Positions 1-64,000 of a stretch of DNA of 64,000 nucleotides are shown piece by piece. The DNA is from Verrucomicrobiota bacterium. GTDB taxonomy: Bacteria > Verrucomicrobiota > Verrucomicrobiia > Chthoniobacterales > Terrimicrobiaceae. A program made the translations under genes and the position numbers. The notes under the pieces were generated by a model. It was not told the origin of the DNA. It worked only from the letters and a program-made list of their open reading frames with translations, and searched no databases. Every line of letters starts with the position of its first letter. Within the stretch, counting starts at the first letter, position 1. The DNA is taken from positions 62,001 to 126,000 of the forward strand of contig JAPLTF010000061.1 of NCBI GenBank assembly GCA_026398275.1, read 5' to 3'.

Positions 1-1
1 A

Positions 2-361
2 CTCCGCAGGTCCCACGCCAGCACGGCGGCCATCGAGTGGGCGGTTCCCTGCCTCAGCGGCGGCGGTCCGCGGATCGGGGCGAATCTGCCCGGTTCGCTG
101 GTCTGCCTCCAGGGCGAGACGGACCGGCTGTTCTTTGTCGCCAAAAGCCTGTTCGGAGGGGTCGTCCTCGAGATGGATATTGCCGGGGCGGAGGTTTCGC
201 ACAAAGCCGGATTCCTTTACGACAAAATCGAGATCATCCACCGCGATGGCTCGCCGAAGCATCAATTCCTCTTTGAGCGGGGGCTCACGAAAGTGGCTGC
301 AGAGGTGGCTGGGCGGATCCAGGGGGTGGCCGTCACCCCGGCCCAACGCGTCGAGGGCTGA
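2..361 (+). CDS. C-terminal part of an unknown protein (cut by window edge)
   Basis: An open frame enters at the left edge and ends with TGA at 359-361, giving 119 residues without a start codon in view. The visible part is a compact alpha/beta sequence with alternating hydrophobic stretches, and no signal peptide or catalytic motif can be seen. It lies 42 bp upstream of the nucleotide-sugar epimerase on the same strand and may share its transcript. I do not recognise the family. The frame is likely real because it is collinear with the next two genes and runs uninterrupted to the edge. Confidence 0.6.
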   Translation, partial: LRRSHASTAAIEWAVPCLSGGGPRIGANLPGSLVCLQGETDRLFFVAKSLFGGVVLEMDIAGAEVSHKAGFLYDKIEIIHRDGSPKHQFLFERGLTKVAAEVAGRIQGVAVTPAQRVEG

Positions 362-403
362 AATTCCTTGCCGGGGTTTTCCCGCAACCGCTAGGTTCCC
401 GGG

Positions 404-1345
404 ATGAATATTCTGGTGACCGGCGGTGCCGGCTTTATCGGCTCCCATATCTGCCGCCGGCTGTTGTCCGAGGGGCATGCGGTCACGAGCATCGATGATT
501 TCAATGACTATTACGATCCGGCCATCAAGCGCGCGAACGTGGCGGCGATGGGCGGGGCGGCGAAAGTGGTCGAGGGGGATATCCGGGATCGCGGGCGGAT
601 TCAGGAGCTGTTTGCGGAGGGAAAATTCGAAACCGTCATCCATGTCGCGGCGCGCGCGGGCGTCCGTCCTTCGGTGAAGGATCCCCAGCTCTACATCGAC
701 ACGAACATCACCGGAACCCACCACCTGCTCGAGGCTTCGCACCAGAACGCGGTGGGGAGATTTATTTTTGCGTCCAGCTCGTCGGTCTACGGGCTCGCGA
801 AGACGGTTCCGTTTTCCGAGGACCTCGCCCTTCCGCAGACACTCAGCCCGTATGCGGCCACGAAACTGGCCGGCGAGCATCTCTGCGGGAATTACTCGCA
901 CCTCTTCGGTTTGCGCACCGTGTGTCTCCGGTTCTTCACGGTTTACGGGCCCGGGCAGCGCCCGGATTTGGCGATCCATAAATTTACCGACGCCATCCAC
1001 AAAGGGCTTTCGATCCCCCAATACGGCGATGGATCGACGCGCCGCGACTACACCTACATCGACGATATCGTGCAGGGGGTCATGGGGGCACTGCAATACA
1101 ACGGGCCGCTTTTTGACATCTTCAACCTTGGGGAAAACCAGACGATCACGCTCACTGAACTCATCAGGGAGATTGAGAAGGGCCTTGGCAAAAAGGCCGT
1201 GATCGAGCGGATGCCCGAGCAGCAGGGCGACATGCCGCTGACCTCCGCCGATATCACAAAGGCCCGCGCGTTGCTCGGCTACAACCCGCAGACGAAAATC
1301 GCCGACGGCATCCCGAAATTCATTTCCTGGTATTTGAACCGATGA
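404..1345 (+). CDS. NAD-dependent epimerase/dehydratase (UDP-glucuronate/UDP-glucose 4-epimerase type)
   Basis: An extended short-chain dehydrogenase of 313 residues, normal for the family. The N-terminus has the Rossmann glycine motif TGGAGFIGSH (residues 6-15). An SSSSVYG stretch (124-130) supplies the catalytic serine region, and Tyr150 with Lys154 form the YxxxK pair. The pattern fits enzymes that epimerise UDP-sugars, and the FNDYYDP stretch near residue 33 resembles UDP-glucuronate 4-epimerases, but the exact substrate cannot be read. The stop overlaps the next start by 4 bp (ATGA), so the two genes are translationally coupled. Probably cytoplasmic, feeding cell-envelope polysaccharide synthesis or sugar interconversion. 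Confidence 0.9.
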   Translation: MNILVTGGAGFIGSHICRRLLSEGHAVTSIDDFNDYYDPAIKRANVAAMGGAAKVVEGDIRDRGRIQELFAEGKFETVIHVAARAGVRPSVKDPQLYIDTNITGTHHLLEASHQNAVGRFIFASSSSVYGLAKTVPFSEDLALPQTLSPYAATKLAGEHLCGNYSHLFGLRTVCLRFFTVYGPGQRPDLAIHKFTDAIHKGLSIPQYGDGSTRRDYTYIDDIVQGVMGALQYNGPLFDIFNLGENQTITLTELIREIEKGLGKKAVIERMPEQQGDMPLTSADITKARALLGYNPQTKIADGIPKFISWYLNR

Positions 1346-2448
1346 CCGCCTCCGACATCGCGCGCGAACTCGTCAGGATCCCGAGCGTCAACCCGGACGG
1401 TGATCCGGGGACGCCGCTGACCGGCGAGGCGGCCTGCGCGGAATGGCTGGCGGAATTTTTGTCCGCCGCGGGAGCGGATTCTGAGCTTCGCGAAGTCCTG
1501 CCGGGGCGTCCGAATGTCGTGGCGAAGTTTCCATCCGACCGTGCCGGAAAGCCCCGAATTCTATTCGCCCCGCATACCGACACCGTCAGCGTCACGGGCA
1601 TGACGATCGAGCCGTTCTCGGGGGAGATTCGCGACGGCAGGCTGCTCGGGCGCGGCGCGACGGATACCAAGGGGCCGATGGCCTCGATGCTCTGGGCGTT
1701 GAAGGAGGCCTCGCCGCTGATCCCCGCCCTGCCGTATGAACTCTGGTTCGCGGGGCTGATGGGCGAAGAGGCCGGCCAGCACGGGGCCAAGGCACTGGCC
1801 GCGCAGGAGGAATTTGCATTTGTGATCGCCGGGGAGCCGACGGATTTGAATGTCGTCCATGCCCACAAAGGCTCCGCATGGCTCTCGCTCCACACGACCG
1901 GTGTGGCCGTCCATGCGTCGAAGCCGGATGCCGGAGTGAATGCGATCTACAAGATGTGCGATGCTTTGGATGTCATCCGGCGTGAGATCATCCCCATGTT
2001 CGGGGAACTTCTCGACCCTGTCCTGGGGCATCCGACGGCAAGCGCCGGGACCATCGAAGGTGGTTCAAAAACCAACATCGTTCCGGACTTCTGCCGGGCG
2101 AATGTCGATATCCGCACGATTCCCGGGCAGGATGTTTCTGTGATCGAAAAGTTGATCCGGGCAAAAGTCCCGGACATCGGGATATCCATGGCCGGCTCAC
2201 TGCCCCTCTTTACCGATCCCGCCCATCCGCTCATTCAGTTGCTCCAGCGCTGCGGGGCCGGTCTTGTGGGTGCGCCGTGGTTCTGCGATGCCGCCGTTTT
2301 CGCTGCAAACGGCTGCCCGGCCATCGCCATGGGCCCCGGCTCGATCGCCCAAGCGCATACATGCGACGAATTCATTTCGCTGGATGACCTCGAGAAAGGG
2401 GCTGGGTTTTTCCTCGGTTTCCTGCGCTCGCTCGATCCCGCCGCGTAG
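1342..2448 (+). CDS. M20 family metallopeptidase (ArgE/DapE-type deacylase)
   Basis: A 368-residue M20 enzyme. Metal ligands and catalytic residues are visible: HTD at 78-80, TDTKG at 107-111 (bridging Asp108) and GEE at 141-143 with the general base Glu142. The dimerisation domain follows and the last ligand lies in the C-terminal part (AHTCDEF). Family members hydrolyse N-acyl amino acids such as acetylornithine or succinyl-diaminopimelate using two zinc ions. No other amino-acid biosynthesis gene is nearby, so the substrate is open. It overlaps the epimerase stop by 4 bp, indicating co-expression. Confidence 0.9.
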   Translation: MTASDIARELVRIPSVNPDGDPGTPLTGEAACAEWLAEFLSAAGADSELREVLPGRPNVVAKFPSDRAGKPRILFAPHTDTVSVTGMTIEPFSGEIRDGRLLGRGATDTKGPMASMLWALKEASPLIPALPYELWFAGLMGEEAGQHGAKALAAQEEFAFVIAGEPTDLNVVHAHKGSAWLSLHTTGVAVHASKPDAGVNAIYKMCDALDVIRREIIPMFGELLDPVLGHPTASAGTIEGGSKTNIVPDFCRANVDIRTIPGQDVSVIEKLIRAKVPDIGISMAGSLPLFTDPAHPLIQLLQRCGAGLVGAPWFCDAAVFAANGCPAIAMGPGSIAQAHTCDEFISLDDLEKGAGFFLGFLRSLDPAA

Positions 2449-2506
2449 GGACTTTCTTTCCTGCCCCTCGCGTTCCGGTTATGTTTGAATGCGGGAGCAA
2501 CTGATA

Positions 2507-2812
2507 TGAGCCAGCCCGACGTCCGCTGGATTCAGCGCTTTGAGAACTGCCGGAAGGCGCTGTCCCGCCTCGCGGTGGTGGTAAACTTTCGCGGGAGCGC
2601 CCCCTCTCGGATCTCGAACAGCAGGGGCTGGTGCAGGGGCTTGACGGCCTGCTGCTCGGGCGGATCGAGAGGGAGTTGGACGGTCTGCTGCTCCCCTGCC
2701 GAATCGTCTTTCCGTATTCTCCCACATCACCCATGCCGGGCTGCTTGATCATATCGCGAGGGTGGGCCGGGTTCTCTACGAGCGAAGACACGACCGCAGC
2801 ACCGCTCTCTGA
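2507..2812 (+). pseudogene. Fused remnant of an MNT/HepT nucleotidyltransferase toxin-antitoxin pair
   Basis: Three frames joined in order give a recognisable sequence. From 2507 comes a HepT/HI0074-like N-terminus (MSQPDVRWIQRFEN). After a frameshift near 2585 it continues as LSRERPLSDLEQQGLVQG, which is typical of the same family. It then joins directly to a C-terminal MNT-like piece (LDGLLLGRIERELDGLLLPC), and after a second frameshift near 2709 to LSVFSHITHAGLLDHIARVG, ending with TGA at 2810-2812. MNT and HepT normally sit side by side as AMPylating antitoxin and HEPN toxin. Here the middle of both is missing and the HEPN catalytic motif is absent, so the locus is dead. Confidence 0.75.
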
Positions 2813-2863
2813 TCGACATTTTTACGAATTCCGCTTGTATTATCAGCAGGGGAAAGTAAACGT

Positions 2864-5800
2864 TTGAGCTTCCGCGTTTCAACGCAAAAAATCATGGCCA
2901 TGAACCTTGCATCCCTCCTCGACATTCGCCGCGCGATGATCGGTCGCCTCTCGATTCTCGCTGTTGCGGGTTTATTCGCGGAACCAAGTCCTGCTGCTGT
3001 TATCGACCAGCTGGCGGTTTCCCGCACGGTGGCAAAGGTGACGCCCGGGGTTTTCTCCGGGGATTACACCGGGATTGTCGGCGACCCGGTGAAGTCCGCA
3101 AACGCCTGGGCGATCCGCAAGGAAGGAGGGGTGGATCTTCTGGAAAACACGGCAGGCGGGGAGGAGATCAGGAACATCCTTTCCACGGGGGATTTTACCT
3201 CCATTGCCAGTTGGCCGGAGGTTCCCGGTCGTCTCTGGCAGACTACGGACGAGGGGATCGGCGTAATTTGGGATGTGGAAACGACCCACGGCAGCATCTA
3301 TGCGCAGACGCTGGTCATCGGAAGCTTCTCCAAGGTCGCCACGGCAGATGGTCAAAAGGCTTACGCCCTGGGCAAGAACGGGAACGTCTATCTCACGACT
3401 TACTTCGAAGGTTGGACGGCAACACTGTTAGCGGAGGGGCATTTTATTGACCTCGCCACGAACTGGCAGGATCCCAGGCAATGCTTTGTTTTGGATGCCG
3501 GGGGGATCAGCCTGTTGACGTGGTGGCCGGGAGAGGGGCCGACCGGCTGGAAGTGCTCCCCGGTGGTTTCCGGCTCTTACTCATCAATCGTGGGCAACCC
3601 CGATAAGACGATTCGGGGGGTCTATGCTTTCCGGGCCGACGGAGGGATTGATCTGGTTTATTTTGATAACGGCAGCTGGATGGTCGAGCCCGTCAGCGGA
3701 CTGACTTCGCCGTATCGTTTTGGCGGGGAAAACTTCAATCCCGGCGCATTGGGTCTTTTTGCGGCGGTGCGCGAACCCGATGCCGCACCGTCTCCCGCCG
3801 CGGAGGCGGCGGGTCCAGCGCTCAAGTTCAGTCGCGAATTTGCCCCGCAGGAGGGTTGGGTCGCACCGGTTGAAAAGCCGTTTCGCGAGGAGATCTGCCT
3901 GAATGGTCTCTGGCAGTTCCAACCGGTGGCAGCGGGTGCAGAAAAGTCGAACCCGCCGCTGCCCGCGCCGCGAGGCGACGCCTGGGAGAAAACTCCGATC
4001 AAGATCCCGTCGCCGTGGAATGTGAATGCGTTCTGCGCCGGCAATGGGCCGAAGGTTTTTTGTGGCTGGAACGTTCCGAACGAGATCAATGACGGCGGCG
4101 ATTTCCGAGCCTACCCGAGCTATCCGAAGTCGTGGGAAAAGGCCGACATGGGCTGGCTCAGGCGATCTGTCCGCGTTCCGGAAACCTGGCGGGGCAGGAG
4201 GATCCTCCTGCGCTTCGAGGCGGTTGCCGGCGACTGTCAGGTGCTCGTGAACGGCCGCGAGGTCGGGCGCAATTTCGACATCTTCATGCCGCTGCAAATC
4301 GATATCACCGACGCGGTCCGATTCGACGAGCCCAACGAGATCCTGGTTGGTGTGCGCAAAGCGAGCCTTCTCAACGAACCGGGCAAATATGGTCCGTTGA
4401 CCTATCCCAATGGTTCGTTTTGGGGCGATTTCATCGTTGGGATCTGGCAGGATGTATTCCTGGTGGCGGCTTCGCCGGTCCGAGTGGAGAACGTGTTCGT
4501 CAAGCCGCTGGTGGACAAAAGCCGCCTCGAACTCGAGGTGGGCCTGATCAACAACACCGCAACCGCCCGAAACGTCCAGGTGACGGCCCGGGTCTATCCA
4601 TGGATCAACCTGGCCCAATCCGATATTCTCCATGCTCCGGAGCCCACCTGGAAGCTCGGAGACAAACCCGCCCTGGAGCTTGCCGCATCGGGACAAGCCC
4701 TTGCCCCCGGCGGCCAGTTGACAACCCATCTGGACGTGGCGGTTGACGGCAAGCTGAAATTCTGGTCGCCGGACTCACCCCAACTTTACGGCGCGGTCGT
4801 CGAGATTAGCGAGAACGGCAAGGTGATCGACCGGAAATATGTGCGCTTCGGCTGGAGGCAGTTCGGCATTGCGGGTTCGCAGTTCACACTCAACGGAAAG
4901 CCGATTCAGCTCTTTGGCGATGCCTGGCATTTCATGGGAGTGCCGCAGATGACCCGTCGCTATGCATGGGCCTGGTTCCGGGCGCTGAAAGATGCCAACG
5001 CCAATGCCGTCCGGCTGCACGCTCAGCCCTATCCAAGTTCCTATCTGGATGTCGCGGACGAGATGGGGATCCTCGTGCTCGACGAGAGCGCCATTTGGGG
5101 AAGCCACGCCAACTTCAACTTCGATGCCCCTGTCTTTTGGGAGCGTTGTCGCGCGCATGTTGACGCCCTCGTCCTGCGCGACCGCAACCACCCCAGCGTG
5201 TTCGGCTGGAGCGTCGCCAACGAAGTGTTCGGGGTGGTCATAAAAACACCGCCGCCCGAATTTGTTGATGGGTTATACGACAAAATCCTTGTGCTCGCCA
5301 ATAGTGTCAAGGAACTCGACCCGACCCGGCCGTGGATCTCCAGCGACGGAGACAAAGACATGAATGGCCGCCTCCCGGTCGTGTTGTATCACTATGGAGA
5401 CATCGCGAAATACAAGGAAATGGCTGCCGCTGGCAAGATCTTCGGGGTTGGCGAGGGGAGCATCGCGTATTGGGGCACCCCGAAGGAGGCCGCGAAGTTC
5501 GCGGGGGACCGGGCTTACGAGAGCGTCGAAGGGAGAATGGATGGCGTGGCAGTGGACGCCTACAACCTGATCGCCAACGGCCAGCGCCCATCCGGGGCGG
5601 CCTACTGCTCGATCTTCAACCTGGCTTACTATGGCATGCAGCCGCTGCCGCTCGGCCTCGGTGACCAGCGCCGCAGTTCCACGTTGGCCGACGGTGTTTT
5701 TTTCGGCGATTACGTCGAGGGCAAGCCCGGAATGCAACCGGAGCGACTCGGCCCGTATTGCACGACGCTCAACCCGGGGTTCGACCCGAAGTTGCCGCTG

Positions 5801-7159
5801 TATATCCCATGGCCGCTGTTCGATGCCGTGAAGGCCGCCTACGCGCCCGGCCGGCCAGCTGACTGCAAATGGGCACACCCGCCCAAGCCGGCATCCGCGA
5901 AACCGGTTTCTGCAGGCAAGATCGACCGCATCGCGTTCCTCGGCGAGGCGGGAGGACCGCTGCATGCAAGCCTTGACAAGGCCGGGGTGCCGCTGGCCGA
6001 TGGCACTTCCGCCGATGACCCGCAGCTGTTGGTCATTGACGGCTCCTCGCTGAAAACCGACACCCTGCCGGCGGTGCGCCAGCGGATGGAGAATGTCACC
6101 AAGCTTGGCGGCACCGTGCTGCTATGGGGAGTCACCAGACGCAATCTCGACGCGATCAACGGACTGTTACCGGCACCGGTGCAGCTCACCAAGCGGCAGG
6201 CTGTCTCGCTCGTCAAACGGGGCGATGACCCGGCCACCCAGGCAATCACGCTGGCCGACCTCTATTTTGCCGAAAGCCCATCGGGGCAGACCATCCTCGA
6301 AGCCGGCCTGGCCGGGCCGTTTGTCGAGAAGGGGAACGTGTTGCTGGAGGCCTGCAATACCGACTGGCTGCGCTGGAATACCCGGCCTGAAAACATCAAG
6401 ACCGCGAGCGTGATCCGTTCGGAGCGCGAGGCGAAACCGGGCGGCGCGGCGCTGGTCGCGATGCCCGCGGGCAAGGGACGGATACTGCTTTGCAACCTGG
6501 AGTCGACTGTTCCCACGCCACAGCATGTCGAGCTGGTTCGCAGTCTCATGGGCGGCTTGGGTGTCAAACTCGGAGAACCACGTTTGACGACCGGGAGCGC
6601 GCTGGCGGCCGACGGGACTCTCCAGGAGGCGCTCGTGATCGGCGGGTTTCAGGGAACGGACTTCGACAACGCCTTGGATCAGGATTTCCTCGGCGCGGAG
6701 GGGAGCGTAGCTCCCAAACCCGGGGAGAAGGTCGGCGACCTCACCTGGGCCAAGCGCGCCGCCGGCGAGGGCGGAGTCTTCGATCTTCAGCCATTGGAGG
6801 TGGCCGGCCCGGCATCAAACCGCGCGGCCTACCTGAGCTTCTGGATCTATAGCTCGCGGCCGCTGGACGAGCTTCTTGCCCAGCCCGACGTGCCCCAGAT
6901 CAACGTGACCTTCGGCGCCGGAGAGGCCATGAAGGCCTGGTTCAACGGCAAAGCTCTCGCGGAAAATCGGACCCGGGGCCCGATCGATTCAAACCGGCAA
7001 ACGTTCAACGCCCTGCCTCTCAAGAAAGGCTGGAACCATTTCCTGATCAAGGTCGCCAAGGGCTCGGAGGCCTGGCGGTTCTCCGCCCGGTTTGCCTGTA
7101 GCAACCCGCAGTTCCTGGGCGAACTGCAGTCGGCCAGCGAACCGCCCCCCGGCAAATAA
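2864..7159 (+). CDS. Large secreted glycoside hydrolase family 2 protein with N-terminal extension
   Basis: A 1431-residue protein if begun at the TTG at 2864, which has an AGGGGAAAG ribosome site about 8 bp upstream; ATGs at 2894 and 2900 are alternatives. A hydrophobic signal-like segment lies near residues 27-45. Residues 50-300 form an aromatic/glycine-rich, beta-propeller-like region with recurring GDYTGIVGDP/GSYSSIVGNP-type units. A GH2 sugar-binding domain, an immunoglobulin-like domain and a TIM barrel follow. The barrel shows WSVANE with acid/base Glu787; Glu864 in VGEGS is a candidate nucleophile. The last 500 residues are a glutamine-amidotransferase-like and beta-sandwich extension. 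GH2 enzymes cleave beta-galactosides, beta-glucuronides or beta-mannosides, and the activity here is undecided. It precedes a sugar-type symporter. Confidence 0.85.
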   Translation: MSFRVSTQKIMAMNLASLLDIRRAMIGRLSILAVAGLFAEPSPAAVIDQLAVSRTVAKVTPGVFSGDYTGIVGDPVKSANAWAIRKEGGVDLLENTAGGEEIRNILSTGDFTSIASWPEVPGRLWQTTDEGIGVIWDVETTHGSIYAQTLVIGSFSKVATADGQKAYALGKNGNVYLTTYFEGWTATLLAEGHFIDLATNWQDPRQCFVLDAGGISLLTWWPGEGPTGWKCSPVVSGSYSSIVGNPDKTIRGVYAFRADGGIDLVYFDNGSWMVEPVSGLTSPYRFGGENFNPGALGLFAAVREPDAAPSPAAEAAGPALKFSREFAPQEGWVAPVEKPFREEICLNGLWQFQPVAAGAEKSNPPLPAPRGDAWEKTPIKIPSPWNVNAFCAGNGPKVFCGWNVPNEINDGGDFRAYPSYPKSWEKADMGWLRRSVRVPETWRGRRILLRFEAVAGDCQVLVNGREVGRNFDIFMPLQIDITDAVRFDEPNEILVGVRKASLLNEPGKYGPLTYPNGSFWGDFIVGIWQDVFLVAASPVRVENVFVKPLVDKSRLELEVGLINNTATARNVQVTARVYPWINLAQSDILHAPEPTWKLGDKPALELAASGQALAPGGQLTTHLDVAVDGKLKFWSPDSPQLYGAVVEISENGKVIDRKYVRFGWRQFGIAGSQFTLNGKPIQLFGDAWHFMGVPQMTRRYAWAWFRALKDANANAVRLHAQPYPSSYLDVADEMGILVLDESAIWGSHANFNFDAPVFWERCRAHVDALVLRDRNHPSVFGWSVANEVFGVVIKTPPPEFVDGLYDKILVLANSVKELDPTRPWISSDGDKDMNGRLPVVLYHYGDIAKYKEMAAAGKIFGVGEGSIAYWGTPKEAAKFAGDRAYESVEGRMDGVAVDAYNLIANGQRPSGAAYCSIFNLAYYGMQPLPLGLGDQRRSSTLADGVFFGDYVEGKPGMQPERLGPYCTTLNPGFDPKLPLYIPWPLFDAVKAAYAPGRPADCKWAHPPKPASAKPVSAGKIDRIAFLGEAGGPLHASLDKAGVPLADGTSADDPQLLVIDGSSLKTDTLPAVRQRMENVTKLGGTVLLWGVTRRNLDAINGLLPAPVQLTKRQAVSLVKRGDDPATQAITLADLYFAESPSGQTILEAGLAGPFVEKGNVLLEACNTDWLRWNTRPENIKTASVIRSEREAKPGGAALVAMPAGKGRILLCNLESTVPTPQHVELVRSLMGGLGVKLGEPRLTTGSALAADGTLQEALVIGGFQGTDFDNALDQDFLGAEGSVAPKPGEKVGDLTWAKRAAGEGGVFDLQPLEVAGPASNRAAYLSFWIYSSRPLDELLAQPDVPQINVTFGAGEAMKAWFNGKALAENRTRGPIDSNRQTFNALPLKKGWNHFLIKVAKGSEAWRFSARFACSNPQFLGELQSASEPPPGK

Positions 7160-7292
7160 TACCAGTTATCATGAATCATGGGTATAAACCACGAAGGACA
7201 CGAAGCGCACGAAGGCTCAAAGGTTGTATTTACAGAAACCTTCGTGAGCTTCGTGGTTGAATAGACCGATCTTCATTCGTAAATGGTATAAG
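7158..7292. repeat. Palindromic intergenic repeat (REP/MITE-like, ACCACGAAG family)
   Basis: Between the GH2 stop and the symporter lies an imperfect palindrome. Its core arms are AACCACGAAG (7187-7196) and CTTCGTGGTT (7249-7258), a perfect 10-bp inverted repeat. The left arm carries three tandem CACGAAG-type units. The outer edges also pair imperfectly: AATACCAGTTAT near 7159-7170 against ATGGTATAAG near 7283-7292. Such ACCACGAAG-rich elements are known as dispersed repeats in Verrucomicrobia and Planctomycetes genomes. It may also act as an mRNA-stabilising or attenuating hairpin between the two genes. Only one copy is visible here. Confidence 0.65.
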
Positions 7293-7320
7293 ACATCCCA
7301 GTAACTCTCTCCCTCTTAAA

Positions 7321-8847
7321 ATGAACATCCCCGTAACTCTCCCGCTCTTTGCCGTTGTTTCAACCCGCATGGAAGCCCTCGATTGGCTGGCGATCGGGAT
7401 CTACTTCTCCATCCTGCTGGGCGTGGCCTGGTGGGTGGTGAGCAAAAGCAAAGACACGGCCGCCGATTACTTTCTTGCCGGGCGCAACCTCGGATGGTGG
7501 GTGATCGGAGCCTCGATTTTCGCGTCGAATATCGGGTCGGAGCACATCGTCGGGCTGGCCGGTTCGGGGGCGAAGGACGGCGTGGCCATGGCGCACTACG
7601 AACTCCATGCATGGTGCCTGCTGGTGCTGGCGTGGGTGTTTGTGCCGTTTTACATGCGCTCGCAGGTGTTCACGATGCCGGAGTTTCTCGAGCGCCGTTT
7701 CTCGACCGGGTCGCGCTACGTGCTCTCGATCGTTTCCATCATCACGTTCATCCTCTCCAAGATCGCCGTGGGCATCTTCGCGGGCGGCGTGGTCTTCGGG
7801 ACCCTTCTCCCGGAGTTGCAGATCCATGTCGGCGGGGTTGTCATCGACAGCTTCTGGATCGGCTCGATCGCCGTGGTTCTCCTCACCGGGCTTTACACCT
7901 CGATCGGCGGCATGCGGGCAGTCGCCTACAACGACGCCGTGCAGGTCGTCGTCCTCATCGGGGGCTCCGCCCTCCTCACATTCTATGGCCTGCACAAATT
8001 GGGCGGATGGGGCGAATTGAAAGATCTCTGCGGCTCCGACATGTTCAACCTCTGGAAGCCACTCATCCCCGCAAACATGACCGGCACATGGGCGCCGGTC
8101 AAAACGAGCACGGAGATCGCCTGGTATTTCAACGACCAGTTCCCCTGGCTCGGCATGGCGATCTGCGCGCCGGTCATCGGCCTCTGGTATTGGTGCACCG
8201 ACCAATACATCGTGCAGCGGGCGCTCGGTGCCCCGAACGAGACGGTCGCCCGCCAGGGCAGCATTTTCGCCGCGTTCCTGAAGCTGTTCCCGGTCTATCT
8301 TTTCATCATCCCCGGCCTGATCTGCTACGCGCTCGTCAAGAAGGATGCCATTCCGGAGCTGTCCGCCGAGTTTGCCGCCAAAGGCTCGCAGGGGGCCTTC
8401 CCGATGATGGTGCAATATCTCCTGCCTCCGGGCCTTCGCGGGATCGTGGTCGCTGGCCTGCTCTCCGCTTTGATGGGCTCGCTCGCGGGCGTGTTCAACG
8501 CGTGCTCGACCCTCTTCACGGTGGACATCTACGAAAAATTCCGCCCGAAAGCCACGCAGCGCGAACTCGTGCACATGGGCCGCCTCGCCACCGTGGCGAT
8601 GGTGGTGATCGCGCTGCTCTGGATTCCTGTCGTCAAGGGGGCGCACGGTCTCTACGGCTATCTGCAATCGGTGCAAGGTTATCTGGCCCCGCCCATTTTC
8701 GTGGTTTTCTTCCTCGGTGTTTTCTGGAAGCGGCTCAACGCAAAAGGCTGCTTCTGGGCGATGGTCGTCGGCTTCGGAGGCCGAATAACTTACCATAGTA
8801 AATTGCCAAAAATTGACTTTGTCGCAACTCTGTCGCAAGGTTTTTAA
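7321..8847 (+). CDS. Sodium:solute symporter (SSS family), C-terminus truncated at island junction
   Basis: A 508-residue membrane transporter with about eleven complete hydrophobic segments, beginning LDWLAIGIYFSILLGVAWWV. It shows the SSS hallmark region GRNLGWWVIGASIFASNIGSEH and a conserved WYWCTDQ segment, and resembles sodium/sugar (glucose, galactose or myo-inositol) cotransporters. After residue 487 (MVVGFGG, DNA about 8781) the family-like sequence stops and 21 unrelated residues follow to the stop just before the integrase. Family members are usually 530 residues or more, so the last membrane segments are missing. It probably once imported the product of the upstream GH2 enzyme. Function after truncation is doubtful. 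Confidence 0.85.
   Translation: MNIPVTLPLFAVVSTRMEALDWLAIGIYFSILLGVAWWVVSKSKDTAADYFLAGRNLGWWVIGASIFASNIGSEHIVGLAGSGAKDGVAMAHYELHAWCLLVLAWVFVPFYMRSQVFTMPEFLERRFSTGSRYVLSIVSIITFILSKIAVGIFAGGVVFGTLLPELQIHVGGVVIDSFWIGSIAVVLLTGLYTSIGGMRAVAYNDAVQVVVLIGGSALLTFYGLHKLGGWGELKDLCGSDMFNLWKPLIPANMTGTWAPVKTSTEIAWYFNDQFPWLGMAICAPVIGLWYWCTDQYIVQRALGAPNETVARQGSIFAAFLKLFPVYLFIIPGLICYALVKKDAIPELSAEFAAKGSQGAFPMMVQYLLPPGLRGIVVAGLLSALMGSLAGVFNACSTLFTVDIYEKFRPKATQRELVHMGRLATVAMVVIALLWIPVVKGAHGLYGYLQSVQGYLAPPIFVVFFLGVFWKRLNAKGCFWAMVVGFGGRITYHSKLPKIDFVATLSQGF
8773..8838. other. Putative recombination junction with short repeats upstream of the integrase
   Basis: TTCGG-AGG-CCGAA (8773-8785) is a small inverted repeat exactly where the symporter homology ends. 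Two direct copies of TGTCGCAA follow at 8820-8827 and 8831-8838, spaced 11 bp, about one helical turn, just upstream of the integrase ATG. Short inverted core repeats and direct arm-type repeats are what tyrosine recombinases bind. This is an inference from position and pattern, and no matching copy was found at the other side of the island. Confidence 0.35.
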
Positions 8848-10092
8848 ATGCCCTCCGAAAACGACGATCCGTGGACGCTCCGCCAGGTTGTGGTCCACAA
8901 GAAGTCCCTTCACGCTGCTGAACGTTGGGAATTGACGGGAGGAAAACGTGCATTTGGAAAGTCGGTTCGCCGATACTTCATCAAAAAAACCGATGCGGTC
9001 AAGAAGGCGAGAGAGCTCGTCGCCGAATACCGCGCTCACGGCAGCAGGGCCAGCGAGCTCAGCGACACGCAGCGGGTGGATGCCGTAAAAGCCATCGAGC
9101 TGATCGGGGAGAAAAAACTGACTCTTCAGTCGGCCGTAGCCTTCTTCCTCAAGCACGGACCGAAGGAGAAAACCGGTGATGTGAAGTCTGCGGTGATGGT
9201 GTTTTTGTCGACCCGGGGGGTGTCGCAGAAAGAATTTGAAAACCCTCGCAAGCACCGCTGCCTGGAAGCCAGGGGCAAAACTTATATGGGCTACAGCTGG
9301 AAGCACCGGGTGGACCTCTCCTACCGGTTGCGCCCCTTTGTCAAAAGGTGGGGAGGGGAGACGCTGGGCATCATGACCCTCCAACGCATCGAGCTTCAAA
9401 ACTGGCTCAAGGAGGAGTTTGCGAACCTCACGACCCTCGACAATCACCGCCGAACCATTCACAGCTTCTTTTCCTGGGCGATCTCTGAAAATCTTGCCGT
9501 AGAGAACCCCGCCACGCGTTGGCGGGAGCTTTCCAGGCAACTCAAGGTGGAAAGGACATCCAAAAAGCCGGGCATCCTTTCGGTCAAAGACCTGCGGACT
9601 TTGCTCCAGGCGGCTCAGGCGGGCGACCGCGAACTCATCGCCTGCTTTGCGATCGGGGCCTTCTCGGGCATTCGCACGGAAGAGTTGGCGGGCTTGGAGT
9701 GGGGCATGATCAAAAATGAATTCATCCATGTTCCCGCCTCGCTTGCAAAAACGAGTGATGCTCGCGATATCCCGATCCACCCGACGCTCAAGACCTGGCT
9801 GGACCTGCTGCACAGAGGGAAGGAAACAGATCGCGTGCTCCCGGCTGATTTTGAAAAGCGGCGTCGGGCCCTCTGCAAAAAGAAAAATATCAAATGGCCG
9901 CCCAATGCGCTTCGACACGGTTTTGGTTCGTATCGCTATGCGGACACCGAAGACATTGCGAAGACCTCGTTTGAGATGCGCCATGAAAACCCCGAAACTT
10001 TCCGGCGTCATTATCTGAACCGAGGGATTTCCAAGGAAGAGGCTCAAAAATACTGGGCACTCAAACCACTCAAGCGTGGCGAAAAGGAGTAA
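8848..10092 (+). CDS. Tyrosine recombinase / integrase
   Basis: A 414-residue phage-type integrase. The N-terminal 120 residues are a basic arm-binding region, residues 140-235 the core-binding SAM-like domain and 245-400 the catalytic domain. Catalytic residues are visible: Arg276 in FSGIRTEELAGLEW, Arg356 and His357 in LRHGFGSYR, His379 in MRHENPE and nucleophile Tyr389 in RHYLN. It would cut and join DNA at the attachment site of the island. The ATG at 8848 follows closely on the truncated symporter and two direct TGTCGCAA repeats. An excisionase-like gene lies 190 bp downstream. Confidence 0.93.
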   Translation: MPSENDDPWTLRQVVVHKKSLHAAERWELTGGKRAFGKSVRRYFIKKTDAVKKARELVAEYRAHGSRASELSDTQRVDAVKAIELIGEKKLTLQSAVAFFLKHGPKEKTGDVKSAVMVFLSTRGVSQKEFENPRKHRCLEARGKTYMGYSWKHRVDLSYRLRPFVKRWGGETLGIMTLQRIELQNWLKEEFANLTTLDNHRRTIHSFFSWAISENLAVENPATRWRELSRQLKVERTSKKPGILSVKDLRTLLQAAQAGDRELIACFAIGAFSGIRTEELAGLEWGMIKNEFIHVPASLAKTSDARDIPIHPTLKTWLDLLHRGKETDRVLPADFEKRRRALCKKKNIKWPPNALRHGFGSYRYADTEDIAKTSFEMRHENPETFRRHYLNRGISKEEAQKYWALKPLKRGEKE

Positions 10093-10103
10093 TGAACGTC
10101 TTC

Positions 10104-10129
10104 GGTTTCGAATCCCGTTAGGGTCGCCA
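10104..10129 (+). other. tRNA 3'-end-like sequence, candidate attachment core
   Basis: Directly after the integrase stop, the sequence from TTCGAAT (10107) to GTCGCCA (10129) matches the layout of a tRNA 3' end: a seven-base T-loop, the 3' half of the T-stem, seven acceptor-stem bases, a discriminator base and CCA. The 5' half of the T-stem does not pair and no acceptor 5' strand lies upstream, so this is not a tRNA gene. A tRNA-like segment that begins in the T-loop is what an integrase attachment core usually looks like. Confidence 0.4.
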
Positions 10130-10283
10130 TATTCTCCTCTGAAAATGGCCATTTCCTCTGTAGAGAAAAATCGTTTGGTGGCCCTTGGTGATCAAAAGGT
10201 GCCGTTTGAGGCCGTTTTTCGCTATGGAAAAATAGGGAAAGAATTTTTTGAAAATCACATGAATTCCGCCAATAAAGCGGCAT

Positions 10284-10472
10284 GTGGTCCAGCTCCTCAC
10301 AATTCCCGAAGCCGCTGAACGCCTCCGAGTCGGCGTCAGCACTCTTCGTCGTTATTTGAGGCGGCGACTTTTGCCTCGGGTGATTTTGCCCGGTGGCGAC
10401 CAGCGTATCCGGGAGCGGGACCTCGAAGCCTTCGTGGATTCCCGCACCGTGAAATCCAAGAACAATCCATGA
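10284..10472 (+). CDS. Small excisionase-like MerR-fold DNA-binding protein
   Basis: A 62-residue protein with a GTG start. It consists almost entirely of a helix-turn-helix of the MerR/excisionase type (LTIPEAAERLRVGVSTLRRY, residues 5-24) followed by the wing. Such proteins bend attachment-site DNA to direct excision or act as small regulators. Its place 190 bp after the integrase supports the recombination-directionality role. The frame starting at 10469 overlaps its stop by ATGA, but I do not consider that frame a secure gene. Confidence 0.75.
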   Translation: MVQLLTIPEAAERLRVGVSTLRRYLRRRLLPRVILPGGDQRIRERDLEAFVDSRTVKSKNNP

Positions 10473-10773
10473 ATACCATTTCCACGATCGGCTGTAATAT
10501 CGATGCTGCCTACGACGAAGCCGGGAGAATGCAGGGGGCGTTCGGGGCTTCGCTGCGTATGGAAGTGAATATGTCGGTATCGCGCTCCGGTGTCATGCCG
10601 AAGCGGCAGCGTGGCGGACATGAGCTGACAGCGTTCTTCGGATGTTGCTAGATCCCGGTGACAATGACCCGGAGGGAGGCATCACCGATAACGACTGGGA
10701 TGAAGGGAGCGTTTCCACGCCACGAGCTCGGCGAAAAATTCTGGAGGATAGAGGGTGGATCCAAGCGAAATGA

Positions 10774-11663
10774 TCAAGGGGAATTGATGCGGCTTTCCAG
10801 ATCCGCCAACACATCGAGGATTTCATTCCACGGAAGCGGGTCACGAAAAAACATGTCGCGCATCGCGGTGTAGTCGCGAGAGAGAGCCTCCCGACGGTCC
10901 GCTGGCGGGATGAGGCGGAAGGTTCCCCGCACGGCGGTTTCAGAATGCGCCCAAGCTGCCGGGAAAAACACCATCTTGTGCGCGATGACGCGGGCGCGAA
11001 GGTCGTCGAGTTCCAGCGCCCTCGCGCAATACTCGCTTTGTGCCAGTGCGGCCATGTCGGCGTAGTGCCGGGAGTAGCGCTCGGGAACTGCTTTTTCCTG
11101 CGGGCGGTGCGCTTCGGCGTGAAGGATGGAAGCCTTCTCCCAGAACGTCCGCTCAATACTCAACACAGGCAACGTGCTGGCGCTATCAGGCAACGCCTCA
11201 GGAAATGCCTCCGCGACGTAAGGTGTGACAACTCCCTCCGCGACAGGCCATCGGTCGGAGCGGGCACCGCACTCGATCCTGACCACCGGACGCACATACA
11301 TCCCGGCGATGGGGTCACCAAAAGGCAAAGAGGAGGGTTTGCGCGTCGTCGGGACCGCTCTCCAATGTCCAGCTACCCCGGCCAAGCACAGCGGAAAAGA
11401 CGTCCAGCAAAGCGGGGGTCACTTCCATTTTGAGCCGCTTGGCACAGGCAGCGGAAAGCCGCCGCTTGATCCAACTCCTTCGCCAGTCGCCTCCGGTTAT
11501 TGCCGTCGGCCGTCGTGCCGGGCGGCACATCGCCCAATTGATCGGGCAACTCCATGCGAACGGCAATCGCCTCGACATGACCGCGCGGGGTTAGTTGCGT
11601 TGGAGGATGGGGAGAACGGCACCGTATGGGAGATGCGGTGAATAGGCTGATCTTTCGCCGCAT
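10774..11663 (-). pseudogene. Frameshifted and N-terminally truncated AbiEii/AbiGii-type toxin
   Basis: The 3' two thirds read as the family's C-terminal region: YVRPVVRIECGARSDRWP, then FWEKASILHAEAHRP, then PERYSRHYADMAALA, ending INSP. Upstream, ALLDVFSAVLGRGSWTLE and DDAQTLLFAF lie in another frame, joined through a TTTT run near 11320. Earlier still, LAKELDQAAAF lies in a third frame near 11460. The nucleotidyltransferase domain with its GG(T/S) motif is not found. AbiEii enzymes are nucleotidyltransferase toxins of abortive-infection systems with an AbiEi antitoxin. No antitoxin is seen, so the locus is a relic. Confidence 0.72.
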
Positions 11664-11716
11664 TTTCCGCGGCGATTATTGCCATTGCGGTGAAAAGATG
11701 CGATATTCACCGCATC
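11632..11716. promoter_or_regulatory. Palindromic operator region upstream of the Fic gene
   Basis: GATGCGGTGAATA at 11632-11644 recurs exactly in inverted orientation at 11704-11716, and a related TTGCGGTGAAAA lies at 11685-11696. The last two form a tight inverted repeat with TGCGGTGAA/TTCACCGCA arms (11686-11694 and 11706-11714). Between them, TCGCCGC (11655-11661) pairs with GCGGCGA (11669-11675). The cluster ends 14 bp before the Fic ATG, so a protein bound here would control Fic. Either the Fic C-terminal winged helix or a lost regulator could be the ligand. Confidence 0.6.
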
Positions 11717-11729
11717 CGATGCGACGAAT

Positions 11730-12848
11730 ATGAGCTACATCCATGAAAATCCAGATTGGCCGGGCCTCAAATGGGCCGAGGCCAAACTCTCTCCGTTGTT
11801 GGCCGACGTCCGTCACAGGCAGGGACGTTTGTTGGGGAAAATGGAAGGGCTCGGTTTCCTGCTTCGTGCCGAGGCCAATCTGACGACCCTCACCGCCGAT
11901 GTGATCAAGTCGAGCGCGATTGAGGGTAAGCAGCTAGATGCCGAGCAGGTGCGTTCCTCGATTGCGCGGCGTCTTGGCCTGGATGTGGGCGGTGCGGCGC
12001 CTTCGAGTCGGGCTGTCGACGGCGTGGTGGAGATGATGCTCGATGCCACACAGAAATATGCCGAACCGCTGACCGCCGAACGCTTGTTTGGCTGGCACGC
12101 ATCACTGTTCCCAACGGGGCACAGCGGCATGCAACGAATCACCGTCGGCGCATGGCGTCCCCTTGAGGCTGGCCCCATGCAGGTCGTGTCCGGCGCGATG
12201 GGCCGGGAACAGGTTCATTTTGAGGCACCGTCGGCTGAACGGCTGGAACATGAGATGGCAACTTTCCTCAAATGGTTTGGAGGGGGCAGCGAAGTCGATC
12301 CCGTTCTGAAAGCCGGGATCGCTCACTTCAGGTTTGTGACCATCCATCCCTTCGAGGACGGAAACGGTCGCATCGGCAGAGCGATTGCAGACATGGCGCT
12401 TGCACGGGGGGATGGAACGCCGGAACGCTTCTACAGCATGTCGGCGCAGATCGAGGCGGAGAGGAAGCAGTATTACGACATCCTTGAGCGGAGCCAAAAA
12501 GGAGGCATGGACATCACATTGTGGCTGGAGTGGTTTTTGGTCTGTCTTCGCCGGGCCGTGGACGGAGCGGAAAGCAACCTCGCGGGCATATTTCGGAAGG
12601 CGAGGCTCTGGGAGCAGATCAATCTGGAGCCGGTGAACGAGCGACAACGCACGGTGATCAATCGACTGTTGGACGGATTTGAAGGCAAGCTGTCCTCATC
12701 CAAATATGCAAAGCTGGCCAAGTGCTCAAACGATACGGCCTTGCGGGACATCAAAATCCTGCTGGACCGTGGAATTTTCACGCAGGAAGCGGGAGGAGGA
12801 AGAAGCACGAGTTACCGACTGATCGAACAGCCCGCCAATCAGATGTAA
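11730..12848 (+). CDS. Fic family protein with N-terminal DUF4172-like domain and C-terminal winged helix
   Basis: A 372-residue Fic protein. The core motif HPFEDGNGRIGR starts at His206 and carries the catalytic histidine and the phosphate-binding loop. An inhibitory helix motif SSAIEG with Glu65 lies N-terminal, marking a class II, self-inhibited Fic enzyme. Residues 310-365 form a winged helix-turn-helix that could bind DNA. Family members transfer AMP (or another phosphate-containing group) to hydroxyl side chains of target proteins and often act as toxins or stress regulators. All key residues are intact, unlike the neighbouring toxin relic. Upstream palindromes suggest autoregulation. 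Confidence 0.92.
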   Translation: MSYIHENPDWPGLKWAEAKLSPLLADVRHRQGRLLGKMEGLGFLLRAEANLTTLTADVIKSSAIEGKQLDAEQVRSSIARRLGLDVGGAAPSSRAVDGVVEMMLDATQKYAEPLTAERLFGWHASLFPTGHSGMQRITVGAWRPLEAGPMQVVSGAMGREQVHFEAPSAERLEHEMATFLKWFGGGSEVDPVLKAGIAHFRFVTIHPFEDGNGRIGRAIADMALARGDGTPERFYSMSAQIEAERKQYYDILERSQKGGMDITLWLEWFLVCLRRAVDGAESNLAGIFRKARLWEQINLEPVNERQRTVINRLLDGFEGKLSSSKYAKLAKCSNDTALRDIKILLDRGIFTQEAGGGRSTSYRLIEQPANQM

Positions 12849-12885
12849 ATCAGTGAAGCAATCGTCGGGAATTCCTGAAAATTGG

Positions 12886-13156
12886 TCAGGTTTGTTTTTG
12901 GGTTGAGTTTGGCTGTGCAGGTGACCCCGGCGGAAAGTTGCTGAACCACGCTTCGGCGTGTTCCTTGGTGACGAGTTCGCGGTAGTGCTGCATGAGCATC
13001 TGGACCGATCTCGTCCGCCAGAGCGTGGGCCTCCTCCTTGTTGGAACGCGAGGTGCTGCGCAGCTTTCCGCCTTCGCGCCATTCGATGCGCCAAGTCACA
13101 TACTCCTGGCCGTCCTTGAGCTGCGCTCGGCGCGTGATAGGTAAAATCTCCGATTT
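12886..13156 (-). pseudogene. Internally deleted tyrosine recombinase remnant
   Basis: Reading leftward, one frame gives an arm-binding-like N-terminus (LPITRRAQLKDGQEY, then WRIEWREGGKLR). After a frame change near 13015 comes QMLMQHYRELVTKEHAEAWF, which contains the nucleophile tyrosine region and the C-terminal helix typical of recombinases in this group of bacteria, ending with TGA at 12886-12888. The whole core-binding domain and most of the catalytic domain, including Arg, HxxR and His/Trp residues, are missing. It lies just downstream of Fic and marks an older insertion event. Confidence 0.65.
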
Positions 13157-13273
13157 TTAAAAATAACTGGCGTCGACCTCTTCCAATTTCTACGGACCGA
13201 AGGAAAATACGATCAATCTCCTGTTGGGCATTGTGATTTAAAAAGCCACAACTTACCGCGCGGGGGAGCGATC

Positions 13274-13696
13274 ATGAAATCCGGAACAAGCCAACAGTCC
13301 AGCGCCACCATTCCCGCCGTTTCAAACGGCGGTGCGGATCTGCGCGGGGCCGTATTGCGCATCCCGCGCGATGGGGCGTTCGCCATTTCGTTCACCCCTG
13401 CCGCGGTTGAAATTGGCATCAGTGCAGAAGCGGTCGCAGAAATCAGAGCCTCGCTGAAGGGACCGACCCCATTCCGGGAATACCACACGGTTGCGGAGGA
13501 AGCCGAGCGGATTGACCTCTCCGAAAAGACCGTCCGAAAGCTTCTCAAGGAAAAGCGGGCTCCTCATTACGTCATTGGCTCAGACATCCGCATCGATTCA
13601 GTTTCCCTGGCTCAATGGCTCGACAGGAAATACGCAGTCGGCAACCCGAACCCCAATGCCTCTCTCCCAACTGCCAGAATAAACCGCCACCAATAA
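13274..13696 (+). CDS. HTH (excisionase-type) DNA-binding protein
   Basis: A 140-residue protein. Residues 72-120 (YHTVAEEAERIDLSEKTVRK and the wing with WLDRKYAV) form a MerR/excisionase-like helix-turn-helix. The N-terminal 70 residues are poorly conserved and contain a beta-rich segment. It starts a plus-strand run with the next gene 6 bp downstream. A regulator of the island or a recombination-directionality factor are both possible. Confidence 0.65.
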   Translation: MKSGTSQQSSATIPAVSNGGADLRGAVLRIPRDGAFAISFTPAAVEIGISAEAVAEIRASLKGPTPFREYHTVAEEAERIDLSEKTVRKLLKEKRAPHYVIGSDIRIDSVSLAQWLDRKYAVGNPNPNASLPTARINRHQ

Positions 13697-13702
13697 AAGG
13701 AT

Positions 13703-13996
13703 ATGAAAAAAAAGACCGAACCCGCCAACCGTAACGCGCAATCCAACTCACCGCTCCAGGATCGAGTCATTGCGATATTGCAAAGGAACCCTGAGGGAAT
13801 CCATGTAGACGCCGTCGCCAAACGAGTCGGCTGCACGATAGAAGATCTGTTCGTGTGGTATTCAAATCGAGGCAAAAACCTCCCCGGCGTAACAAATCCA
13901 AAAAGCAGCACGCTGGGCTGGGATCAGTGCGCGGCGGTTTTTGCCAAGGAATCCGAGGTTGTTGAGAAAGATAAAACCAACGAGAGGCGCGAGTAG
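13703..13996 (+). CDS. Small basic protein with winged-helix-like core
   Basis: A 97-residue protein beginning KKKTEP, 6 bp after the preceding HTH gene and probably cotranscribed. Residues 18-65 (LQDRVIAILQRNPEGIHVDA and following) read like a helix-turn-helix or winged helix, in which a recurring 'will the pathway be repressed by recognition helix' arrangement is suggested by VAKRVGCTIEDLFVW. No catalytic motif is visible. The family is not recognised. Confidence 0.5.
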   Translation: MKKKTEPANRNAQSNSPLQDRVIAILQRNPEGIHVDAVAKRVGCTIEDLFVWYSNRGKNLPGVTNPKSSTLGWDQCAAVFAKESEVVEKDKTNERRE

Positions 13997-14161
13997 GTCG
14001 CCGCTAGGAGCGAGCCATTGCGCATATTATATCGACAGTTACGGATGAGGGTTGTTGCTTCCAGCGCCGGCGAGGTCGCATCCAGACTCTGCGACCTTGC
14101 CAACACGGAATCGCGCTCCGTCATGGAATTCAATGTCAGACTACTACGTCAGCACGATTCG

Positions 14162-14340
14162 CCCCTTGCGGTGCCGGAAGGGGGGCTGATGACTTCGGCC
14201 GGGGCATCGCGGGACCGGGTCCCGCGGATTTTGGCCTTCCCAAGGCATGACGGACGGAGATCGCGGCCGCACAGGAACGTGCCGCCGATCGGGTCGCACT
14301 CACCAAACGTCGCGCCGGGCGCAAAATGGGCCGACCGATC
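14162..14340. other. Hairpin-rich noncoding region (candidate oriT or regulatory RNA)
   Basis: The 450 bp between the small basic protein and the next gene contain no convincing coding frame but several structures. CCCCTT/AAGGGG arms lie at 14162-14185. A perfect palindrome GCGGGACC-G-GGTCCCGC lies at 14209-14225. GATCGGGTCG at 14287-14296 pairs with CGACCGATC at 14332-14340 with one bulge. The region precedes the DNA-binding and mobilisation genes, where an origin of transfer or replication would be expected. A structured RNA is an alternative. Confidence 0.4.
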
Positions 14341-14347
14341 CCATGTG

Positions 14348-14379
14348 CCCCCTTTAGGCGCCGGAAGGGGGGTCTTTTT
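14348..14379 (+). terminator. Rho-independent terminator-like hairpin
   Basis: CCCCCTTT (14348-14355) pairs with AAGGGGGG (14365-14372) around a GC-rich loop and is followed by TCTTTTT. This is the usual shape of an intrinsic terminator. It would stop transcription arriving from the 13.3-14.0 kb genes before the next plus-strand gene. The 3' arm is nearly identical to that of the hairpin at 14162-14185, which lacks the T-run. Confidence 0.6.
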
Positions 14380-14447
14380 CCGTTCCCCCAAAAAATATTT
14401 CAGAAAAATGCTTCGAGGCTCTTACCAAGCGCAATCCGGCAAAGGAT

Positions 14448-15779
14448 ATGATTGCCATGGACGAGAAATCTTCACACCGGAAAAATCCACCACAAACAGA
14501 ACAAAATACCCTGCTCTCCCTGCAGAGCGGCTTGCCGCCGGATCTGATCTTCTTCGAGACGGGACTGGCGATCCCGGAGGCCACCGATGGAACCACGCTC
14601 AACGAAGCGATCGTCAAGCTCACCAAAATAGGCGCCTTCACCGTCTGGGCCTACGCGGACATTGCCGTATACGCCGCCAAACACGGCCTGCGCGAGACAA
14701 GGGAGGCGCTGATCAGGGCGACCGGTTACAGCGCCAACCGGATGGCCATGTTCGTTCGCGTCGCCGAGGCGTTCCCCCATAAGACGAGGAAACCGACACT
14801 GTCCTTCGAACACCACCAGTCGGTCGTCGAGCACGAACCGTCCCGCGTATCTGGCGACCAAGCGCTCTGGGAAGAAAAATCGTCCGGCTGGTTGGATGCC
14901 GCCATGACAAACGGCTGGAGCGCGAAAGAACTGCTTGAACGGATCGCGGGACCACAGAAGCGGAAACGCCAGATGCTGGCCCTCGGGTTCACCCCGAGGA
15001 CGAAACATGGCCAGCAACTCGCCACCGCGCTCATGTCCCTGCTTGAAAAGCACTTCCCAACGGAGAACGAAAAACTGTTCGCAGGGGACGTGCTGGCCGA
15101 CATTGGGGCGATCGCGGGACTCCTGAAATCCTACCTGGAAGGAGGGGATCAGCCGGCCGGGGCGGGACGGCGGATGGATCTGAGCCTCGAGGCCGCGCTC
15201 AAGGACGTCATGGGAGGCAAAGAGTTCGGGCAGGCCGCACGCGACCACGGCCTAAAGGTCAGGGCGCTCGGGCTCTACCGCCTCGAGAAGGCTGCGGAGA
15301 TGAAAGATACCGGGGTCACCTTCGAAACCATCAAGCAAAGGCTCCGCGTGAAGCCGGACAAGCTCCGCGAATACATGAAGAAGCGCCCGCAGGGCGATCC
15401 CTCTCCCCCGGCGGCAGCGGAACCCGCGCCACAGCCGCCCGATCCAGCGACCGAATCCCCCATGACCACCTCCTGCCCACCGGAAGCGAACGGGCCCGGC
15501 TGTGGCGGCGGACCCGCCAGCATCTCCTGCTGTCCCTCCGAACTCGCGGCGGCCCTAGCGGACATCATTAAGGGAAAAACACTCCCCGACGCCGCCCGCG
15601 ACCACTCGGTCCGGCGCACCTGCCTGATCAAATTCCGGCGGGCGGAAGCCGAGAAGCTCTATGCAGAATGGGGCTCCGTCAACCGGGTCGCCGCGCAACT
15701 CAGTATGGATTACAAAGATCTCCGGAAATATCTGGCCGGGCGCGGTCTCCTGAAAACGGGTGGGAAGGGAGGTAGCTAG
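14448..15779 (+). CDS. Phage/plasmid-type HTH protein with two C-terminal DNA-binding repeats
   Basis: A protein of 443 residues from the ATG at 14448; the ATG at 14457 has better spacing from the AAAGGA site. Residues 80-165 hold the pattern LSFEHHQSVV...WLDAAMTNGWSAKELLE, known from phage and plasmid proteins with a ParB-spacer-like helix-turn-helix. Two later segments (residues 245-310 and 365-435) resemble each other: each has an Ala-rich helix, a 'G+..+AARDH' turn and a short helix (EFGQAARDHGLKVRALG against TLPDAARDHSVRRTCLI). A proline-rich linker separates them. Probably a DNA-binding replication, partition or regulatory protein of the island. Confidence 0.6.
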   Translation: MIAMDEKSSHRKNPPQTEQNTLLSLQSGLPPDLIFFETGLAIPEATDGTTLNEAIVKLTKIGAFTVWAYADIAVYAAKHGLRETREALIRATGYSANRMAMFVRVAEAFPHKTRKPTLSFEHHQSVVEHEPSRVSGDQALWEEKSSGWLDAAMTNGWSAKELLERIAGPQKRKRQMLALGFTPRTKHGQQLATALMSLLEKHFPTENEKLFAGDVLADIGAIAGLLKSYLEGGDQPAGAGRRMDLSLEAALKDVMGGKEFGQAARDHGLKVRALGLYRLEKAAEMKDTGVTFETIKQRLRVKPDKLREYMKKRPQGDPSPPAAAEPAPQPPDPATESPMTTSCPPEANGPGCGGGPASISCCPSELAAALADIIKGKTLPDAARDHSVRRTCLIKFRRAEAEKLYAEWGSVNRVAAQLSMDYKDLRKYLAGRGLLKTGGKGGS

Positions 15780-15781
15780 CC

Positions 15782-16222
15782 ATGGCACGCCATTCCTATA
15801 AGGTGGTCGTCCGGCTGACCGTCCCGGACCAGGCCGGCAAGATCCCGCTCGGCTCCGAGGCCCGCGCCTATATCCGCGACGAGATCGAGAAGCAGGTCGG
15901 GGCGCTTGTTGGCGAAACCAACCTCCACCGGCTCCACGAGCGCTACCACGCGCACGCCCGTCACCTCGCCGCCGAGGCCCGCCGGGAGCTGCTGCCCAAG
16001 CGCGCAAAAAAGGTGCCCGCCGGATTACCGGACTCAGCGGACCCAGCGCCACCCGCGAGCGACCGTCCACCACTGCCCGGTGACGGGGCCGGTCAAGCGC
16101 CTCTCCAACCGTCACCACCCGATCCATCCGGCGAGACCGGCGGCGCAAAAATTACGGCCTCCCTCGAGAGCGCTGGGGCAGCCAGCATTGATTTTACCCC
16201 CGGCAAAAGGCCGTCAGACTGA
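15782..16222 (+). CDS. Small unknown protein of the mobilisation region
   Basis: A 146-residue protein starting 2 bp after the previous stop with a strong GGGAGGT ribosome site at 15768-15774. The N-terminal 75 residues are mixed alpha/beta and basic (HSYKVVVRLTVPDQAGK, then a helix with HERYHAHARHLAAEARREL). The rest is a low-complexity Pro/Ala tail. No known domain is recognised. Its position between the HTH protein and the MobC-like gene suggests a role in DNA transfer or replication of the island. Confidence 0.6.
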   Translation: MARHSYKVVVRLTVPDQAGKIPLGSEARAYIRDEIEKQVGALVGETNLHRLHERYHAHARHLAAEARRELLPKRAKKVPAGLPDSADPAPPASDRPPLPGDGAGQAPLQPSPPDPSGETGGAKITASLESAGAASIDFTPGKRPSD

Positions 16223-16259
16223 TCGGAAAGCGATAATTCAGACCGATAAACGCACACCC

Positions 16260-16580
16260 ATGAGACGAAACCATGAGATCACGTTCGCTGCCAACGACGC
16301 CGAGAAGGCGGCGATGGAGCGGATCTACGGCACAGGGAAGGCCGGGAAGGCCCGGATGCGTCAAGCCCTGCTGGACCCCTTCGAGGTGAAACACACCGTC
16401 CCCGCAGGGAGATTAGTGGCCCAGCTCGAGGACATCCGGCGGCGGCTGACCGCGAACGCGGTGCTGCTCGAATCCCGGAGCTACGACCCTTCCGAGGAAT
16501 TGGTGCTCACCCTCGCAACCATGATCGGCCTCTGGGAGAGGCTCCTCAAAGATGCTCGCAAGATTCTTTCCACAAAGTGA
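16260..16580 (+). CDS. MobC-like mobilisation accessory protein
   Basis: A 106-residue protein. The N-terminus (RRNHEITFAANDAEKAAMER) resembles the ribbon-helix-helix segment of plasmid MobC proteins, and a helical part (LVAQLEDIRRRLTANAVLLE) follows. MobC proteins open DNA at the origin of transfer and help the relaxase. The last 29 bp overlap the relaxase frame, a common arrangement for mobC-mobA pairs. No strong ribosome site precedes the ATG. The assignment rests mainly on this context plus weak sequence resemblance. Confidence 0.5.
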   Translation: MRRNHEITFAANDAEKAAMERIYGTGKAGKARMRQALLDPFEVKHTVPAGRLVAQLEDIRRRLTANAVLLESRSYDPSEELVLTLATMIGLWERLLKDARKILSTK

Positions 16581-18084
16581 TTCCCGCAACCCCCTCGATC
16601 CGGGCATCTCGCCGGCCATCGATTACGTCCTGGGAGATACGGACGGCAAGGGGCTGGAGCGCGAGCACGTCCCGGTAGTCGTGCGGGGCGACCCCCCGTT
16701 GATGCGGTTGCAGTTGTCGATCGAGACGGGGAAGTCGCCCTACGTGAGCGGGAGTCTGAATTTCTCGGAGGACCGCAGTTCCCGACCTGCGTCGGCCTGG
16801 AAGGCCATCTCCTCGTCTCACGCCGAGGTCGTGTATCCTGGGATGGGAGGAGACGCCCCCCACAACCTCGGCGTCGTGCATGAGAAAGCCGCGGGCCTGG
16901 GGTTCGAGGAACACTTCATCGGGCTGTGCAGGGATCCGGTCACCGGCAGGGCCATGACCCCGTTCGTGAAGACCAGAGACGGCAAACTCCTGGTCGCTTG
17001 GACGCAGTTGGTGAACCTGAACTGCGGATTGACCTCGCCATTCGACCCGGCGCGGGCGCGCCTGATCTCGATCGCCAGGCGGCACCGCAAATCTCAGAAA
17101 CGTGCATTCTACGAGGGGCTCTCCGGGCTGATCCTCATGGAGGTCGAGCAGGGCAGGATTTTGGACCGGCGGGGGATCTCCGTTTGGCTCGGAGACCAAG
17201 GGTTCGAGGTATCCATCGATGACAGCGGCGGCGAGGGTGCCGCGGTCATCAGGTTCGTCAGGGGCGGCGTTGATTACGAATTCGGGGGATTTCTGTGTTC
17301 CCCGGACTTCCGCGGCCCGGAATCCATACAAGAATTCCGGGAGCATAAGGCCCGCCGAGCAGCGCCCCTCCAAGATATCGAACGCGTCTTCCCTGTCGTG
17401 GCCACCCTGCTCCTCCGCCGGGCGGCGGCCTTCGGGGCGCGCTACCGCGGTGACCACCGCCTGATCGGGAAGCTGCCCAGCCGTCCCGCCGGCAAACGGG
17501 ATATCGAACATTTTGCCGCTATCGACCCCCACCTGCCCGAATGGCGGGAGGAACTGATGGCGCTGTTTCCAAAAACCCTGAACATATATGAAAACCAGCA
17601 GCACAATCATGGGGGAAATGAGAACCCTCCTGAACAAGGAACTATCGAAATTAACACTTCCCCTCGAGGACCGGATCAGGGAGCTGGAAACAAGGATCGG
17701 GGAAATCGAGGGCCGACCCCAATGCCCGTGCGGCGACCACGGGAACCGGCTGTCCCGCCTCGAGGGGGAGGTCTCGGTTGTCAGCAACCGGATGGAGAAA
17801 CTCCTTGCGCGGCTCACGGAGATCTCGGAGACCTCGAGCGGACTCTTGAAAAGTTGCGGCGGGCTCGAGAAGATGCGGAACGAGTTGCAGGAGACCTCCA
17901 GATCCTGGAGCGCGCTAGAAGACACTTTCGCGTCGTTAACGAACTCGATCAAAAAGTCCTGAGGGCTACCACCTGGTGGCTCCCCAAAACGACCGCCGCA
18001 AAACGCCCCGGGGCCAAGATGGGCAGTCGCAAACCCGCCCCTCCGGTCATTCCTACCTCCCCGACCACCCCCGGCGAGCTCTAG
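16552..18084 (+). CDS. MobA-like relaxase (divergent active site)
   Basis: A 510-residue frame. Residues 1-180 match the relaxase layout: a start with AIDYVLG, a VRGDPPL segment, SGSLNFSED, the histidine region VVHEKAAGLGFEEHFIG, RDPVTGRAMTPFV and LVNLNCGLTSPFDP. Related relaxases have H-x-D-x(4)-ELxF at the metal site; here the aspartate is replaced and only part of the histidine set is seen, so nicking activity is uncertain. From about residue 346 another gene is overprinted in the +2 frame and codon use favours that frame. Relaxases nick at oriT to mobilise a circular intermediate. Confidence 0.68.
   Translation: MLARFFPQSDSRNPLDPGISPAIDYVLGDTDGKGLEREHVPVVVRGDPPLMRLQLSIETGKSPYVSGSLNFSEDRSSRPASAWKAISSSHAEVVYPGMGGDAPHNLGVVHEKAAGLGFEEHFIGLCRDPVTGRAMTPFVKTRDGKLLVAWTQLVNLNCGLTSPFDPARARLISIARRHRKSQKRAFYEGLSGLILMEVEQGRILDRRGISVWLGDQGFEVSIDDSGGEGAAVIRFVRGGVDYEFGGFLCSPDFRGPESIQEFREHKARRAAPLQDIERVFPVVATLLLRRAAAFGARYRGDHRLIGKLPSRPAGKRDIEHFAAIDPHLPEWREELMALFPKTLNIYENQQHNHGGNENPPEQGTIEINTSPRGPDQGAGNKDRGNRGPTPMPVRRPREPAVPPRGGGLGCQQPDGETPCAAHGDLGDLERTLEKLRRAREDAERVAGDLQILERARRHFRVVNELDQKVLRATTWWLPKTTAAKRPGAKMGSRKPAPPVIPTSPTTPGEL
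17588..17962 (+). CDS. Coiled-coil protein overprinted on the relaxase 3' end
   Basis: A 124-residue frame with its own ATG, wholly inside the relaxase frame but in another phase. The composition is that of a coiled coil with clear heptads (LEDRIRELETRIGEIEGR and SRLEGEVSVVSNRMEKLLAR) and a CPCGDHG insert between them. Third codon positions are strongly G/C, whereas the relaxase frame over the same bases is not, so this frame is probably the main coding frame here. It may be a relaxosome partner like MobB, but no family is recognised. Confidence 0.6.
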   Translation: MKTSSTIMGEMRTLLNKELSKLTLPLEDRIRELETRIGEIEGRPQCPCGDHGNRLSRLEGEVSVVSNRMEKLLARLTEISETSSGLLKSCGGLEKMRNELQETSRSWSALEDTFASLTNSIKKS

Positions 18085-18151
18085 GGGGGCGGGCCGGGGA
18101 TTCTGAAAAATATTCGCCATTCGCGAATAGCATAGATCTATTGTTTCGTGA

Positions 18152-18301
18152 TCACTGGATGTTTATGTTCCCGCAAAACTCCTTACAGAGAAAGGGAAGC
18201 GTTCGTATTCAGTCGTGGCGCGCGAAATCGGAATGAGTGCCTCAGAAGTGCATGCCGCCATCAGGGAACGACTGGAGCGCCTTGCACAACTTGGAGAATA
18301 G
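18152..18301 (+). pseudogene. Truncated helix-turn-helix regulator
   Basis: A short open frame without an ATG reads LDVYVPAKLLTEKGKRSYSV, then VAREIGMSASEVHAAIRERL, then a stop at 18299-18301. The phrase 'Y..(L/V)A.E(L/I)GMS.SEVHAA' is the recognition helix of a known small HTH regulator family, usually longer at both ends. Here about 50 residues remain, cut by an upstream stop and an early stop. It is probably a decayed gene, since no start codon is available apart from CTG. Confidence 0.55.
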
Positions 18302-18406
18302 GGGAGAAAACCTGCCCGCAGCAACGCGCACCCAAAGTCACAGAAGATTGCGTGCAAGGGCGGGCTCTCTGGCGAGCCGATCTCAAAAGCGATTCTGATG
18401 AGGAAT

Positions 18407-18751
18407 TTAATTCCGGCACCCGGCGGCCTGCAAAGCGGCGATGCGGTAAACGCTGTTGGAGGTGAGGATCTCTCCAGAGCTCGCGATCTCGCGGATGGCC
18501 GTCGAAAGGAACATTCCCTCGGTGGAAACGCCGTTGCGCCAAGTGCGGTAGACCGAGATCGGCTCCCCGACTCGGATGGGGGCGAGAAGCACGCCGCGCA
18601 GTTCGTAGTCGACCGGAAGCGAGCCCCGGTTGCCCCAGCCTCCCGGCACCCAATCCGCCCAGGAGCCCGGACCGACGGCGGCCCCCACGCAGGCACGCAC
18701 TTTCTGCACGCGAACCCAATCCCCGGGGCGCAAGGCGAGGCGGGAGCTCAA
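18407..18751 (-). CDS. Unknown protein, last gene of the AAA+ operon
   Basis: A 114-residue protein with a TTG start overlapping the stop of the AAA+ gene (TTGA). The sequence starts with an SH3-like beta strand (RLALRPGDWVRVQKV), passes a glycine-rich turn (ADWVPGGWGNRGSLPVDYEL) and ends with RNGVSTEGMFLSTAIREI and TSNSVYRI. The RNGV...T.NS.Y pattern suggests a conserved beta-rich fold, but no function is known to me. Translational coupling implies it is needed with the ATPase. Confidence 0.65.
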   Translation of the reverse strand: MSSRLALRPGDWVRVQKVRACVGAAVGPGSWADWVPGGWGNRGSLPVDYELRGVLLAPIRVGEPISVYRTWRNGVSTEGMFLSTAIREIASSGEILTSNSVYRIAALQAAGCRN

Positions 18752-19620
18752 AGCCCAGGCTCCTTCCTGCGGGGAGCGGTCTCCTGCCGCTCCCGAGTAA
18801 GGGCTTCGAGGAGCAACCGCTCGGCCCACCGGCAGCCAAGGCCTTGCTGAACAGCCTCTCCGATAGAAACCTCGCCGGCCACGCGAGCGCGCGCAGCCAA
18901 CCTAGCGGGCAGGCACTTGCAGAGTTGATCGAGCAGGCGGCGGTATTCAGGCTCGCCCAGAGGAGGTAAAATCAAGGGAGGGGTAACAAAACGGTTGGCG
19001 ATTTCCGCCGGGATGACCGACGCGAGTTCCTGCTGCTCGGGGACGCAGGTGCCTGAAGGCAGGGCGCTCCCGAACCCCATGCTCTTGACGTTCTTGGCGA
19101 CCCAGAGGTCCTGGAAGGCCCCGCCCCCGACAATAAACATGTGATTAGAGAGGATGTTTATCGCGTGATCGCGGCATTCCTCGGCGTCGGCATGCTCGCA
19201 CTCGTCAACATCCCAAGACAGATTGACGGGCATCGTGCGGTCCAAAGCCGCAAAAATTTCTACGCGGAGATGGTTCATCCATGACGAGCGCTCACCGAGT
19301 TTGTCCACCTCGTCGATGAAGATAATTCCGCACTGGTGATCATGGCAGAATGTGGCGATCTGCTTCCATGTGGGAACGCCCGCTCGCTCCGTGCATCCGA
19401 ACGGGATCCATGTCGCGCTGGCGACCTCGAGCATCGGGACGCTGAGCTGCAGGGCGAGCCGCCTCACCAAATGGGTCTTGCCCACGCCGGTCGGGCCGAT
19501 GAGAAGCCGCGTGAAGCGCGGGGTGACGCCGAGCTTGCGCCAGTCGCCGTGGAAAAACACTTCGGCTGTCGCGAGCAGGCCGTGGTAGGCCGCCTTCTGG
19601 TGGGCGAAGAGCGGGCTCAC
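18748..19620 (-). CDS. AAA+ ATPase (ClpX/AAA_2-like)
   Basis: With the GTG at 19620, which overlaps the upstream stop as GTGA, the protein has 290 residues. Walker A GPTGVGKT lies at 42-49 and Walker B IIFIDEVD at 99-106. A further helical small domain at the C-terminus (EVSIGEAVQQGLGCRWAERL) follows the pattern of ClpX/AAA_2 proteins. The length is shorter than ClpX and there is no zinc domain. It may load or remodel DNA-bound complexes of the element. It stands sixth in a seven-gene minus-strand operon. The function is inferred only at fold level. Confidence 0.85.
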   Translation of the reverse strand: MSPLFAHQKAAYHGLLATAEVFFHGDWRKLGVTPRFTRLLIGPTGVGKTHLVRRLALQLSVPMLEVASATWIPFGCTERAGVPTWKQIATFCHDHQCGIIFIDEVDKLGERSSWMNHLRVEIFAALDRTMPVNLSWDVDECEHADAEECRDHAINILSNHMFIVGGGAFQDLWVAKNVKSMGFGSALPSGTCVPEQQELASVIPAEIANRFVTPPLILPPLGEPEYRRLLDQLCKCLPARLAARARVAGEVSIGEAVQQGLGCRWAERLLLEALTRERQETAPRRKEPGL

Positions 19621-19958
19621 AAATCGGAGAGACGGTTGAAGCCGGAAGGGTCGAGGGGTTCGATGCACAGAGCAAGGATGTTAGCCGCCTCACGAAGATC
19701 CTCCGTGCAAATGAGCATCCAGACTTCCACGGCGCACGGATCAACGGTGTGGTCGGCAGCGGGAACTTGGTCCGCATCTGGCCAGCCCCCTCGGCAATCA
19801 ATGTGGCCGGTTGCGAGCTTGAGGCGGCAGCGCCTGAATGGGTGGCGGAGGCGGATCCATTCCCCATCTCTGGACCATCCTTCACAATAGCCGCACCGGA
19901 ACCAGATCGCGCGCACTCGGAAGTGGATGGCAAAGACCATCTCATCTCCAGGGCCCAT
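19617..19958 (-). CDS. Cysteine-rich small protein, possible zinc ribbon
   Basis: A 113-residue protein. The ATG at 19958 has a strong AGGAGGAAAAT ribosome site inside the upstream gene. Cysteines at FRCGYC and in RRCRLKLATGHIDC form a CxxC...C...C arrangement that could bind zinc, followed by an acidic helix. The gene overlaps the previous one by 17 bp and the ATPase by 4 bp, so it is tightly coupled. No family is recognised. A nucleic-acid-binding adaptor would fit the context. Confidence 0.6.
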   Translation of the reverse strand: MGPGDEMVFAIHFRVRAIWFRCGYCEGWSRDGEWIRLRHPFRRCRLKLATGHIDCRGGWPDADQVPAADHTVDPCAVEVWMLICTEDLREAANILALCIEPLDPSGFNRLSDL

Positions 19959-20271
19959 GATTTTCCTCCTGGTCGAGTTCGCGCACACGGGCCTCAACCT
20001 TGTCGGCAAGAGCCAAGGTCAGAGCGAGAATGACCTGGCGGCCAAAGGAGCGGTTGACGGTGCACTGGGCGGTGCGGATCACGGCGTGGGCCAAAAACAT
20101 CTGCCTGCAAAGCAGGTGGTCTTGGTAGCGAGGACGCAGTTGGTCGCGCCAGAATTGGGTCGATGCGGCCACCGCAGCCTCGAATTGCCCGTCCTCCTCG
20201 GTCAAAACATGGAACTGACGACGCTCGTCCTTGGACAGAGAAAAGAATGCGGCGTAAAAGTTCACAGGCAT
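19942..20271 (-). CDS. Small helical unknown protein of the AAA+ operon
   Basis: A 109-residue protein, predicted mostly alpha-helical, with charged repeats (LSKDERRQFHVLTEEDGQFE) and a cysteine-containing middle (YQDHLLCRQMFLAHAVIRTA). It ends in an acidic/basic tail. Overlaps of 10 bp with the gene before and 17 bp with the gene after show it belongs to one polycistronic unit. No motif gives a function. Confidence 0.6.
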   Translation of the reverse strand: MPVNFYAAFFSLSKDERRQFHVLTEEDGQFEAAVAASTQFWRDQLRPRYQDHLLCRQMFLAHAVIRTAQCTVNRSFGRQVILALTLALADKVEARVRELDQEENHGPWR

Positions 20272-20699
20272 AGAGTTACACCTCCGGGTTGAGGAACAAA
20301 CTGGTAGATGCCCTGCGCGATTTTTCTCACAAAAGGGTCGTGGCGGTTGGTGAGATGATCTCCGACCTTGGCCTTGAGAGCGTCGTCGATCGGCACACCG
20401 CGCTTGCTCGCCACCAGCGCAATGACCTCGGCCCTGCGCATGGCCTTGCCAGCGCTTCGGAGGATGTCGTGGATATCCCCGCGCATGGAGCCGGGTTTTG
20501 GCTCCCGCATGGGAGAGCGCTCCTGGAGCCCGCGTGGCTCAAGCCCCGGAGTCGGTGGTGGCGGTGCGATGGGCTCCGGAGCGGGCGGAGTATCGACCCG
20601 GGTGCGCAGGCTGACAATATCGTCGACGACCTGCTGATAGGTCTGGAGCTCAGGCCACGGCAGCAGCATGAGTTTTGCGAGGTGTTGGGGCGTATTCAT
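20262..20699 (-). CDS. Protein with C-terminal HARE-like winged helix
   Basis: A 145-residue protein with three parts: an N-terminal helix (MNTPQHLAKLMLLPWPELQT), a proline-rich linker (about residues 38-65) and a C-terminal domain of about 65 residues. That domain (GDIHDILRSAGKAMRRAEVI ... VRKIAQGIYQFVP) resembles HARE-HTH/winged-helix modules, which sit in restriction and chromatin proteins and sense or bind DNA. The gene overlaps its upstream neighbour by ATGA. Likely a DNA-binding component of the operon's complex. Confidence 0.62.
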   Translation of the reverse strand: MNTPQHLAKLMLLPWPELQTYQQVVDDIVSLRTRVDTPPAPEPIAPPPPTPGLEPRGLQERSPMREPKPGSMRGDIHDILRSAGKAMRRAEVIALVASKRGVPIDDALKAKVGDHLTNRHDPFVRKIAQGIYQFVPQPGGVTLCL

Positions 20700-22018
20700 A
20701 GGTATTTTCTGACGAGTGCTTCGAGGCTGGGTTTGAGGTTGTAGGGCGGTGGCGAGGAAAGGCGGGCGGGCGAGAGCCGGATCTCATGGGTCTCGGTTTT
20801 GCCGTGCTGCGGGTGCAGAAAAAAAAGGGTTTGCGCGGGCGGAGCCGGAAGGAAATTCATCCCGAACCCGTCCACCCCCACGAAGGATCCGTTGACCACG
20901 AAGGCACCGGTTCCATACGGGACCGAGGCCGAGAAATGTTTGTCCCCCATGATGTAGTAATCGATGGCCTCGCGCCCGGCCTGGACGTTGCGCAAAGTGG
21001 AGTTGTGAACTTCACGGTTCATCCCGCCGCTGCAAAAATTGCCCCCGCGCACTTCATCTCCGTGGAGAAGCTGGAGGCGGAATTTTCCGGTGTCGATCTG
21101 GCGGCGGGAAGAAATCCTTTCGTCGAAGGCAACGTTGCTGAGTCCCGAGTGCAGGCAGACTGCGGAAAGTGAGCCGTAAAAGATGGTGTCGAGATTGCTC
21201 CATCGCCTGTCAGTCGGCATCTTGCGCATCCCTGGCCAGCGGCCGTGGTTGCCGGCCACGCCGTGGATTTCTATCCGGGGGACCACCTTGGAAAGCCCCC
21301 ACACAAATGGAAAGAAAAGGTTAAGGGCCAGATCCGCCTGGAGGGCGATCGGGACCGTGAGGTCATCCTCCAGAGTGTGACCGAGTTGGCCATGCAAAAT
21401 GTCGCCGCCAAAAAGAAGCAGAAGTTTTTCGACAGAGCGCTCGCGCAGGATCCGGATCGCCTCCAACTCGAGATGGCGGATGCGGGCGAGCGAGATCGCC
21501 GGATTGTAATTGCCCAGACCTTCGGTTTCGTCAGGGTCAATCACTTGCCCGATGTGGGCGTCAGAGACAACAAGAACAGCGGTGAGCGGGGTGGCGGCGT
21601 TGGTCGACTGGGGAGGTGGTGAAAACGCGAACCCGCGCGGCAGGTCGCAGAGGGTGCGCCGGAACTCGTCCACGATCCGTTCCTCAAGGATCTCTCGTTT
21701 GGCGTCCTCGACCTTTTCCCTCTCCTCCTTCCTGCGCTCACCGAGCTCGAGCTCGCGGCGAGCGCGAAGGAGAGTTTCCTCTGTCGGATCAGAGGCACGG
21801 CCGACCGTAGGCTCTGGCCCTGGCATCGGTAGCGGTGCGGATTGGACGGAAGAATCACAAACCAGCCGCCGGGTTGAGAAGCCGAGACTTAGGATTTTAT
21901 ACCTCACGCTCGCCTCGGTACGCCCGAGCATCTCCGCGATTTCGCGTGACGGATAACCGCGCTCGTAGAGTCCGAGGATCCTCTCCACATCCTCACCGGT
22001 CCACCTGCTCGCGTTCAT
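20696..22018 (-). CDS. HTH-metallophosphatase fusion
   Basis: A 440-residue protein. Residues 1-45 are a helix-turn-helix of the GcrA/SANT type (RWTGEDVERILGLYERGYPS). A coiled, highly charged linker spans about 75-120. Residues 145-410 form a calcineurin-like phosphoesterase with VVSDAHIGQ, FGGDILHGQ, GVAGNHGRW and LLHGDEVRGG, which supply the metal ligands. Such proteins occur in phages next to replication genes and may act as DNA nucleases/phosphatases related to SbcD/Mre11. It is second in the operon, overlapping both neighbours by 4 bp. The exact substrate is unknown. Confidence 0.82.
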   Translation of the reverse strand: MNASRWTGEDVERILGLYERGYPSREIAEMLGRTEASVRYKILSLGFSTRRLVCDSSVQSAPLPMPGPEPTVGRASDPTEETLLRARRELELGERRKEEREKVEDAKREILEERIVDEFRRTLCDLPRGFAFSPPPQSTNAATPLTAVLVVSDAHIGQVIDPDETEGLGNYNPAISLARIRHLELEAIRILRERSVEKLLLLFGGDILHGQLGHTLEDDLTVPIALQADLALNLFFPFVWGLSKVVPRIEIHGVAGNHGRWPGMRKMPTDRRWSNLDTIFYGSLSAVCLHSGLSNVAFDERISSRRQIDTGKFRLQLLHGDEVRGGNFCSGGMNREVHNSTLRNVQAGREAIDYYIMGDKHFSASVPYGTGAFVVNGSFVGVDGFGMNFLPAPPAQTLFFLHPQHGKTETHEIRLSPARLSSPPPYNLKPSLEALVRKYL

Positions 22019-22257
22019 GGGGTCCCCCTTTCGAGCTGCGGGATCACAAAGGCCGTGCCGATGGCCATGGCTGCCGCAGCAAGCCCCACGAGTTCCTGCA
22101 GGAGGCGATCCGCATCCTGCTCCCCTTCACTGCGCGTCATCTCCAATTCCAATCGGAGCAGGTGAAGGCGGATTTTTCCGAGCCCCTCGGTCAGTGAGCG
22201 CGGCGTCTCTCCTTCTTCAAGTTCCTCGGCGACAAGTTCAAATATCGGATCTCTCAT
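22015..22257 (-). CDS. Small helical protein, first gene of the AAA+ operon
   Basis: An 80-residue protein from the ATG at 22257 (MRDPIFELVAEELEEGETPR). It has two amphipathic helices (LTEGLGKIRLHLLRLELEM and a second with AAAAMAIGTAFVIPQL) that could form a hydrophobic bundle or a membrane-touching helix. It overlaps the metallophosphatase ATG by 4 bp. The family is unknown. Confidence 0.55.
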   Translation of the reverse strand: MRDPIFELVAEELEEGETPRSLTEGLGKIRLHLLRLELEMTRSEGEQDADRLLQELVGLAAAAMAIGTAFVIPQLERGTP

Positions 22258-22397
22258 CGGGGTATAACGCCTTGGGAGGCCCTTTGGTAAAGGCACAATC
22301 TATTTTTTCTGGCGGCTGGTGCCGTCCGTTTTTGTTTCGGAGGTGGTCGGTCTGCGGGTTTCCCCGCGCCCGTCACCGTAAAAATGGGTTCTGGTGT
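22258..22397. promoter_or_regulatory. Divergent promoter region of the AAA+ operon and the sigma-like gene
   Basis: This 140-bp gap separates the minus-strand seven-gene operon from the plus-strand sigma-like gene, so both promoters must lie here or overlap the first codons. A/T-rich pieces (TATTTTTTCTGG near 22298 and GTTTTTGTTTCGG near 22330) stand out in otherwise GC-rich sequence. No repeat operator was recognised. Confidence 0.5.
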
Positions 22398-23075
22398 ATG
22401 AAGACAAAGAAATTCATCGCATCAGCCGCCCCGGTAGGGTCGGATCACCTCGTCTCGGCCTGGCTCGCTTTTGCCGCCACGCCTGACGACAAGCGAAAAC
22501 TCAACGCCCTCGCGGATCTGCTGGAAGGAGAAGTGCGCCTGCGACTGCCCGACGACTCGCTCGGCAGCGGATTCGGCAACGAAGCCGACATCCGGCAGAA
22601 AACGTGCCTGCGGCTGCTCGAAAGCCACCTCGCCGGGAACAGAGAGCTCATAGCCGCCACCCAGACGCGCAGTTACGCCAAGATGGCCGTGCAAATCGTT
22701 TACTCGATAAGCTCAGCTCTTAGGATCGAGCGCAAGCGTGCGATCCGAAAAACCGCAAGGGAACTCAAACGGACGAGAGAACTCACCGAGCATAACGGCG
22801 GCACCTGCTCCCATCCCGCCGGGCAGACCTACTGGGAACTGCCCTATGAAATCCAGCGCGAACTCGCCCTCACCGCACTCACTCTCGCCGTTTCGCAGCG
22901 CCTCCTGACCAACGCAAATGCAGCGATCGCCAGGAAAATGATCGAGGATGATCTCACTGAAGCCCAGATAGCGCGCCAACTCGGCGTGTCCAGGCAGGCC
23001 GTGAACCAGCAGCTCAAAAGGGTCCGCAAGCACCTTGCCAAGGTCGTCGCCACACAGGAGCTCCCGCACACGTGA
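22398..23075 (+). CDS. Sigma-70-like or phage regulator with region-4 HTH
   Basis: A 225-residue protein whose C-terminal 40 residues (LTEAQIARQLGVSRQAVNQQ followed by LKRVRKHL) form a clear sigma region-4 type helix-turn-helix. The N-terminal part is helical and charged (residues 60-130), with a CSHPAGQTYWELPYE insert. Family-typical region 2 (-10 recognition) is not clearly visible, so it could be a phage-like late regulator rather than a true sigma factor. It is divergent from the AAA+ operon, a plausible target. The next gene overlaps its stop by GTGA. Confidence 0.65.
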   Translation: MKTKKFIASAAPVGSDHLVSAWLAFAATPDDKRKLNALADLLEGEVRLRLPDDSLGSGFGNEADIRQKTCLRLLESHLAGNRELIAATQTRSYAKMAVQIVYSISSALRIERKRAIRKTARELKRTRELTEHNGGTCSHPAGQTYWELPYEIQRELALTALTLAVSQRLLTNANAAIARKMIEDDLTEAQIARQLGVSRQAVNQQLKRVRKHLAKVVATQELPHT

Positions 23076-23656
23076 AAACAGAAGACGCCTTCATTACAGC
23101 CGGGGCCGGGAAAACCAACCCGACCCTGCGCAGCCTGTCCGAACACCCGATGCTGTATACGGATACGAGCGGAAAAACAAAAAGGATGGGCGAGATCGTT
23201 TTTGTCACGACTCGCCGCGAAATTCAAACCCGCAATATCAGGCGATTCGTCTCCACCTTCGGACCTGAAGTTTCCAAGCGCAAGCTTCGGCGCTTGCACG
23301 GCCGAATCATTCTCACGGTGGACGGATTCGATGCGGTGAGCGAAGAAGTGTTCGAAATCCCGGAGGTCAGAAACTACTACGCTCTTCTGCACAGAGTCTG
23401 GCCATGCTGGCTGTTCATCTCCTGCCTCGCTTCAGCGTCCCTTCGAGCGATTGCGCTTTCTGTGATTCCCAATCTCGACGTTGTCCGGTCCAATAATGTG
23501 TGCCGGATTCAGATTCCAGGATCGGACCTCCGGGATTTTTTCATGCACTCGCTGCCTGCGGCTGCCGCCTTGCACCATAAAGCGGGAATCCCGAAACGCT
23601 ATGGCATCGAATATCTCCAACATGTCGCGAGCTATCTGGGCATCCCAGAAGACTGA
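23072..23656 (+). CDS. Unknown protein, paralog of the 23959 gene
   Basis: A 194-residue protein with a GTG start coupled to the sigma-like gene. Residues 78-130 carry the pattern ILTVDGFD..SEEVFEIPEV, then VWPCW, which recurs in the protein encoded at 23959 (FLVSGFD..PREIYDIPQF, then SSPCW). The shared order of these motifs shows common ancestry, although overall identity is low. No known domain is recognised and no signal peptide is seen. AT content is higher than in neighbouring host genes. Confidence 0.6.
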   Translation: MKTEDAFITAGAGKTNPTLRSLSEHPMLYTDTSGKTKRMGEIVFVTTRREIQTRNIRRFVSTFGPEVSKRKLRRLHGRIILTVDGFDAVSEEVFEIPEVRNYYALLHRVWPCWLFISCLASASLRAIALSVIPNLDVVRSNNVCRIQIPGSDLRDFFMHSLPAAAALHHKAGIPKRYGIEYLQHVASYLGIPED

Positions 23657-23751
23657 TCCCAGGGCTTGGTCCTGTCGTGGAGGCGGGTCCTTTCGGCCCG
23701 TCTCATGGACGGGAGAAGGATTTTCTCTTCTGTGAAAGTTCCAACCAAACC

Positions 23752-23940
23752 ATGACAACTATTCTCGCGATCTGCGTCGGCCTCTGGCTTGCCAAAGCCG
23801 CCTCTGACATCTGCATCGGATTGCTCCGAATCCTTGCCTGCCTTGCAGCCTTCTTGATCGGGGCGGCGCTCTCTTTGCTGGCGCGCGCTATAGAAGCATT
23901 CCGAGCGCTCTGGCTGACGGCCTTTCCAACAAGCGATTGA
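23752..23940 (+). CDS. Small membrane protein
   Basis: A 62-residue protein from the ATG at 23752, almost entirely hydrophobic, with two predicted membrane helices (TTILAICVGLWLAKAASDI and LLRILACLAAFLIGAALSLL) and a short polar tail. It sits between the two paralogous unknown genes on the same strand, 18 bp before the second, so it probably belongs to their operon. Small two-helix proteins of this type can be holin-like, toxin-like or anchors. The sequence gives no further hint. Confidence 0.55.
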   Translation: MTTILAICVGLWLAKAASDICIGLLRILACLAAFLIGAALSLLARAIEAFRALWLTAFPTSD

Positions 23941-23958
23941 CTCACCCAAAAACACAAA

Positions 23959-24507
23959 ATGAAACTTATCTCCCAAACTCACTCCGCCTCCACAGGCAAT
24001 ATCCTCTCAGATTTCCGCGACACCGATTTTCGAAATTCCGTTGTCGGCTACGAAATTTCGCGTTTCGAAGTCGAAAATGGTCTCTCGGACCGGCTTGTGC
24101 ACGACCTCCGGATCGATCCGACAAATCCTCTCATCCATGCCGGACCCGGAATGGTAGTCTTTTTGGTGTCGGGTTTCGACGACGACCCGAGAGAAATCTA
24201 CGATATTCCCCAGTTCGTAGAATTTATCCGCAGGGCAAACGAATCATCTCCCTGCTGGATGTATTTCGCAGCACCGGAGAGCTATTGGCTGCATACCGTG
24301 GCATTCTGCGTCACGAAGAGTGCCTACGTGTCAGGCTCCCGCCCGGGATTCCGCACGCTCGCATTTTCCCCGTATGAGGCTGCGGGTTTTCTGGATTCGC
24401 AACTAGACGACTGCTGCGAGCTTTCCATCATTGCCGGGGTTTCTGAGAAGAGCTCCAGAAAACATCTCAAACTTGTCTTCGGATGCTTCGGCATCGATTT
24501 GCCATGA
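23959..24507 (+). CDS. Unknown protein, paralog of the 23072 gene
   Basis: A 182-residue protein sharing the GFD...(E)I(Y/F)(D/E)IP...PCW pattern with the protein at 23072. It starts MKLISQTHSASTGNILSDFR and ends with a helical region (SEKSSRKHLKLVFGCFGIDL) that has a counterpart near the end of the paralog (GIEYLQHVASYLGIPED). No catalytic motif or transmembrane segment is visible. The arrangement paralog-membrane protein-paralog suggests a functional cassette. Confidence 0.6.
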   Translation: MKLISQTHSASTGNILSDFRDTDFRNSVVGYEISRFEVENGLSDRLVHDLRIDPTNPLIHAGPGMVVFLVSGFDDDPREIYDIPQFVEFIRRANESSPCWMYFAAPESYWLHTVAFCVTKSAYVSGSRPGFRTLAFSPYEAAGFLDSQLDDCCELSIIAGVSEKSSRKHLKLVFGCFGIDLP

Positions 24508-24597
24508 CCCCACGAAGACACTGCCCTGCTGGAAGATCACCGCGATATTGCCGCTTTCGGCCCCAGCCCTAAAGCACCTGTCTTCGTCATCCTAGAT

Positions 24598-24858
24598 TTG
24601 GAGGACTCGGTCGGATTTGCAGTCGCATCAAACTACCAGCCCAACTGCGCAGCGAGGCGTGACGCGATCAAGGACAGCGGGGCGTATCCGGCATTTACGC
24701 TCGCCCTCACGGTCAAAGACGCCAACACGCTGCTCGCCCACGGCTGGCCTAACGCGAAGAAGATCGGCGTCATCCCCGAGAGCCGGATCCCGGTGATCTT
24801 GATCTCCGAAGAACGATGCGTTGTGGTTCTCATACGGCGGCAGTGTCGGGGATCATGA
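24598..24858 (+). CDS. Doubtful short coding frame
   Basis: The frame opens right after a stop at 24504-24506 and reads to 24858, with only a TTG at 24598 as a usable start (about 86 residues). The sequence has beta-strand-like stretches (KAPVFVILDLEDSVGFAVAS and GVIPESRIPVILISEERCVV). It overlaps the open frame that leads into the next gene. It may be the remains of a larger gene. Function unknown. Confidence 0.3.
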   Translation: MEDSVGFAVASNYQPNCAARRDAIKDSGAYPAFTLALTVKDANTLLAHGWPNAKKIGVIPESRIPVILISEERCVVVLIRRQCRGS

Positions 24859-24925
24859 TGCGAAAGCGGAATCCTGGAAACATGCCTCCCGAAAAAATCT
24901 ACTGATCGCAAGCCCTGGAGATTTC

Positions 24926-25540
24926 ATGTCCCGATTTAGCGCTGAAAGCTTGGGGCTTGCTCTATGCGAGGAGGCAAGCCGACGGGAAAGGGGCGGTTGG
25001 GCGGGATTGCTTGAATCAGGAATCCTGAAGGTGCGAATTCATGGCATGCCGCTCGATGATATTCGCCCATTGATGACCGCCTTCATTGAATCCATACAAA
25101 GAAATGGGGCAACGGTATCCTTAATCGAGCAACAAACCGGGGCGACCCCTCTTCCAACTATCCATGCTGGAGAGATCCCTTGGGGAACCGTGATACGGCA
25201 AAAGCTGACCACAAGACTCCTCGATCTGCTTCCAGAGGGCGCTTACCTCGTATTGAATTCATACGGTAGTGGCGGGGAGGGAATTTTCGCTGAACGTCTG
25301 GGCGGAGCAGATACACGTGAGGAGGTATGGCGGCGGGCTCAACTCACAGGAGCAAGCAACAGGCTCTGCCGTCTTGTCTGGACTGAAGTCGACAGCGGAG
25401 TGCCGGTGCGGGGACCGGAGGGCCATGCGGTGGCCGCCCTCACCACGTCCGAGTTGCGTTTGGTGGGCCGACATGGCCGTCCGTCGGATCTCCTTGCTAT
25501 CCTCCGGAGCAAGGCCGGACGGATCGGTTCCCGCCTTTGA
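24926..25540 (+). CDS. Unknown protein at the right end of the island
   Basis: A 204-residue protein from the ATG at 24926, preceded by GGAG with 5-bp spacing. The first half is helical with an ERGGWAGLLESG turn. The second half has beta-like segments and a basic end (TTSELRLVGRHGRPSDLLAI). No known motif is seen. It ends 28 bp before the convergent isomerase gene and is the last candidate gene before host-like sequence resumes. Confidence 0.5.
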   Translation: MSRFSAESLGLALCEEASRRERGGWAGLLESGILKVRIHGMPLDDIRPLMTAFIESIQRNGATVSLIEQQTGATPLPTIHAGEIPWGTVIRQKLTTRLLDLLPEGAYLVLNSYGSGGEGIFAERLGGADTREEVWRRAQLTGASNRLCRLVWTEVDSGVPVRGPEGHAVAALTTSELRLVGRHGRPSDLLAILRSKAGRIGSRL

Positions 25541-25568
25541 CAAACCCGGCTTCCAGGGCTGAGTTCAT

Positions 25569-26999
25569 TCAGCAAACCTGAATCGTTTCCAGGCCGAGCA
25601 ATTGTCCGAGCTTCGTGATTTTGTCGGCGATATGACCGACGCCGACCGCGCAGTGATGGGCGGGGCCGTTGGCGTTCCAGCGGTTGACGAAGTCCCGTGC
25701 GCCGCAGCGGAAGCGGTAGCGGCTGTTGGTGTTGCCGATTTCGAGAATCGGGCCGGGAACGGACTCGGCCTCGGCGCAGAGCAGGGCGAGTTTGGCACCG
25801 GGACGCTCGATCACCGAGAGCAGGGTGACCGGGCCGTGCTTCACTGCCATCTCGACCGAGACACCACGGCCCACTTTGCCATGATAAACTTTGAGCGGGC
25901 GGACCTTGGTTTTACCTTCAGCGATGGCGAGATGCCCGGGGCCGTCGTGGCCCATGAGCACGACGTCGTCCGCAAAATCCATCGCATAATATTCGGTGAA
26001 CGATCCGCCGGCACCGAAGAGGTCCATGATCTTCATGGCCTGCACGTTTTTCACTTCGTATTCGCCGGCGACCGGCACGCCGCGACCGGTCAGTTGGGAG
26101 GTGCCGAGGATGATCGATGCCAGAGTGGTTTCGTTGTCTGAAACCCCCGTGCCCTTGTAAAAATAGGCCATCGAGCCAAGGCGGTAATCGGCCACGAGCC
26201 GGTCCAACGCAACTGCCGTGCGCGCGGCCTCCGCCAAATCAGGGGCGGGGCAATCGGGTTCGATGGCAAAGACATCGTGGAACTCGGTCATCCGTGACTG
26301 CACCTCGGAATCCGTCACGTCGCGGCGGCGCGCGGCCAACTCATCCACTTCCAGAATCTCGACGTGCGTGCCGAAGGTGGCGCATTGCAGGGTCACATCG
26401 GAATAGATGTCGAGCATGCCACCATAATAATGACCCATGAGCCCGAGCCGGTTGTTGGCCATGCCATGGGCGACCCGCGCGGCCTCGACCCAGGCGTCCA
26501 CCTCGTTCCAACAGACCGGATCGTCATCGAGCACACCGGTGATCTGGTGGAACGGGATGCCGGACCGCTGAAACACGTTGGCGATCTCCGGCACCGGGCA
26601 GGCGGAACAATAGGCGAGCCAGTCGCCGGTCATTTTCGTCCGGTCCTCCAACGCATTGAACGTGGCGTAATCGATGGATGGTTCCGGAGCCAGGTTCAGC
26701 ACGATCACCGGAACTTTCGCCCGGCGCACGACGGGCAGGACAGTCGATGACAGTGCGTAGGTGGTGACGTGCAGAAAAATCAGATCGACATCGGCGCAGC
26801 GGAATTCCCGCCCGGCAGCGTAGGCCCGGTCGGGATTGTCCACGAGCCCGAGATTCACGATTTCAATACCGGGTCGCCCGAGCTTTTTGGCAACGCGGTC
26901 AAGGTAACCTTCGAGGCGTTCTTTGAGGCCGGCGAACTGCGGCCAATACGCGTCAAGCCCGATGCCAAAAAGTCCGATGCGAAGAGGAGGAGTGCTCAT
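25569..26999 (-). CDS. L-arabinose/L-fucose isomerase-like protein
   Basis: A 476-residue protein. It has the large two-domain fold of the arabinose/fucose isomerase group: an N-terminal Rossmann-like part (RIGLFGIGLDAYWPQFAGLK), a middle part with VGHYYGGM-like LMGHYYGGMLDIYSD, and a C-terminal part with GAGGSFTEYYAMDF and LMGHDGPGH. Acidic and histidine residues in these segments would bind the manganese ion. Family members interconvert aldoses and ketoses, but several homologs of this length have no assigned substrate. It overlaps the upstream secreted glycosidase by ATGA, so sugar released by that enzyme is a plausible substrate. Confidence 0.8.
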   Translation of the reverse strand: MSTPPLRIGLFGIGLDAYWPQFAGLKERLEGYLDRVAKKLGRPGIEIVNLGLVDNPDRAYAAGREFRCADVDLIFLHVTTYALSSTVLPVVRRAKVPVIVLNLAPEPSIDYATFNALEDRTKMTGDWLAYCSACPVPEIANVFQRSGIPFHQITGVLDDDPVCWNEVDAWVEAARVAHGMANNRLGLMGHYYGGMLDIYSDVTLQCATFGTHVEILEVDELAARRRDVTDSEVQSRMTEFHDVFAIEPDCPAPDLAEAARTAVALDRLVADYRLGSMAYFYKGTGVSDNETTLASIILGTSQLTGRGVPVAGEYEVKNVQAMKIMDLFGAGGSFTEYYAMDFADDVVLMGHDGPGHLAIAEGKTKVRPLKVYHGKVGRGVSVEMAVKHGPVTLLSVIERPGAKLALLCAEAESVPGPILEIGNTNSRYRFRCGARDFVNRWNANGPAHHCAVGVGHIADKITKLGQLLGLETIQVC

Positions 27000-28624
27000 G
27001 GAGTTGTTGGGGCGGCGATTCCGGCCCATGGGTCCATCGTGACCGCCTGGCCCTGGGATTTGGCCCAGTCGAGCGTCGCCTGATATTTGGGAACATCAGA
27101 AGGTTTGGTGTCGTAGTATTCGGCCAACCCCCAACTGCCGTATCGGCCCCATTTTCCGATGGAATAGTAATGGCAGTGGAGATCGCCTCCGGCCGCGGTC
27201 CATGCGTCGTAGTATTTTTTATAAATCTCGCCCATCCGCTGGGCCCCGTTGGCCTTCACAAACAATGCGGTCATGGCGGCATTGTTTTCGCCGCCACCAA
27301 TGCCGACCATGTGTTGTCCGCCCTCGTAGGCCATCATCTTAACCCCGTATTTGTCGGCTACGGCTTTGCAGCCCTCGATCCATTTGATGCTTTGAGGAAG
27401 TGCCTCGTTCTCCATGAAGTCCATCACCTGCTCCTCCGTCCATTGGCTCACTTCCGCAGCATTCGGCGCGGGGGGCTGGGACTCTGCGGGGACGTTGACG
27501 GAAATGTAAGGTGCGATGGCAATGGCATCCACATCTTCAGCACCCTTGGTTCGGGCCAGCAACTGCCCGTCAAGCCAGAAGGAATCCGAGCCTGCCTGCC
27601 ATGCGAGGATACTCACCAGCCGGTCCTTGCCGCCAAAGACCTTCTCCCAGATCTTGAAGATCTCCAGCGAGCGCTCGACGTAGATCTGGGCGCCGCCTTC
27701 CCACGGGCGATCCGCCGGTCCGATGCCGCCTTCCTTGGCCATACGATAAGCCCACTGGGTCTGAGGAAACGAGCCGTTCCACATTTCATTGGAATACTCG
27801 ATATGAGGCTTCAGCGAGGGGTCCAGCTTCTCTTTGACCAACTTGGCGAAGTTCTCGACGTAATCGTTGTTCGCCATGTGCGGAATACAAAACCAGGGAT
27901 CAATTTTCAACCGGTTCGCCATGTCGATCAAGATCTCGATCGGAACCCCGCTTTTTTGCGCATAGCTGGCATCATTGACTTTCGTGCGATCGGCCCACTT
28001 CACCTGGGTGGAGCCATTCGTCCGCATCGCGTCCATGAAGCGCAGGCATGCCGTGCCCTTCCAGCGATTCAGATACACCGGATGAAAAGGCTCCTTCGCG
28101 TAGGTGTCCTCGAATCCCGGCATGATCACCCGGATATTGCGGATGTAGTTGTTCGGATTGGTCTCGCGAAGACGGAGAAAGAACGCTCCATTTCCTCCGA
28201 CTTCAACTTGCATGCGGCCCGGTTCGGCGGAGACCACCTTGGCATCGCCCAATGCCACCTCGAGTTTTCCCTCGCCATCATAGAGGATCGTGTAGATCCC
28301 AAGCGGGCAGTGGCCATTCAAGTCCGTATTCATCGGGCTGTCGGCATAGCAGTCGCCCTGGTCGGAAAGCCTCTTGATCCACCCCTGCTCGTCCAGTTCG
28401 AGAGCCGGGCCGTTTCCCCAGCCCTTGCCCTCCTCCTGACTGATCCACGGTCGCGAGGATTTGAAAATATCAACAAACGGAAAATCGGTGGAGTAGTCGG
28501 CGGCACCACCCACGTTCATGCCCAGGCGCGGCTTGGAGGCGGAGGAGGTGTCGGCGGGAGCAGCAAAAACCGTGACAGCAATTACGCACAGCAGGAGGGG
28601 AAACAATCGCATGAGCAATGCCAT
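26996..28624 (-). CDS. Secreted TIM-barrel glycosidase-like protein (cellulase/GH39-like)
   Basis: From the ATG at 28624, which follows an AGAAGG site, the protein has 542 residues. It starts with a signal peptide (MRLFPLLLCVIAVTVFA, cleavage near AAPA). Residues 30-200 are beta-rich, and a TIM barrel follows with EYSNEMW (acid/base Glu280) and MAYEGGQH (candidate nucleophile Glu434). This pattern is found in poorly characterised planctomycete and verrucomicrobial 'cellulose-binding' or GH39-like proteins. The enzyme would act outside the cytoplasm on a polysaccharide. Longer in-frame starts upstream are less likely because they would lack a signal peptide. Confidence 0.72.
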   Translation of the reverse strand: MALLMRLFPLLLCVIAVTVFAAPADTSSASKPRLGMNVGGAADYSTDFPFVDIFKSSRPWISQEEGKGWGNGPALELDEQGWIKRLSDQGDCYADSPMNTDLNGHCPLGIYTILYDGEGKLEVALGDAKVVSAEPGRMQVEVGGNGAFFLRLRETNPNNYIRNIRVIMPGFEDTYAKEPFHPVYLNRWKGTACLRFMDAMRTNGSTQVKWADRTKVNDASYAQKSGVPIEILIDMANRLKIDPWFCIPHMANNDYVENFAKLVKEKLDPSLKPHIEYSNEMWNGSFPQTQWAYRMAKEGGIGPADRPWEGGAQIYVERSLEIFKIWEKVFGGKDRLVSILAWQAGSDSFWLDGQLLARTKGAEDVDAIAIAPYISVNVPAESQPPAPNAAEVSQWTEEQVMDFMENEALPQSIKWIEGCKAVADKYGVKMMAYEGGQHMVGIGGGENNAAMTALFVKANGAQRMGEIYKKYYDAWTAAGGDLHCHYYSIGKWGRYGSWGLAEYYDTKPSDVPKYQATLDWAKSQGQAVTMDPWAGIAAPTTP

Positions 28625-28721
28625 ACCTTCTTGGAGTGCCAGGTGCCATGGGGAAGAGTGTAAAAGGCTTAACGTATTCGACGCCTGAACGCCTCCGGAA
28701 TCTGCTTCATGCTTTTGTGTC

Positions 28722-29537
28722 ATGACGAACAACACCCGGCGCCTCACGGAGGCGGAAATCCACCAATATCGCACCGAGGGCTACACGCTTCCGCAGGGCG
28801 AAGTCTTTGCACCCGATAAATTCCAGCGCTTGCTGGCCCACTTCGAGAAAAAGCTAACCGAATGGCCGAAAGATCAGCGTCCGGAAGCGATGGATACACC
28901 GCATTTCGGTGATCCCTTGCTCAACGAATGGGCGCTTGCTCCGGAGGTGATTGACCTCGTGGAGCCGCTGCTTGGACCCGACATCCTCCTCTTCTCGACG
29001 CACTTCATCTGCAAGCCGAAGGGTGACGGTCGTCGCGTTCCGTGGCATGAGGACAGCGCGTATTGGAAAAAGCTACTGAACCCGATGGAAGTCGCCACGG
29101 TCTGGCTCGCCCTTGATCCCTCCACCAAAGTCAATGGCTGCATGTATGTGATCCCGCGAAGCCACAACACGGGAAAAATGGGATTTTCCGACTATGTGGA
29201 CGTGGACACCGCAAAGAGCGTTTTTGGAACTGAGATCGTGAAGGCGGACCGCCGGGATGAGCTTGCCGTGCCCTGCGAACTACAGCCGAACCATTGTTCG
29301 CTCCATGATGCCCGCACCCAGCATGGCAGTGCGGCGAACACGTCCGAAATCCGCCGCTGCGGCTGGACGCTGCGTTTCATCCCGGCCACCTCCCGCCTCA
29401 ATCCCGATTACGCCGACCGTCAACTTCTCTATCATGCACGGGGAAAAAACACCCTGGGCCAGGACCTTGCCGATCCCTCCAAGGATTACAGCCACGTGCT
29501 TGCAGAGCGCAAACGCCAAGGCTTCAAAGCCCATTGA
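28722..29537 (+). CDS. Phytanoyl-CoA dioxygenase (PhyH) family protein
   Basis: A 271-residue Fe(II)/2-oxoglutarate dioxygenase. The iron ligands are visible as HED in VPWHEDSAYW and the distal His in ARTQHGSAANTS, with Arg in RRCGWTLRF as the 2-oxoglutarate anchor. The N-terminus reads EIHQYRTEGYTLPQGEVF, the classic PhyH start. Substrates of bacterial PhyH proteins are mostly unknown. It is divergent from the secreted glycosidase gene and ends directly against rhaA on the other strand. Confidence 0.85.
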   Translation: MTNNTRRLTEAEIHQYRTEGYTLPQGEVFAPDKFQRLLAHFEKKLTEWPKDQRPEAMDTPHFGDPLLNEWALAPEVIDLVEPLLGPDILLFSTHFICKPKGDGRRVPWHEDSAYWKKLLNPMEVATVWLALDPSTKVNGCMYVIPRSHNTGKMGFSDYVDVDTAKSVFGTEIVKADRRDELAVPCELQPNHCSLHDARTQHGSAANTSEIRRCGWTLRFIPATSRLNPDYADRQLLYHARGKNTLGQDLADPSKDYSHVLAERKRQGFKAH

Positions 29538-30797
29538 TCAGAGCTCACTCCGCCCGGAGAGCACCGTTTTTGTATAGGCATCCACGGCATTCATCCACTC
29601 CCCGTCGCGCAGGCGGTCGTGGCGGACGCAGTGTTCGTCCCAGACGGCGCCCCAGGGCAGGCTGCGCCAGTCTTCAAATAGCGAGAGTCTTCGCGCGTCA
29701 TCGCCGGAATTTTCCGCGGCGGTGAGCCGTGACTGCGGGGCGAGCAGACCGAGCAGGACCGCCTTCTGCGTGTTGCGCGTGCCGATGGTCCATGCGGCGA
29801 TGCGGTTGATCGAAGCGTCGAAAAAGTCGAGCCCGACATGCGTGCGCGGCAGGAATCCTCCGACGACAACTTCATGCAGCATCTCGCGGGTGGGGTCGTC
29901 GAGCATCACGACATGGTCGCTGTCCCAGCGCACGCCGCGCGAGACATGGAGCAGAAGACGCGGGACATGGAGCATGACGGCAGAGATTTTGTCGGCCACG
30001 GATTCGGTCGGATGGAAATGTCCGGCGTCGAGACAAAGGGCGACCTGATGACTCGCGGCGTAGCCGAGATAGAATTCATGGGAGCCGACGGTGTAACTTT
30101 CAACACCGATACCGAAGAGCTTGCTTTCGACTGCGTCGATGTTGAACGCCGCAGAGGAGCCGAGGTCGGAAGCAAAGATCGCATCGAGCGATTCCGCGAG
30201 ACGCTCGCGCGGACCGAGGCGGTCGGCGGGCCGGTCCTTCGTGCCGTCCGGGATCCAGATATTGGTGACGACCGGATTATTCAGCGCCTCGCCGAATGCG
30301 GCGGCGATCCGGCGGCTGGCAATGCAGTGGTCGATCCAGAACTTTCGCACGGCCGGGTCCCGGTGGGAGAGCGTGAAGCCGTCAGCGGCGAGCGAGTGAC
30401 CAAAGCAGGTCGGGTTGAAATCCACACCCCACCCGCGGTCCTTCGCCCAGTCGAGCCAAGAACCGAAGTGCGCGATGGTCAGTGCATCGCGATCCGCCTT
30501 GGCGGCATTGTCGGTCGCATAGCTCGCGTGAAGGTTGATCCGGAGCGGGCCGGGCAGGAGCGAGGCGACCTGCTCAAGGTCACTGGTCAACTCGGAAAAA
30601 TTGCGCGCTTTGCCGGGATGGTTGCCCGTGGCCACGCAGCCGGAGCCGGCATTGCCGGAGGCATTCTCGAAGCCGGCCACATCATCTCCCTGCCAGCAAT
30701 GGAGGGAAATCGGGGTGGCATCGAGGGTGGTGAGGGCGGCATCGGCATCAATGCCCCATGCGGCGAAGCGTTCGCGGGCGCTATCGTAGGGTGTCAT
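29538..30797 (-). CDS. rhaA: L-rhamnose isomerase
   Basis: A protein of 419 residues, the usual length for RhaA. Diagnostic stretches are [15 protein letters not shown] near the start, [15 protein letters not shown], and [19 protein letters not shown] with metal-binding Asp and His. The enzyme converts L-rhamnose to L-rhamnulose in the cytoplasm with manganese. It is the last gene of a six-gene minus-strand unit, overlapping the preceding glycosidase gene by ATGA. No rhamnulokinase or rhamnulose-1-phosphate aldolase is present in the window. Confidence 0.95.
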
Positions 30798-33073
30798 AAG
30801 GTCGTGGAGTTGGCGTCTGGTTGGGTTTTGGGTTTCCGTGTCGAGGGCGGGGTAAATCGTGCGTGACCTTCTCCGGACTCGAGAAGCAGGTAGAGGGACG
30901 GATGATGGAGACTGATTTGCGCAGCGGCATCCTTTTGAATGACCGGGACATTACCCGCCGGCATGCCATTCGCGTCGAGCAGGGTTGCCTTGGTCAGATG
31001 GGGATTGTTGAGAGCGAGGGTGCCTTCCAAATACGCGATGGTCCACGGTGCGGTGCCGGTCTGAAGGATTTTTTCCCCGGCCAGCACCTGTCCGTCGGGA
31101 AGCTTGATTTCGGCTGGTTCGGTGACGAATCCCTTCGGGCGCACGAGCGAGCCCAACTGGATCAGCACGCGTTGCGATTCCGCGAGGGGCTTTGCATCCA
31201 GGCTGATCGCAAGGACGGTGCCGTAGGGCGAAGTGGACTCGATCCGGAGGTCGCGCGTTTTGACCGGTCCGGCCTTGGCAAAGAATGCGGCCGCTCCCTG
31301 GGCGCTGGGAGTGTCCACGGTGAAGACATTGTTTTTCCAGTCGAGGGTCAGTTCCTTGGTCGAGCTGCGTGCGAGGCCGTCGGTGGCGTTTTCGGAAAAC
31401 GGCGGGGGGGCTTCTTGGCGGGAGGAGAATCCGACTTGGACGGGGCCGCTCAGAAATTGAACGGCGGCGGTCAGGTTTGCAGTCGTTTGCCCTTGGTCTT
31501 TCGCAGCCGGGTTGGGGTCCATGATGGTGGATTCCGGGACGGCGGGAAGCTCGCGGTTCCAGAGCGAGGAGACGGTGCGTGTTTCCAGGAACGGGGACTC
31601 CCCCCGCTTCACATCGCCGCGTCGGAAGAGCAGGGCGTCGCCGGGGAATTGTCCGAGAGTATCCGGCGTTGCAATGTCCCACTTGGCAAGGCCGGGATTG
31701 TAACCGTTGGCGGATTGCGGCGGGCTCCAGTCATCATCCTTTGATGCGAACCACAGGAAGCCGTCAAAGCCGATGAGCGCGCTGTAGGCTGCCACCATGA
31801 GTGGCCCCTCCGCCACATAAGCATTCGGTGCGGTCCATGAACTTTCGTTCATGACAAACGGCCGTCCCTCCACCTGACGGATGTTGAGCGGAAAGGCGGC
31901 CGGCTCGCGCAGCACGGAACGGTTGAAAAAGAGGTCGTCACGGCCAACCATCCAAACGGATTGCAGGCCCTGATGGACCGCGCCGAAGTAGCGGTTGAAG
32001 CCATCAATCTCCGTGGGCCCATAAGCAAAGCGTTCGGCATCGAACATCGTGGGCTCGGACAGCGGACGCCAGTTGCCGGCATTGATCAGAGGTTTGAAGC
32101 CGATTTCCTCGCGTAGGAACTTCGTTGTTTCGGCGTAAAACTGGCGCATCGTTTGGGTGAGAAATTCCGTCTGGTCGGCACTGCGGCAGGCATTGGCGTT
32201 TCCCGTGGGCAGGAGCTGCCATGCGGGCAGAAAAGCAAAGTGCGTTGCCGTGTCGCCAGGGACTTTCTCATCGCTCCATGCTGATCGGACCCCGTCCGGC
32301 GATCCGTATTTTTTCTCCAGCCAGCCGGTGAACTGCCTCGCAAGGAGTGCGCGGTTCTTGTCCTTGATTTTTTCGAATGTCCAAAAGAGCAGGCTGTCCT
32401 CATGCACGAGGGTGATGAAGGCCACCGCAGGATCTTCCGCCAACGACAGACCGGTGTGGGGGTTCTTCTCGGCAAAGAGTTGCTTGAGCCAGCTGCGGTA
32501 GGCGGCCTGCATACGCGGTTCGAAAAAGAGGAGGCCGTGGAGATCATCGGTGCCAAGGTCCCATGCCGGGTTCACGCTGGCATGGGCCGGCCAGTAAAAC
32601 GTGATCGTGGTGTAGATCCCTTCCTTTTTCATCGCCGCCACGGTCTTCCAGATCCACTCGCGCTCGTCGGGATTGATCGCCCCCAGCGGCGCATCCGGCT
32701 GGGTCGCGGGATCCGGGTGAATCGCCGCGAGCACCTTGACAAGATTCACGCCGCGCTTGGCCAGGAAGCGCGCATGATGACTCGGATCCGCTTCTGTCTG
32801 ACGACCCAGCGGTTTGGCGACAAATTCGGGCTCTCGCCCGACATAGGTCGTGATCCCCCAGAATCTCGCGGGTTGGCCGCTGCCAAGGACGAAGTCTCCC
32901 GCCTTGTCCACCCGGACAAAGCCGTCCTGCCCGGCCACGGGCTCGTTCAGCGTGCGCCAATCAAACGCCGCCGCCGGATCGAAGGTGTCGCGGGACGGTG
33001 CAAATTCCCACGTCTCCTGAGCCTGTGCGTAGCATACGCCCCAGGCGGCTAGGAACATCAAGCATCTGATCAT
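30794..33073 (-). CDS. Secreted large glycoside hydrolase-like protein
   Basis: A 759-residue protein from the ATG at 33073, with a signal peptide ([20 protein letters not shown]). A TIM-barrel core (residues 50-450) contains [36 protein letters not shown] and FVMNESSW, in which Glu residues at strand ends could be catalytic. The C-terminal 250 residues form beta-sandwich domains. The layout resembles clan GH-A proteins without a clear family. It is coupled by overlap to rhaA, so it probably liberates rhamnose-containing or neighbouring sugars from a glycan. Confidence 0.7.
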
Positions 33074-33083
33074 GTGCAATGTG

Positions 33084-33992
33084 TCAGAAGACTTTCTTGA
33101 TGGCCCGCAGGCTGGTGCGGAGTTCGTCGGCGAGGCGCGCGTCCGAGTAGTCGCGGCCGATTTTCGGTCCCATGATTTCCAGGTAGCCGACCACATCATC
33201 CACCGGCCAATCGGCCGCGTGCCGGTCACAGAGCGCCTTGAAGGCGGCGAGATCGACCGTGCCTCGCTTTTGCTCATCGGCGTTGAATCCGAATGTCGAA
33301 CTGAAAATGGCATCGGTGTTTTTGAAATGGAACTCGCACATCATCGGGAGGCCTGCCACGAAGAGGTCGATGTTGGAAAACAGGACGTTCTTCTGCGCGT
33401 CGCAGAGGCCGTGGCTGATGTCGCCGCAGAGCCAGGTCGGAACGGTCTCGTCCGGATGTGCGGCATGGTCGGCCTGCATTTCGCCGATGTAGTCGCGCAT
33501 CTCGTCCGGCGTGGTGGGCGGCTCGGCGAGGCAGGACATCGGTTCCATGGTGAGCGCTTTGATTCCCAGCGAGCGGGCCTTGCGGGAAAGTTCCTTGAGG
33601 TGGCGGAGATAACAGGCCGTGCCGGCGGCTTTGTTCGCGGCCTGGTCGCGATAGACCGCGCCGGGATTGGATCCCACGTAGTCGGCTCCGACCAGCGCGC
33701 CAACCTCGATCAGGCGCTCAAAGCCGCGCCGCGCGGCGCGCTCCATGCGGGCATCCCCGACAAAAAAGCCCCCGAGTTCCCGGTGGGCGGTAAAAACGCT
33801 CTTGATCCTCAGCCCGCGAGATTCCGCCTTCGCGCGAAGGTCGGTGAAGTAGGAATCTTCCAACACGTAAAGTTCAAAAAACGAACCGAGCTGGATGTTC
33901 TGGATTCCCTCGTCCACGAGGAGGTCGAACAGCCAATCAAAGCTGTAGCGGGTTTCGATGCAGTCCGTTTTGAGACCGAGTTGGATTTTCAT
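33084..33992 (-). CDS. Sugar phosphate isomerase/epimerase (TIM barrel, AP_endonuc_2)
   Basis: A 302-residue TIM-barrel protein of the xylose-isomerase-like family. Metal ligands typical of the fold are suggested by LTMEPMSC, WLCGDISHG and MCEFHFKNTDA. There is no signal peptide, so it acts in the cytoplasm. The family isomerises or epimerises sugars and sugar phosphates. It is third in the operon, 10 bp before the glycosidase and overlapping the dehydrogenase gene before it by ATGA. Confidence 0.8.
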   Translation of the reverse strand: MKIQLGLKTDCIETRYSFDWLFDLLVDEGIQNIQLGSFFELYVLEDSYFTDLRAKAESRGLRIKSVFTAHRELGGFFVGDARMERAARRGFERLIEVGALVGADYVGSNPGAVYRDQAANKAAGTACYLRHLKELSRKARSLGIKALTMEPMSCLAEPPTTPDEMRDYIGEMQADHAAHPDETVPTWLCGDISHGLCDAQKNVLFSNIDLFVAGLPMMCEFHFKNTDAIFSSTFGFNADEQKRGTVDLAAFKALCDRHAADWPVDDVVGYLEIMGPKIGRDYSDARLADELRTSLRAIKKVF

Positions 33993-35041
33993 AAAAGGTC
34001 CGGGCTCACCCGGAAGATGACCTTATTATGGTAGGACTTCCTCTCCCGGATGCTGGAAAATATGGCAGGCCCGTCTTCCAAGGTCGGGGTGTCCGTGACC
34101 AGCGGTGCGATTTGCAACTGACGGTCCATGTATTTGAGGACCGTGGACCAGTCGTCGGTGCCGCGCGGGACAACCTTGCTGTTCCACGTGCCATGGAGGG
34201 TGAGCTCGCGGCGCAGGATGCTGGAGAATGCCTTCTCGCCGAGCTGAAACTCGCCGTGCAGATTGCCCATAAAAACCACCTCCCCGAACGTCGCCGCGCA
34301 GGCGATCGCCTGGGCAAATGTCGCCGGCAAACCGCACGCCTCGATGACCCGCTGGGCGCCGGTCCCCGATGTTCGCTCCATCACCTGCTGCACCGGGTCG
34401 CCAGCTTTGGAGTCGATGGCCTCGAACCCCATTTCCTCTGCCAGCTTGAGCTTGCGCGGATCCACATCAGCGATCATCACGCGCGCGCATCCGTGGATGC
34501 GGAGCCATTGCGCCGCCATGTTGCCGATCGGTCCGGCACCGATGACGAGCCCGGTGTCGCCTGTGGCAATGCGCATCTTGCGCACGCCATGAAGCGCCAC
34601 GGCGGCGGGCTCGGTGCAGGCCGCGTGCAGGAGCTGCACTTCGGGCGGTAGCGGAAAAAGATTGGCAACGGGAACCCGGAGAAACTCCTGCATGCCGCCA
34701 TCGCGGCGCGAACCGAAATAGTCGTAGTTCGTCGTCTGCGCAAAGTCCCCGGTGTCAAAGCCGGGCTGACCGGGTTTCGGGATCAACGGAAAAACCGCCA
34801 CGCGGTCACCCCGCCTCACGCCGGGGCCATCCTCTTCCACCACGGCACTGAACTCATGCCCGAGAACCAGCGGATACAAATACGCCCCGCCGGGATCAAA
34901 ACCGCGCGGGATGTCGCTCCCGCAGATGCCGCAGGCGGCGACGCGAACGAGAACGGAATCAGATGAGGGATTTTCAGACGGGACCGGACGGTCCGCATGG
35001 AAGACGAAGTGCCCGGGTGACTCGAGGACGAGGGATTTCAT
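33989..35041 (-). CDS. Zinc-type alcohol dehydrogenase lacking the structural zinc cysteines
   Basis: A 350-residue medium-chain dehydrogenase. Catalytic zinc ligands are seen as ACGICGSD and LGHEFSAVVEE, and the Rossmann glycines as VIGAGPIGNMAA. The structural-zinc loop, usually four cysteines, is replaced by PKPGQPGFDTGDFAQTTNYD, and the phrase YFGSRRDGGMQEF resembles galactitol-1-phosphate 5-dehydrogenases. It likely oxidises a polyol or sugar derivative with NAD(P). It overlaps both operon neighbours by 4 bp. Confidence 0.85.
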   Translation of the reverse strand: MKSLVLESPGHFVFHADRPVPSENPSSDSVLVRVAACGICGSDIPRGFDPGGAYLYPLVLGHEFSAVVEEDGPGVRRGDRVAVFPLIPKPGQPGFDTGDFAQTTNYDYFGSRRDGGMQEFLRVPVANLFPLPPEVQLLHAACTEPAAVALHGVRKMRIATGDTGLVIGAGPIGNMAAQWLRIHGCARVMIADVDPRKLKLAEEMGFEAIDSKAGDPVQQVMERTSGTGAQRVIEACGLPATFAQAIACAATFGEVVFMGNLHGEFQLGEKAFSSILRRELTLHGTWNSKVVPRGTDDWSTVLKYMDRQLQIAPLVTDTPTLEDGPAIFSSIRERKSYHNKVIFRVSPDLL

Positions 35042-36147
35042 GGGTGGTCAAAATCGATAATGACTTTCAGGCTGTCGCCATCGGCGGCGCGTTGAATGGC
35101 CTCCAGAATTTGGGACGGGCGGAATCTCTCCGTCACGTTTGTCATCAGCCCCAGCTTTGGCAGTTTTCCGCCTGTCAGGAGTTCGTGCGCGAGACGGATT
35201 CCGTGCATCGAGGAACCGTGAGTCGCCTGAAGGCATTGCAGCTTGTAGTGAATGTCATTGTTGAGATCGACCTCGTGGGTGATGCGGGGTTTGCCTCCGG
35301 CTCCTTTGACCCCGGCGTGGGCATCGAGCACGCTCCCGTAGCCGAGTAGTTTCACCGAGAGTTCGTATCCCTCGCGGGCCGGGACGTTCATCATCACAAA
35401 ATGCGGTTCGTTGAAGGGTTGGCAGGCGGTAAAGACGTTCTCGACGACTTGCTCATCCCAGCGGATGCCGACCACACGCTCGTCGCCAAAATCCCGCAGC
35501 ACCCGCTCTAGCCGCTCGGCCCCTCGGTTGACCAAAATGATTTTTCGCGCCCCCATCGCTTGTGCGCACTGGAGGGCATAGGTGCTTTGCGAACCCGCAC
35601 CGATGAGCACCACCACGCGGTTCGTGATGCAGTTGTTCACCCGCGTCATCCCCTCGAGACAACACGCGAGCGGCTCAAGTTGGCAGGCGTGATCGGGATC
35701 AAATCCCACGGGAAATTTCATGATCGGTCCCAGATCCACAAACCAGTCCGGCAGAATCGCGTGGGTCCGCGCAAACCCCGGAAATTCGTGTCCGGTCGCC
35801 TGCGTGTTCGGACAACAGGTCCAATCACCCGTTCCTTTGTCCCCACAGTAAAGGCAAGCCCGGTCGCCACACGGGATGTCGCATCCGATTCCGATCAAGT
35901 CTCCGGGCGCAAATTTCGTCACTCCTGCGCCCACCGCCTCCACCGTCGCGCTCACTTCATGCAGGATCACTGCCGGCCAGCTCTTGATGCGCGGCAAGCC
36001 GACACGCTGGATGACCACGTCGCTCTGACAAACCGAAACGCGGCGGGTCCGGACGAGCATCTCCCCCGGCCCCGGTTCGGGGAGTTCCTGCTCCACTGCG
36101 GAAAACGATCCGCCCGGCTTGTCTAACAGATAGAAAATCGATCGCAT
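35038..36147 (-). CDS. Zinc-type alcohol dehydrogenase with structural zinc loop
   Basis: A 369-residue medium-chain dehydrogenase from the ATG at 36147. It has the catalytic Cys in VSVCQSD and His in ILHEVSATVEAV, and keeps a cysteine-rich structural loop (CGDRACLYCGDKGTGDWTCC). The Rossmann motif is VLIGAGSQSTYALQ. It is the first gene of the minus-strand operon leading to rhaA and starts inside the palindromic operator described at 36146-36202. With the second dehydrogenase it could run a reduction/oxidation pair on the same sugar backbone. Confidence 0.85.
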   Translation of the reverse strand: MRSIFYLLDKPGGSFSAVEQELPEPGPGEMLVRTRRVSVCQSDVVIQRVGLPRIKSWPAVILHEVSATVEAVGAGVTKFAPGDLIGIGCDIPCGDRACLYCGDKGTGDWTCCPNTQATGHEFPGFARTHAILPDWFVDLGPIMKFPVGFDPDHACQLEPLACCLEGMTRVNNCITNRVVVLIGAGSQSTYALQCAQAMGARKIILVNRGAERLERVLRDFGDERVVGIRWDEQVVENVFTACQPFNEPHFVMMNVPAREGYELSVKLLGYGSVLDAHAGVKGAGGKPRITHEVDLNNDIHYKLQCLQATHGSSMHGIRLAHELLTGGKLPKLGLMTNVTERFRPSQILEAIQRAADGDSLKVIIDFDHP

Positions 36148-36202
36148 GATTGAAATATGATTGACCTTAACCGTCGCTATAATCATATATCAATCATATT
36201 TC
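36146..36202. promoter_or_regulatory. Divergent operator: perfect 13-bp inverted repeat
   Basis: GAAATATGATTGA (36152-36164) is repeated in inverted orientation as TCAATCATATTTC (36190-36202). Extra ATGATTGA (36146-36153) and AATCATAT (36181-36188) half-sites lie nearby, and TATAAT occurs at 36178-36183 between the arms. The site separates the dehydrogenase-rhaA operon from the epimerase-deoR genes. The DeoR protein encoded 700 bp away is the obvious candidate to bind it and repress both units. Confidence 0.7.
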
Positions 36203-36206
36203 GTCC

Positions 36207-36875
36207 ATGAAGCAAAAAATACAGATCTCTCCGTCGATGATGTGTGCCGACCCGCTTGCGCTCGCGGACGTGCTGGCGGCGTTTCAGGCGGGCGGTATTG
36301 AGTGGCTTCACATTGACGTGATGGACGGCCGCTACGTTCCGAATTTCACCCTTGGCCCGGATTACTGCCGGGCGCTGGCGGCGGCCTGTCCGATCCCGCT
36401 GGATATTCATCTCATGGTCGAGGAACCGGATCGCCATGTCGGGCTCTTTGCCGGATTTCCGGGGGCCCGCATTTCCTTTCACCCGGAAACCGTCCGGCAG
36501 CCTGTGCGCCTGATCGAGCGGATTCGTGAACTCGGCGCGTCTCCTGGCATCGCGCTGGACCCGGCGCTGCCAATCGCGTCGTGTTGTCATCTCCTCCCGC
36601 TCGTGGATCAGGTCGTCGTGATGACCGTGAACCCCGGTTACGCCGGTCAGAAGCTTCTCCCCTTCTGCCTTGATAAAATCACCGAATGCCGCGAATTCTT
36701 GGGACGATGCAAAAACCCGCCGGACATTCAGGTCGATGGCAACGTGAGCTGGGAGAATATCCCGCGCATGGTGGCCGCGGAGGCGAATATCCTGGTGGCA
36801 GGAACCTCCTCGCTCTTCGTCAATGGTCGCGTCAAGGTCGAGGACATTGCCCGGATGAGGGAAACTGGCGGGTGA
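36207..36875 (+). CDS. Ribulose-phosphate 3-epimerase family protein
   Basis: A 222-residue TIM barrel, the usual length. Family signatures are ISPSMMCAD, LHIDVMDGRYVPNFTLGP, DIHLMVEEP, MTVNPGYAGQK and IQVDGNVSW, containing the metal-binding His and Asp residues. Members epimerise D-ribulose-5-phosphate, allulose-6-phosphate or similar ketose phosphates. The local setting (next to a DeoR regulator and opposite sugar dehydrogenases) argues for a dedicated catabolic enzyme rather than the housekeeping copy. Confidence 0.88.
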   Translation: MKQKIQISPSMMCADPLALADVLAAFQAGGIEWLHIDVMDGRYVPNFTLGPDYCRALAAACPIPLDIHLMVEEPDRHVGLFAGFPGARISFHPETVRQPVRLIERIRELGASPGIALDPALPIASCCHLLPLVDQVVVMTVNPGYAGQKLLPFCLDKITECREFLGRCKNPPDIQVDGNVSWENIPRMVAAEANILVAGTSSLFVNGRVKVEDIARMRETGG

Positions 36876-36879
36876 GCCC

Positions 36880-37644
36880 ATGAGGCCGCTCGAACGTCAG
36901 CGGGCGATTGTGACCCTGGTCGAACGTCAGGGAGATCTCACCGTCGAAGAAGCCTGCCGGACCCTTGGGATTTCCCCGGCCACGGCCAGACGCGATTTCG
37001 TGGAACTGAGTGCACGCGGGGTGGTGGAAAAAACCTGGGGAGGACTCCGGCGATCCCAGACCGGACCTCCCGCCTCCGACATGGTGCCCAGCAGCGTGCG
37101 CGAAAACCTGAATTCCTCCGAAAAAGAACGCATTGCGCGCGCCGGGTGTGAGCGGGTGCAGGACGGCGATGTGCTCATCATTGACGGCGGGACCACCACA
37201 CTTTGCATGGCCCCCTTTCTGGCAAACCGTCCGGTCCGCATCCTGACCAATTCCATCCTTATTGCCCACCGCATCGACACGCTGCGCTCGGTGAACTCCG
37301 GGGCCGAGGTCTTTCTCACCGGCGGCTTTCTCTATCCGGGATCCGGGCTCCTCGTCGGCCCCGAAGCCGTGCAAAGCCTTGCCCAATACCATGCGCGCTG
37401 GGCGTTTCTTTCCGTTGGCGGACTTGACGCCGAGGGCGCCACAAATACCAACCACCTCGTTGTCGAGAGCGAACGCACCATGATCCGCATGGCCGAAAAG
37501 ATCGTGGTGCTCGCCGACAGTTCCAAGTGGGAGCGCAAAGAAATGGTCCGCGCGTTTACCTGGAAGGAAGTCTCCCACCTCGTCACAGATTCCCCGCCGC
37601 CAACCGGGGAGGTGGCCCTGACAGTGGAAATTCAGGTCGTCTGA
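36880..37644 (+). CDS. DeoR/GlpR family transcriptional regulator
   Basis: A 254-residue regulator. The N-terminal HTH (RQRAIVTLVERQGDLTVEEA, then LGISPATARRDFVEL) is followed by the GGLRR turn and a sugar-phosphate-sensing DeoRC domain with IDGGTTT, ILTNSILIA and the GGLDAEG loop. It lies 4 bp after the epimerase, so the two are cotranscribed. It probably represses its own operon and the divergent rhaA operon through the 36152/36190 inverted repeat, released by a sugar phosphate. Confidence 0.93.
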   Translation: MRPLERQRAIVTLVERQGDLTVEEACRTLGISPATARRDFVELSARGVVEKTWGGLRRSQTGPPASDMVPSSVRENLNSSEKERIARAGCERVQDGDVLIIDGGTTTLCMAPFLANRPVRILTNSILIAHRIDTLRSVNSGAEVFLTGGFLYPGSGLLVGPEAVQSLAQYHARWAFLSVGGLDAEGATNTNHLVVESERTMIRMAEKIVVLADSSKWERKEMVRAFTWKEVSHLVTDSPPPTGEVALTVEIQVV

Positions 37645-37803
37645 CCGCACATTGGGTGTGCTGCACCCGACGCAACCGACACTCCTGCAACAACTGGCGT
37701 GGGCGATGGTGACAGCTCACGCCACGTCCGGAGTGGCCAAAGTCGGCGGTGCCAGTCTCCCTGAGAACCTGTGAGATGCGCGCCCAGGGATGGGCGTAAA
37801 TTT

Positions 37804-39222
37804 TCACGCTCCGGCGAGTTTCATGAATCGGTTGGCGATCGCCAGCGCGGGATCGAGTGGAACCTCGGCGCGCTGCACATCTTTTGGGATGCTGATGGAC
37901 GGAACCGGGCGCAGCGTTTTTCTTGCGAATTGCGGGAGGTATTTCGCTTCGGCCTGCAGCATCTCGGCAACCATGTCCCGAATTTCTTTGAGCGTCAGCA
38001 CCGAGGCGGTCAAGGGATCGAGGGCGACCGCATTCATGACGAGTTCTGGATCGCCCGTGAAGCTGGCTTCGACGGTGAGGCCCTGGACGAGCACGTTGGT
38101 CATGTTGAGCGCGGCACACTGGATCGGCAGGTTGCCGACAACCGTCGGGTGCAGCCCCAATCGGTCCACATAGATCGGCACCTCCACGCAAGATCCGTTG
38201 GGGAGGTTTGTGATGTAGCCGTCGTTGCGGACATTACCATTCAAACGGAACGGGACGCCGGTCTCCAGCGCCTCGATGATGTGGGAGCAATACTCGGCGC
38301 TGCGCGGCCCGAGCTGAGTGGTTTCCAATGCCAGCGGATCGGTCGTGGCAAATTTTCCGGCCAGCATCTCGCAGTATTTGTAGTAGGCCCCGCTCTCGCC
38401 GCCGAAGGAGGGTTCGTCGCAGTAAAGGTCGAGCGCCTTTTTGTTTTTGCGGAAATAGGGCAGATACTCGGAGAGATGCCCGGTGCTTTCGGTCATGAAA
38501 TACCCGAAGTGCCGCATCACCTCCGCCCGGACTTTTTCATTCACGTAATAACCGGGCTTCTCAAAATTTTCCTTCAGGAGCGGGTAGAGGTCTTTCCCTT
38601 GATGTTGAAGCCGGAGGAACCAGCCCATGTGGTTGATGCCGGCGCAAAGATAGTCGATCTCGTCTTTCGGCACGCCGGTGTAGCTGGCGATGAGGTCCAT
38701 CGTCGTCTGGACCCCGTGGCACAGCCCGACAAACTGGAGGCCCTGGACGCGCCCGAGCGCCCAGCAGCACATGGCCATCGGGTTGGCGTAGTTGAAGAGG
38801 ATCGCATTCGGACAGACCTCGCGCATGTCGTTGGCGATTTCCAGCAGCGCCGGAATATGGCGCAGGGCGCGGAAGACCCCGCCCGGGCCCATCGTGTCGC
38901 CGATGCACTGGTCCACACCGTATTTGAGCGGGATTTCGTAGTCCTGCCGGAACTCCTCGACCCCGCCGGATTGGATCATGACCACGACGTAGTCGGCATC
39001 TTTGAGCGCTTCGCGACGGTCGGTGGTGGCGACCACGCTGGCGTCGATCCCATTGTCCTTGATCATCCGCTTCACAAACGCCTCCATCTTGTCGAGCCGG
39101 GTGTGGGTCAACGCCATGAGGCGGTATTCGCTTCCCGCCAGAGCGAGGGTGGCAAGGAAGTCCGACATCAGGGTTTTGCAGAAGACGAGGCTTCCTGCGC
39201 CGATCATTGCGATTTTAGCCAT
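37804..39222 (-). CDS. GH4 alpha-galactosidase (MelA type)
   Basis: A 472-residue NAD- and manganese-dependent family 4 glycosidase. The Rossmann start IAMIGAGSLVF, TMGPGGVFRALR, FNYANPMAM, the metal-binding Cys168 in GLCHGVQ and His198 in CAGINHMG, then GYFMTESTGHLSEY and GNVRNDGYI follow the MelA pattern closely. GH4 enzymes cleave through oxidation at C3 and elimination. There is no signal peptide, so it acts on imported galactosides. It is last in a five-gene minus-strand cluster. Confidence 0.9.
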   Translation of the reverse strand: MAKIAMIGAGSLVFCKTLMSDFLATLALAGSEYRLMALTHTRLDKMEAFVKRMIKDNGIDASVVATTDRREALKDADYVVVMIQSGGVEEFRQDYEIPLKYGVDQCIGDTMGPGGVFRALRHIPALLEIANDMREVCPNAILFNYANPMAMCCWALGRVQGLQFVGLCHGVQTTMDLIASYTGVPKDEIDYLCAGINHMGWFLRLQHQGKDLYPLLKENFEKPGYYVNEKVRAEVMRHFGYFMTESTGHLSEYLPYFRKNKKALDLYCDEPSFGGESGAYYKYCEMLAGKFATTDPLALETTQLGPRSAEYCSHIIEALETGVPFRLNGNVRNDGYITNLPNGSCVEVPIYVDRLGLHPTVVGNLPIQCAALNMTNVLVQGLTVEASFTGDPELVMNAVALDPLTASVLTLKEIRDMVAEMLQAEAKYLPQFARKTLRPVPSISIPKDVQRAEVPLDPALAIANRFMKLAGA

Positions 39223-39283
39223 AGGAATTTTGTGAGGTGATGGGTGGAGACGGGGTGAATAGCGTTCTAATGCCTACGCAAAA

Positions 39284-41428
39284 TCATGAGGGCTTCGGTG
39301 TCCCTGTTGGATTTCGAACCACCACCACGGCGCAGTCGCCGGAAGGAATCTGGATTTCCTCATCCTGGCGGACAGCGATTGGCGGATGCAGAATGGAGTG
39401 GAGCATGGCAGGCAATGGATTTTTCCACCGCAGGCGGGCGGCGAGTGGCTCTTTGGAAAAATGGTTGAGGACCAGCGCATATGTTCCGGGCTCGGTTCGG
39501 CTTTCGTGCAGGGTGAACTTGACCTTGGGGTCGGCCTCAACTTCGACATGAGGCACGGGATCGATGATGCGGCTCATCCATAAGACACCCCACAGCCCCC
39601 GCCGCAGAGCGAGGGCCTCGGAGACGAACTCCCTCATGAGCGGCTCCTCCGCAATGCTGCCATGCAGACAATTGGCCTCGATGTTGATGATGTGTCCAAG
39701 CCGGATGCAATTGGCAACGAGCGCAAAATCGCTGCTGCCCGTGACACAACAGGTTTGACGGAACTCGGGAAACGTGACCGCAATGCTCTGGATCGCATCC
39801 TCATGCCAATGCCGGGCAAAGCTGGCCTCCACATAGGGAAACAAGCGGTCCCAGTGGGTCTCGGAGGCAATGCCATAATCTTTGCGCCGCGTGTCGGTCA
39901 TCGCCCGGTGCTTGGCAAACGCCTCGATCACCGGTGCAGTCACGCTCAAGTCGGGGGGCAAATGTTGCAAATCCGGGTGACCGTCCATTCCAGCCATGCC
40001 GCAGTGCACCTTGTCAACCTGAGTGCCATCGGAACCAAGATCGATAATCCGCTCGTATGCATTCTGCATGATGCGGGCAAATTCCGGATGCGAGGGATTG
40101 CAAAATTGCATCCGAGGCTTGGTGTTTCCCGTCAAGCCAGCAATGGTGTTATATTCCCAACCTATCGAATATTCTTCATGCCCCCGGCTGTCACGAATGG
40201 TGTAGCGGTGCAGTTCATTCGCGAACCATTCGGTCTCTATATTCACCACGTGCAGATTTGAGAATAATAGCACGCGCACTCCCATCGCCTGGCAGGCGCG
40301 GATGGCGGCACCCAGTTCCTCCACCGTGCCCAGCCGCGGATCGGGCACATAATGCGGGTAATCGCGGTCAATGCCGCCCTGATCCCATCCGGCGATTTGC
40401 AGAACGCGGATCCCGGCCGAAAGCGCTGCCTCCGCGAGCTTGGGCAGGTCAGCAAAGCGATAGCCGATAGTATCTTCGGGGTAACTAATGATCGTGCTCT
40501 GCCAAGCGTCTTCCTGGTCGAGCCATGAGTTCCGGCGGTCGATGGTGAAGTGACGGTCATACCATTGACGGTAAACTCGCGCGGCCTCGAACCAAATGCC
40601 GTCATGAAAGCGGACGGCAAAGGGCGCAGAGGCCCATTCGTTGCCCGGCGCGACATGGGCGAAAGCGGTCCACGCCAAAGTGAGGCCAACCGGACGATTT
40701 TCCACGGAGGGATCCGGCCAGACATAGCTGCTTCCACCCCAGTTTGCAGACGGATTGATTTGGAACACCCAACTGCCAAACCTCGGTTCGGGGTCTTCCT
40801 GGCAGAAATACACGCCTTTGCGGGCCTTGGTGTGAGACAGATCCAGCCAGGGCATGGCTGCAGCGCCAGGATAACTGATCGTGTCTGTCGGATTGGGTGG
40901 CCCAAGATAAACGCTGCGGCATTGTCGATAAAAAGTCCAAGGGTAGGCCAGCCCTAGAGATGTCGCGTAATGCAGTTGCCAATCATCCGCCTCCGCTTGG
41001 TTCGCCATGCCGCCCAATGACGGTGCCCAGACTTCTTCAACAGGAAATTCCGAGTGGTTGGTCAGCGAGGCATGGAAGAGAACGGCGTTGTCTTGGATGG
41101 AAACCTTCAACCGGAACTCGATCGCAAAAACGCCCCGCTTAGTGTGCAGATCGCGCCACATCAATTCGGCCTCAGCCTCGCTGACATGGCATTCGGCCAG
41201 CTTTTGTTCGCACCCGATAATGTAGTGTCCCCGCCAATCGGGAAGCGGGACAAGGAGCCTGAAATTCTCGGCCAGACGTTGCTCGCCGACAAGCTCGATG
41301 TTACGCCTCGCGTCCCGGATCGAAAGCAGAGTTCCGAAGACAGGATCAATGGTTACCTGGATATCTCCGTGCTGCAGCCGGTAAGGCTGGGGAGTTGAGG
41401 CTGCCGTGGTAGTTTTTCGAGTCTGCAT
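39284..41428 (-). CDS. DUF6259-like glycosidase-type protein
   Basis: A 714-residue cytoplasmic protein without signal peptide. Residues 15-290 are a beta-sandwich domain like those of GH36/GH31 relatives. Residues 320-600 form a barrel with ISAGIRVLQIAGWDQGG-type text, DPRLGTVEELGAAIRACQAM, FSNLHVVN and SDGTQVDKVHCG, the last a likely catalytic Asp region. The C-terminus is a beta domain. The architecture matches DUF6259 proteins, which are thought to be glycosidases. Neighbours suggest an alpha-linked galactose or related substrate. Confidence 0.6.
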   Translation of the reverse strand: MQTRKTTTAASTPQPYRLQHGDIQVTIDPVFGTLLSIRDARRNIELVGEQRLAENFRLLVPLPDWRGHYIIGCEQKLAECHVSEAEAELMWRDLHTKRGVFAIEFRLKVSIQDNAVLFHASLTNHSEFPVEEVWAPSLGGMANQAEADDWQLHYATSLGLAYPWTFYRQCRSVYLGPPNPTDTISYPGAAAMPWLDLSHTKARKGVYFCQEDPEPRFGSWVFQINPSANWGGSSYVWPDPSVENRPVGLTLAWTAFAHVAPGNEWASAPFAVRFHDGIWFEAARVYRQWYDRHFTIDRRNSWLDQEDAWQSTIISYPEDTIGYRFADLPKLAEAALSAGIRVLQIAGWDQGGIDRDYPHYVPDPRLGTVEELGAAIRACQAMGVRVLLFSNLHVVNIETEWFANELHRYTIRDSRGHEEYSIGWEYNTIAGLTGNTKPRMQFCNPSHPEFARIMQNAYERIIDLGSDGTQVDKVHCGMAGMDGHPDLQHLPPDLSVTAPVIEAFAKHRAMTDTRRKDYGIASETHWDRLFPYVEASFARHWHEDAIQSIAVTFPEFRQTCCVTGSSDFALVANCIRLGHIINIEANCLHGSIAEEPLMREFVSEALALRRGLWGVLWMSRIIDPVPHVEVEADPKVKFTLHESRTEPGTYALVLNHFSKEPLAARLRWKNPLPAMLHSILHPPIAVRQDEEIQIPSGDCAVVVVRNPTGTPKPS

Positions 41429-41462
41429 ACTGAGTGATTATTGGCGGGACATATTTGTTAGT

Positions 41463-42554
41463 TTAGATCCCTTCGTTGAAGAACACGCAGAGGCCGTCTT
41501 TGCCGGGGGCGATGATATCGAGGCGGCCGGTGCCACGCAGGTCGGCCAGGGCAAACTGGATGCCGCACCCTTTGCCGACTCCGGGAGGTCCATACGCGAT
41601 GACTTGTTTGGTAAAGCCTTCGCCGGTCCATTTGAAGTAGTAGATCCCGAGGTCGTCATACTCGCCGGGGTCATGGCCGCAATGGGCAAGGTAACGTTTG
41701 CCGGTGATGAGCTCCGGCTTTCCGTCGCCGTCAATATCGGCCCAGTGGAGGTCGTGATACTGACTGTTGGACGGGTCGATGACGTGCTTCGTCCAGGAGC
41801 GTCCGCCATCGGGCTTGGGTGTTTGTTTCCACCAACTCAGACCGTAGCTGTGGCTGTTGCCGACGATGAGTTCGTTGACTCCGTCGCCATCGACGTCCAC
41901 CACCAGCACCGGGATGCTGGCGTCCCAGCAAAGATCGAATTCCTCGCTAAAGGTCCACTCGCCCGAGAGTCGGCCTGCGGTCGGGGCTTTCAGAATTCCC
42001 TTGGGCGTCACAAACTCGCCCTGCCCGTCGCCGTCAATGTCGCCGAACCCCAGCCCGTGGCCGAGACCTTGAGGATAAAGGACATGCCGCTTGAACTCGC
42101 CGGGCCCCACAAGCTTGTAGGCACAAAGCGCCTGCCCCGGAGTGTTGGGCACAATCTCCAACTGCCCGTTGCCATCGATATCCCATGCTCGCGTGGTCTC
42201 GATATTTCCGATGTTCTCCGCAATCACCCGTTCCTCCCACGCGGCCATGCCCCAACCGAATTCGTGTTTGCCGGGATTTTTGCGCCAGCGCAGGGCCTCC
42301 CCCCACCAGCCGCCAGTGATGAAATCGGGATGGCCGTCGCCATCAATATCGAGCGGGATTACGGAGAACTCGTCATAATAATCCCGGTAGCGGGTCAGTT
42401 TGTCCGCGATGACAAACTTCTCGCGGAAGTCGGGCCCCTTATACCAATAGCCTCCGGTCACGATGTCGGGCACGCCGTCACCATCGACGTCGAAAACGCC
42501 AACCGCTTCAAATGTTTCGGCAGAGATATACTTGCGGATAAATTTAACGGGCAT
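41463..42554 (-). CDS. FG-GAP/VCBS-repeat beta-propeller protein without signal peptide
   Basis: A 363-residue protein with repeated calcium-binding loops: DVDGDGVPD, DIDGDGHPD, DIDGNGQLE, DIDGDGQGE, DVDGDGVNE, DIDGDGKPE, each followed by a strand with TGG or GNS. This is a six- or seven-bladed propeller. Similar proteins are usually exported and bind carbohydrate or adhere, but no signal peptide is visible from the ATG at 42554 (MPVKFIRKYISAETF). It starts 3 bp after the stop of the Gfo gene, so it is part of the operon. Confidence 0.8.
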   Translation of the reverse strand: MPVKFIRKYISAETFEAVGVFDVDGDGVPDIVTGGYWYKGPDFREKFVIADKLTRYRDYYDEFSVIPLDIDGDGHPDFITGGWWGEALRWRKNPGKHEFGWGMAAWEERVIAENIGNIETTRAWDIDGNGQLEIVPNTPGQALCAYKLVGPGEFKRHVLYPQGLGHGLGFGDIDGDGQGEFVTPKGILKAPTAGRLSGEWTFSEEFDLCWDASIPVLVVDVDGDGVNELIVGNSHSYGLSWWKQTPKPDGGRSWTKHVIDPSNSQYHDLHWADIDGDGKPELITGKRYLAHCGHDPGEYDDLGIYYFKWTGEGFTKQVIAYGPPGVGKGCGIQFALADLRGTGRLDIIAPGKDGLCVFFNEGI

Positions 42555-42557
42555 GGC

Positions 42558-43625
42558 TCAGGCTCCTTTCAAGAGGCGGATGTATTCGCGGGCGATACGG
42601 ATGTCTTCCAACCCCTCCGCTGCCAGGCACGGCGCGGGGGCTTCGCCCCGGACAGCTTTGATAAAGTTCAGCGCCTGGTTCCGCATGGCGTGGACCCACG
42701 GCAGGGTTGGGCGAATGGTCGTCGGCACGGCTCCGTTTCCGGGATCTTTGAAGATTTCGACCTGGCCTGGGCGGTTGTAGGCAACCGGCGCGGGCAGTTC
42801 GAGTTTCACGTAACCCTTTTCGAAGGCCACCAGCGCAGATTCCTGCCAGTCGATCGTCGTGTTGTAGGCGGCCATCTCGATCGTGCAGGGAACCCCGCTC
42901 GCGCTGTGCGCGACAAACAGAACCTTCGCCGGGTCGGCATAGCTCACCGTGTAGGATTCGCCGAGCAGATGGCGCAGCAGGTTCACCTGATGAATATAAT
43001 AATTCACGAAGGCTCCGTATTCGCCCGCTGTGGCCTCATCCATGTCGGCAGGCGCGGGATCCCACTCGAGGCTGCCGGTCGGCTCGCTCGAATTGATGAA
43101 ATCATTGAACCCGGACGCGATCCAGTCCCCCGGCGGCATGGCCAGGCGGATGTAATTCATCTTGCCGCATTCACCGGACTGCTTCCACTCCTCGATGGCC
43201 AGTTTGGCATATGCGGTCGCGGGATCGCTCCGCTTGTGGTAGCCGAGCATGAGCCAGGTCTTGTGCTCCTCGAGCGCGCGAACGATTTTTTCGCCGTCCG
43301 CGATCGAGCCCGCAATCGGCTTTTCCGTGAAGATCGGGAGACCGGCCTTGGCCAGCTCCGGAACGAGAAGGCCGTGCCGGGCAAAGGGTTGAGAGGCCAC
43401 GATGGCATCGAGCTTCTCGCTTGACAGCATTTGTTCGTGACTTTCATAGACACGCGGAACGCCGTAGCGCGCCGCCACCTCGCGGGCGAGCCCGGGGCGG
43501 ATTTCCGCCAGGGCAACGACCTCGCATTCCTCAGAGAGGCTGGGACTGGCATAATTCCGCAAGTGGGCGCACTGGCCCATCCCGCCGACGCCGACGAATC
43601 CGATTTTTACTTTTTTATGGTTCAT
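42558..43625 (-). CDS. Gfo/Idh/MocA family oxidoreductase
   Basis: A 355-residue protein from the ATG at 43625, which overlaps the URO-D-like gene by ATGA. It has the N-terminal Rossmann motif IGFVGVGGMGQCAH and the family's catalytic lysine in FTEKPIAG (the EKP motif), and a C-terminal alpha/beta domain with YIHQVNLLRHLLGE. Members oxidise hydroxyls of sugars with NAD(P), often at C3. It belongs to the cluster ending with GH4. Confidence 0.88.
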   Translation of the reverse strand: MNHKKVKIGFVGVGGMGQCAHLRNYASPSLSEECEVVALAEIRPGLAREVAARYGVPRVYESHEQMLSSEKLDAIVASQPFARHGLLVPELAKAGLPIFTEKPIAGSIADGEKIVRALEEHKTWLMLGYHKRSDPATAYAKLAIEEWKQSGECGKMNYIRLAMPPGDWIASGFNDFINSSEPTGSLEWDPAPADMDEATAGEYGAFVNYYIHQVNLLRHLLGESYTVSYADPAKVLFVAHSASGVPCTIEMAAYNTTIDWQESALVAFEKGYVKLELPAPVAYNRPGQVEIFKDPGNGAVPTTIRPTLPWVHAMRNQALNFIKAVRGEAPAPCLAAEGLEDIRIAREYIRLLKGA

Positions 43626-44728
43626 GATTGATAACAAACTTCTTTGATTTGGTTCGCTGCATATTGAAAATTGTCCCAGCTCGCGTCCGGGGGAATCAGG
43701 TGGTCGAAACCGGGGATATAGCGGCCGAGCTTGACCATCTCGCGGGCTCTGGCCACCTCGCGGTCCACGTGTGTCCTCGTGAGGGCGAGAGCCCGCTTGT
43801 CGAGTCCGTGCATGATCCCGATCGTCGGATACTGCCGGCGATATTCGAGAATGTCACAGCCGGCCTGGACCTCGAACGGAAACATCATGTTCACGCCGTG
43901 CCCGATCATCACCGGCACGAGCTGATAGCAGTCGCCATCGGTGTCCACCGACACCACCCGCACGCCATGGCTCCGCGCGAACTCTGCGATCCGGTCGTAG
44001 CACGGCATCATGAACTCCTCCACCATGGCGGGAGAAATCAGCGACCCCTGTTTGCCGGCCATGTCCTCCCAGATGTGGATGTGATCGATTTGCACCTCGT
44101 CGGCCACCCGCTCCCAGAGGGAAATCCACAGGGTCGTCAGGTGCTGCATCATGTCTGCCATCCATTCCGGATCATCGTAGAATGTCACCAGCATCTCCTC
44201 GACCCCGATCAGGTCGCGCACCGTCCCGAAGACCCCCCACGGAAACTCGCCAACCTGCACCGCCTCACCGGTCTCAGCCAGGCGCGCACGAAAGGCCTCC
44301 CAATCCTGCCGGATCCGCCCCGGAGTGTCCGGCTGCAACCGCTCGGCCTTGAGCCGGTCCCAGTCCGCACGGCACTTGATCGGATACTCCAGAAACTCGG
44401 GCATCGAGCCGTGATCGCGACGGTTCCGTTTGGTGATGCCACTCCCGTCGCGGGTGATGATGTAGTCGTCCGTTTCTTCGATGACAAGATGCTCGAACTG
44501 CGGAAAGAACCCGCTTTCGATCTCCGGGATCGCGAAGCTCAAGTCATATCCAAAGAACTTTGCGGGATCCAAATCGGCGATCCCCGACTCCTGCCGCCAC
44601 CGCTCCGTTGCCTCGCCCCACGGATACCACCCCAGCCCGACGCCGAACGGAATCTGGTCCACCGGATGCCCGGTGAGGCAGCGAATCAGCCGCTCTCCGG
44701 GCGGCAGGGAGTTTCCGCTGGTTTTCAT
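43622..44728 (-). CDS. Uroporphyrinogen decarboxylase-like protein
   Basis: A 368-residue URO-D superfamily protein from the ATG at 44728. It shows RLIRCLTGHPVDQIPFGVG at the start, HIWEDMAGKQGSLISPAMVE, VVSVDTDGDC and IGIMHGLDKRAL. The superfamily includes true HemE and corrinoid-dependent methyltransferases. Members inside sugar clusters form a separate group of unknown activity, and no corrinoid-binding protein lies nearby. It heads the minus-strand cluster and is divergent from an AraC gene. Confidence 0.72.
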   Translation of the reverse strand: MKTSGNSLPPGERLIRCLTGHPVDQIPFGVGLGWYPWGEATERWRQESGIADLDPAKFFGYDLSFAIPEIESGFFPQFEHLVIEETDDYIITRDGSGITKRNRRDHGSMPEFLEYPIKCRADWDRLKAERLQPDTPGRIRQDWEAFRARLAETGEAVQVGEFPWGVFGTVRDLIGVEEMLVTFYDDPEWMADMMQHLTTLWISLWERVADEVQIDHIHIWEDMAGKQGSLISPAMVEEFMMPCYDRIAEFARSHGVRVVSVDTDGDCYQLVPVMIGHGVNMMFPFEVQAGCDILEYRRQYPTIGIMHGLDKRALALTRTHVDREVARAREMVKLGRYIPGFDHLIPPDASWDNFQYAANQIKEVCYQS

Positions 44729-44753
44729 TCGAGGAAACGTAGCGGAATCGAGG

Positions 44754-44797
44754 ATTGCCAACAATGGCCTGCATTGCCATTATTTGTCATTTATTGC
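44754..44797. promoter_or_regulatory. Direct repeats of an AraC-type operator
   Basis: ATTGCCA occurs at 44754-44760 and again at 44774-44780, a spacing of 20 bp, and a further ATTGC starts at 44793. Direct half-sites about two helical turns apart are typical of AraC-family binding. AATGGC (44763-44768) and GCCATT (44776-44781) also make an inverted repeat. The site lies between the URO-D-like gene and the AraC gene. Confidence 0.5.
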
Positions 44798-44799
44798 TC

Positions 44800-45546
44800 A
44801 TGAAGTTCAATCGAATGAAATTCCTCGGCTGTGGGACGATCCTGCCGGATCCGGGCTGGCGCATGCGTCCGCACTTTCACCCGTTTCATGAACTGATCGC
44901 CATCAAGAGCGGCTCAATGCGCTTAAATACAGAGTATGGTGCCGTCCTCGCGCAGGCTGGAGACGTCCTTTTTTACGAGGCCGGCCTGATCCACGAAGAA
45001 ATCTCCGTGCCGCAAGATCCCGTCAACACGCTCTTTCTATCGTTTTCTTCCGATCAGATATTGCCCGCCCTTCCGCTGCGGCTCCAAGACCCCGAACGGC
45101 GTGTGCTCGAACTCCTTGGCTGGATGCTCCGCGACCAGCACGAGGGGAGACCGACTTCGGATTGTCTCAAGCTTCTCGACGCCATCCTTCAAGAACTGCA
45201 GTGGATCCTTAGCCGTCCGAGCGATGCCTGGCTAGCACGCGTCCGCGATAACATGAAAACCCGCTACGCCGACAAACTTTCGCTTGCAGACGTTTCCCGT
45301 CATGCAGGCATGAGCCGGTTTGCCTTTGTGCGAAAATTCAAACGTCTGACCGGAAACACGCCGATGGAAGAATTGCGGAGAATCCGCCTGCACGCGGCAC
45401 GCAATCTCATTTTGAGTAGCGATCTCCCGATGAAGGCCATCGCGGCCAGCGTTGGGATCGGCGACGAATACCAACTCTCCAAACAATTCCGCCGCGAGTT
45501 CGGGGTCTCTCCCAGCCGGATCCGGGATCGTCCATCAGCCATCTGA
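44800..45546 (+). CDS. AraC family regulator
   Basis: A 248-residue protein from the ATG at 44800; the ATG at 44815 is possible. The N-terminal cupin has HFHPFHELIAIKSGSMRL, and the C-terminal pair of helix-turn-helices contains LSLADVSRHAGMSRFAFVRK and MKAIAASVGIGDEYQLSKQF. It probably activates the divergent URO-D/Gfo/VCBS/DUF6259/GH4 cluster when a sugar binds the cupin. It overlaps the convergent second AraC gene by 12 bp. Confidence 0.9.
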   Translation: MKFNRMKFLGCGTILPDPGWRMRPHFHPFHELIAIKSGSMRLNTEYGAVLAQAGDVLFYEAGLIHEEISVPQDPVNTLFLSFSSDQILPALPLRLQDPERRVLELLGWMLRDQHEGRPTSDCLKLLDAILQELQWILSRPSDAWLARVRDNMKTRYADKLSLADVSRHAGMSRFAFVRKFKRLTGNTPMEELRRIRLHAARNLILSSDLPMKAIAASVGIGDEYQLSKQFRREFGVSPSRIRDRPSAI

Positions 45547-46389
45547 AGCCCATAGGTGCGCTCCGCTCCGGTAGCTTCGGGCGTCGAGGCCGCCGGTAAA
45601 TTGTTTGAAGACCCTGGCGAAGTATTGGCTGCTCTCGAATCCGCAGTCGAGGGCGATGCGGGTGACGGGTAGCCCGGTTTCGCGCAGCATCCGGCACGCC
45701 TGTTGAACGCGCAAGCCGTTGAGGAATCGGACCGGCGTGTCTCCGGTTAATTTGACAAAGAGCGTCGAGAACTGGCTGCGCCCGAGTTTGCAGGAGGTCG
45801 CGAGTTCCGTCAGAGTCCACTTTTTGCAGGGATCGGCCTTGAGTTTCCCAATGAGGGCAAGCAGGCGCATCTCGACGGCGGCACGGGCGCGGCCTGTGGT
45901 CCGGTTGCGGTCCCCGGCCACACTCCGGACAAGTTCGATGATCACTGCGGCGGCAAGATGCCTCACCTTCGCACAATCCAGTGCCCCGGGATCGTGCGTC
46001 TCGCGCACCAACTCGGCAAGAAGCGGTCCGAGCGCGGATGTGGCCGGGAAGGCATGGCGTTTCACTCCGGTGAGGCGGGAAGAAATCTCGCGGGCCTCGG
46101 CGGCAGAGAACGGAAGATCGCGGGGCCATGCCAGCCTGCCATTCCGGGTCAGGCTCGCGGAGATGATCGCATAGGTCCACTCATGGCCCGGCTCGAATTC
46201 CCTCGCGCTGCCATGGAGTTGGCCCGGCAGCGTGAAGTAGACCATGCCGGGAGTGACCGATTCCTCGAGGTCCTCGGTGCGCCAGGTCAAATGACCGCGG
46301 CGGATATACACGATCTCAAGACCGGGATTCCGGTGGGGCGAGAGCCGGCGCATGCTGCCGCTTCCGGCTTGAACGATGAGGGGCGGCAT
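45535..46389 (-). CDS. AraC family regulator
   Basis: A 284-residue protein. The N-terminus is an AraC-type cupin (SPHRNPGLEIVYIRRGHLTW), and the C-terminal HTH pair contains TLTELATSCKLGRSQFSTLF and VTRIALDCGFESSQYFARVF. The gene is divergent from the Gfo-ThuA gene (110-bp gap), which is a likely target. It converges with the preceding AraC gene. Confidence 0.9.
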   Translation of the reverse strand: MPPLIVQAGSGSMRRLSPHRNPGLEIVYIRRGHLTWRTEDLEESVTPGMVYFTLPGQLHGSAREFEPGHEWTYAIISASLTRNGRLAWPRDLPFSAAEAREISSRLTGVKRHAFPATSALGPLLAELVRETHDPGALDCAKVRHLAAAVIIELVRSVAGDRNRTTGRARAAVEMRLLALIGKLKADPCKKWTLTELATSCKLGRSQFSTLFVKLTGDTPVRFLNGLRVQQACRMLRETGLPVTRIALDCGFESSQYFARVFKQFTGGLDARSYRSGAHLWASDG

Positions 46390-46499
46390 GACGGAACCGT
46401 AGCGTGATTGGGGACGGCTGGCGATTCCTTAATGTGCACGATTTACCAGTGGATGACCCTGCAAGCCAAATCCGCCCACGCGCCTTACCGTCGGGAATC

Positions 46500-48164
46500 A
46501 TGAAACCCCAAACCCCTCGCGTTGCAGCTGTCATCGGCTGCGGAAAATTCACTCCCGGCAAAGAAGGCTGGGCGATCGGCCATGCCCATGCGGAAGGCTA
46601 CAAGCTCGCTGATCCCGGCGTCCGCCTGCTCGGCGTCGATCCCAGTCCGGAAAACCTGGCGGCTTTTGGCGAGCGATTCGAGGTTCCCGCCGGGGATTTG
46701 TTCGCCTCCACAGAAGCGCTGTATGCAGCCGTCACGCCCGATGTTGTCAGCGTCTGCACCTGGCCGAAACTGCACGCGCCGCAGGTCTTGGAAGCCGCTG
46801 CTAAGGGTGTGCGCGGGATCATTTGTGAGAAACCCATGGCGCTTAACGGACGGGAAATCGACGCCATGCTCGAAGCCTGCGAAAAATCCGGCTCCCTCCT
46901 CGCCATTGCGCATCAGCGCTGCCACAACCCGAACTTCAAACTCGCCAAGAAGCTCCTCCTCGAAGGAGCTATCGGCGCCGACTGGGTTCTCGAAGCCCGC
47001 GTCGGGGACGGATGGGACATGCTTTCGTGGTCGGTCCATTGGATGGACATGGCGAGTTGGCTGTTTGATTCCACCCCGGTCTCCGTGCTTGCCGGTGCGA
47101 GCCACAGCGGACAGCGCGTTTACCAGCACGCCATCGAGGACGGGTCGGTTGTTTTTGCCGAGTATCCCGAAAAGCGCCAAGCCATCTTCATCACCGGTCC
47201 GAATCATTACCAACACGGTGAGATGGTTTTTGTGCGCGGCTCGGAGGGAATGATCGCCATCAACGAAAACCTCGAGCACCCCCTCCGCGTCTGGAATCAG
47301 GCGGATGGCTATCGCGAAATCGCGCTGCCGGTTGGTGAACCGCTGGGCGGGCATGCTATGGCGCTCGAGATGTTTGCCGCGCTCGATTCCGGAGCCCCGA
47401 TGCAGCTCGACGCATCACGCTCGGCCCTCACGACCCGGATGGCTTATGCGGCCCACGAATCGGCCCGCCTGATGAAAAAAATCGAGACCCCGCTGACCAC
47501 CGGATTTGCGCCGCTGGAAATCCTGCAGCACCCGCCCCGCCCATGCATTCCGGACGGACGCATCGTCCTCTTCGCCGATGAACACTTCGGCAGCGGCGGG
47601 CGCGAGGGTATCCTCGACGCGCTGGAAAACGCCACCGGAACCCGGCCCGACTTGATCGAGGCCTCAGCAGGCCTCACCCAAGAGGACCTCACCGATGCCG
47701 CCGTCCTCCTCCTTTACCACACGCAAGAGGAGCCGTCGCCGGAAACCAAGGCCACGCTCACCGCATGGATCGAGTCCGGCAATCCGACCGTCTTCGTCCA
47801 CGCGGCCCTCGGAGGCTACAAAAACTGGACGGAATACCACCAGTGGGCCGGTAAAATCTGGGTCTGGGGCACCTCCGATCATCCCTACGTGGAGACCCGC
47901 TTGGTCACGACCGATTCCCGATTCGTCGCATGGAAAGAAGCCTGGCTGCCCAATGACGAAGTCTTCATCAGGCTCGGCGAAATGGCCGACGTGGACGTGA
48001 TCGTCGAAGCGACCATTTCGCTCGGAACCTTCCCGGTGGCATGGATTTTGAAATCGCGCCCGAATGTCGTTACATGGGTTCCCGGCCACCGCCGTGAAAT
48101 GTGGTCGGTGCCCGCGATGTCCTCCGGCCTTGTGGATATGATCCGCATCGCCTCGAAACCCTGA
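46500..48164 (+). CDS. Gfo/Idh/MocA oxidoreductase fused to a ThuA-like domain
   Basis: A protein of 554 residues from the ATG at 46500. The first 350 residues are a Gfo/Idh/MocA oxidoreductase: Rossmann start VAAVIGCGKF, catalytic Lys in CEKPMALNG, then IAHQRCHNPNF and a C-terminal domain. From about residue 360 (RIVLFADEHFGSGGREGILD) a ThuA/trehalose-utilisation-like amidotransferase fold follows, ending with WVPGHRREMW. ThuA is usually a separate protein that converts 3-keto-sugars, so the fusion joins two steps on one chain. It is followed 26 bp later by a sugar isomerase gene. Confidence 0.82.
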   Translation: MKPQTPRVAAVIGCGKFTPGKEGWAIGHAHAEGYKLADPGVRLLGVDPSPENLAAFGERFEVPAGDLFASTEALYAAVTPDVVSVCTWPKLHAPQVLEAAAKGVRGIICEKPMALNGREIDAMLEACEKSGSLLAIAHQRCHNPNFKLAKKLLLEGAIGADWVLEARVGDGWDMLSWSVHWMDMASWLFDSTPVSVLAGASHSGQRVYQHAIEDGSVVFAEYPEKRQAIFITGPNHYQHGEMVFVRGSEGMIAINENLEHPLRVWNQADGYREIALPVGEPLGGHAMALEMFAALDSGAPMQLDASRSALTTRMAYAAHESARLMKKIETPLTTGFAPLEILQHPPRPCIPDGRIVLFADEHFGSGGREGILDALENATGTRPDLIEASAGLTQEDLTDAAVLLLYHTQEEPSPETKATLTAWIESGNPTVFVHAALGGYKNWTEYHQWAGKIWVWGTSDHPYVETRLVTTDSRFVAWKEAWLPNDEVFIRLGEMADVDVIVEATISLGTFPVAWILKSRPNVVTWVPGHRREMWSVPAMSSGLVDMIRIASKP

Positions 48165-48190
48165 TATCCACGCCGAACAATTCCACCACC

Positions 48191-49039
48191 ATGAACATCG
48201 GTTGCTTCGCTCTCAATACCCCCTTCAGTCCGCTCGACGTCCAGCTCGCGCAGATCGCGGCCTGGGGGTTCAAATACGCGGACGTCACCGACAACTGCGA
48301 CGGAGCTTCGCTCGGTGTGGAGTTCGGCTTCGCCGCTGTCGCGAGCCTCGACGCGAACCCGCATGACATCCGGCGGAAGTTTGCCGCGCACGACATTGAG
48401 ATCACCTGCTGGTGCGCGCACGCCAACCTCCTCGATCCCGCCGCGCCGTGGCGCTTCGGCACCGGGCAGATCATCAAAGCCATACGGGCCGCCGCGCTCA
48501 TCGGCGTCAAACACGTCATCACCACCGAAGGCGAACCCACCACTCCCTTCGGTCATGCGCTCACAACCGACGAGCAGATTTTCAGCATCCGCGAAAAGCT
48601 CAGCGAGCCTCTGCGCCTCGCGGAGGACCTGGGCGTTCAGGTTCTCATCGAACCCCACGGTCCAGTGACGGACAGCATCGCCCTCACCGAGCGTGTGCTT
48701 GATGCCTGCAACTCCCCCGCCCTCGGTCTCAACCTCGACACCGGCAACCTCTGGCTCGGAGGTGGCGACCCGGTCGCATACGTCAAAAAATTCGGATCAA
48801 AAATCGCGCATGTTCACTGGAAGGACATGCCGGCCGAAATGGAGGCCAACCGCGGGAAAGTCTTCGGCTGCGGCATGGCCACCATCGCACTCGGCGAAGG
48901 CGTTGTCGGTATCGCCGAGGTCGTTTCGGAACTCCAGCGTGTTGGATTCTCCGGCCACACCACCCTCGAAATCGCCGGCGAAGCCGCCGTGCTCGCCAGC
49001 CGCGATTTCCTCAGCCGCCACGGCGTCGGCACCAGATAA
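48191..49039 (+). CDS. Sugar phosphate isomerase/epimerase (TIM barrel)
   Basis: A 282-residue xylose-isomerase-like TIM barrel starting at the ATG at 48191. Metal-site residues are suggested by VLIEPHGPV (Glu), LNLDTGN (Asp), AHVHWKDMP (His) and LEIAGEA (Glu). The order Gfo-ThuA then isomerase suggests that the product of the oxidoreductase is the substrate. The enzyme is cytoplasmic. Confidence 0.85.
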   Translation: MNIGCFALNTPFSPLDVQLAQIAAWGFKYADVTDNCDGASLGVEFGFAAVASLDANPHDIRRKFAAHDIEITCWCAHANLLDPAAPWRFGTGQIIKAIRAAALIGVKHVITTEGEPTTPFGHALTTDEQIFSIREKLSEPLRLAEDLGVQVLIEPHGPVTDSIALTERVLDACNSPALGLNLDTGNLWLGGGDPVAYVKKFGSKIAHVHWKDMPAEMEANRGKVFGCGMATIALGEGVVGIAEVVSELQRVGFSGHTTLEIAGEAAVLASRDFLSRHGVGTR

Positions 49040-49082
49040 ATTTGGGGTGCGGTGGGTTGCTGGGTCTCAGACTCTCTTTGGG

Positions 49083-49095
49083 CTGCCTTCGGCAG
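49083..49095. terminator. Small hairpin between convergent genes
   Basis: CTGCC (49083-49087) and GGCAG (49091-49095) form a short perfect stem with a TTC loop in the 105-bp gap between two convergent genes. There is no T-run, so this is at best a weak bidirectional terminator. The rest of the gap holds nothing else recognisable. Confidence 0.3.
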
Positions 49096-49144
49096 GCTGT
49101 CTCCGCTCCGCTCCGGCTGACACCGCCTTGGCTTCGCGGATTCA

Positions 49145-49954
49145 TCATGCCTCAAGCCACGTGAAGATTTTTTCGTGCATTCGGCTGATCGCGTCCTCGA
49201 CGGGGAAATCCGCTTTCGGAAGGTATTCGATGGAGACGAATCCTTGGTAGTCTCTGGCGCGGAGCGATTCGATGACCCAGCGGAGGTCGTCCTCGGATTG
49301 ATCGGGCGGAGCCTGAAGGCGTTCTTTCGCGCAACCCCGGAGGTGGACGTGGCTGGCTCCCGCGAGCAGGTCGGCCGTGGTGCGGACGTCTATGCCACGC
49401 ACAATGAAGTGGGACGGTTCGTAGGTGTAGGGCAGTTCGGGGAACTCGGAGAACAACCGACGGGCCGCATCGGGATTTTCAAAAGGGGTCTGGAAGTGGA
49501 TTTCCGGCGCAAGGCGCAGCGACCGACCGGCGATGGCGGCTTGAATGTCGCGCAGGCTGGCGAGGGTGTCGGACCAGACGCCTTCCGGGTCGTTTTTCCA
49601 ATCGGCGATGTATCCTGGGTAGTGCGCGCCGATGGCGATGCCGAGGCGCTCCATCAGGCGGGCAACGCCATGGACCTGGGCGATGCGCCGGGCATTGCCT
49701 GCGGGGTCGGAGCGGTCGTTCAGGTCCGGAGAAAATGCGCTGTTGAGCGAGACGGCGCGGAGTCCGTGTTTTGCAAGAAGTCTCTCGATGCGGGCAGCCT
49801 CGCTCTCAAAGTCGGAGGCCAGGGCCTCGACGTCGATGAGGCCCCAGCTCTGAATGGCCAGGAGGTCAACTTCGCCGAAGCCAAGAGCCTTGAGGCGGGT
49901 GAGGGCTAGGTCGAGGTCGTCGTTCCATGCGGCGGTGGAGGCGATAATTCTCAT
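49145..49954 (-). CDS. Sugar phosphate isomerase/epimerase (TIM barrel)
   Basis: A 269-residue protein from the ATG at 49954. It is an AP_endonuc_2-type TIM barrel with IASTAAWNDDLDLAL at the start, GAHYPGYI, LAPEIHFQTP, YTYEPSHFI, ASHVHLRGC and VSIEYLPKADF, each contributing Glu, Asp or His at strand ends. It ends a three-gene minus-strand operon and overlaps the preceding Gfo gene by ATGA. The frame continues upstream without a sensible start, so the ATG at 49954 is preferred. Confidence 0.85.
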   Translation of the reverse strand: MRIIASTAAWNDDLDLALTRLKALGFGEVDLLAIQSWGLIDVEALASDFESEAARIERLLAKHGLRAVSLNSAFSPDLNDRSDPAGNARRIAQVHGVARLMERLGIAIGAHYPGYIADWKNDPEGVWSDTLASLRDIQAAIAGRSLRLAPEIHFQTPFENPDAARRLFSEFPELPYTYEPSHFIVRGIDVRTTADLLAGASHVHLRGCAKERLQAPPDQSEDDLRWVIESLRARDYQGFVSIEYLPKADFPVEDAISRMHEKIFTWLEA

Positions 49955-51030
49955 TGGGGTAAAGTGAGGGGAAATTTTTCCAGTGCGTTGACCGCTTCGA
50001 CAGCAACCGGCGCGCGCGTGATGCCCGACTGGTAACCTGCGGTGATGACATTTTGCACCGTGAGCGTGCGCCGTCCGTCCAGCGGGTGAGGTGCGCCTGT
50101 GGCCAGGGAGGCAACGATCTGTTCGTAAGCGGCGGTAGCGCCGTTGATGGAATTCAGTCCGCCGCAGTCGAATTCCCGCCAGAGCCCGCCGGTCGCGACC
50201 GGCTGCGGGTAGGTGAACCACAGCTTCGGATCAAACGCGGCCGCGTGCGTTCCTGGCTGACCATCGGAGATGAACCAGTTGGGAGCTAGAATGTCTCCGG
50301 CCCGCCAGAGGCTGCCTCTGGAGCCGATCACATGGTATTCCTGATAGGCCCGCCGGGCGGCGAAGGAACCCGTTGCAACGCTCACTTGGACCGCATGGCC
50401 GGCCTGAATCTCCAGATGCGAACCGGCCTCGACCGGGTGTCCATGGCGGAGCCCGACGTGACTCAGATCCAGCGCCCCGAGCACCTCCGTGACTTCCGGA
50501 TCGCCCGCGACCGCGAGCAGGGAGTCGATCACATGCGTGCCGTCGCCGAGCAAATCACCCGCACAGTAGCCGCGCAGTTCCACGAGATCGCCCAGACCGC
50601 CATTCTTAATAAATGTGCGGACCGCCGTCACGTCGGCCATGCGCCGCTGGTGGTTGATCGTGAGCAGCACGCCTGCATCTTCGCTGACCGACACCATCTC
50701 ACGCGCATCCGCGGGATGCACCGCCATGGGCTTTTCGCAATGCACGGCCCGGGTGCCGCCACGCGCCGCCATCAAGGTGAGCCGGGCGTGAGAGCTTGTA
50801 TCCGTTCCGACCGTCACAACATCGGGACGGATGTCGGCAAGCAGAGCCGTCAGATCGGTGAAGCCGGGCACCCCGAGTTCGTCCGAGCATTTGGCGACGA
50901 GGTCGGGATTCAAGTCGCACACGCCCGCCAGTTCGACGCCACGGGCTTTGGCGATGGCAAGGAAGTGGAGTTTGCAGATGCCGCCCAGGCCGACAACGGC
51001 GACGCGCAGGTTGGGATCGGATAGGGTCAT
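49951..51030 (-). CDS. Gfo/Idh/MocA family oxidoreductase
   Basis: A 359-residue protein from the ATG at 51030. The Rossmann start VAVVGLGGICKLHFL, VTVGTDTSSHARL, the catalytic Lys in HCEKPMAVHP and the HQRRM segment identify the family. The C-terminal domain contains GTHVIDSLLAVAGDP. It sits between two TIM-barrel isomerases in the same operon, 2 bp after the first and overlapping the second, a layout expected for stepwise conversion of an oxidised sugar. Confidence 0.88.
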   Translation of the reverse strand: MTLSDPNLRVAVVGLGGICKLHFLAIAKARGVELAGVCDLNPDLVAKCSDELGVPGFTDLTALLADIRPDVVTVGTDTSSHARLTLMAARGGTRAVHCEKPMAVHPADAREMVSVSEDAGVLLTINHQRRMADVTAVRTFIKNGGLGDLVELRGYCAGDLLGDGTHVIDSLLAVAGDPEVTEVLGALDLSHVGLRHGHPVEAGSHLEIQAGHAVQVSVATGSFAARRAYQEYHVIGSRGSLWRAGDILAPNWFISDGQPGTHAAAFDPKLWFTYPQPVATGGLWREFDCGGLNSINGATAAYEQIVASLATGAPHPLDGRRTLTVQNVITAGYQSGITRAPVAVEAVNALEKFPLTLPQ

Positions 51031-51032
51031 TG

Positions 51033-51914
51033 TTAGAATTTCTTTTGCTTCACGGGAAAGAGGCCGCCCGAGATTTTCTCGAGGTGCCGCTTCGAGTCCG
51101 CCAGGCACTCGCGCGGGTCGCGATCCGGGTCGGGCACCCACTCGATCATCATGCGGATCCCGGCGGGGTCCGGGTGGAGCGCACACATCCGCTGGAAAAT
51201 CCGCTCCAAGCCGACATGTCCCGCACCGAGCGTGGCACCGGTCAGTTCGAAGTGCAGGGTCGCCGGATTCGGTTTCACGAAATGATCTTTCCAATGTGTG
51301 GCGCGGACCAGCGGAAATGCCTCGTCCGGGATGAGGTCGGGCCGCTCGCCAATGAGGAAGCAATTGCCCGTGTCGAGCATGATCTCGAGGCCGGGTGTCT
51401 GCCGGCACAGCTCCACCAGATCGGAAACGTAATAGTCTCCGTGGTTCTCGATGGTCGCCGGAAGTCCCGCCTCGCGGCAGCCCCCCACCAGCGGAGTCAA
51501 GCCCGCGCTGAGGGCTTCCAACTGACGCTCCAACGGGACCGTGCGATCAAACCGATGGCCTCCACCCGTCACCACGATCGCAACAAAAGCCACCGGCACC
51601 TCGTCCCGGAATCGAAGCAACGTCGCAAGCCCGGCTGCAAGGCGCTCGTGAGTGACTTTGACCGGATCGCAATAATCCAAGCCCACGTGCACGCAATAGC
51701 TCTGGCCATGGGACTCTGCCAAGTCTCGCAGGATCGTCCTGTGCGCGGGGTCGGTGAGATCGCCCACGCCAATGCCGCCGCCCGAAAATCCCTGCTCCGC
51801 CACGAAGCGGTGCTGGTTCGCCCACTGGTCGCCCTTCCAGAGGTTCAGTTCGCCGGGAAACACTCCGGCCATGCCCCAGTGCAGGGGAACGCGATTTGCG
51901 GGGATTGGATTCAT
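51033..51914 (-). CDS. Sugar phosphate isomerase/epimerase (TIM barrel)
   Basis: A 293-residue xylose-isomerase-like TIM barrel. Strand-end motifs are ATIENHGDYY (Glu), IMLDTGNCF (Asp), ATHWKDHFV (His) and MMIEWVPDPD (Glu). It is the first gene of the operon and starts 39 bp from the divergent AraC gene. Fold and metal site are clear, the substrate is not. Confidence 0.85.
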   Translation of the reverse strand: MNPIPANRVPLHWGMAGVFPGELNLWKGDQWANQHRFVAEQGFSGGGIGVGDLTDPAHRTILRDLAESHGQSYCVHVGLDYCDPVKVTHERLAAGLATLLRFRDEVPVAFVAIVVTGGGHRFDRTVPLERQLEALSAGLTPLVGGCREAGLPATIENHGDYYVSDLVELCRQTPGLEIMLDTGNCFLIGERPDLIPDEAFPLVRATHWKDHFVKPNPATLHFELTGATLGAGHVGLERIFQRMCALHPDPAGIRMMIEWVPDPDRDPRECLADSKRHLEKISGGLFPVKQKKF

Positions 51915-51953
51915 GATGTTTGTCTATTGTATCCCCTTGGCGGCGGTTGAGGA

Positions 51954-52841
51954 ATGGGTAGAGTGATAAAAAGCATGTCAAAAATGATCAGCGCATCGAA
52001 AACGGCTCCGCCGGACATTCCCGAGCCGGTGAAGGCGATCTTCGGGATCGACGAACGGTGGGGAATGGTCTCGGCCGCACGGGTTGCGTCCGAGCCCCGG
52101 AGGGCCGAGCGGGCATGGGCGCGGCAGGCGCAGTATGCATGGAATTTGATCGTGGAAGGCCGGGGGACCTTGACCGGGCCAAACGGATCGTCGTGGGACT
52201 TGGAACCAGGCGTCGCCTATTGTCATCTGCTCGACAGCACGGAGTGGCGTGTGGCATTCAATGGAAACGACATCGTGATTGAGTGGTATGTCATTCTTGA
52301 CCGTGGAACCCACAACCGCCTTGCCTGCCTGGGTCTCTTCGATGGCCCGCCCGTTCTGGCGTTCCGACAGCGGGCGCAGGCCGAGGAAATGATGCGGGAT
52401 TTCCAATCGGCGCTGGGAGATCTGGCCGATCAACCGCAGCGACTGGTGTTCCGGCGCACGCTGGCGGTGACCGTGCGGTTTTTTCAGAGGTGGTATGAGG
52501 CCGCGCTTGCACCAGATGAAACCGATCCGATGGACGCGCTGGTGCTTCGCGCGCGGGACTGGCTCGATGCGCACCCGCTCTCGCGCGAGCCATTGCCTCT
52601 TCTGGCAAAGCGGCTCGGGGTTTCGTATCCGCACCTTCGTCGCGGATTTCTCGCTCATTCCGGAATCACGCTGAACCAATACCGGATCGCACGCCGCATC
52701 GACGAGGCCCGCGCCTTGCTGCCCCACCGTGGGATCGCCTTCACGGCCGACCGGCTCGGCTACCCGGACGCGTTCACGTTCTCGCGTCAGTTCAAGGCAG
52801 TGACAGGGATGACCCCGTCGGAATTCCGGCGGCGGGGTTAG
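51954..52841 (+). CDS. AraC family regulator
   Basis: A 295-residue protein from the ATG at 51954; in-frame ATGs shortly downstream are alternatives. The N-terminal sensor (residues 30-150) is beta-rich with few recognisable motifs. The C-terminal HTH pair contains LPLLAKRLGVSYPHLRRGFL and FTADRLGYPDAFTFSRQFKA. It is divergent from the isomerase/Gfo/isomerase operon and upstream of the beta-helix gene, so either or both may be its targets. Confidence 0.88.
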   Translation: MGRVIKSMSKMISASKTAPPDIPEPVKAIFGIDERWGMVSAARVASEPRRAERAWARQAQYAWNLIVEGRGTLTGPNGSSWDLEPGVAYCHLLDSTEWRVAFNGNDIVIEWYVILDRGTHNRLACLGLFDGPPVLAFRQRAQAEEMMRDFQSALGDLADQPQRLVFRRTLAVTVRFFQRWYEAALAPDETDPMDALVLRARDWLDAHPLSREPLPLLAKRLGVSYPHLRRGFLAHSGITLNQYRIARRIDEARALLPHRGIAFTADRLGYPDAFTFSRQFKAVTGMTPSEFRRRG

Positions 52842-52928
52842 CAGGCAACCCAAGCCAAATCGGTCAAGCGCTTCACATTCTCGCTTCTGGCAGAGGGCGT
52901 TTCGCTGCCGGTAGGTTATCGACTCTTC

Positions 52929-55900
52929 ATGATCACTCCCCCATTGACCCGGTTGTTCGTCGTTTGTTCGTTCGTTTGCACCATACTTCCCGCTACCCCC
53001 CTCCATGCGGCGGCGTTTGCGTGGCAGTCGGACTACGCCAAAGTGGTGCCGACCGGCGAACTGGTTTACTCCCCTCTACCCTTTCAATACGAGGCGGGCG
53101 ATTCGCAGCGGTTTATCAATTTCGATGGTGGTGACGATGCCGCTGCGGGAAGCCGCGAGGCCCCATGGAAGCACCATCCGTGGGATCCCGCGGCCACGGG
53201 GCAATCCCGGGCGGCGGCTTCCGAAGTTCATACCTTTGTTTTCAAAGGTGGCGTGCAGTATCGCGGGCGATTTATCATTCCTGCGGGAACTGGCGGCACG
53301 GCAGCGAATCCGATTCGGTTGACGCGCGACCCGTCGTGGGGAGAGGGGCCTGCGGTCATCAATGGTGCGGAGGTTGTCGGCGGGTGGACGCATCAGGCTC
53401 ATGCCAAAATGCGCGATGCCGGCAAGGTCTGGATGGCGGAAGTGGGTTTCCTGCCGCGCAACCTCTGGATGGTTGACGGGACGAAGGCCCCGGTGCGTCT
53501 GCAACTCGCACGCTGGCCGAATTGGAAGGAATCGGATCCGAATGACCTCATGTCCGAGTGGCCCACCTGGGATCAGCCCGAGTGGTGGAAAGACAAGAAT
53601 GTGACGAAGGTCAACAACGTCTCCAAGCATGTCGGCATCGCCAAGTCCCTGCCGCGTCCGCTGGAGGATTTGGTCGGCGGCACGGTCTGGAGCGAGTGGG
53701 GGATCGTCATGGGCAGCCCGTATCCGGCGGAAATCGAAGCGGTTGACAAGGAGAAGGACGGCATCGCGTTTCGCGGTCCGTGGACCTACGAGGCGCTCGA
53801 AAAGATCATCACCAGGAACCGGTATTATCTGGAAAATCTCCCGCAGTTTCTCGACGAGGCGGGGGAATTCTGGGTGGAGCGGACGGGCGAGTCGTCGGCC
53901 CGGATCTTCCTTCGTTTGCCCGGAGATCGAGATCCGAACACCGTCACCATCGAAGCCGCCAGGCACACAAATTTCTTCGAGGGCAAGCGGGTTGGTCACA
54001 TTCATTGGTCCGGCCTGACCTTCCGCTTTGGCAATGTGGGCTGGGACTACAACCACCCGCGTTGGGCGCGTCAGGACCTCCAGGTTGGCGCGATCAACCT
54101 GAATGGGGCGGCGGAGGAAGTCGTGATCGCGAACAACACGTTCGAGCATGTGCCCATGCCGGTCCGCATCCGTGTGGGGGATGCCCAAAGCCGGATCGAT
54201 GCGGTGCGCGTGCGGGACAATGTCATGACTGATACCGATCAGGGCGCGGTTTTTATCAGCAATTTCAACGCCCACGACGGGCCGCGCATGGGGCATCTGG
54301 GCCATGTGGACTTTTTGCGAAACCGGCTCGAACGGATCGGCATGAGAATCCTCAGCGGGGAACATGGGCACGCGGTGGATTTCCAATTTCCGGAGACTTC
54401 CCATCTGGCCGGGAACTTTCTGCACCGGATCGCCGGTTGGGGGTTGTCGGTCTTTGGAGGCAAGCCCAGCGGCGAAGCCCAGATCGGGTTGGAGGCACCA
54501 CTGAGCCGTCATTTGATCCATCACAACCGCGTTGAGGATGTCCTGTTGAAATCAAACGACTGGGGCGGAATCGAGACATGGCAGGGCGGGAGCTTTTACG
54601 TTTTCAACAACATCGTGATCAACGCGATCGGCTACAAAAATTGGCTCTATTCCAATGACGACAACCAGAAGGCTAGCAGCTTCGGTCACGCCTATTACTT
54701 GGACGGCAGTTTCAAGAACTACCTCTTCAACAACATCGGTCTCGGTCGGAACAATGATGTGACGACCAAGAGCGTGAACCTCACCGCCATCCAGAACATC
54801 TTCAGTTTTGAAAATTGGTTTTTCCACAACAGCTTCCACCGCTTTGTCGTGGCAACCCGTCAGCAGGCACCCGATGCCGGAAGATTTCGCTACCTCGGCA
54901 ATGCCTTCAGCGATGTTACCGAAATGCTCTACCGTCATGCCGAACCCCTCGATGGCGAACCCGACCCCAACGCCTCGCACTACACGCAGGGAGGAACCTT
55001 CGATTACAAAACTCTGGCCTATGACAAAAATGTGATCCATGGATTGGCTGGCAGCGTGGGCGTCTTTGAAGAAACCGGCGTGGTTTACAAAAAGCCCGGG
55101 CAGTTTTCCGAGGCGCTTCAGCGGCTGCGCGCCCAGGCCGATCAGTCGGTCAAGCCCATCACGGGCCCACCATTTCAGAATCCGGATGTGATGGACTGGC
55201 GGCCGGCCGACTCCCTTGCCGGCGAGAACGGTGCCCGCATTTTTGTTCCCTGGGGATTGGCGCGCACGGTGGGCGAATGGCAGTTCACCCGCAACAATGC
55301 CAACCCTAATGAAATCATCGATGAGCATTGGTTCATGGGCGCGGGCTATGGGGATCGCAGCAAATACAAAGACACGCCGCGCTATCCGTTGATCGGACGG
55401 GGACTCGTCAAGGAGAGCTATCTCGCCGGCGGAATGGAGGATTGGACCGAAGGCGTGTTGCGCCTGGATGGAAAAACCCAATGGCTGCGTGTGCCCAACG
55501 ACACGCTCAAGCCGGAGGCCCGCACCGTGAATGCTGAGAAAACCAGTTTGCTGGTGGAGGCAATGTTCCGCGCCGGGGATGCGAACGGCGTCCTTGTGCA
55601 AAAATTGGGAGATGGTGCCGGCTACAGCCTTCGGCTGCGCGACGGAAAAGTTTTCTTTGCAGTCAACGACGGCACCGCACGGCTGGAGGTTACCTCGGAC
55701 GAAAAACTCAACGATGACCAGTGGCATCATCTGATCGCCGAATTCGACCGCCCGGCCCGGTCCGTGCGTCTTTATCTGAACGGGAAGTTGGTGGCCTCCC
55801 AATCCGGGCCAGAGCTTGAGGGGTCGCTCGGCAACACCTCCGACTTTGTGGTGGGAGGCATGGAGAATGGCGGGGCGGATGACCAACTCGCTGTCGATCT

Positions 55901-56063
55901 TGATTTCCTGCGGATCTCGCTCAGCTCATTCGCGGAATCCAAGACCTCCATCGAAGAACTGCACGCGTGGCAATTCCACGGACCGCAGCAACGCGACTTT
56001 GCAGGACAGAAGCGGGATGCTAAAAGCCTCCCCGGCGCCCTGACTGCCCCCTCCAGCAAGTAG
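52929..56063 (+). CDS. Secreted right-handed beta-helix protein with C-terminal LamG domain
   Basis: A 1044-residue protein with a signal peptide (LFVVCSFVCTILPATPLHAA). Residues 60-300 contain a glycan-active N-terminal domain (FKGGVQYRGRFIIPAG). Residues 340-640 are a parallel beta-helix with repeated units such as VVIANNTFEHVPMPVRI and VRVRDNVMTDTDQGAVFISN. Residues 850-1030 form a LamG/concanavalin-like domain (WHHLIAEFDRPARSVRLYLN). Beta-helix folds of this kind occur in polysaccharide lyases and GH28-type enzymes. The exact family and catalytic residues are not clear. Confidence 0.8.
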   Translation: MITPPLTRLFVVCSFVCTILPATPLHAAAFAWQSDYAKVVPTGELVYSPLPFQYEAGDSQRFINFDGGDDAAAGSREAPWKHHPWDPAATGQSRAAASEVHTFVFKGGVQYRGRFIIPAGTGGTAANPIRLTRDPSWGEGPAVINGAEVVGGWTHQAHAKMRDAGKVWMAEVGFLPRNLWMVDGTKAPVRLQLARWPNWKESDPNDLMSEWPTWDQPEWWKDKNVTKVNNVSKHVGIAKSLPRPLEDLVGGTVWSEWGIVMGSPYPAEIEAVDKEKDGIAFRGPWTYEALEKIITRNRYYLENLPQFLDEAGEFWVERTGESSARIFLRLPGDRDPNTVTIEAARHTNFFEGKRVGHIHWSGLTFRFGNVGWDYNHPRWARQDLQVGAINLNGAAEEVVIANNTFEHVPMPVRIRVGDAQSRIDAVRVRDNVMTDTDQGAVFISNFNAHDGPRMGHLGHVDFLRNRLERIGMRILSGEHGHAVDFQFPETSHLAGNFLHRIAGWGLSVFGGKPSGEAQIGLEAPLSRHLIHHNRVEDVLLKSNDWGGIETWQGGSFYVFNNIVINAIGYKNWLYSNDDNQKASSFGHAYYLDGSFKNYLFNNIGLGRNNDVTTKSVNLTAIQNIFSFENWFFHNSFHRFVVATRQQAPDAGRFRYLGNAFSDVTEMLYRHAEPLDGEPDPNASHYTQGGTFDYKTLAYDKNVIHGLAGSVGVFEETGVVYKKPGQFSEALQRLRAQADQSVKPITGPPFQNPDVMDWRPADSLAGENGARIFVPWGLARTVGEWQFTRNNANPNEIIDEHWFMGAGYGDRSKYKDTPRYPLIGRGLVKESYLAGGMEDWTEGVLRLDGKTQWLRVPNDTLKPEARTVNAEKTSLLVEAMFRAGDANGVLVQKLGDGAGYSLRLRDGKVFFAVNDGTARLEVTSDEKLNDDQWHHLIAEFDRPARSVRLYLNGKLVASQSGPELEGSLGNTSDFVVGGMENGGADDQLAVDLDFLRISLSSFAESKTSIEELHAWQFHGPQQRDFAGQKRDAKSLPGALTAPSSK

Positions 56064-56085
56064 CGGGGGAGACCTGAAATGATTT

Positions 56086-57324
56086 ATGACGAATTCTGAA
56101 TCCATCGAAAACGTCCGCAACTTCATCCGCGAATCCTGGCCGAAGACCTTTTGTCCGCCTGCACCGACTGAGCCCGGGAAGCTGAATCTTACACCTGCGG
56201 CTTATGTCGTTCCCTGCGGAGAAAACGGATTTTTCCGGGAGATGTATTATTGGGACCTTTGGTTCACGGCGTTGGGATTGATCCCGGATGGCCACCTCAA
56301 GATGGCGCGATCCAGCGCCGAGTGTTTCATGCACACGGTCGAAACGATCGGGTTCATTCCGAATATCCTCCAGGATGGCATTGACCGCACCCAGTTGCCG
56401 ACCGCGGCGCGGCTCTACCGCTTGGTCTATCAGCAGACCTGCGATAAGATCTGGTTGCGCCGGGCCGCAAACGCCGTCGAGAAAGAGCTGGGGTTCTGGC
56501 AGGCATTTCGTGGAGCGCCCGATGGACTCAACCGTGCCGGGCATCACAGCAATCCCAAAGGGGTGGAGACCTTTTATTGGGGCCAGCGCGACCGGATCAA
56601 AAACCTTCCGCACGAACACGGTGAACGTCAGATCGCCCTGGCCCACCTCATGGCCGAATGCGAAATCTGGGATTATACTCCGCGCTTCGAAGGCCGCTGC
56701 ATGGATTTTTCGCCCATTGACCTCAACAGCGAACTCGTCGAAGTGGAAGCGATCCTCGCATGGATGCTGGGCGAACTCGGCGATGCCAACGCGGACCGCT
56801 GGCACAAACGCAGCAAGTCACGCATCGCCACGATCGAGCGCCTGATGTGGGATGAAAAAACCGGCTGGTATATGGACTGGGATCACGTGCATCAAACGCT
56901 CGGCACCGTTCCGAGCGCTGCCGGGTTGTGGGCGCTTGCCTCCGGCGTGGCCTCGCCCGAACGCGCCGCGCGCGTGCGGAAAAACCTCGGCCTCGTCGAG
57001 CGGGATTTCGGGATCACCACCTGCGCGCCCGGCCCGCGTCCGCCCGGGCAGATTTACCAATGGGACGACCCGAACTCCTGGCCGCCGCTGGTCTGGATCG
57101 CCGTCCTCGGCCTCGACCGCTACGGCTTCCGCGAGGACGCCGAACGCATCGCCCGCAAGTATGTGGAGTCGGTGACGCGCACCTTCGCCATAACCAACAA
57201 CCTCTGGGAAAAATACAACGCCCACACCGGCGGCCTGGAGGTCGCTGACGAATACCCCATGCCTCCCATGCTCGACTGGACCGCCGGAGTCTATATCGCC
57301 TGCTGCGAGAGAATCGGTTTATGA
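56086..57324 (+). CDS. GH37 trehalase-like (alpha/alpha)6 barrel protein
   Basis: A 412-residue protein without signal peptide. It matches trehalase signature 1 (FFREMYYWDLWFTALGL, residues 49-65) and signature 2 (QWDDPNSWPPLVWIA, near 325), and ends with WEKYNAHTGGL. The ESGWDxSxRW segment that carries the general acid in trehalases is replaced by a divergent stretch (AGHHSNPKGVETFYWGQRD), and the protein is shorter than typical trehalases. It is therefore fold-related, with a probably different substrate. It overlaps the next gene by ATGA. Confidence 0.7.
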   Translation: MTNSESIENVRNFIRESWPKTFCPPAPTEPGKLNLTPAAYVVPCGENGFFREMYYWDLWFTALGLIPDGHLKMARSSAECFMHTVETIGFIPNILQDGIDRTQLPTAARLYRLVYQQTCDKIWLRRAANAVEKELGFWQAFRGAPDGLNRAGHHSNPKGVETFYWGQRDRIKNLPHEHGERQIALAHLMAECEIWDYTPRFEGRCMDFSPIDLNSELVEVEAILAWMLGELGDANADRWHKRSKSRIATIERLMWDEKTGWYMDWDHVHQTLGTVPSAAGLWALASGVASPERAARVRKNLGLVERDFGITTCAPGPRPPGQIYQWDDPNSWPPLVWIAVLGLDRYGFREDAERIARKYVESVTRTFAITNNLWEKYNAHTGGLEVADEYPMPPMLDWTAGVYIACCERIGL

Positions 57325-58171
57325 CACTCGAAACATCCGTTGGAACCTTTCGCTGGATTGAAAACTGGATCACGATCCCTGACTCCCCACTCGGGCGGAC
57401 CAATGGCCGCACGCATGGCGTCACGGTTTTGAAAAACGGGGAGGTCGTTATTTTTCACCAGGCAGACCCCGCCGTGCTCTTCTATTCGCCGGATGGGAAG
57501 TTATTGAAATCATGGGGATGTTTCCCCGGTGCCCACGGGTTGACGCTGGTCGAGGAGAATGGTGTGGAGTTTTTGTGGCTGACCGATGAATCGACCAAGG
57601 ATGTCGTCAAGATGTCACTGGAAGGAACCGTTGTCTCCCGACTCGCGCAGCCCTCCCATCCCGCCTGCGCGGATGGCTCCTGCATTCCGACCTGGGTGGC
57701 CGTGGCGGAGGAACGCTTCGGGGGCAACGGCGACGTCTGGGTCGCCGATGGTTACGGGTGTTCGCTCGTCCACCGTTTCGACCGCGATGGGAATCTGCTT
57801 GGCACGCTGGATGGAACCGAAGGCGGCGGCCGCTTCCGTTGCCCCCATGGGCTGGCGCTCGACACTCGTCGCCCGCAGCCGGAGTTTTACATCGCGGACC
57901 GCGGCAACCGACGGTTCCAGGTTTATGGAATGGATGGCGCCCACCGCCGCACGTTTGGGGAGGATTTCCTCAACAGCCCGTCGCTGCGCTTGGTTTCCAA
58001 TCCGGCGCGGACCAATTTCCGGGTTGGCCGAATGAAAGGAAAGGGGTTAAGGAGGGTCTTTTCAACAGCCCGCATTCCGCAGTCGCCGATGCCGCCGGCA
58101 ATATCTACGTGCTCGAATGGATCACCCGCGGCCGCGTCACAAAACTCGAGTGTTTGCCTGGGGCCGGGTGA
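57321..58171 (+). pseudogene. NHL-repeat protein interrupted by a frameshift and internal deletion
   Basis: The first 230 residues (RTNGRTHGVTVLKNGEVVIF, then VWVADGYGCSLVHRFDRDGN, then FYIADRGNRRFQVYGMDG) are an NHL beta-propeller with three clear blades. Near 58015 the family pattern jumps to another frame (PGWPNERKGVKEGLFNSPHS, then DAAGNIYVLEWITRGRVTKL) and ends at 58171, while the original frame runs on to 58208 with unrelated residues. About one blade is missing. It is coupled to the trehalase-like gene by ATGA. A sequencing slip could explain the frame change but not the missing blade. Confidence 0.7.
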
Positions 58172-58269
58172 TGGTTCAGCATTGAGAGAATCGGTTGGAT
58201 ATTCTTAGCTCGGAGGTTGTTTCCCGCGAACCGTTTCCCCATGCGAACAGTCAATCTGCCGCGCACTTG

Positions 58270-60282
58270 ATGAATACATTTCTTCCGTCTCTTAACAAAA
58301 CCACCTCGGTCGGAGGTTTTGGACTGTATCGCGAACGCGAGCGCTCGGAGACTTATGCTCTTCCCTCGTGTCACTGGAACGGCGGGGTTTTTGCCGCCTA
58401 CGGTTCGTGTCAGCCGCTCTTTGCCCCCGAATTGCCGGATGCATTCCGGCACGAGATCCGCGACCGCTCTTGGACGGGCCTGACCGCATGGTATGGCGAG
58501 GGGGATTGGTCGCTTTCCATCGATGTGCGGACGACGCTGCCGGGGCCGCGGTTTGTCGGGAGCGACCCGGTGTTCCATCTCCGGTGGATGCAGGGGAACG
58601 ACGCCCGTCAGGTGCTTTTCGACGATGGGCGGCTGATTGATGCGCTTTCGGATCACGACCTCGGGGGGGCGGGCTTCCTTGCTGTCCGCGCCGAGCAGGG
58701 GTGGTTTTTGTTGGTGACTTCCGGTCGCATGCTGCGGCTGCGAACGGTTTCGGCGCGGCATTGGAAAATCGAATTTGACGATGCCTTCACGCCGCTCATG
58801 GTGGTGCCGTTGCCGCAGGGTTTCGATCCGGCGGGAGCTTTTGCCCACGGGACGATCTGGCGGGAATTGGTCGAGCGCCCGCCGCTGGAGTGCTCGGAGT
58901 CGTATGCTTTCGAGGGAGACGTCCTCCATCTTCGCCAGGATTTCGGCGATGCGGCATGGGCCCCTCTGCCGGCCTTCTTCAGCTTGTGGGGCGAAAGGGG
59001 GGGGCTGTTGGCGCTGCCGGATTCCGTTGAATTGGTCCCCACCGTCTTTGGTCCGTTCCGGGTGGTGTCGGGCGGCTCGTGGCAGGCGACGGTCCAAACC
59101 GGCTGGATGCGTGCGCGCTTGCACGTGACGAAGATTGCTGTGGGTCCGCTGGAGCCGCTGCCGCGGGAGCTTCAATATGCGGGGGATTGGACATGGGACG
59201 AGTCGAGCGTCATGGACCGCTTGTATTCTTTGCGCACCTGGGCCCCCTTGGTCGGAGCGGTTCCTGAAGAACTCCGCGCAAAACTGCTCGCGCGGCTTGC
59301 CGTGCCCACGGTTGAGGAATTTCAGGCGAAAGTGTTCCGGACGCGCGAGCCGGTTCTCGGGCGGGAGTGGGCTCGGGATTTCGACGGCTGGCGCGAGCGC
59401 GGCGACATTGTTTACGATCAGGATTGGTATATCGGCTTCATCATGTCCGGCCTCTGGCGTGCGACGCAGTGCGCCGACCCGGGCATCGCAACTGCGGCAA
59501 AAAAGCTGTCCGATGGGATCAAGGAGGAACGCGCGGCCTATACGCGCTACTTCGAAATTTATCACGAATGGATGATCGGCTGCGCGTGGAGCGATCCGCG
59601 GGGCGATCTCTGGCTGCCGGACTGTGCGCATTGCGGCATGGAGGGGCTGCTGGCCGAGGCGAACCTGCGGGAGGCTGAAGGTGATCCCGGCGGGGCGGGT
59701 TTTCTCCGGGTGCTGGCCGCGAAATCCGGGGTCGCTTTCCTGGCCGCCACCGCCTGGGCGGAGTGGCTTTCGCGGGTTGCGCCGAAGTTCCTCCATCAGT
59801 TCCAACCGGGAGACAATCCGTTTCTCGAATCAGACCACGACGACCGGCTTTTTGGCATCAATATCATTTTTGTGCCGAGGCAGGTTTTCCCGTCCACCGC
59901 CGCCGTGCGCAATCCCTACCAACTCGCCGGGCATTTCCCTGAGTATGCCGCGCTCTTCAAAGCCCACGGACCGGTGGAGGATTTGCGCCGGTTGTGCTCC
60001 ATCTGGGAGAGCGAGTTTCCTGAGCGGTATCGCGATTGGATGATCTATTACATCAAAGAAAACTGGCGCGAGCGGTTCATTGCCGAGCGCGACCAAGAAG
60101 CCCGAGAGCAGGCCTCGGTGTTTTATAACCTCGCCCCGGAAGTTTGCAGCCGGCTGTGGATTCTGGACGAAGCTCCGGAGGCCATCGAGGCCCGCTATGC
60201 GACCCCTCTCAATCTCGCCGAGCAGCTCCTGTTAAGAGCGGATGTCCAGCTCAAGGGGCAGAACTTCAAATGGGTCAAGTGA
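58270..60282 (+). CDS. Large unknown protein, possible glycosidase-type toroid
   Basis: A 670-residue protein from the ATG at 58270 (MNTFLPSLNKTTSVGGFGLY); a longer start at 58195 is possible. It has no signal peptide. The first 330 residues are beta-sandwich-like (WSLSIDVRTTLPGPRFVGSD). The rest is helical and rich in Trp/Tyr (DQDWYIGFIMSGLWRA, AAYTRYFEIYHEWMIGCAWS), resembling an (alpha/alpha) barrel. An NLAEQLLLRADVQLKGQ tail follows. No catalytic signature is recognised. It is the last plus-strand gene of this stretch and overlaps GH43 tail to tail by 8 bp. Confidence 0.65.
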   Translation: MNTFLPSLNKTTSVGGFGLYRERERSETYALPSCHWNGGVFAAYGSCQPLFAPELPDAFRHEIRDRSWTGLTAWYGEGDWSLSIDVRTTLPGPRFVGSDPVFHLRWMQGNDARQVLFDDGRLIDALSDHDLGGAGFLAVRAEQGWFLLVTSGRMLRLRTVSARHWKIEFDDAFTPLMVVPLPQGFDPAGAFAHGTIWRELVERPPLECSESYAFEGDVLHLRQDFGDAAWAPLPAFFSLWGERGGLLALPDSVELVPTVFGPFRVVSGGSWQATVQTGWMRARLHVTKIAVGPLEPLPRELQYAGDWTWDESSVMDRLYSLRTWAPLVGAVPEELRAKLLARLAVPTVEEFQAKVFRTREPVLGREWARDFDGWRERGDIVYDQDWYIGFIMSGLWRATQCADPGIATAAKKLSDGIKEERAAYTRYFEIYHEWMIGCAWSDPRGDLWLPDCAHCGMEGLLAEANLREAEGDPGGAGFLRVLAAKSGVAFLAATAWAEWLSRVAPKFLHQFQPGDNPFLESDHDDRLFGINIIFVPRQVFPSTAAVRNPYQLAGHFPEYAALFKAHGPVEDLRRLCSIWESEFPERYRDWMIYYIKENWRERFIAERDQEAREQASVFYNLAPEVCSRLWILDEAPEAIEARYATPLNLAEQLLLRADVQLKGQNFKWVK

Positions 60283-61846
60283 GATTCTTGGGTACTTGGT
60301 AATCCACGTAATCAAAATACGCCGGGGTGGGGGAGTTGCTTTCTGATCCGGTCGCGTAGAGGGCGAAATAGACGCCGGTGAAGCGGCCTCCGACTTCGGT
60401 GGAGAGGTAGCGGCATTCGCCCTGGCCGAGTTCGATCCATTCGCCACCCGCAGGAGCGCAGGCGAAGGTGTAGTTTAGTTCATCCGCTGCGATGCGGAGC
60501 CGCACTTGCGCCTGCGGCCAGTCCAGAGTGTGCTCGATCTTTTGCAGCGAACCGATGCGGCGGCGGACGATCACCTGATTCCGTCCGTCCGTGCGGCGCA
60601 GGGCGACTTCGTCGTGGTGGGTGTAGTTTTGATAGACCATGAGCCCGGCTTCCCCGCCGTCGTGCTGCGGAGAAAACTCGAGCAGGGTTTCGATGGTGCT
60701 GACGTGTGCGCACTGACGGCGACCGACCAAAACCGGCGAGTGGTAGCTGTCGGGGTCGTTGGCGTTTCCGCGCAGGGTCAGCCAGCCCGGACGCTCGGTC
60801 AGCGACCATGTTCCCTCGATGGGGTTGCGGATGAAGTTCCAGCAGTCGCGCAGCTTCGCTGTATCAAAATCGTCGCGCACCGGCTCGGGCGGCCACGGAT
60901 GCGGGGCAAAGGGAAACTCTGCTTCCATGACGGGTGTGATGCGGCCGCCATTCGCGACCTCCGGCCAGCCGTCCTTGTTCCAATGCACGGCGGCCAGGCA
61001 GGTCTCGCGTCCGAGCGTGTGCGCTCCGTGGTAGCCCAGCGGACGGAACCCGTGAAAGACCATCCACCAGGAACCATCCGGCGCATCCACCAGATCGGCA
61101 TGGCCGACGCCCTGGATCGGCAGTCCGGTCGAGCGGTTGGTGAGGATCGGATTGTGCGGGCACGGTTCCCACGGACCCCATGGCGAATCGCCGCGCGCGA
61201 GGACTTCGGTGTGCCCGTATTCCGTGCCGCCCTCGGCCGCCATGAGATAGTATCGCCCGTTGATCTTGTAAGTGTGCGGCCCCTCGGTGCCCAGCATCCC
61301 GGTGCCCCGCCACAGCTCGCGCGGCGGGCTCAACAGGGCGCCGGTGAGCGGGTCGATTTCGCTCTGGATCAAGTAAACATCCGGGTTGGCGTGGAGGCTG
61401 ATCGTGAGGTAAAAGCGTCTGTCATCATCGATGAATAGCGAGGGATCGATCGCGTGGTCGAGCAGCCGCTCGGGATCGCCGGCGGAATCGATCCAGACCG
61501 GCTCCGACCAACTCCCGAAGGGATCGTCCGTGCTCACGATGCAATGCCGCGCCGGACCGGTGGTCAGCACCGAGGTCACAATAAAAAACCGGCCCTGATG
61601 ATGCCGGAACGTCGAGCCGTAGATCCCGCCCGAGGGAACCCAGACATCGGTCATGTCGAGCTGCGAAGGCCGGTCCAGCACATGGCCGATCTGCCGCCAG
61701 TTCACCAGATCACGGCTGTGAAAAAGCGGCAGCCCGGGAAAAAATTCAAAGCTCGTATTGACTAAGAAAAAATCCTCGCCCGCCCGGCAGATGCTTGGGT
61801 CGGATCGGAAACCGGGGATGATGGGGTTGGTGTATTGGGTTTTCAT
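60275..61846 (-). CDS. GH43 beta-xylosidase/alpha-L-arabinofuranosidase
   Basis: A 523-residue cytoplasmic GH43. The five-bladed propeller starts NPIIPGFRSDPSI with catalytic base Asp16. The pKa-modulating Asp lies in HAIDPSLFIDDD and the general acid Glu in MLGTEGPHTYKINGRYY. From about residue 330 a concanavalin-like beta-sandwich domain follows (YVDYQVPKNL at the end). This two-domain form is typical of xylosidase/arabinofuranosidase subfamilies. It follows the GH110-like gene by 36 bp. Confidence 0.92.
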   Translation of the reverse strand: MKTQYTNPIIPGFRSDPSICRAGEDFFLVNTSFEFFPGLPLFHSRDLVNWRQIGHVLDRPSQLDMTDVWVPSGGIYGSTFRHHQGRFFIVTSVLTTGPARHCIVSTDDPFGSWSEPVWIDSAGDPERLLDHAIDPSLFIDDDRRFYLTISLHANPDVYLIQSEIDPLTGALLSPPRELWRGTGMLGTEGPHTYKINGRYYLMAAEGGTEYGHTEVLARGDSPWGPWEPCPHNPILTNRSTGLPIQGVGHADLVDAPDGSWWMVFHGFRPLGYHGAHTLGRETCLAAVHWNKDGWPEVANGGRITPVMEAEFPFAPHPWPPEPVRDDFDTAKLRDCWNFIRNPIEGTWSLTERPGWLTLRGNANDPDSYHSPVLVGRRQCAHVSTIETLLEFSPQHDGGEAGLMVYQNYTHHDEVALRRTDGRNQVIVRRRIGSLQKIEHTLDWPQAQVRLRIAADELNYTFACAPAGGEWIELGQGECRYLSTEVGGRFTGVYFALYATGSESNSPTPAYFDYVDYQVPKNLT

Positions 61847-61882
61847 GGTTCAAAAAAAGTCCGGCAATTTTTAGTTACACCT

Positions 61883-63565
61883 TCAGGTTGTCGGCTCGAT
61901 CGTGGCATTGACCACCGACTCGCCGATCGTGATGGGCTCTCCGGTATTCTTGAAAACATAGTCGCCGCTGGCCAATCGGCGGTTGTTTCGGAAGACCAGG
62001 CCGTCGATCGAATCCGCGGTCAGGACGTGGGTGGTGTGCTGAATGAAGGTGTTGTCCTCGATGGTGATGTTTTTCATGGCCGGCGGACGGGCAGCGATGA
62101 CCTCCTCCGTTGTGCCGCCCAGGCCGCTGCGGAGGGCGCCTTCCCTTGGGTCGGAGCCATCGGGATATTCCGGGCAAAGGTAAATCAGATCTTCCCCGGT
62201 CGGACCAAAGTTGCAGTTTTCGAACACATTGTTGCGGATCGTCATTTCCTGCACGGGAGCGCCTTCCCACCAGTAGTTGGCGTCCGGCATGCATTCGATG
62301 GCCCGGCCGCTCACGTGGAAATGATTGTTCTCCACGAGAATCGGTGACTCCATGTTGAGCAAAAGCCCACGCCCGCGATTGGCTCCCAATCTGCAGCCCC
62401 GCACGACCACGCTGCTGTTTTCCGGATTGTGCAGGCTGAGGATCACCTCCTCGTCGCAATCTCTGACGGGTTCTTCGAAACAGATTTCGGCAAACTCTTC
62501 ATTGAGCGCGGTGACCGCCCTGGCCCGGTTGAACTGAAACATTTCCTGCGTTCGCCGAAGTCGCAGCATCGCCCCATCGCCCGCCCGGGTGGCAAAGGTG
62601 CCATAGCGCTGCGGATGAATGGCCTGGCAGAGAAGGGTGTGTTTGTCCTTTTTGCTTCTGACCAAGGAATAGCTCTGATGGATGTTGCTGGCATCGTCAA
62701 ACTGCCCCCTCAACTCGCAATCGATCAGCGCGAGATGCCCCTGGCAGTCCGTGAAGTGCGTGGCATCCACCCACGTCGAAAAATAGCGGTCGGCCGAAGG
62801 TGTCACATGGCAACGATCCAAGGTGATGTGGCGGCTCAATTGGGCAACGAATCCCATCGCTCCGGAATGATGCAGCGTCACATTCTCCAACCTCACGTCC
62901 TCACTGTTTTCGATCCACACGCCGGGGGCCACCCGGTTCCCGTGCATGAGAACAATCGGCGCGCCCGGAGCGGGAAGATTGCCGAAGTCCGCCTCGAGTC
63001 TGAACCTGCCTTCGCCCAGAGCGGTCGCCTTGTGCCAGCGGCTGAGCCCCCAATTTTCCGTCGTTCCCTGCACTTCTTTTTTGATGGGATCAAACGGCAG
63101 AAGATTCCAGAGAAAATCGGTTTGCCAGCGATGATGGTCATGTGCGATCAGCCGTCCGTGATCCACCCGGAGCGGATACGACTCGGGCATGGAAAATTCG
63201 ATCCAGCCCTCGCCACTGTCCAAAGTGATTCCCTGACTAAAAAACGGACGCCACCAGTCGATCACCAGATTTTTCACCGTGATGTTCCGGGAATTGCCGA
63301 TGCGCAATGGGCAAACCTCTCCGACACAAACGATCCGCGCTCCCTGACCGTCAAAAACAAAGTCCTGCGCCTGTTCGACATCAAACAAAAATCGCCTCAG
63401 ACCGTGGTCATTGTTGGTGACATGACTAAAGCGCTCCGGGAGCAGTTGCCGGGAGACCAGATATTCGCCGGGGTCCAGCGTAAGTCGATCCTCCCGCTTC
63501 TGAATGGCGTGCGAGAGCCTGCGGTGAAGCTCGATGGCGGTTTGTGCTGTGAGTTGGGTGTTCAT
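61883..63565 (-). CDS. GH110-like alpha-1,3-galactosidase (parallel beta-helix)
   Basis: A 560-residue beta-helix protein. The segments FDGQGARIVCVG, NLVIDWWRPFFSQG, HGNRVAPGVWIENSEDVRLE, VDATHFTDCQGHLAL (267-271 holds DATHF) and RGQFDDASNIHQSY (290-294 holds DDASN) follow GH110 enzymes, which remove terminal alpha-1,3-galactose from glycans. The paired aspartates of DDASN are candidate catalytic residues. There is no signal peptide, so the enzyme would work inside the cell unless exported otherwise. It is adjacent to GH43. Confidence 0.82.
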   Translation of the reverse strand: MNTQLTAQTAIELHRRLSHAIQKREDRLTLDPGEYLVSRQLLPERFSHVTNNDHGLRRFLFDVEQAQDFVFDGQGARIVCVGEVCPLRIGNSRNITVKNLVIDWWRPFFSQGITLDSGEGWIEFSMPESYPLRVDHGRLIAHDHHRWQTDFLWNLLPFDPIKKEVQGTTENWGLSRWHKATALGEGRFRLEADFGNLPAPGAPIVLMHGNRVAPGVWIENSEDVRLENVTLHHSGAMGFVAQLSRHITLDRCHVTPSADRYFSTWVDATHFTDCQGHLALIDCELRGQFDDASNIHQSYSLVRSKKDKHTLLCQAIHPQRYGTFATRAGDGAMLRLRRTQEMFQFNRARAVTALNEEFAEICFEEPVRDCDEEVILSLHNPENSSVVVRGCRLGANRGRGLLLNMESPILVENNHFHVSGRAIECMPDANYWWEGAPVQEMTIRNNVFENCNFGPTGEDLIYLCPEYPDGSDPREGALRSGLGGTTEEVIAARPPAMKNITIEDNTFIQHTTHVLTADSIDGLVFRNNRRLASGDYVFKNTGEPITIGESVVNATIEPTT

Positions 63566-63637
63566 GAGTTTTGTGAAAGGAAAACGCGTGATGGAGGAGA
63601 AGAAGTCAGCGGGGTCGGCGATTCCGCCTCCCAGAAT

Positions 63638-64000
63638 TTAGGGGTCCGGATAAACGACGACAACATGCCCTTGAGCCGGCGGCAGGTCTTCCAAACAGTC
63701 GATCATGTAAGAAACTCCGCGCTTCATTTCGGGATCCCCCGGGCCGATAAACAAAACACTGAAGCGAAAGACATCGCTCAGGTTCACGAGCTTGATCACC
63801 AAACGCTGACGCTGCCCGGTGAGGCGGATGCGCAGTCCTTCATCTTCGTGCGGAGCCCAGCAGCGCATCCGCTGGTCCTCGCCGATGAGCTGACCATCCA
63901 GCCACGCGCGGTAGGGGCCGCTGCGGCCAAAAAAGACATTCACCTCACCGGCCGCCTCGCTGGCACGAAACTCCCGGACAAGGTAGTAACACGCCTGCCC
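63638..64000 (-). CDS. C-terminal part of a beta-sandwich protein (cut by window edge)
   Basis: The frame enters at 64000 and ends with TAG at 63638-63640, giving 120 visible residues. The sequence (YYLVREFRASEAAGEVNVFF, then GPYRAWLDGQLIGEDQRM, then LTGQRQRLVIKLVNLSDVF) looks like a galactose-binding-like or GH accessory beta-sandwich, with the YRAWLDG and G.Q.LVIK strand pattern typical of such domains. The enzyme itself lies outside the window. It would be cotranscribed with GH110 and GH43. Confidence 0.6.
   Translation of the reverse strand, partial: GQACYYLVREFRASEAAGEVNVFFGRSGPYRAWLDGQLIGEDQRMRCWAPHEDEGLRIRLTGQRQRLVIKLVNLSDVFRFSVLFIGPGDPEMKRGVSYMIDCLEDLPPAQGHVVVVYPDP

Follow-up and report, generated by a model that had tools for sequence, protein, structure and literature searches.

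Two facing operons, FUS-TIM1 and TIM3-Gfo3-TIM2, lie in the window (the whole 64,000-nucleotide stretch of Verrucomicrobiota DNA that was analysed) and look, judging by their sequences, like a variant of the known oxidation-first dismantling of sugars. Cleaving glycosides by oxidising them first has only recently been recognised as an alternative to the classical hydrolases. The outer coordinates of the region in the preliminary description, 46500-51914, agree with the gene ends, and the genes and their regulators are as follows.

45535 to 46389, minus strand: AraC2, AraC-type regulator, divergent from FUS with 110 bp between the starts
46500 to 48164, plus strand: FUS, 554-residue Gfo/Idh/MocA-ThuA fusion, ATG at 46500 and stop at 48162-48164
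48191 to 49039, plus strand: TIM1, xylose-isomerase-like TIM barrel (PF01261), ATG at 48191, 26 nt past the FUS stop
49145 to 49954 (about), minus strand: TIM2, PF01261 TIM barrel whose start overlaps the stop of Gfo3
49951 to 51030 (about), minus strand: Gfo3, Gfo/Idh/MocA oxidoreductase, ATG at about 51030; the listed open reading frame extends upstream to 51408
51033 to 51914, minus strand: TIM3, PF01261 TIM barrel, first gene of the minus-strand operon
51954 to 52841, plus strand: AraC3, AraC-type regulator, divergently oriented to TIM3-Gfo3-TIM2

Structure and conservation of the Gfo-ThuA fusion

The FUS reading frame contains no internal stops and is laid out as a Gfo/Idh/MocA oxidoreductase (residues ~1-340) followed by a ThuA domain (~350-554). 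An hmmscan of the longer, 586-residue open reading frame gave 64.5 bits for PF01408 (cut-off 24) and 32.4 bits for PF22725 (cut-off 27), and the E110-K111-P112 (EKP) motif and R140 were invariant in all ten fusions aligned; PF01408 and the EKP motif place the N-terminal part in the Gfo/Idh/MocA family. H180, which we take to be the position of the usual catalytic histidine of that family, is replaced by tyrosine in one of the ten fusions (L024). The ThuA family PF06283 scored 32.7 bits in the same hmmscan, just below its cut-off of 33.4, and the ThuA stretch scored 35.5 bits, above the cut-off, in the genome-wide family search. When the ten fused ThuA domains were compared by hhalign with a profile built from nine other ThuA domains, the probability was 98.3 (E 1.9e-14), and H362, H434, E487, G529, and H530 were invariant across an alignment of 14 ThuA domains, five from Gfo fusions and nine from outside such fusions, showing that the C-terminal part is homologous to ThuA domains and keeps the conserved residues. 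The profile comparison was used in place of Foldseek, where the matches listed for the FUS model were taken up by Gfo-type oxidoreductases. With the ThuA half of FUS as query, phmmer found no ThuA structure; the profile of the nine other domains found the ThuA-like structures 4e5v and 1t0b.

Nine intact relatives of FUS, 41-63% identical, were present in other Verrucomicrobiota, and because the fusion is conserved over its full length at each of these loci, a chance reading frame or a sequencing fusion is ruled out. Together with the open reading frame, the Pfam matches, and the hhalign result, they bear out the earlier proposal of an oxidoreductase and a ThuA-like domain on one chain with a TIM barrel next to it. 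Eight of the nine have an AraC2 homologue divergent to their fusion operon, a weaker case in L022 and L023. A TIM1 homologue stands beside the fusion in only four of the nine (L012, L013, L016, and L018); of the other five, two (L014 and L015) come from short contigs, and three (G023, G189, and G210) have none next to the fusion but carry one elsewhere. The fusion accompanies TIM barrels from two or more clades, with the gene order running both ways.

Unfused counterparts were also found. The genome that contains the window holds, at a second locus (C114), a ThuA-Gfo-TIM cassette in which the three are separate and the TIM barrel is 71-73% identical to TIM1, and another genome (G322) encodes a Gfo, 51% identical to FUS, that has no ThuA and whose match stops at fusion residue 340. 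We know of no published answer to what ThuA does, and a natural fusion together with an unfused set in one genome offers a compact handle on its role. The titles and abstract openings of the best-matching papers in the open-licence literature describe neither a function for ThuA nor a Gfo-ThuA fusion. On plasmids, FUS matched 67 records, each over less than 80% of its length; those listed, 12 in number, cover the Gfo half, with haloarchaeal names the commonest, and the gene tables for two of the plasmid neighbourhoods, which are known to be incomplete, contain neither a ThuA nor a TIM barrel.

Recurrence of Gfo and ThuA genes near TIM1 homologues

The Gfo/ThuA/TIM-barrel module recurs in Verrucomicrobiota. 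A Gfo, a ThuA, or both lie within 4 kb of the TIM1 homologue in 20 of the 25 loci that were not fetched via the fusion, the window included; the other five have neither within 4 kb, some of them being on short contigs. Across all 29 TIM1-homologue loci, Gfo matches numbered 24 within 4 kb and 3 beyond, and ThuA matches 18 and 0, in a count for which the profiles were partly built from the counted loci and flank lengths differ. Neighbour types were confirmed with Pfam for L052, L054, L055, L056, L059, L060, L061, L063, L065, L068, L069, and L072 and rest on profiles without a Pfam check for L053, L057, L058, L062, L064, L066, and L067; at L070, the open reading frame scanned with Pfam was a GH42-like protein, not the Gfo match of that locus.

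This clustering bears on whether the genes instead act on another sugar derivative (a uronic acid, amino sugar, methylated sugar, or polyol) oxidised at another position, with the shared parts only mirroring the abundance of the Gfo and TIM-barrel families in the phylum, a reading that we consider unlikely. Abundance in the genome favours such an account, with 15 PF01261 matches (12 above the cut-off) and 21-22 first-look candidates for the FUS query, whereas the concentration of Gfo and ThuA near TIM1 homologues argues against it, as do the six unfused Gfo neighbours scanned, which lean to glycoside 3-dehydrogenase. All six, from other genomes, had as their best match BT_2158_fam, a glycoside 3-dehydrogenase model, at 110-136 bits, far under its cut-off of 750 bits.

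Family models and the identity of the substrate

Neither FUS (at E 0.001) nor the unfused C114 Gfo matched BT_2158_fam or BT_2159_fam. Gfo3 scored 29.7 bits against BT_2159_fam (cut-off 650), so the equivalog cut-offs for glycoside 3-dehydrogenase were reached by neither FUS nor Gfo3, and the LevoglcsnDh model gave 47.8 bits with FUS (cut-off 650). The best NCBIfam matches were IolG for FUS and IolE for TIM1, and IolE is among the TIM1 profile matches, as would be expected for catabolism of inositol or an inositol-like compound by an IolG-type dehydrogenase and an IolE-type dehydratase. The scores, however, fell well short (71.9 bits against 355 for IolG, 45.6 against 290 for IolE), and KduI/IolB (PF04962) had no match at E 0.001 in this 98.7%-complete genome, making the classical inositol route unlikely; the segment of IolE (3cny) aligned to E-P-H of TIM1 also reads H-H-H. 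Taken broadly, an inositol pathway is in our judgement very improbable.

The TIM1 barrel

TIM1 scored 105.5 bits against PF01261, and H77, E154-x-H156, D183, H209, and E260 were invariant in all 28 aligned sequences. Its profile reached AtHYD (8ro4), described as a 2-hydroxy-3-keto-glucal hydratase (PMC10628242), at E 4.2e-7, or 6.8e-5 with a six-sequence profile. AsbF, IolE, and Art22 were found as well, with Art22 and AsbF outscoring AtHYD, and AtOGE was not named among the 30 profile matches. By structure, AtHYD (Z 24.4) was tied with ketose 3-epimerases, and the Foldseek list included subunits of the C-glycoside enzyme DgpB-C; AtOGE was not named among the structure matches listed, which carries no weight for or against. 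Structure comparison was set aside as a guide to the barrel reaction, since AtHYD, the epimerases, Art22, and AsbF score alike.

UlaE, YcjR, and the D-tagatose/D-allulose 3-epimerases match the TIM1 model about as closely as AtHYD does, a result that would suit a keto-sugar epimerisation in which the Gfo oxidises, the barrel epimerises, and the glycosidic bond is not cleaved by elimination. The model for such a route is E. coli YcjR, a 3-keto-D-glucoside 4-epimerase, and the window carries at 33084-36186 two zinc alcohol dehydrogenases with a PF01261 barrel next to them, presumably a YcjR/YcjQ-like set. Against this, TIM1, TIM2, and TIM3 have a histidine two residues past the beta-5 acid, unlike L090 (EVVNRFE) and L092, two barrels of the genome that we take to be epimerase-like by motif, and a role for ThuA is not evident, leaving epimerisation doubtful. 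The beta-5 E-x-H is present in TIM1, TIM2, TIM3, and the aligned stretch of AsbF, and is implied for C-glycoside eliminases (PMC10628242, section 8). As a mark of elimination it counts little, given that five of the genome's 11 other PF01261 proteins also have a histidine at that place, by a count made by eye on one MAFFT alignment with three of the 11 below the Pfam cut-off. Neither the structure nor the motifs of the barrel single out one reaction for TIM1.

A possible keto-intermediate pathway

We regard it as an even question whether FUS-TIM1 and TIM3-Gfo3-TIM2 carry out keto-intermediate catabolism of a sugar or glycoside, with C3 oxidation the likeliest form. The two AraC-controlled, probably cytoplasmic, catabolic operons would then process the sugar or glycoside via a keto intermediate. 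From a sugar hydroxyl, most likely at C3, the Gfo domain of FUS would remove a hydride in an NAD(P)-linked reaction, and TIM1, a probable divalent-metal enzyme, would abstract the C2 proton of the keto sugar and then either eliminate the aglycone or hydrate the resulting 2-hydroxy-3-keto-glycal. The ThuA domain would act on the same keto intermediate as TIM1, the fusion would keep the oxidation in the same polypeptide as the step that follows it, and TIM3-Gfo3-TIM2 may contribute another oxidoreductase and another eliminase/hydratase pair. More tentatively, ThuA itself could perform the step after C3 oxidation, cleaving a bond in the 3-keto-glycoside or isomerising it, so that FUS would be bifunctional. 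If true, this would give the widespread ThuA family a chemistry and explain why ThuA domains of Verrucomicrobiota recurrently adjoin or are fused to oxidoreductases and DUF6807 proteins.

LgdA of the levoglucosan pathway and ThuB of the rhizobial thuEFGKAB set are both said to be Gfo proteins. The lgdA-lgdB1-lgdB2-lgdC cluster of Bacillus smithii degrades levoglucosan by oxidation, elimination, hydration, and reduction, with two oxidoreductases, of which LgdC is annotated as Gfo, and two 'sugar phosphate isomerases' (PMC7676230). Oxidoreductases and isomerase-like barrels are clustered here too, as a Gfo-ThuA fusion, three barrels, and two convergent AraC-flanked operons, an arrangement unlike lgd; the text drawn from PMC7676230 mentions neither ThuA nor a fusion. 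The Agrobacterium operon comprises GlycDH, a Gfo, and two isomerases, AtHYD and the Mn TIM barrel AtOGE (PMC10628242), and shares with the present genes two isomerase-like proteins and a second Gfo, in addition to the profile match of TIM1 to AtHYD; its first oxidation is by a flavoenzyme and ThuA is unmentioned in the text drawn from that source, whereas here a Gfo-ThuA fusion is present. In rhizobial thuEFGKAB, thuA and thuB degrade a disaccharide via 3-keto derivatives, going by a cited title (Ampomah 2013; in PMC6683767), and are separate genes accompanied by an ABC transporter. In the present region the ThuA domain follows the Gfo in one chain, there is a TIM barrel in addition, and the ten genes scanned between 42558 and 52841 include none for an ABC transporter. 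For the Bacteroides glycoside 3-dehydrogenase BT2158 (PMC11300592), the likeness lies with the six unfused Gfo neighbours and not with FUS, and the genome has a single match to 3keto-disac_hyd (PF06439), on another contig; BT2157 is a 3-ketotrehalose hydrolase (PMC9007349).

Between 46500 and 51914, FUS, TIM1, TIM2, Gfo3, and TIM3 bring together oxidoreductases and three PF01261-like barrels, apparently the gene set of an oxidation-elimination-hydration-reduction pathway of the lgd or AtOGE type, and this set covers the enzyme classes of the 3-keto pathways as described in PMC7676230 and PMC10628242. The 3-keto route put forward in the preliminary description is accordingly plausible and partly supported. 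The BT_2158_fam neighbours, the AtHYD match, and the weakened inositol reading speak for it, while the failure of FUS and the C114 Gfo to match the 3-dehydrogenase model, the higher scores of Art22 and AsbF, the non-discriminating barrel fold, and the spread of the histidine near the metal ligand speak against it, and we judge it about as probable as its negation. The further claim that the region works by oxidation rather than hydrolysis was too strong, as the window also carries GH4, GH43, and trehalase-like genes.

The facing operon

The facing operon had been described as isomerase-Gfo-isomerase, and TIM3, Gfo3, and TIM2 were each above their own Pfam cut-off, and neighbouring genes either abut or share a few bases. 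A search of 287 other genomes at E 1e-25 found no relative of TIM2, and one of equal size found none of TIM3; each had one distant plasmid match. The TIM2 match (Haladaptatus, 28% identity) adjoins a Gfo gene, and a GH78 gene lies close by.

Gene layout and integrity of the fusion

The preliminary description had placed an oxidoreductase and a ThuA-like domain in one chain followed by a TIM barrel, an arrangement borne out by the open-reading frame, its domain matches and the existence of intact relatives, and the nearby isomerase-Gfo-isomerase operon was recovered as TIM3-Gfo3-TIM2 on the minus strand. The window covers 62001-126000 of contig C93, in a 4.66-Mb genome that has Verrucomicrobiota as its named relatives. 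The two operons converge at about 49039/49145, and both are flanked by divergent AraC-type genes.

46500-48164, plus strand: the fusion, 554 aa, with a Gfo/Idh/MocA Rossmann domain, a Gfo C-terminal domain and a ThuA domain
beginning 26 nt after the fusion, plus strand: TIM1, a PF01261 barrel
facing the fusion and TIM1, minus strand: TIM3-Gfo3-TIM2, with gene ends that abut or overlap

The full-length fusion is rare: of the 387 genomes of the phylum searched by profile, five carry it, this one among them. Its nine intact relatives (L012, L013, L014, L015, L016, L018, G023, G189 and G210) are 41-63% identical to it, while a tenth (L017, 2781-4019, plus strand) is short by about 130 residues, most of them in the ThuA part, through deletion or assembly error. 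The Gfo/ThuA junction was placed at residue 340, where the match to a 51% identical Gfo protein in genome G322 stops, since no match to ThuA was found on that 6.7-kb contig, nor any to TIM1 or to AraC2, the regulator divergent from the fusion. In an AlphaFold2 model of the fusion (mean pLDDT 83.5, pTM 0.61), residues 339-346 fall below 50, and the Foldseek matches listed are oxidoreductases.

The ThuA half scores at the edge of the Pfam cut-off and is clear by profile-profile comparison with nine other ThuA domains. Residues H362, H434, E487, G529 and H530 are invariant in all 14 aligned ThuA domains (five fused to Gfo, nine not), suggesting that this half is a working domain. In the Gfo half, all 10 aligned sequences share E110-K111-P112 and R140, and nine retain H180, which is Tyr in L024.

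Association of TIM1 homologues with Gfo and ThuA genes

TIM1 matches at E 1e-50 occurred in 25 of the 387 genomes, this one among them. We counted 29 loci: the window, L019 on contig C114 of the same genome, 23 fetched with TIM1 (L052-L074) and four fetched with the fusion (L012, L013, L016, L018). Within 4 kb of the TIM1 homologue, Gfo was found in 19/29, ThuA in 17/29, both in 12/29, DUF6807 in 9/29 and GH4 in 2/29, neighbour types being confirmed by Pfam for part of the loci. Without the fusion-fetched loci, the counts were Gfo 15/25, ThuA 13/25, both 8/25 and at least one 20/25. Distance from the homologue served as internal control: across the 29 loci, 24 Gfo matches lay within 4 kb and 3 beyond, and 18 ThuA matches lay within and none beyond. 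The converse is weaker, as a TIM1 homologue stands beside four of the nine intact fusion relatives; of the other five, two are on short contigs and three (G023, G189, G210) carry the homologue elsewhere.

Pfam identified other ThuA fusions near TIM1 homologues. In L052 ThuA is joined to cytochrome c and malectin domains; in L059 (3899-5578, minus strand) and L060 (5042-6679, minus strand) its partner is DUF6807, and both ThuA-DUF6807 and DUF6807-ThuA orders occur.

Locus L019 holds an unfused set in a row.

9649-10344, minus strand: ThuA, first of the three
8576-9619, minus strand: Gfo, middle
7731-8570, minus strand: TIM barrel, last

This barrel is 71-73% identical to TIM1; the Gfo shares about 30% identity, and the ThuA 20%, with the corresponding fusion halves. 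Adjoining the cassette (10819-14319, minus strand) are a GH4-like gene, scoring 190.4 bits against the NCBIfam alpha-galactosidase model (cut-off 486), and two genes read from their ORFs as PhyH-like; putative GH29-like and GH2-like ORFs, likewise from reading, are also near.

In a TIM1 tree with long branches flagged by the program, TIM1 and the C114 barrel form one clade (100/97), the fusion-adjacent barrels of L012 and L018 pair apart from it (100/99), and the position of the L016 barrel is less sure. Gene order is fusion-TIM in the window and TIM-fusion in L012, L013, L016 and L018. The fusion thus accompanies barrels from two or more clades and stands in either order with them, a pattern we interpret as one functional set having been assembled repeatedly.

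Possible function

The same enzyme classes occur in two published 3-keto pathways: levoglucosan LgdA/B1/B2/C (PMC7676230) and Agrobacterium GlycDH/AtOGE/AtHYD/Gfo (PMC10628242). TIM1 profile matches were, in order, Art22, AsbF, 3tva, 3p6l, IolE 3cny and the hydratase AtHYD 8ro4. Unfused Gfo neighbours of TIM1 homologues in other genomes best matched glycoside 3-dehydrogenase in all six scanned (110-136 bits, cut-off 750); the own-genome partners, fusion and C114 Gfo, gave no match to that model. PF04962 had no match in the genome, and Iol models scored far under cut-off against window proteins. Because of the shared classes, the six Gfo neighbours, the TIM1 profiles, the absent PF04962 match and the weak Iol scores, we favor a keto-sugar route, at roughly an even chance, in which Gfo would oxidize a sugar, most likely at C3, and TIM1 would perform elimination/hydration of the keto intermediate. 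The main rival, with the same barrel, is epimerization in place of elimination/hydration. Barrels of this genome commonly carry a His at the beta-5 position. Each searched against 287 other genomes, TIM2 and TIM3 had no relative at E 1e-25.

Surrounding glycan and sugar genes

Near fusion relatives lie GH43 (L015), a BNR-repeat protein (L014), and a sulfatase and CBM protein (L024). The further neighbours scanned, from L013, L016, L017 and L018, gave no pointer to glycans; one of them is a sulfate permease (L018). Three further groups lie in the window.

42558-44764, minus strand: URO-D/MtaA-like protein (PF01208, 45.2 bits) overlapping another Gfo gene, with an AraC gene at 44755 in divergent orientation
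33084-36186, minus strand: PF01261 barrel adjoining two zinc alcohol dehydrogenases, with GH4 nearby (37804-39222, minus strand)
25569-30797, minus strand: L-rhamnose isomerase (RhaA, 2.3e-174) near an arabinose/fucose-isomerase C-domain protein

The first pair possibly carries out corrinoid-linked demethylation of a sugar, the second has a composition we take to be YcjR/YcjQ-like, and the third suggests deoxysugar use.
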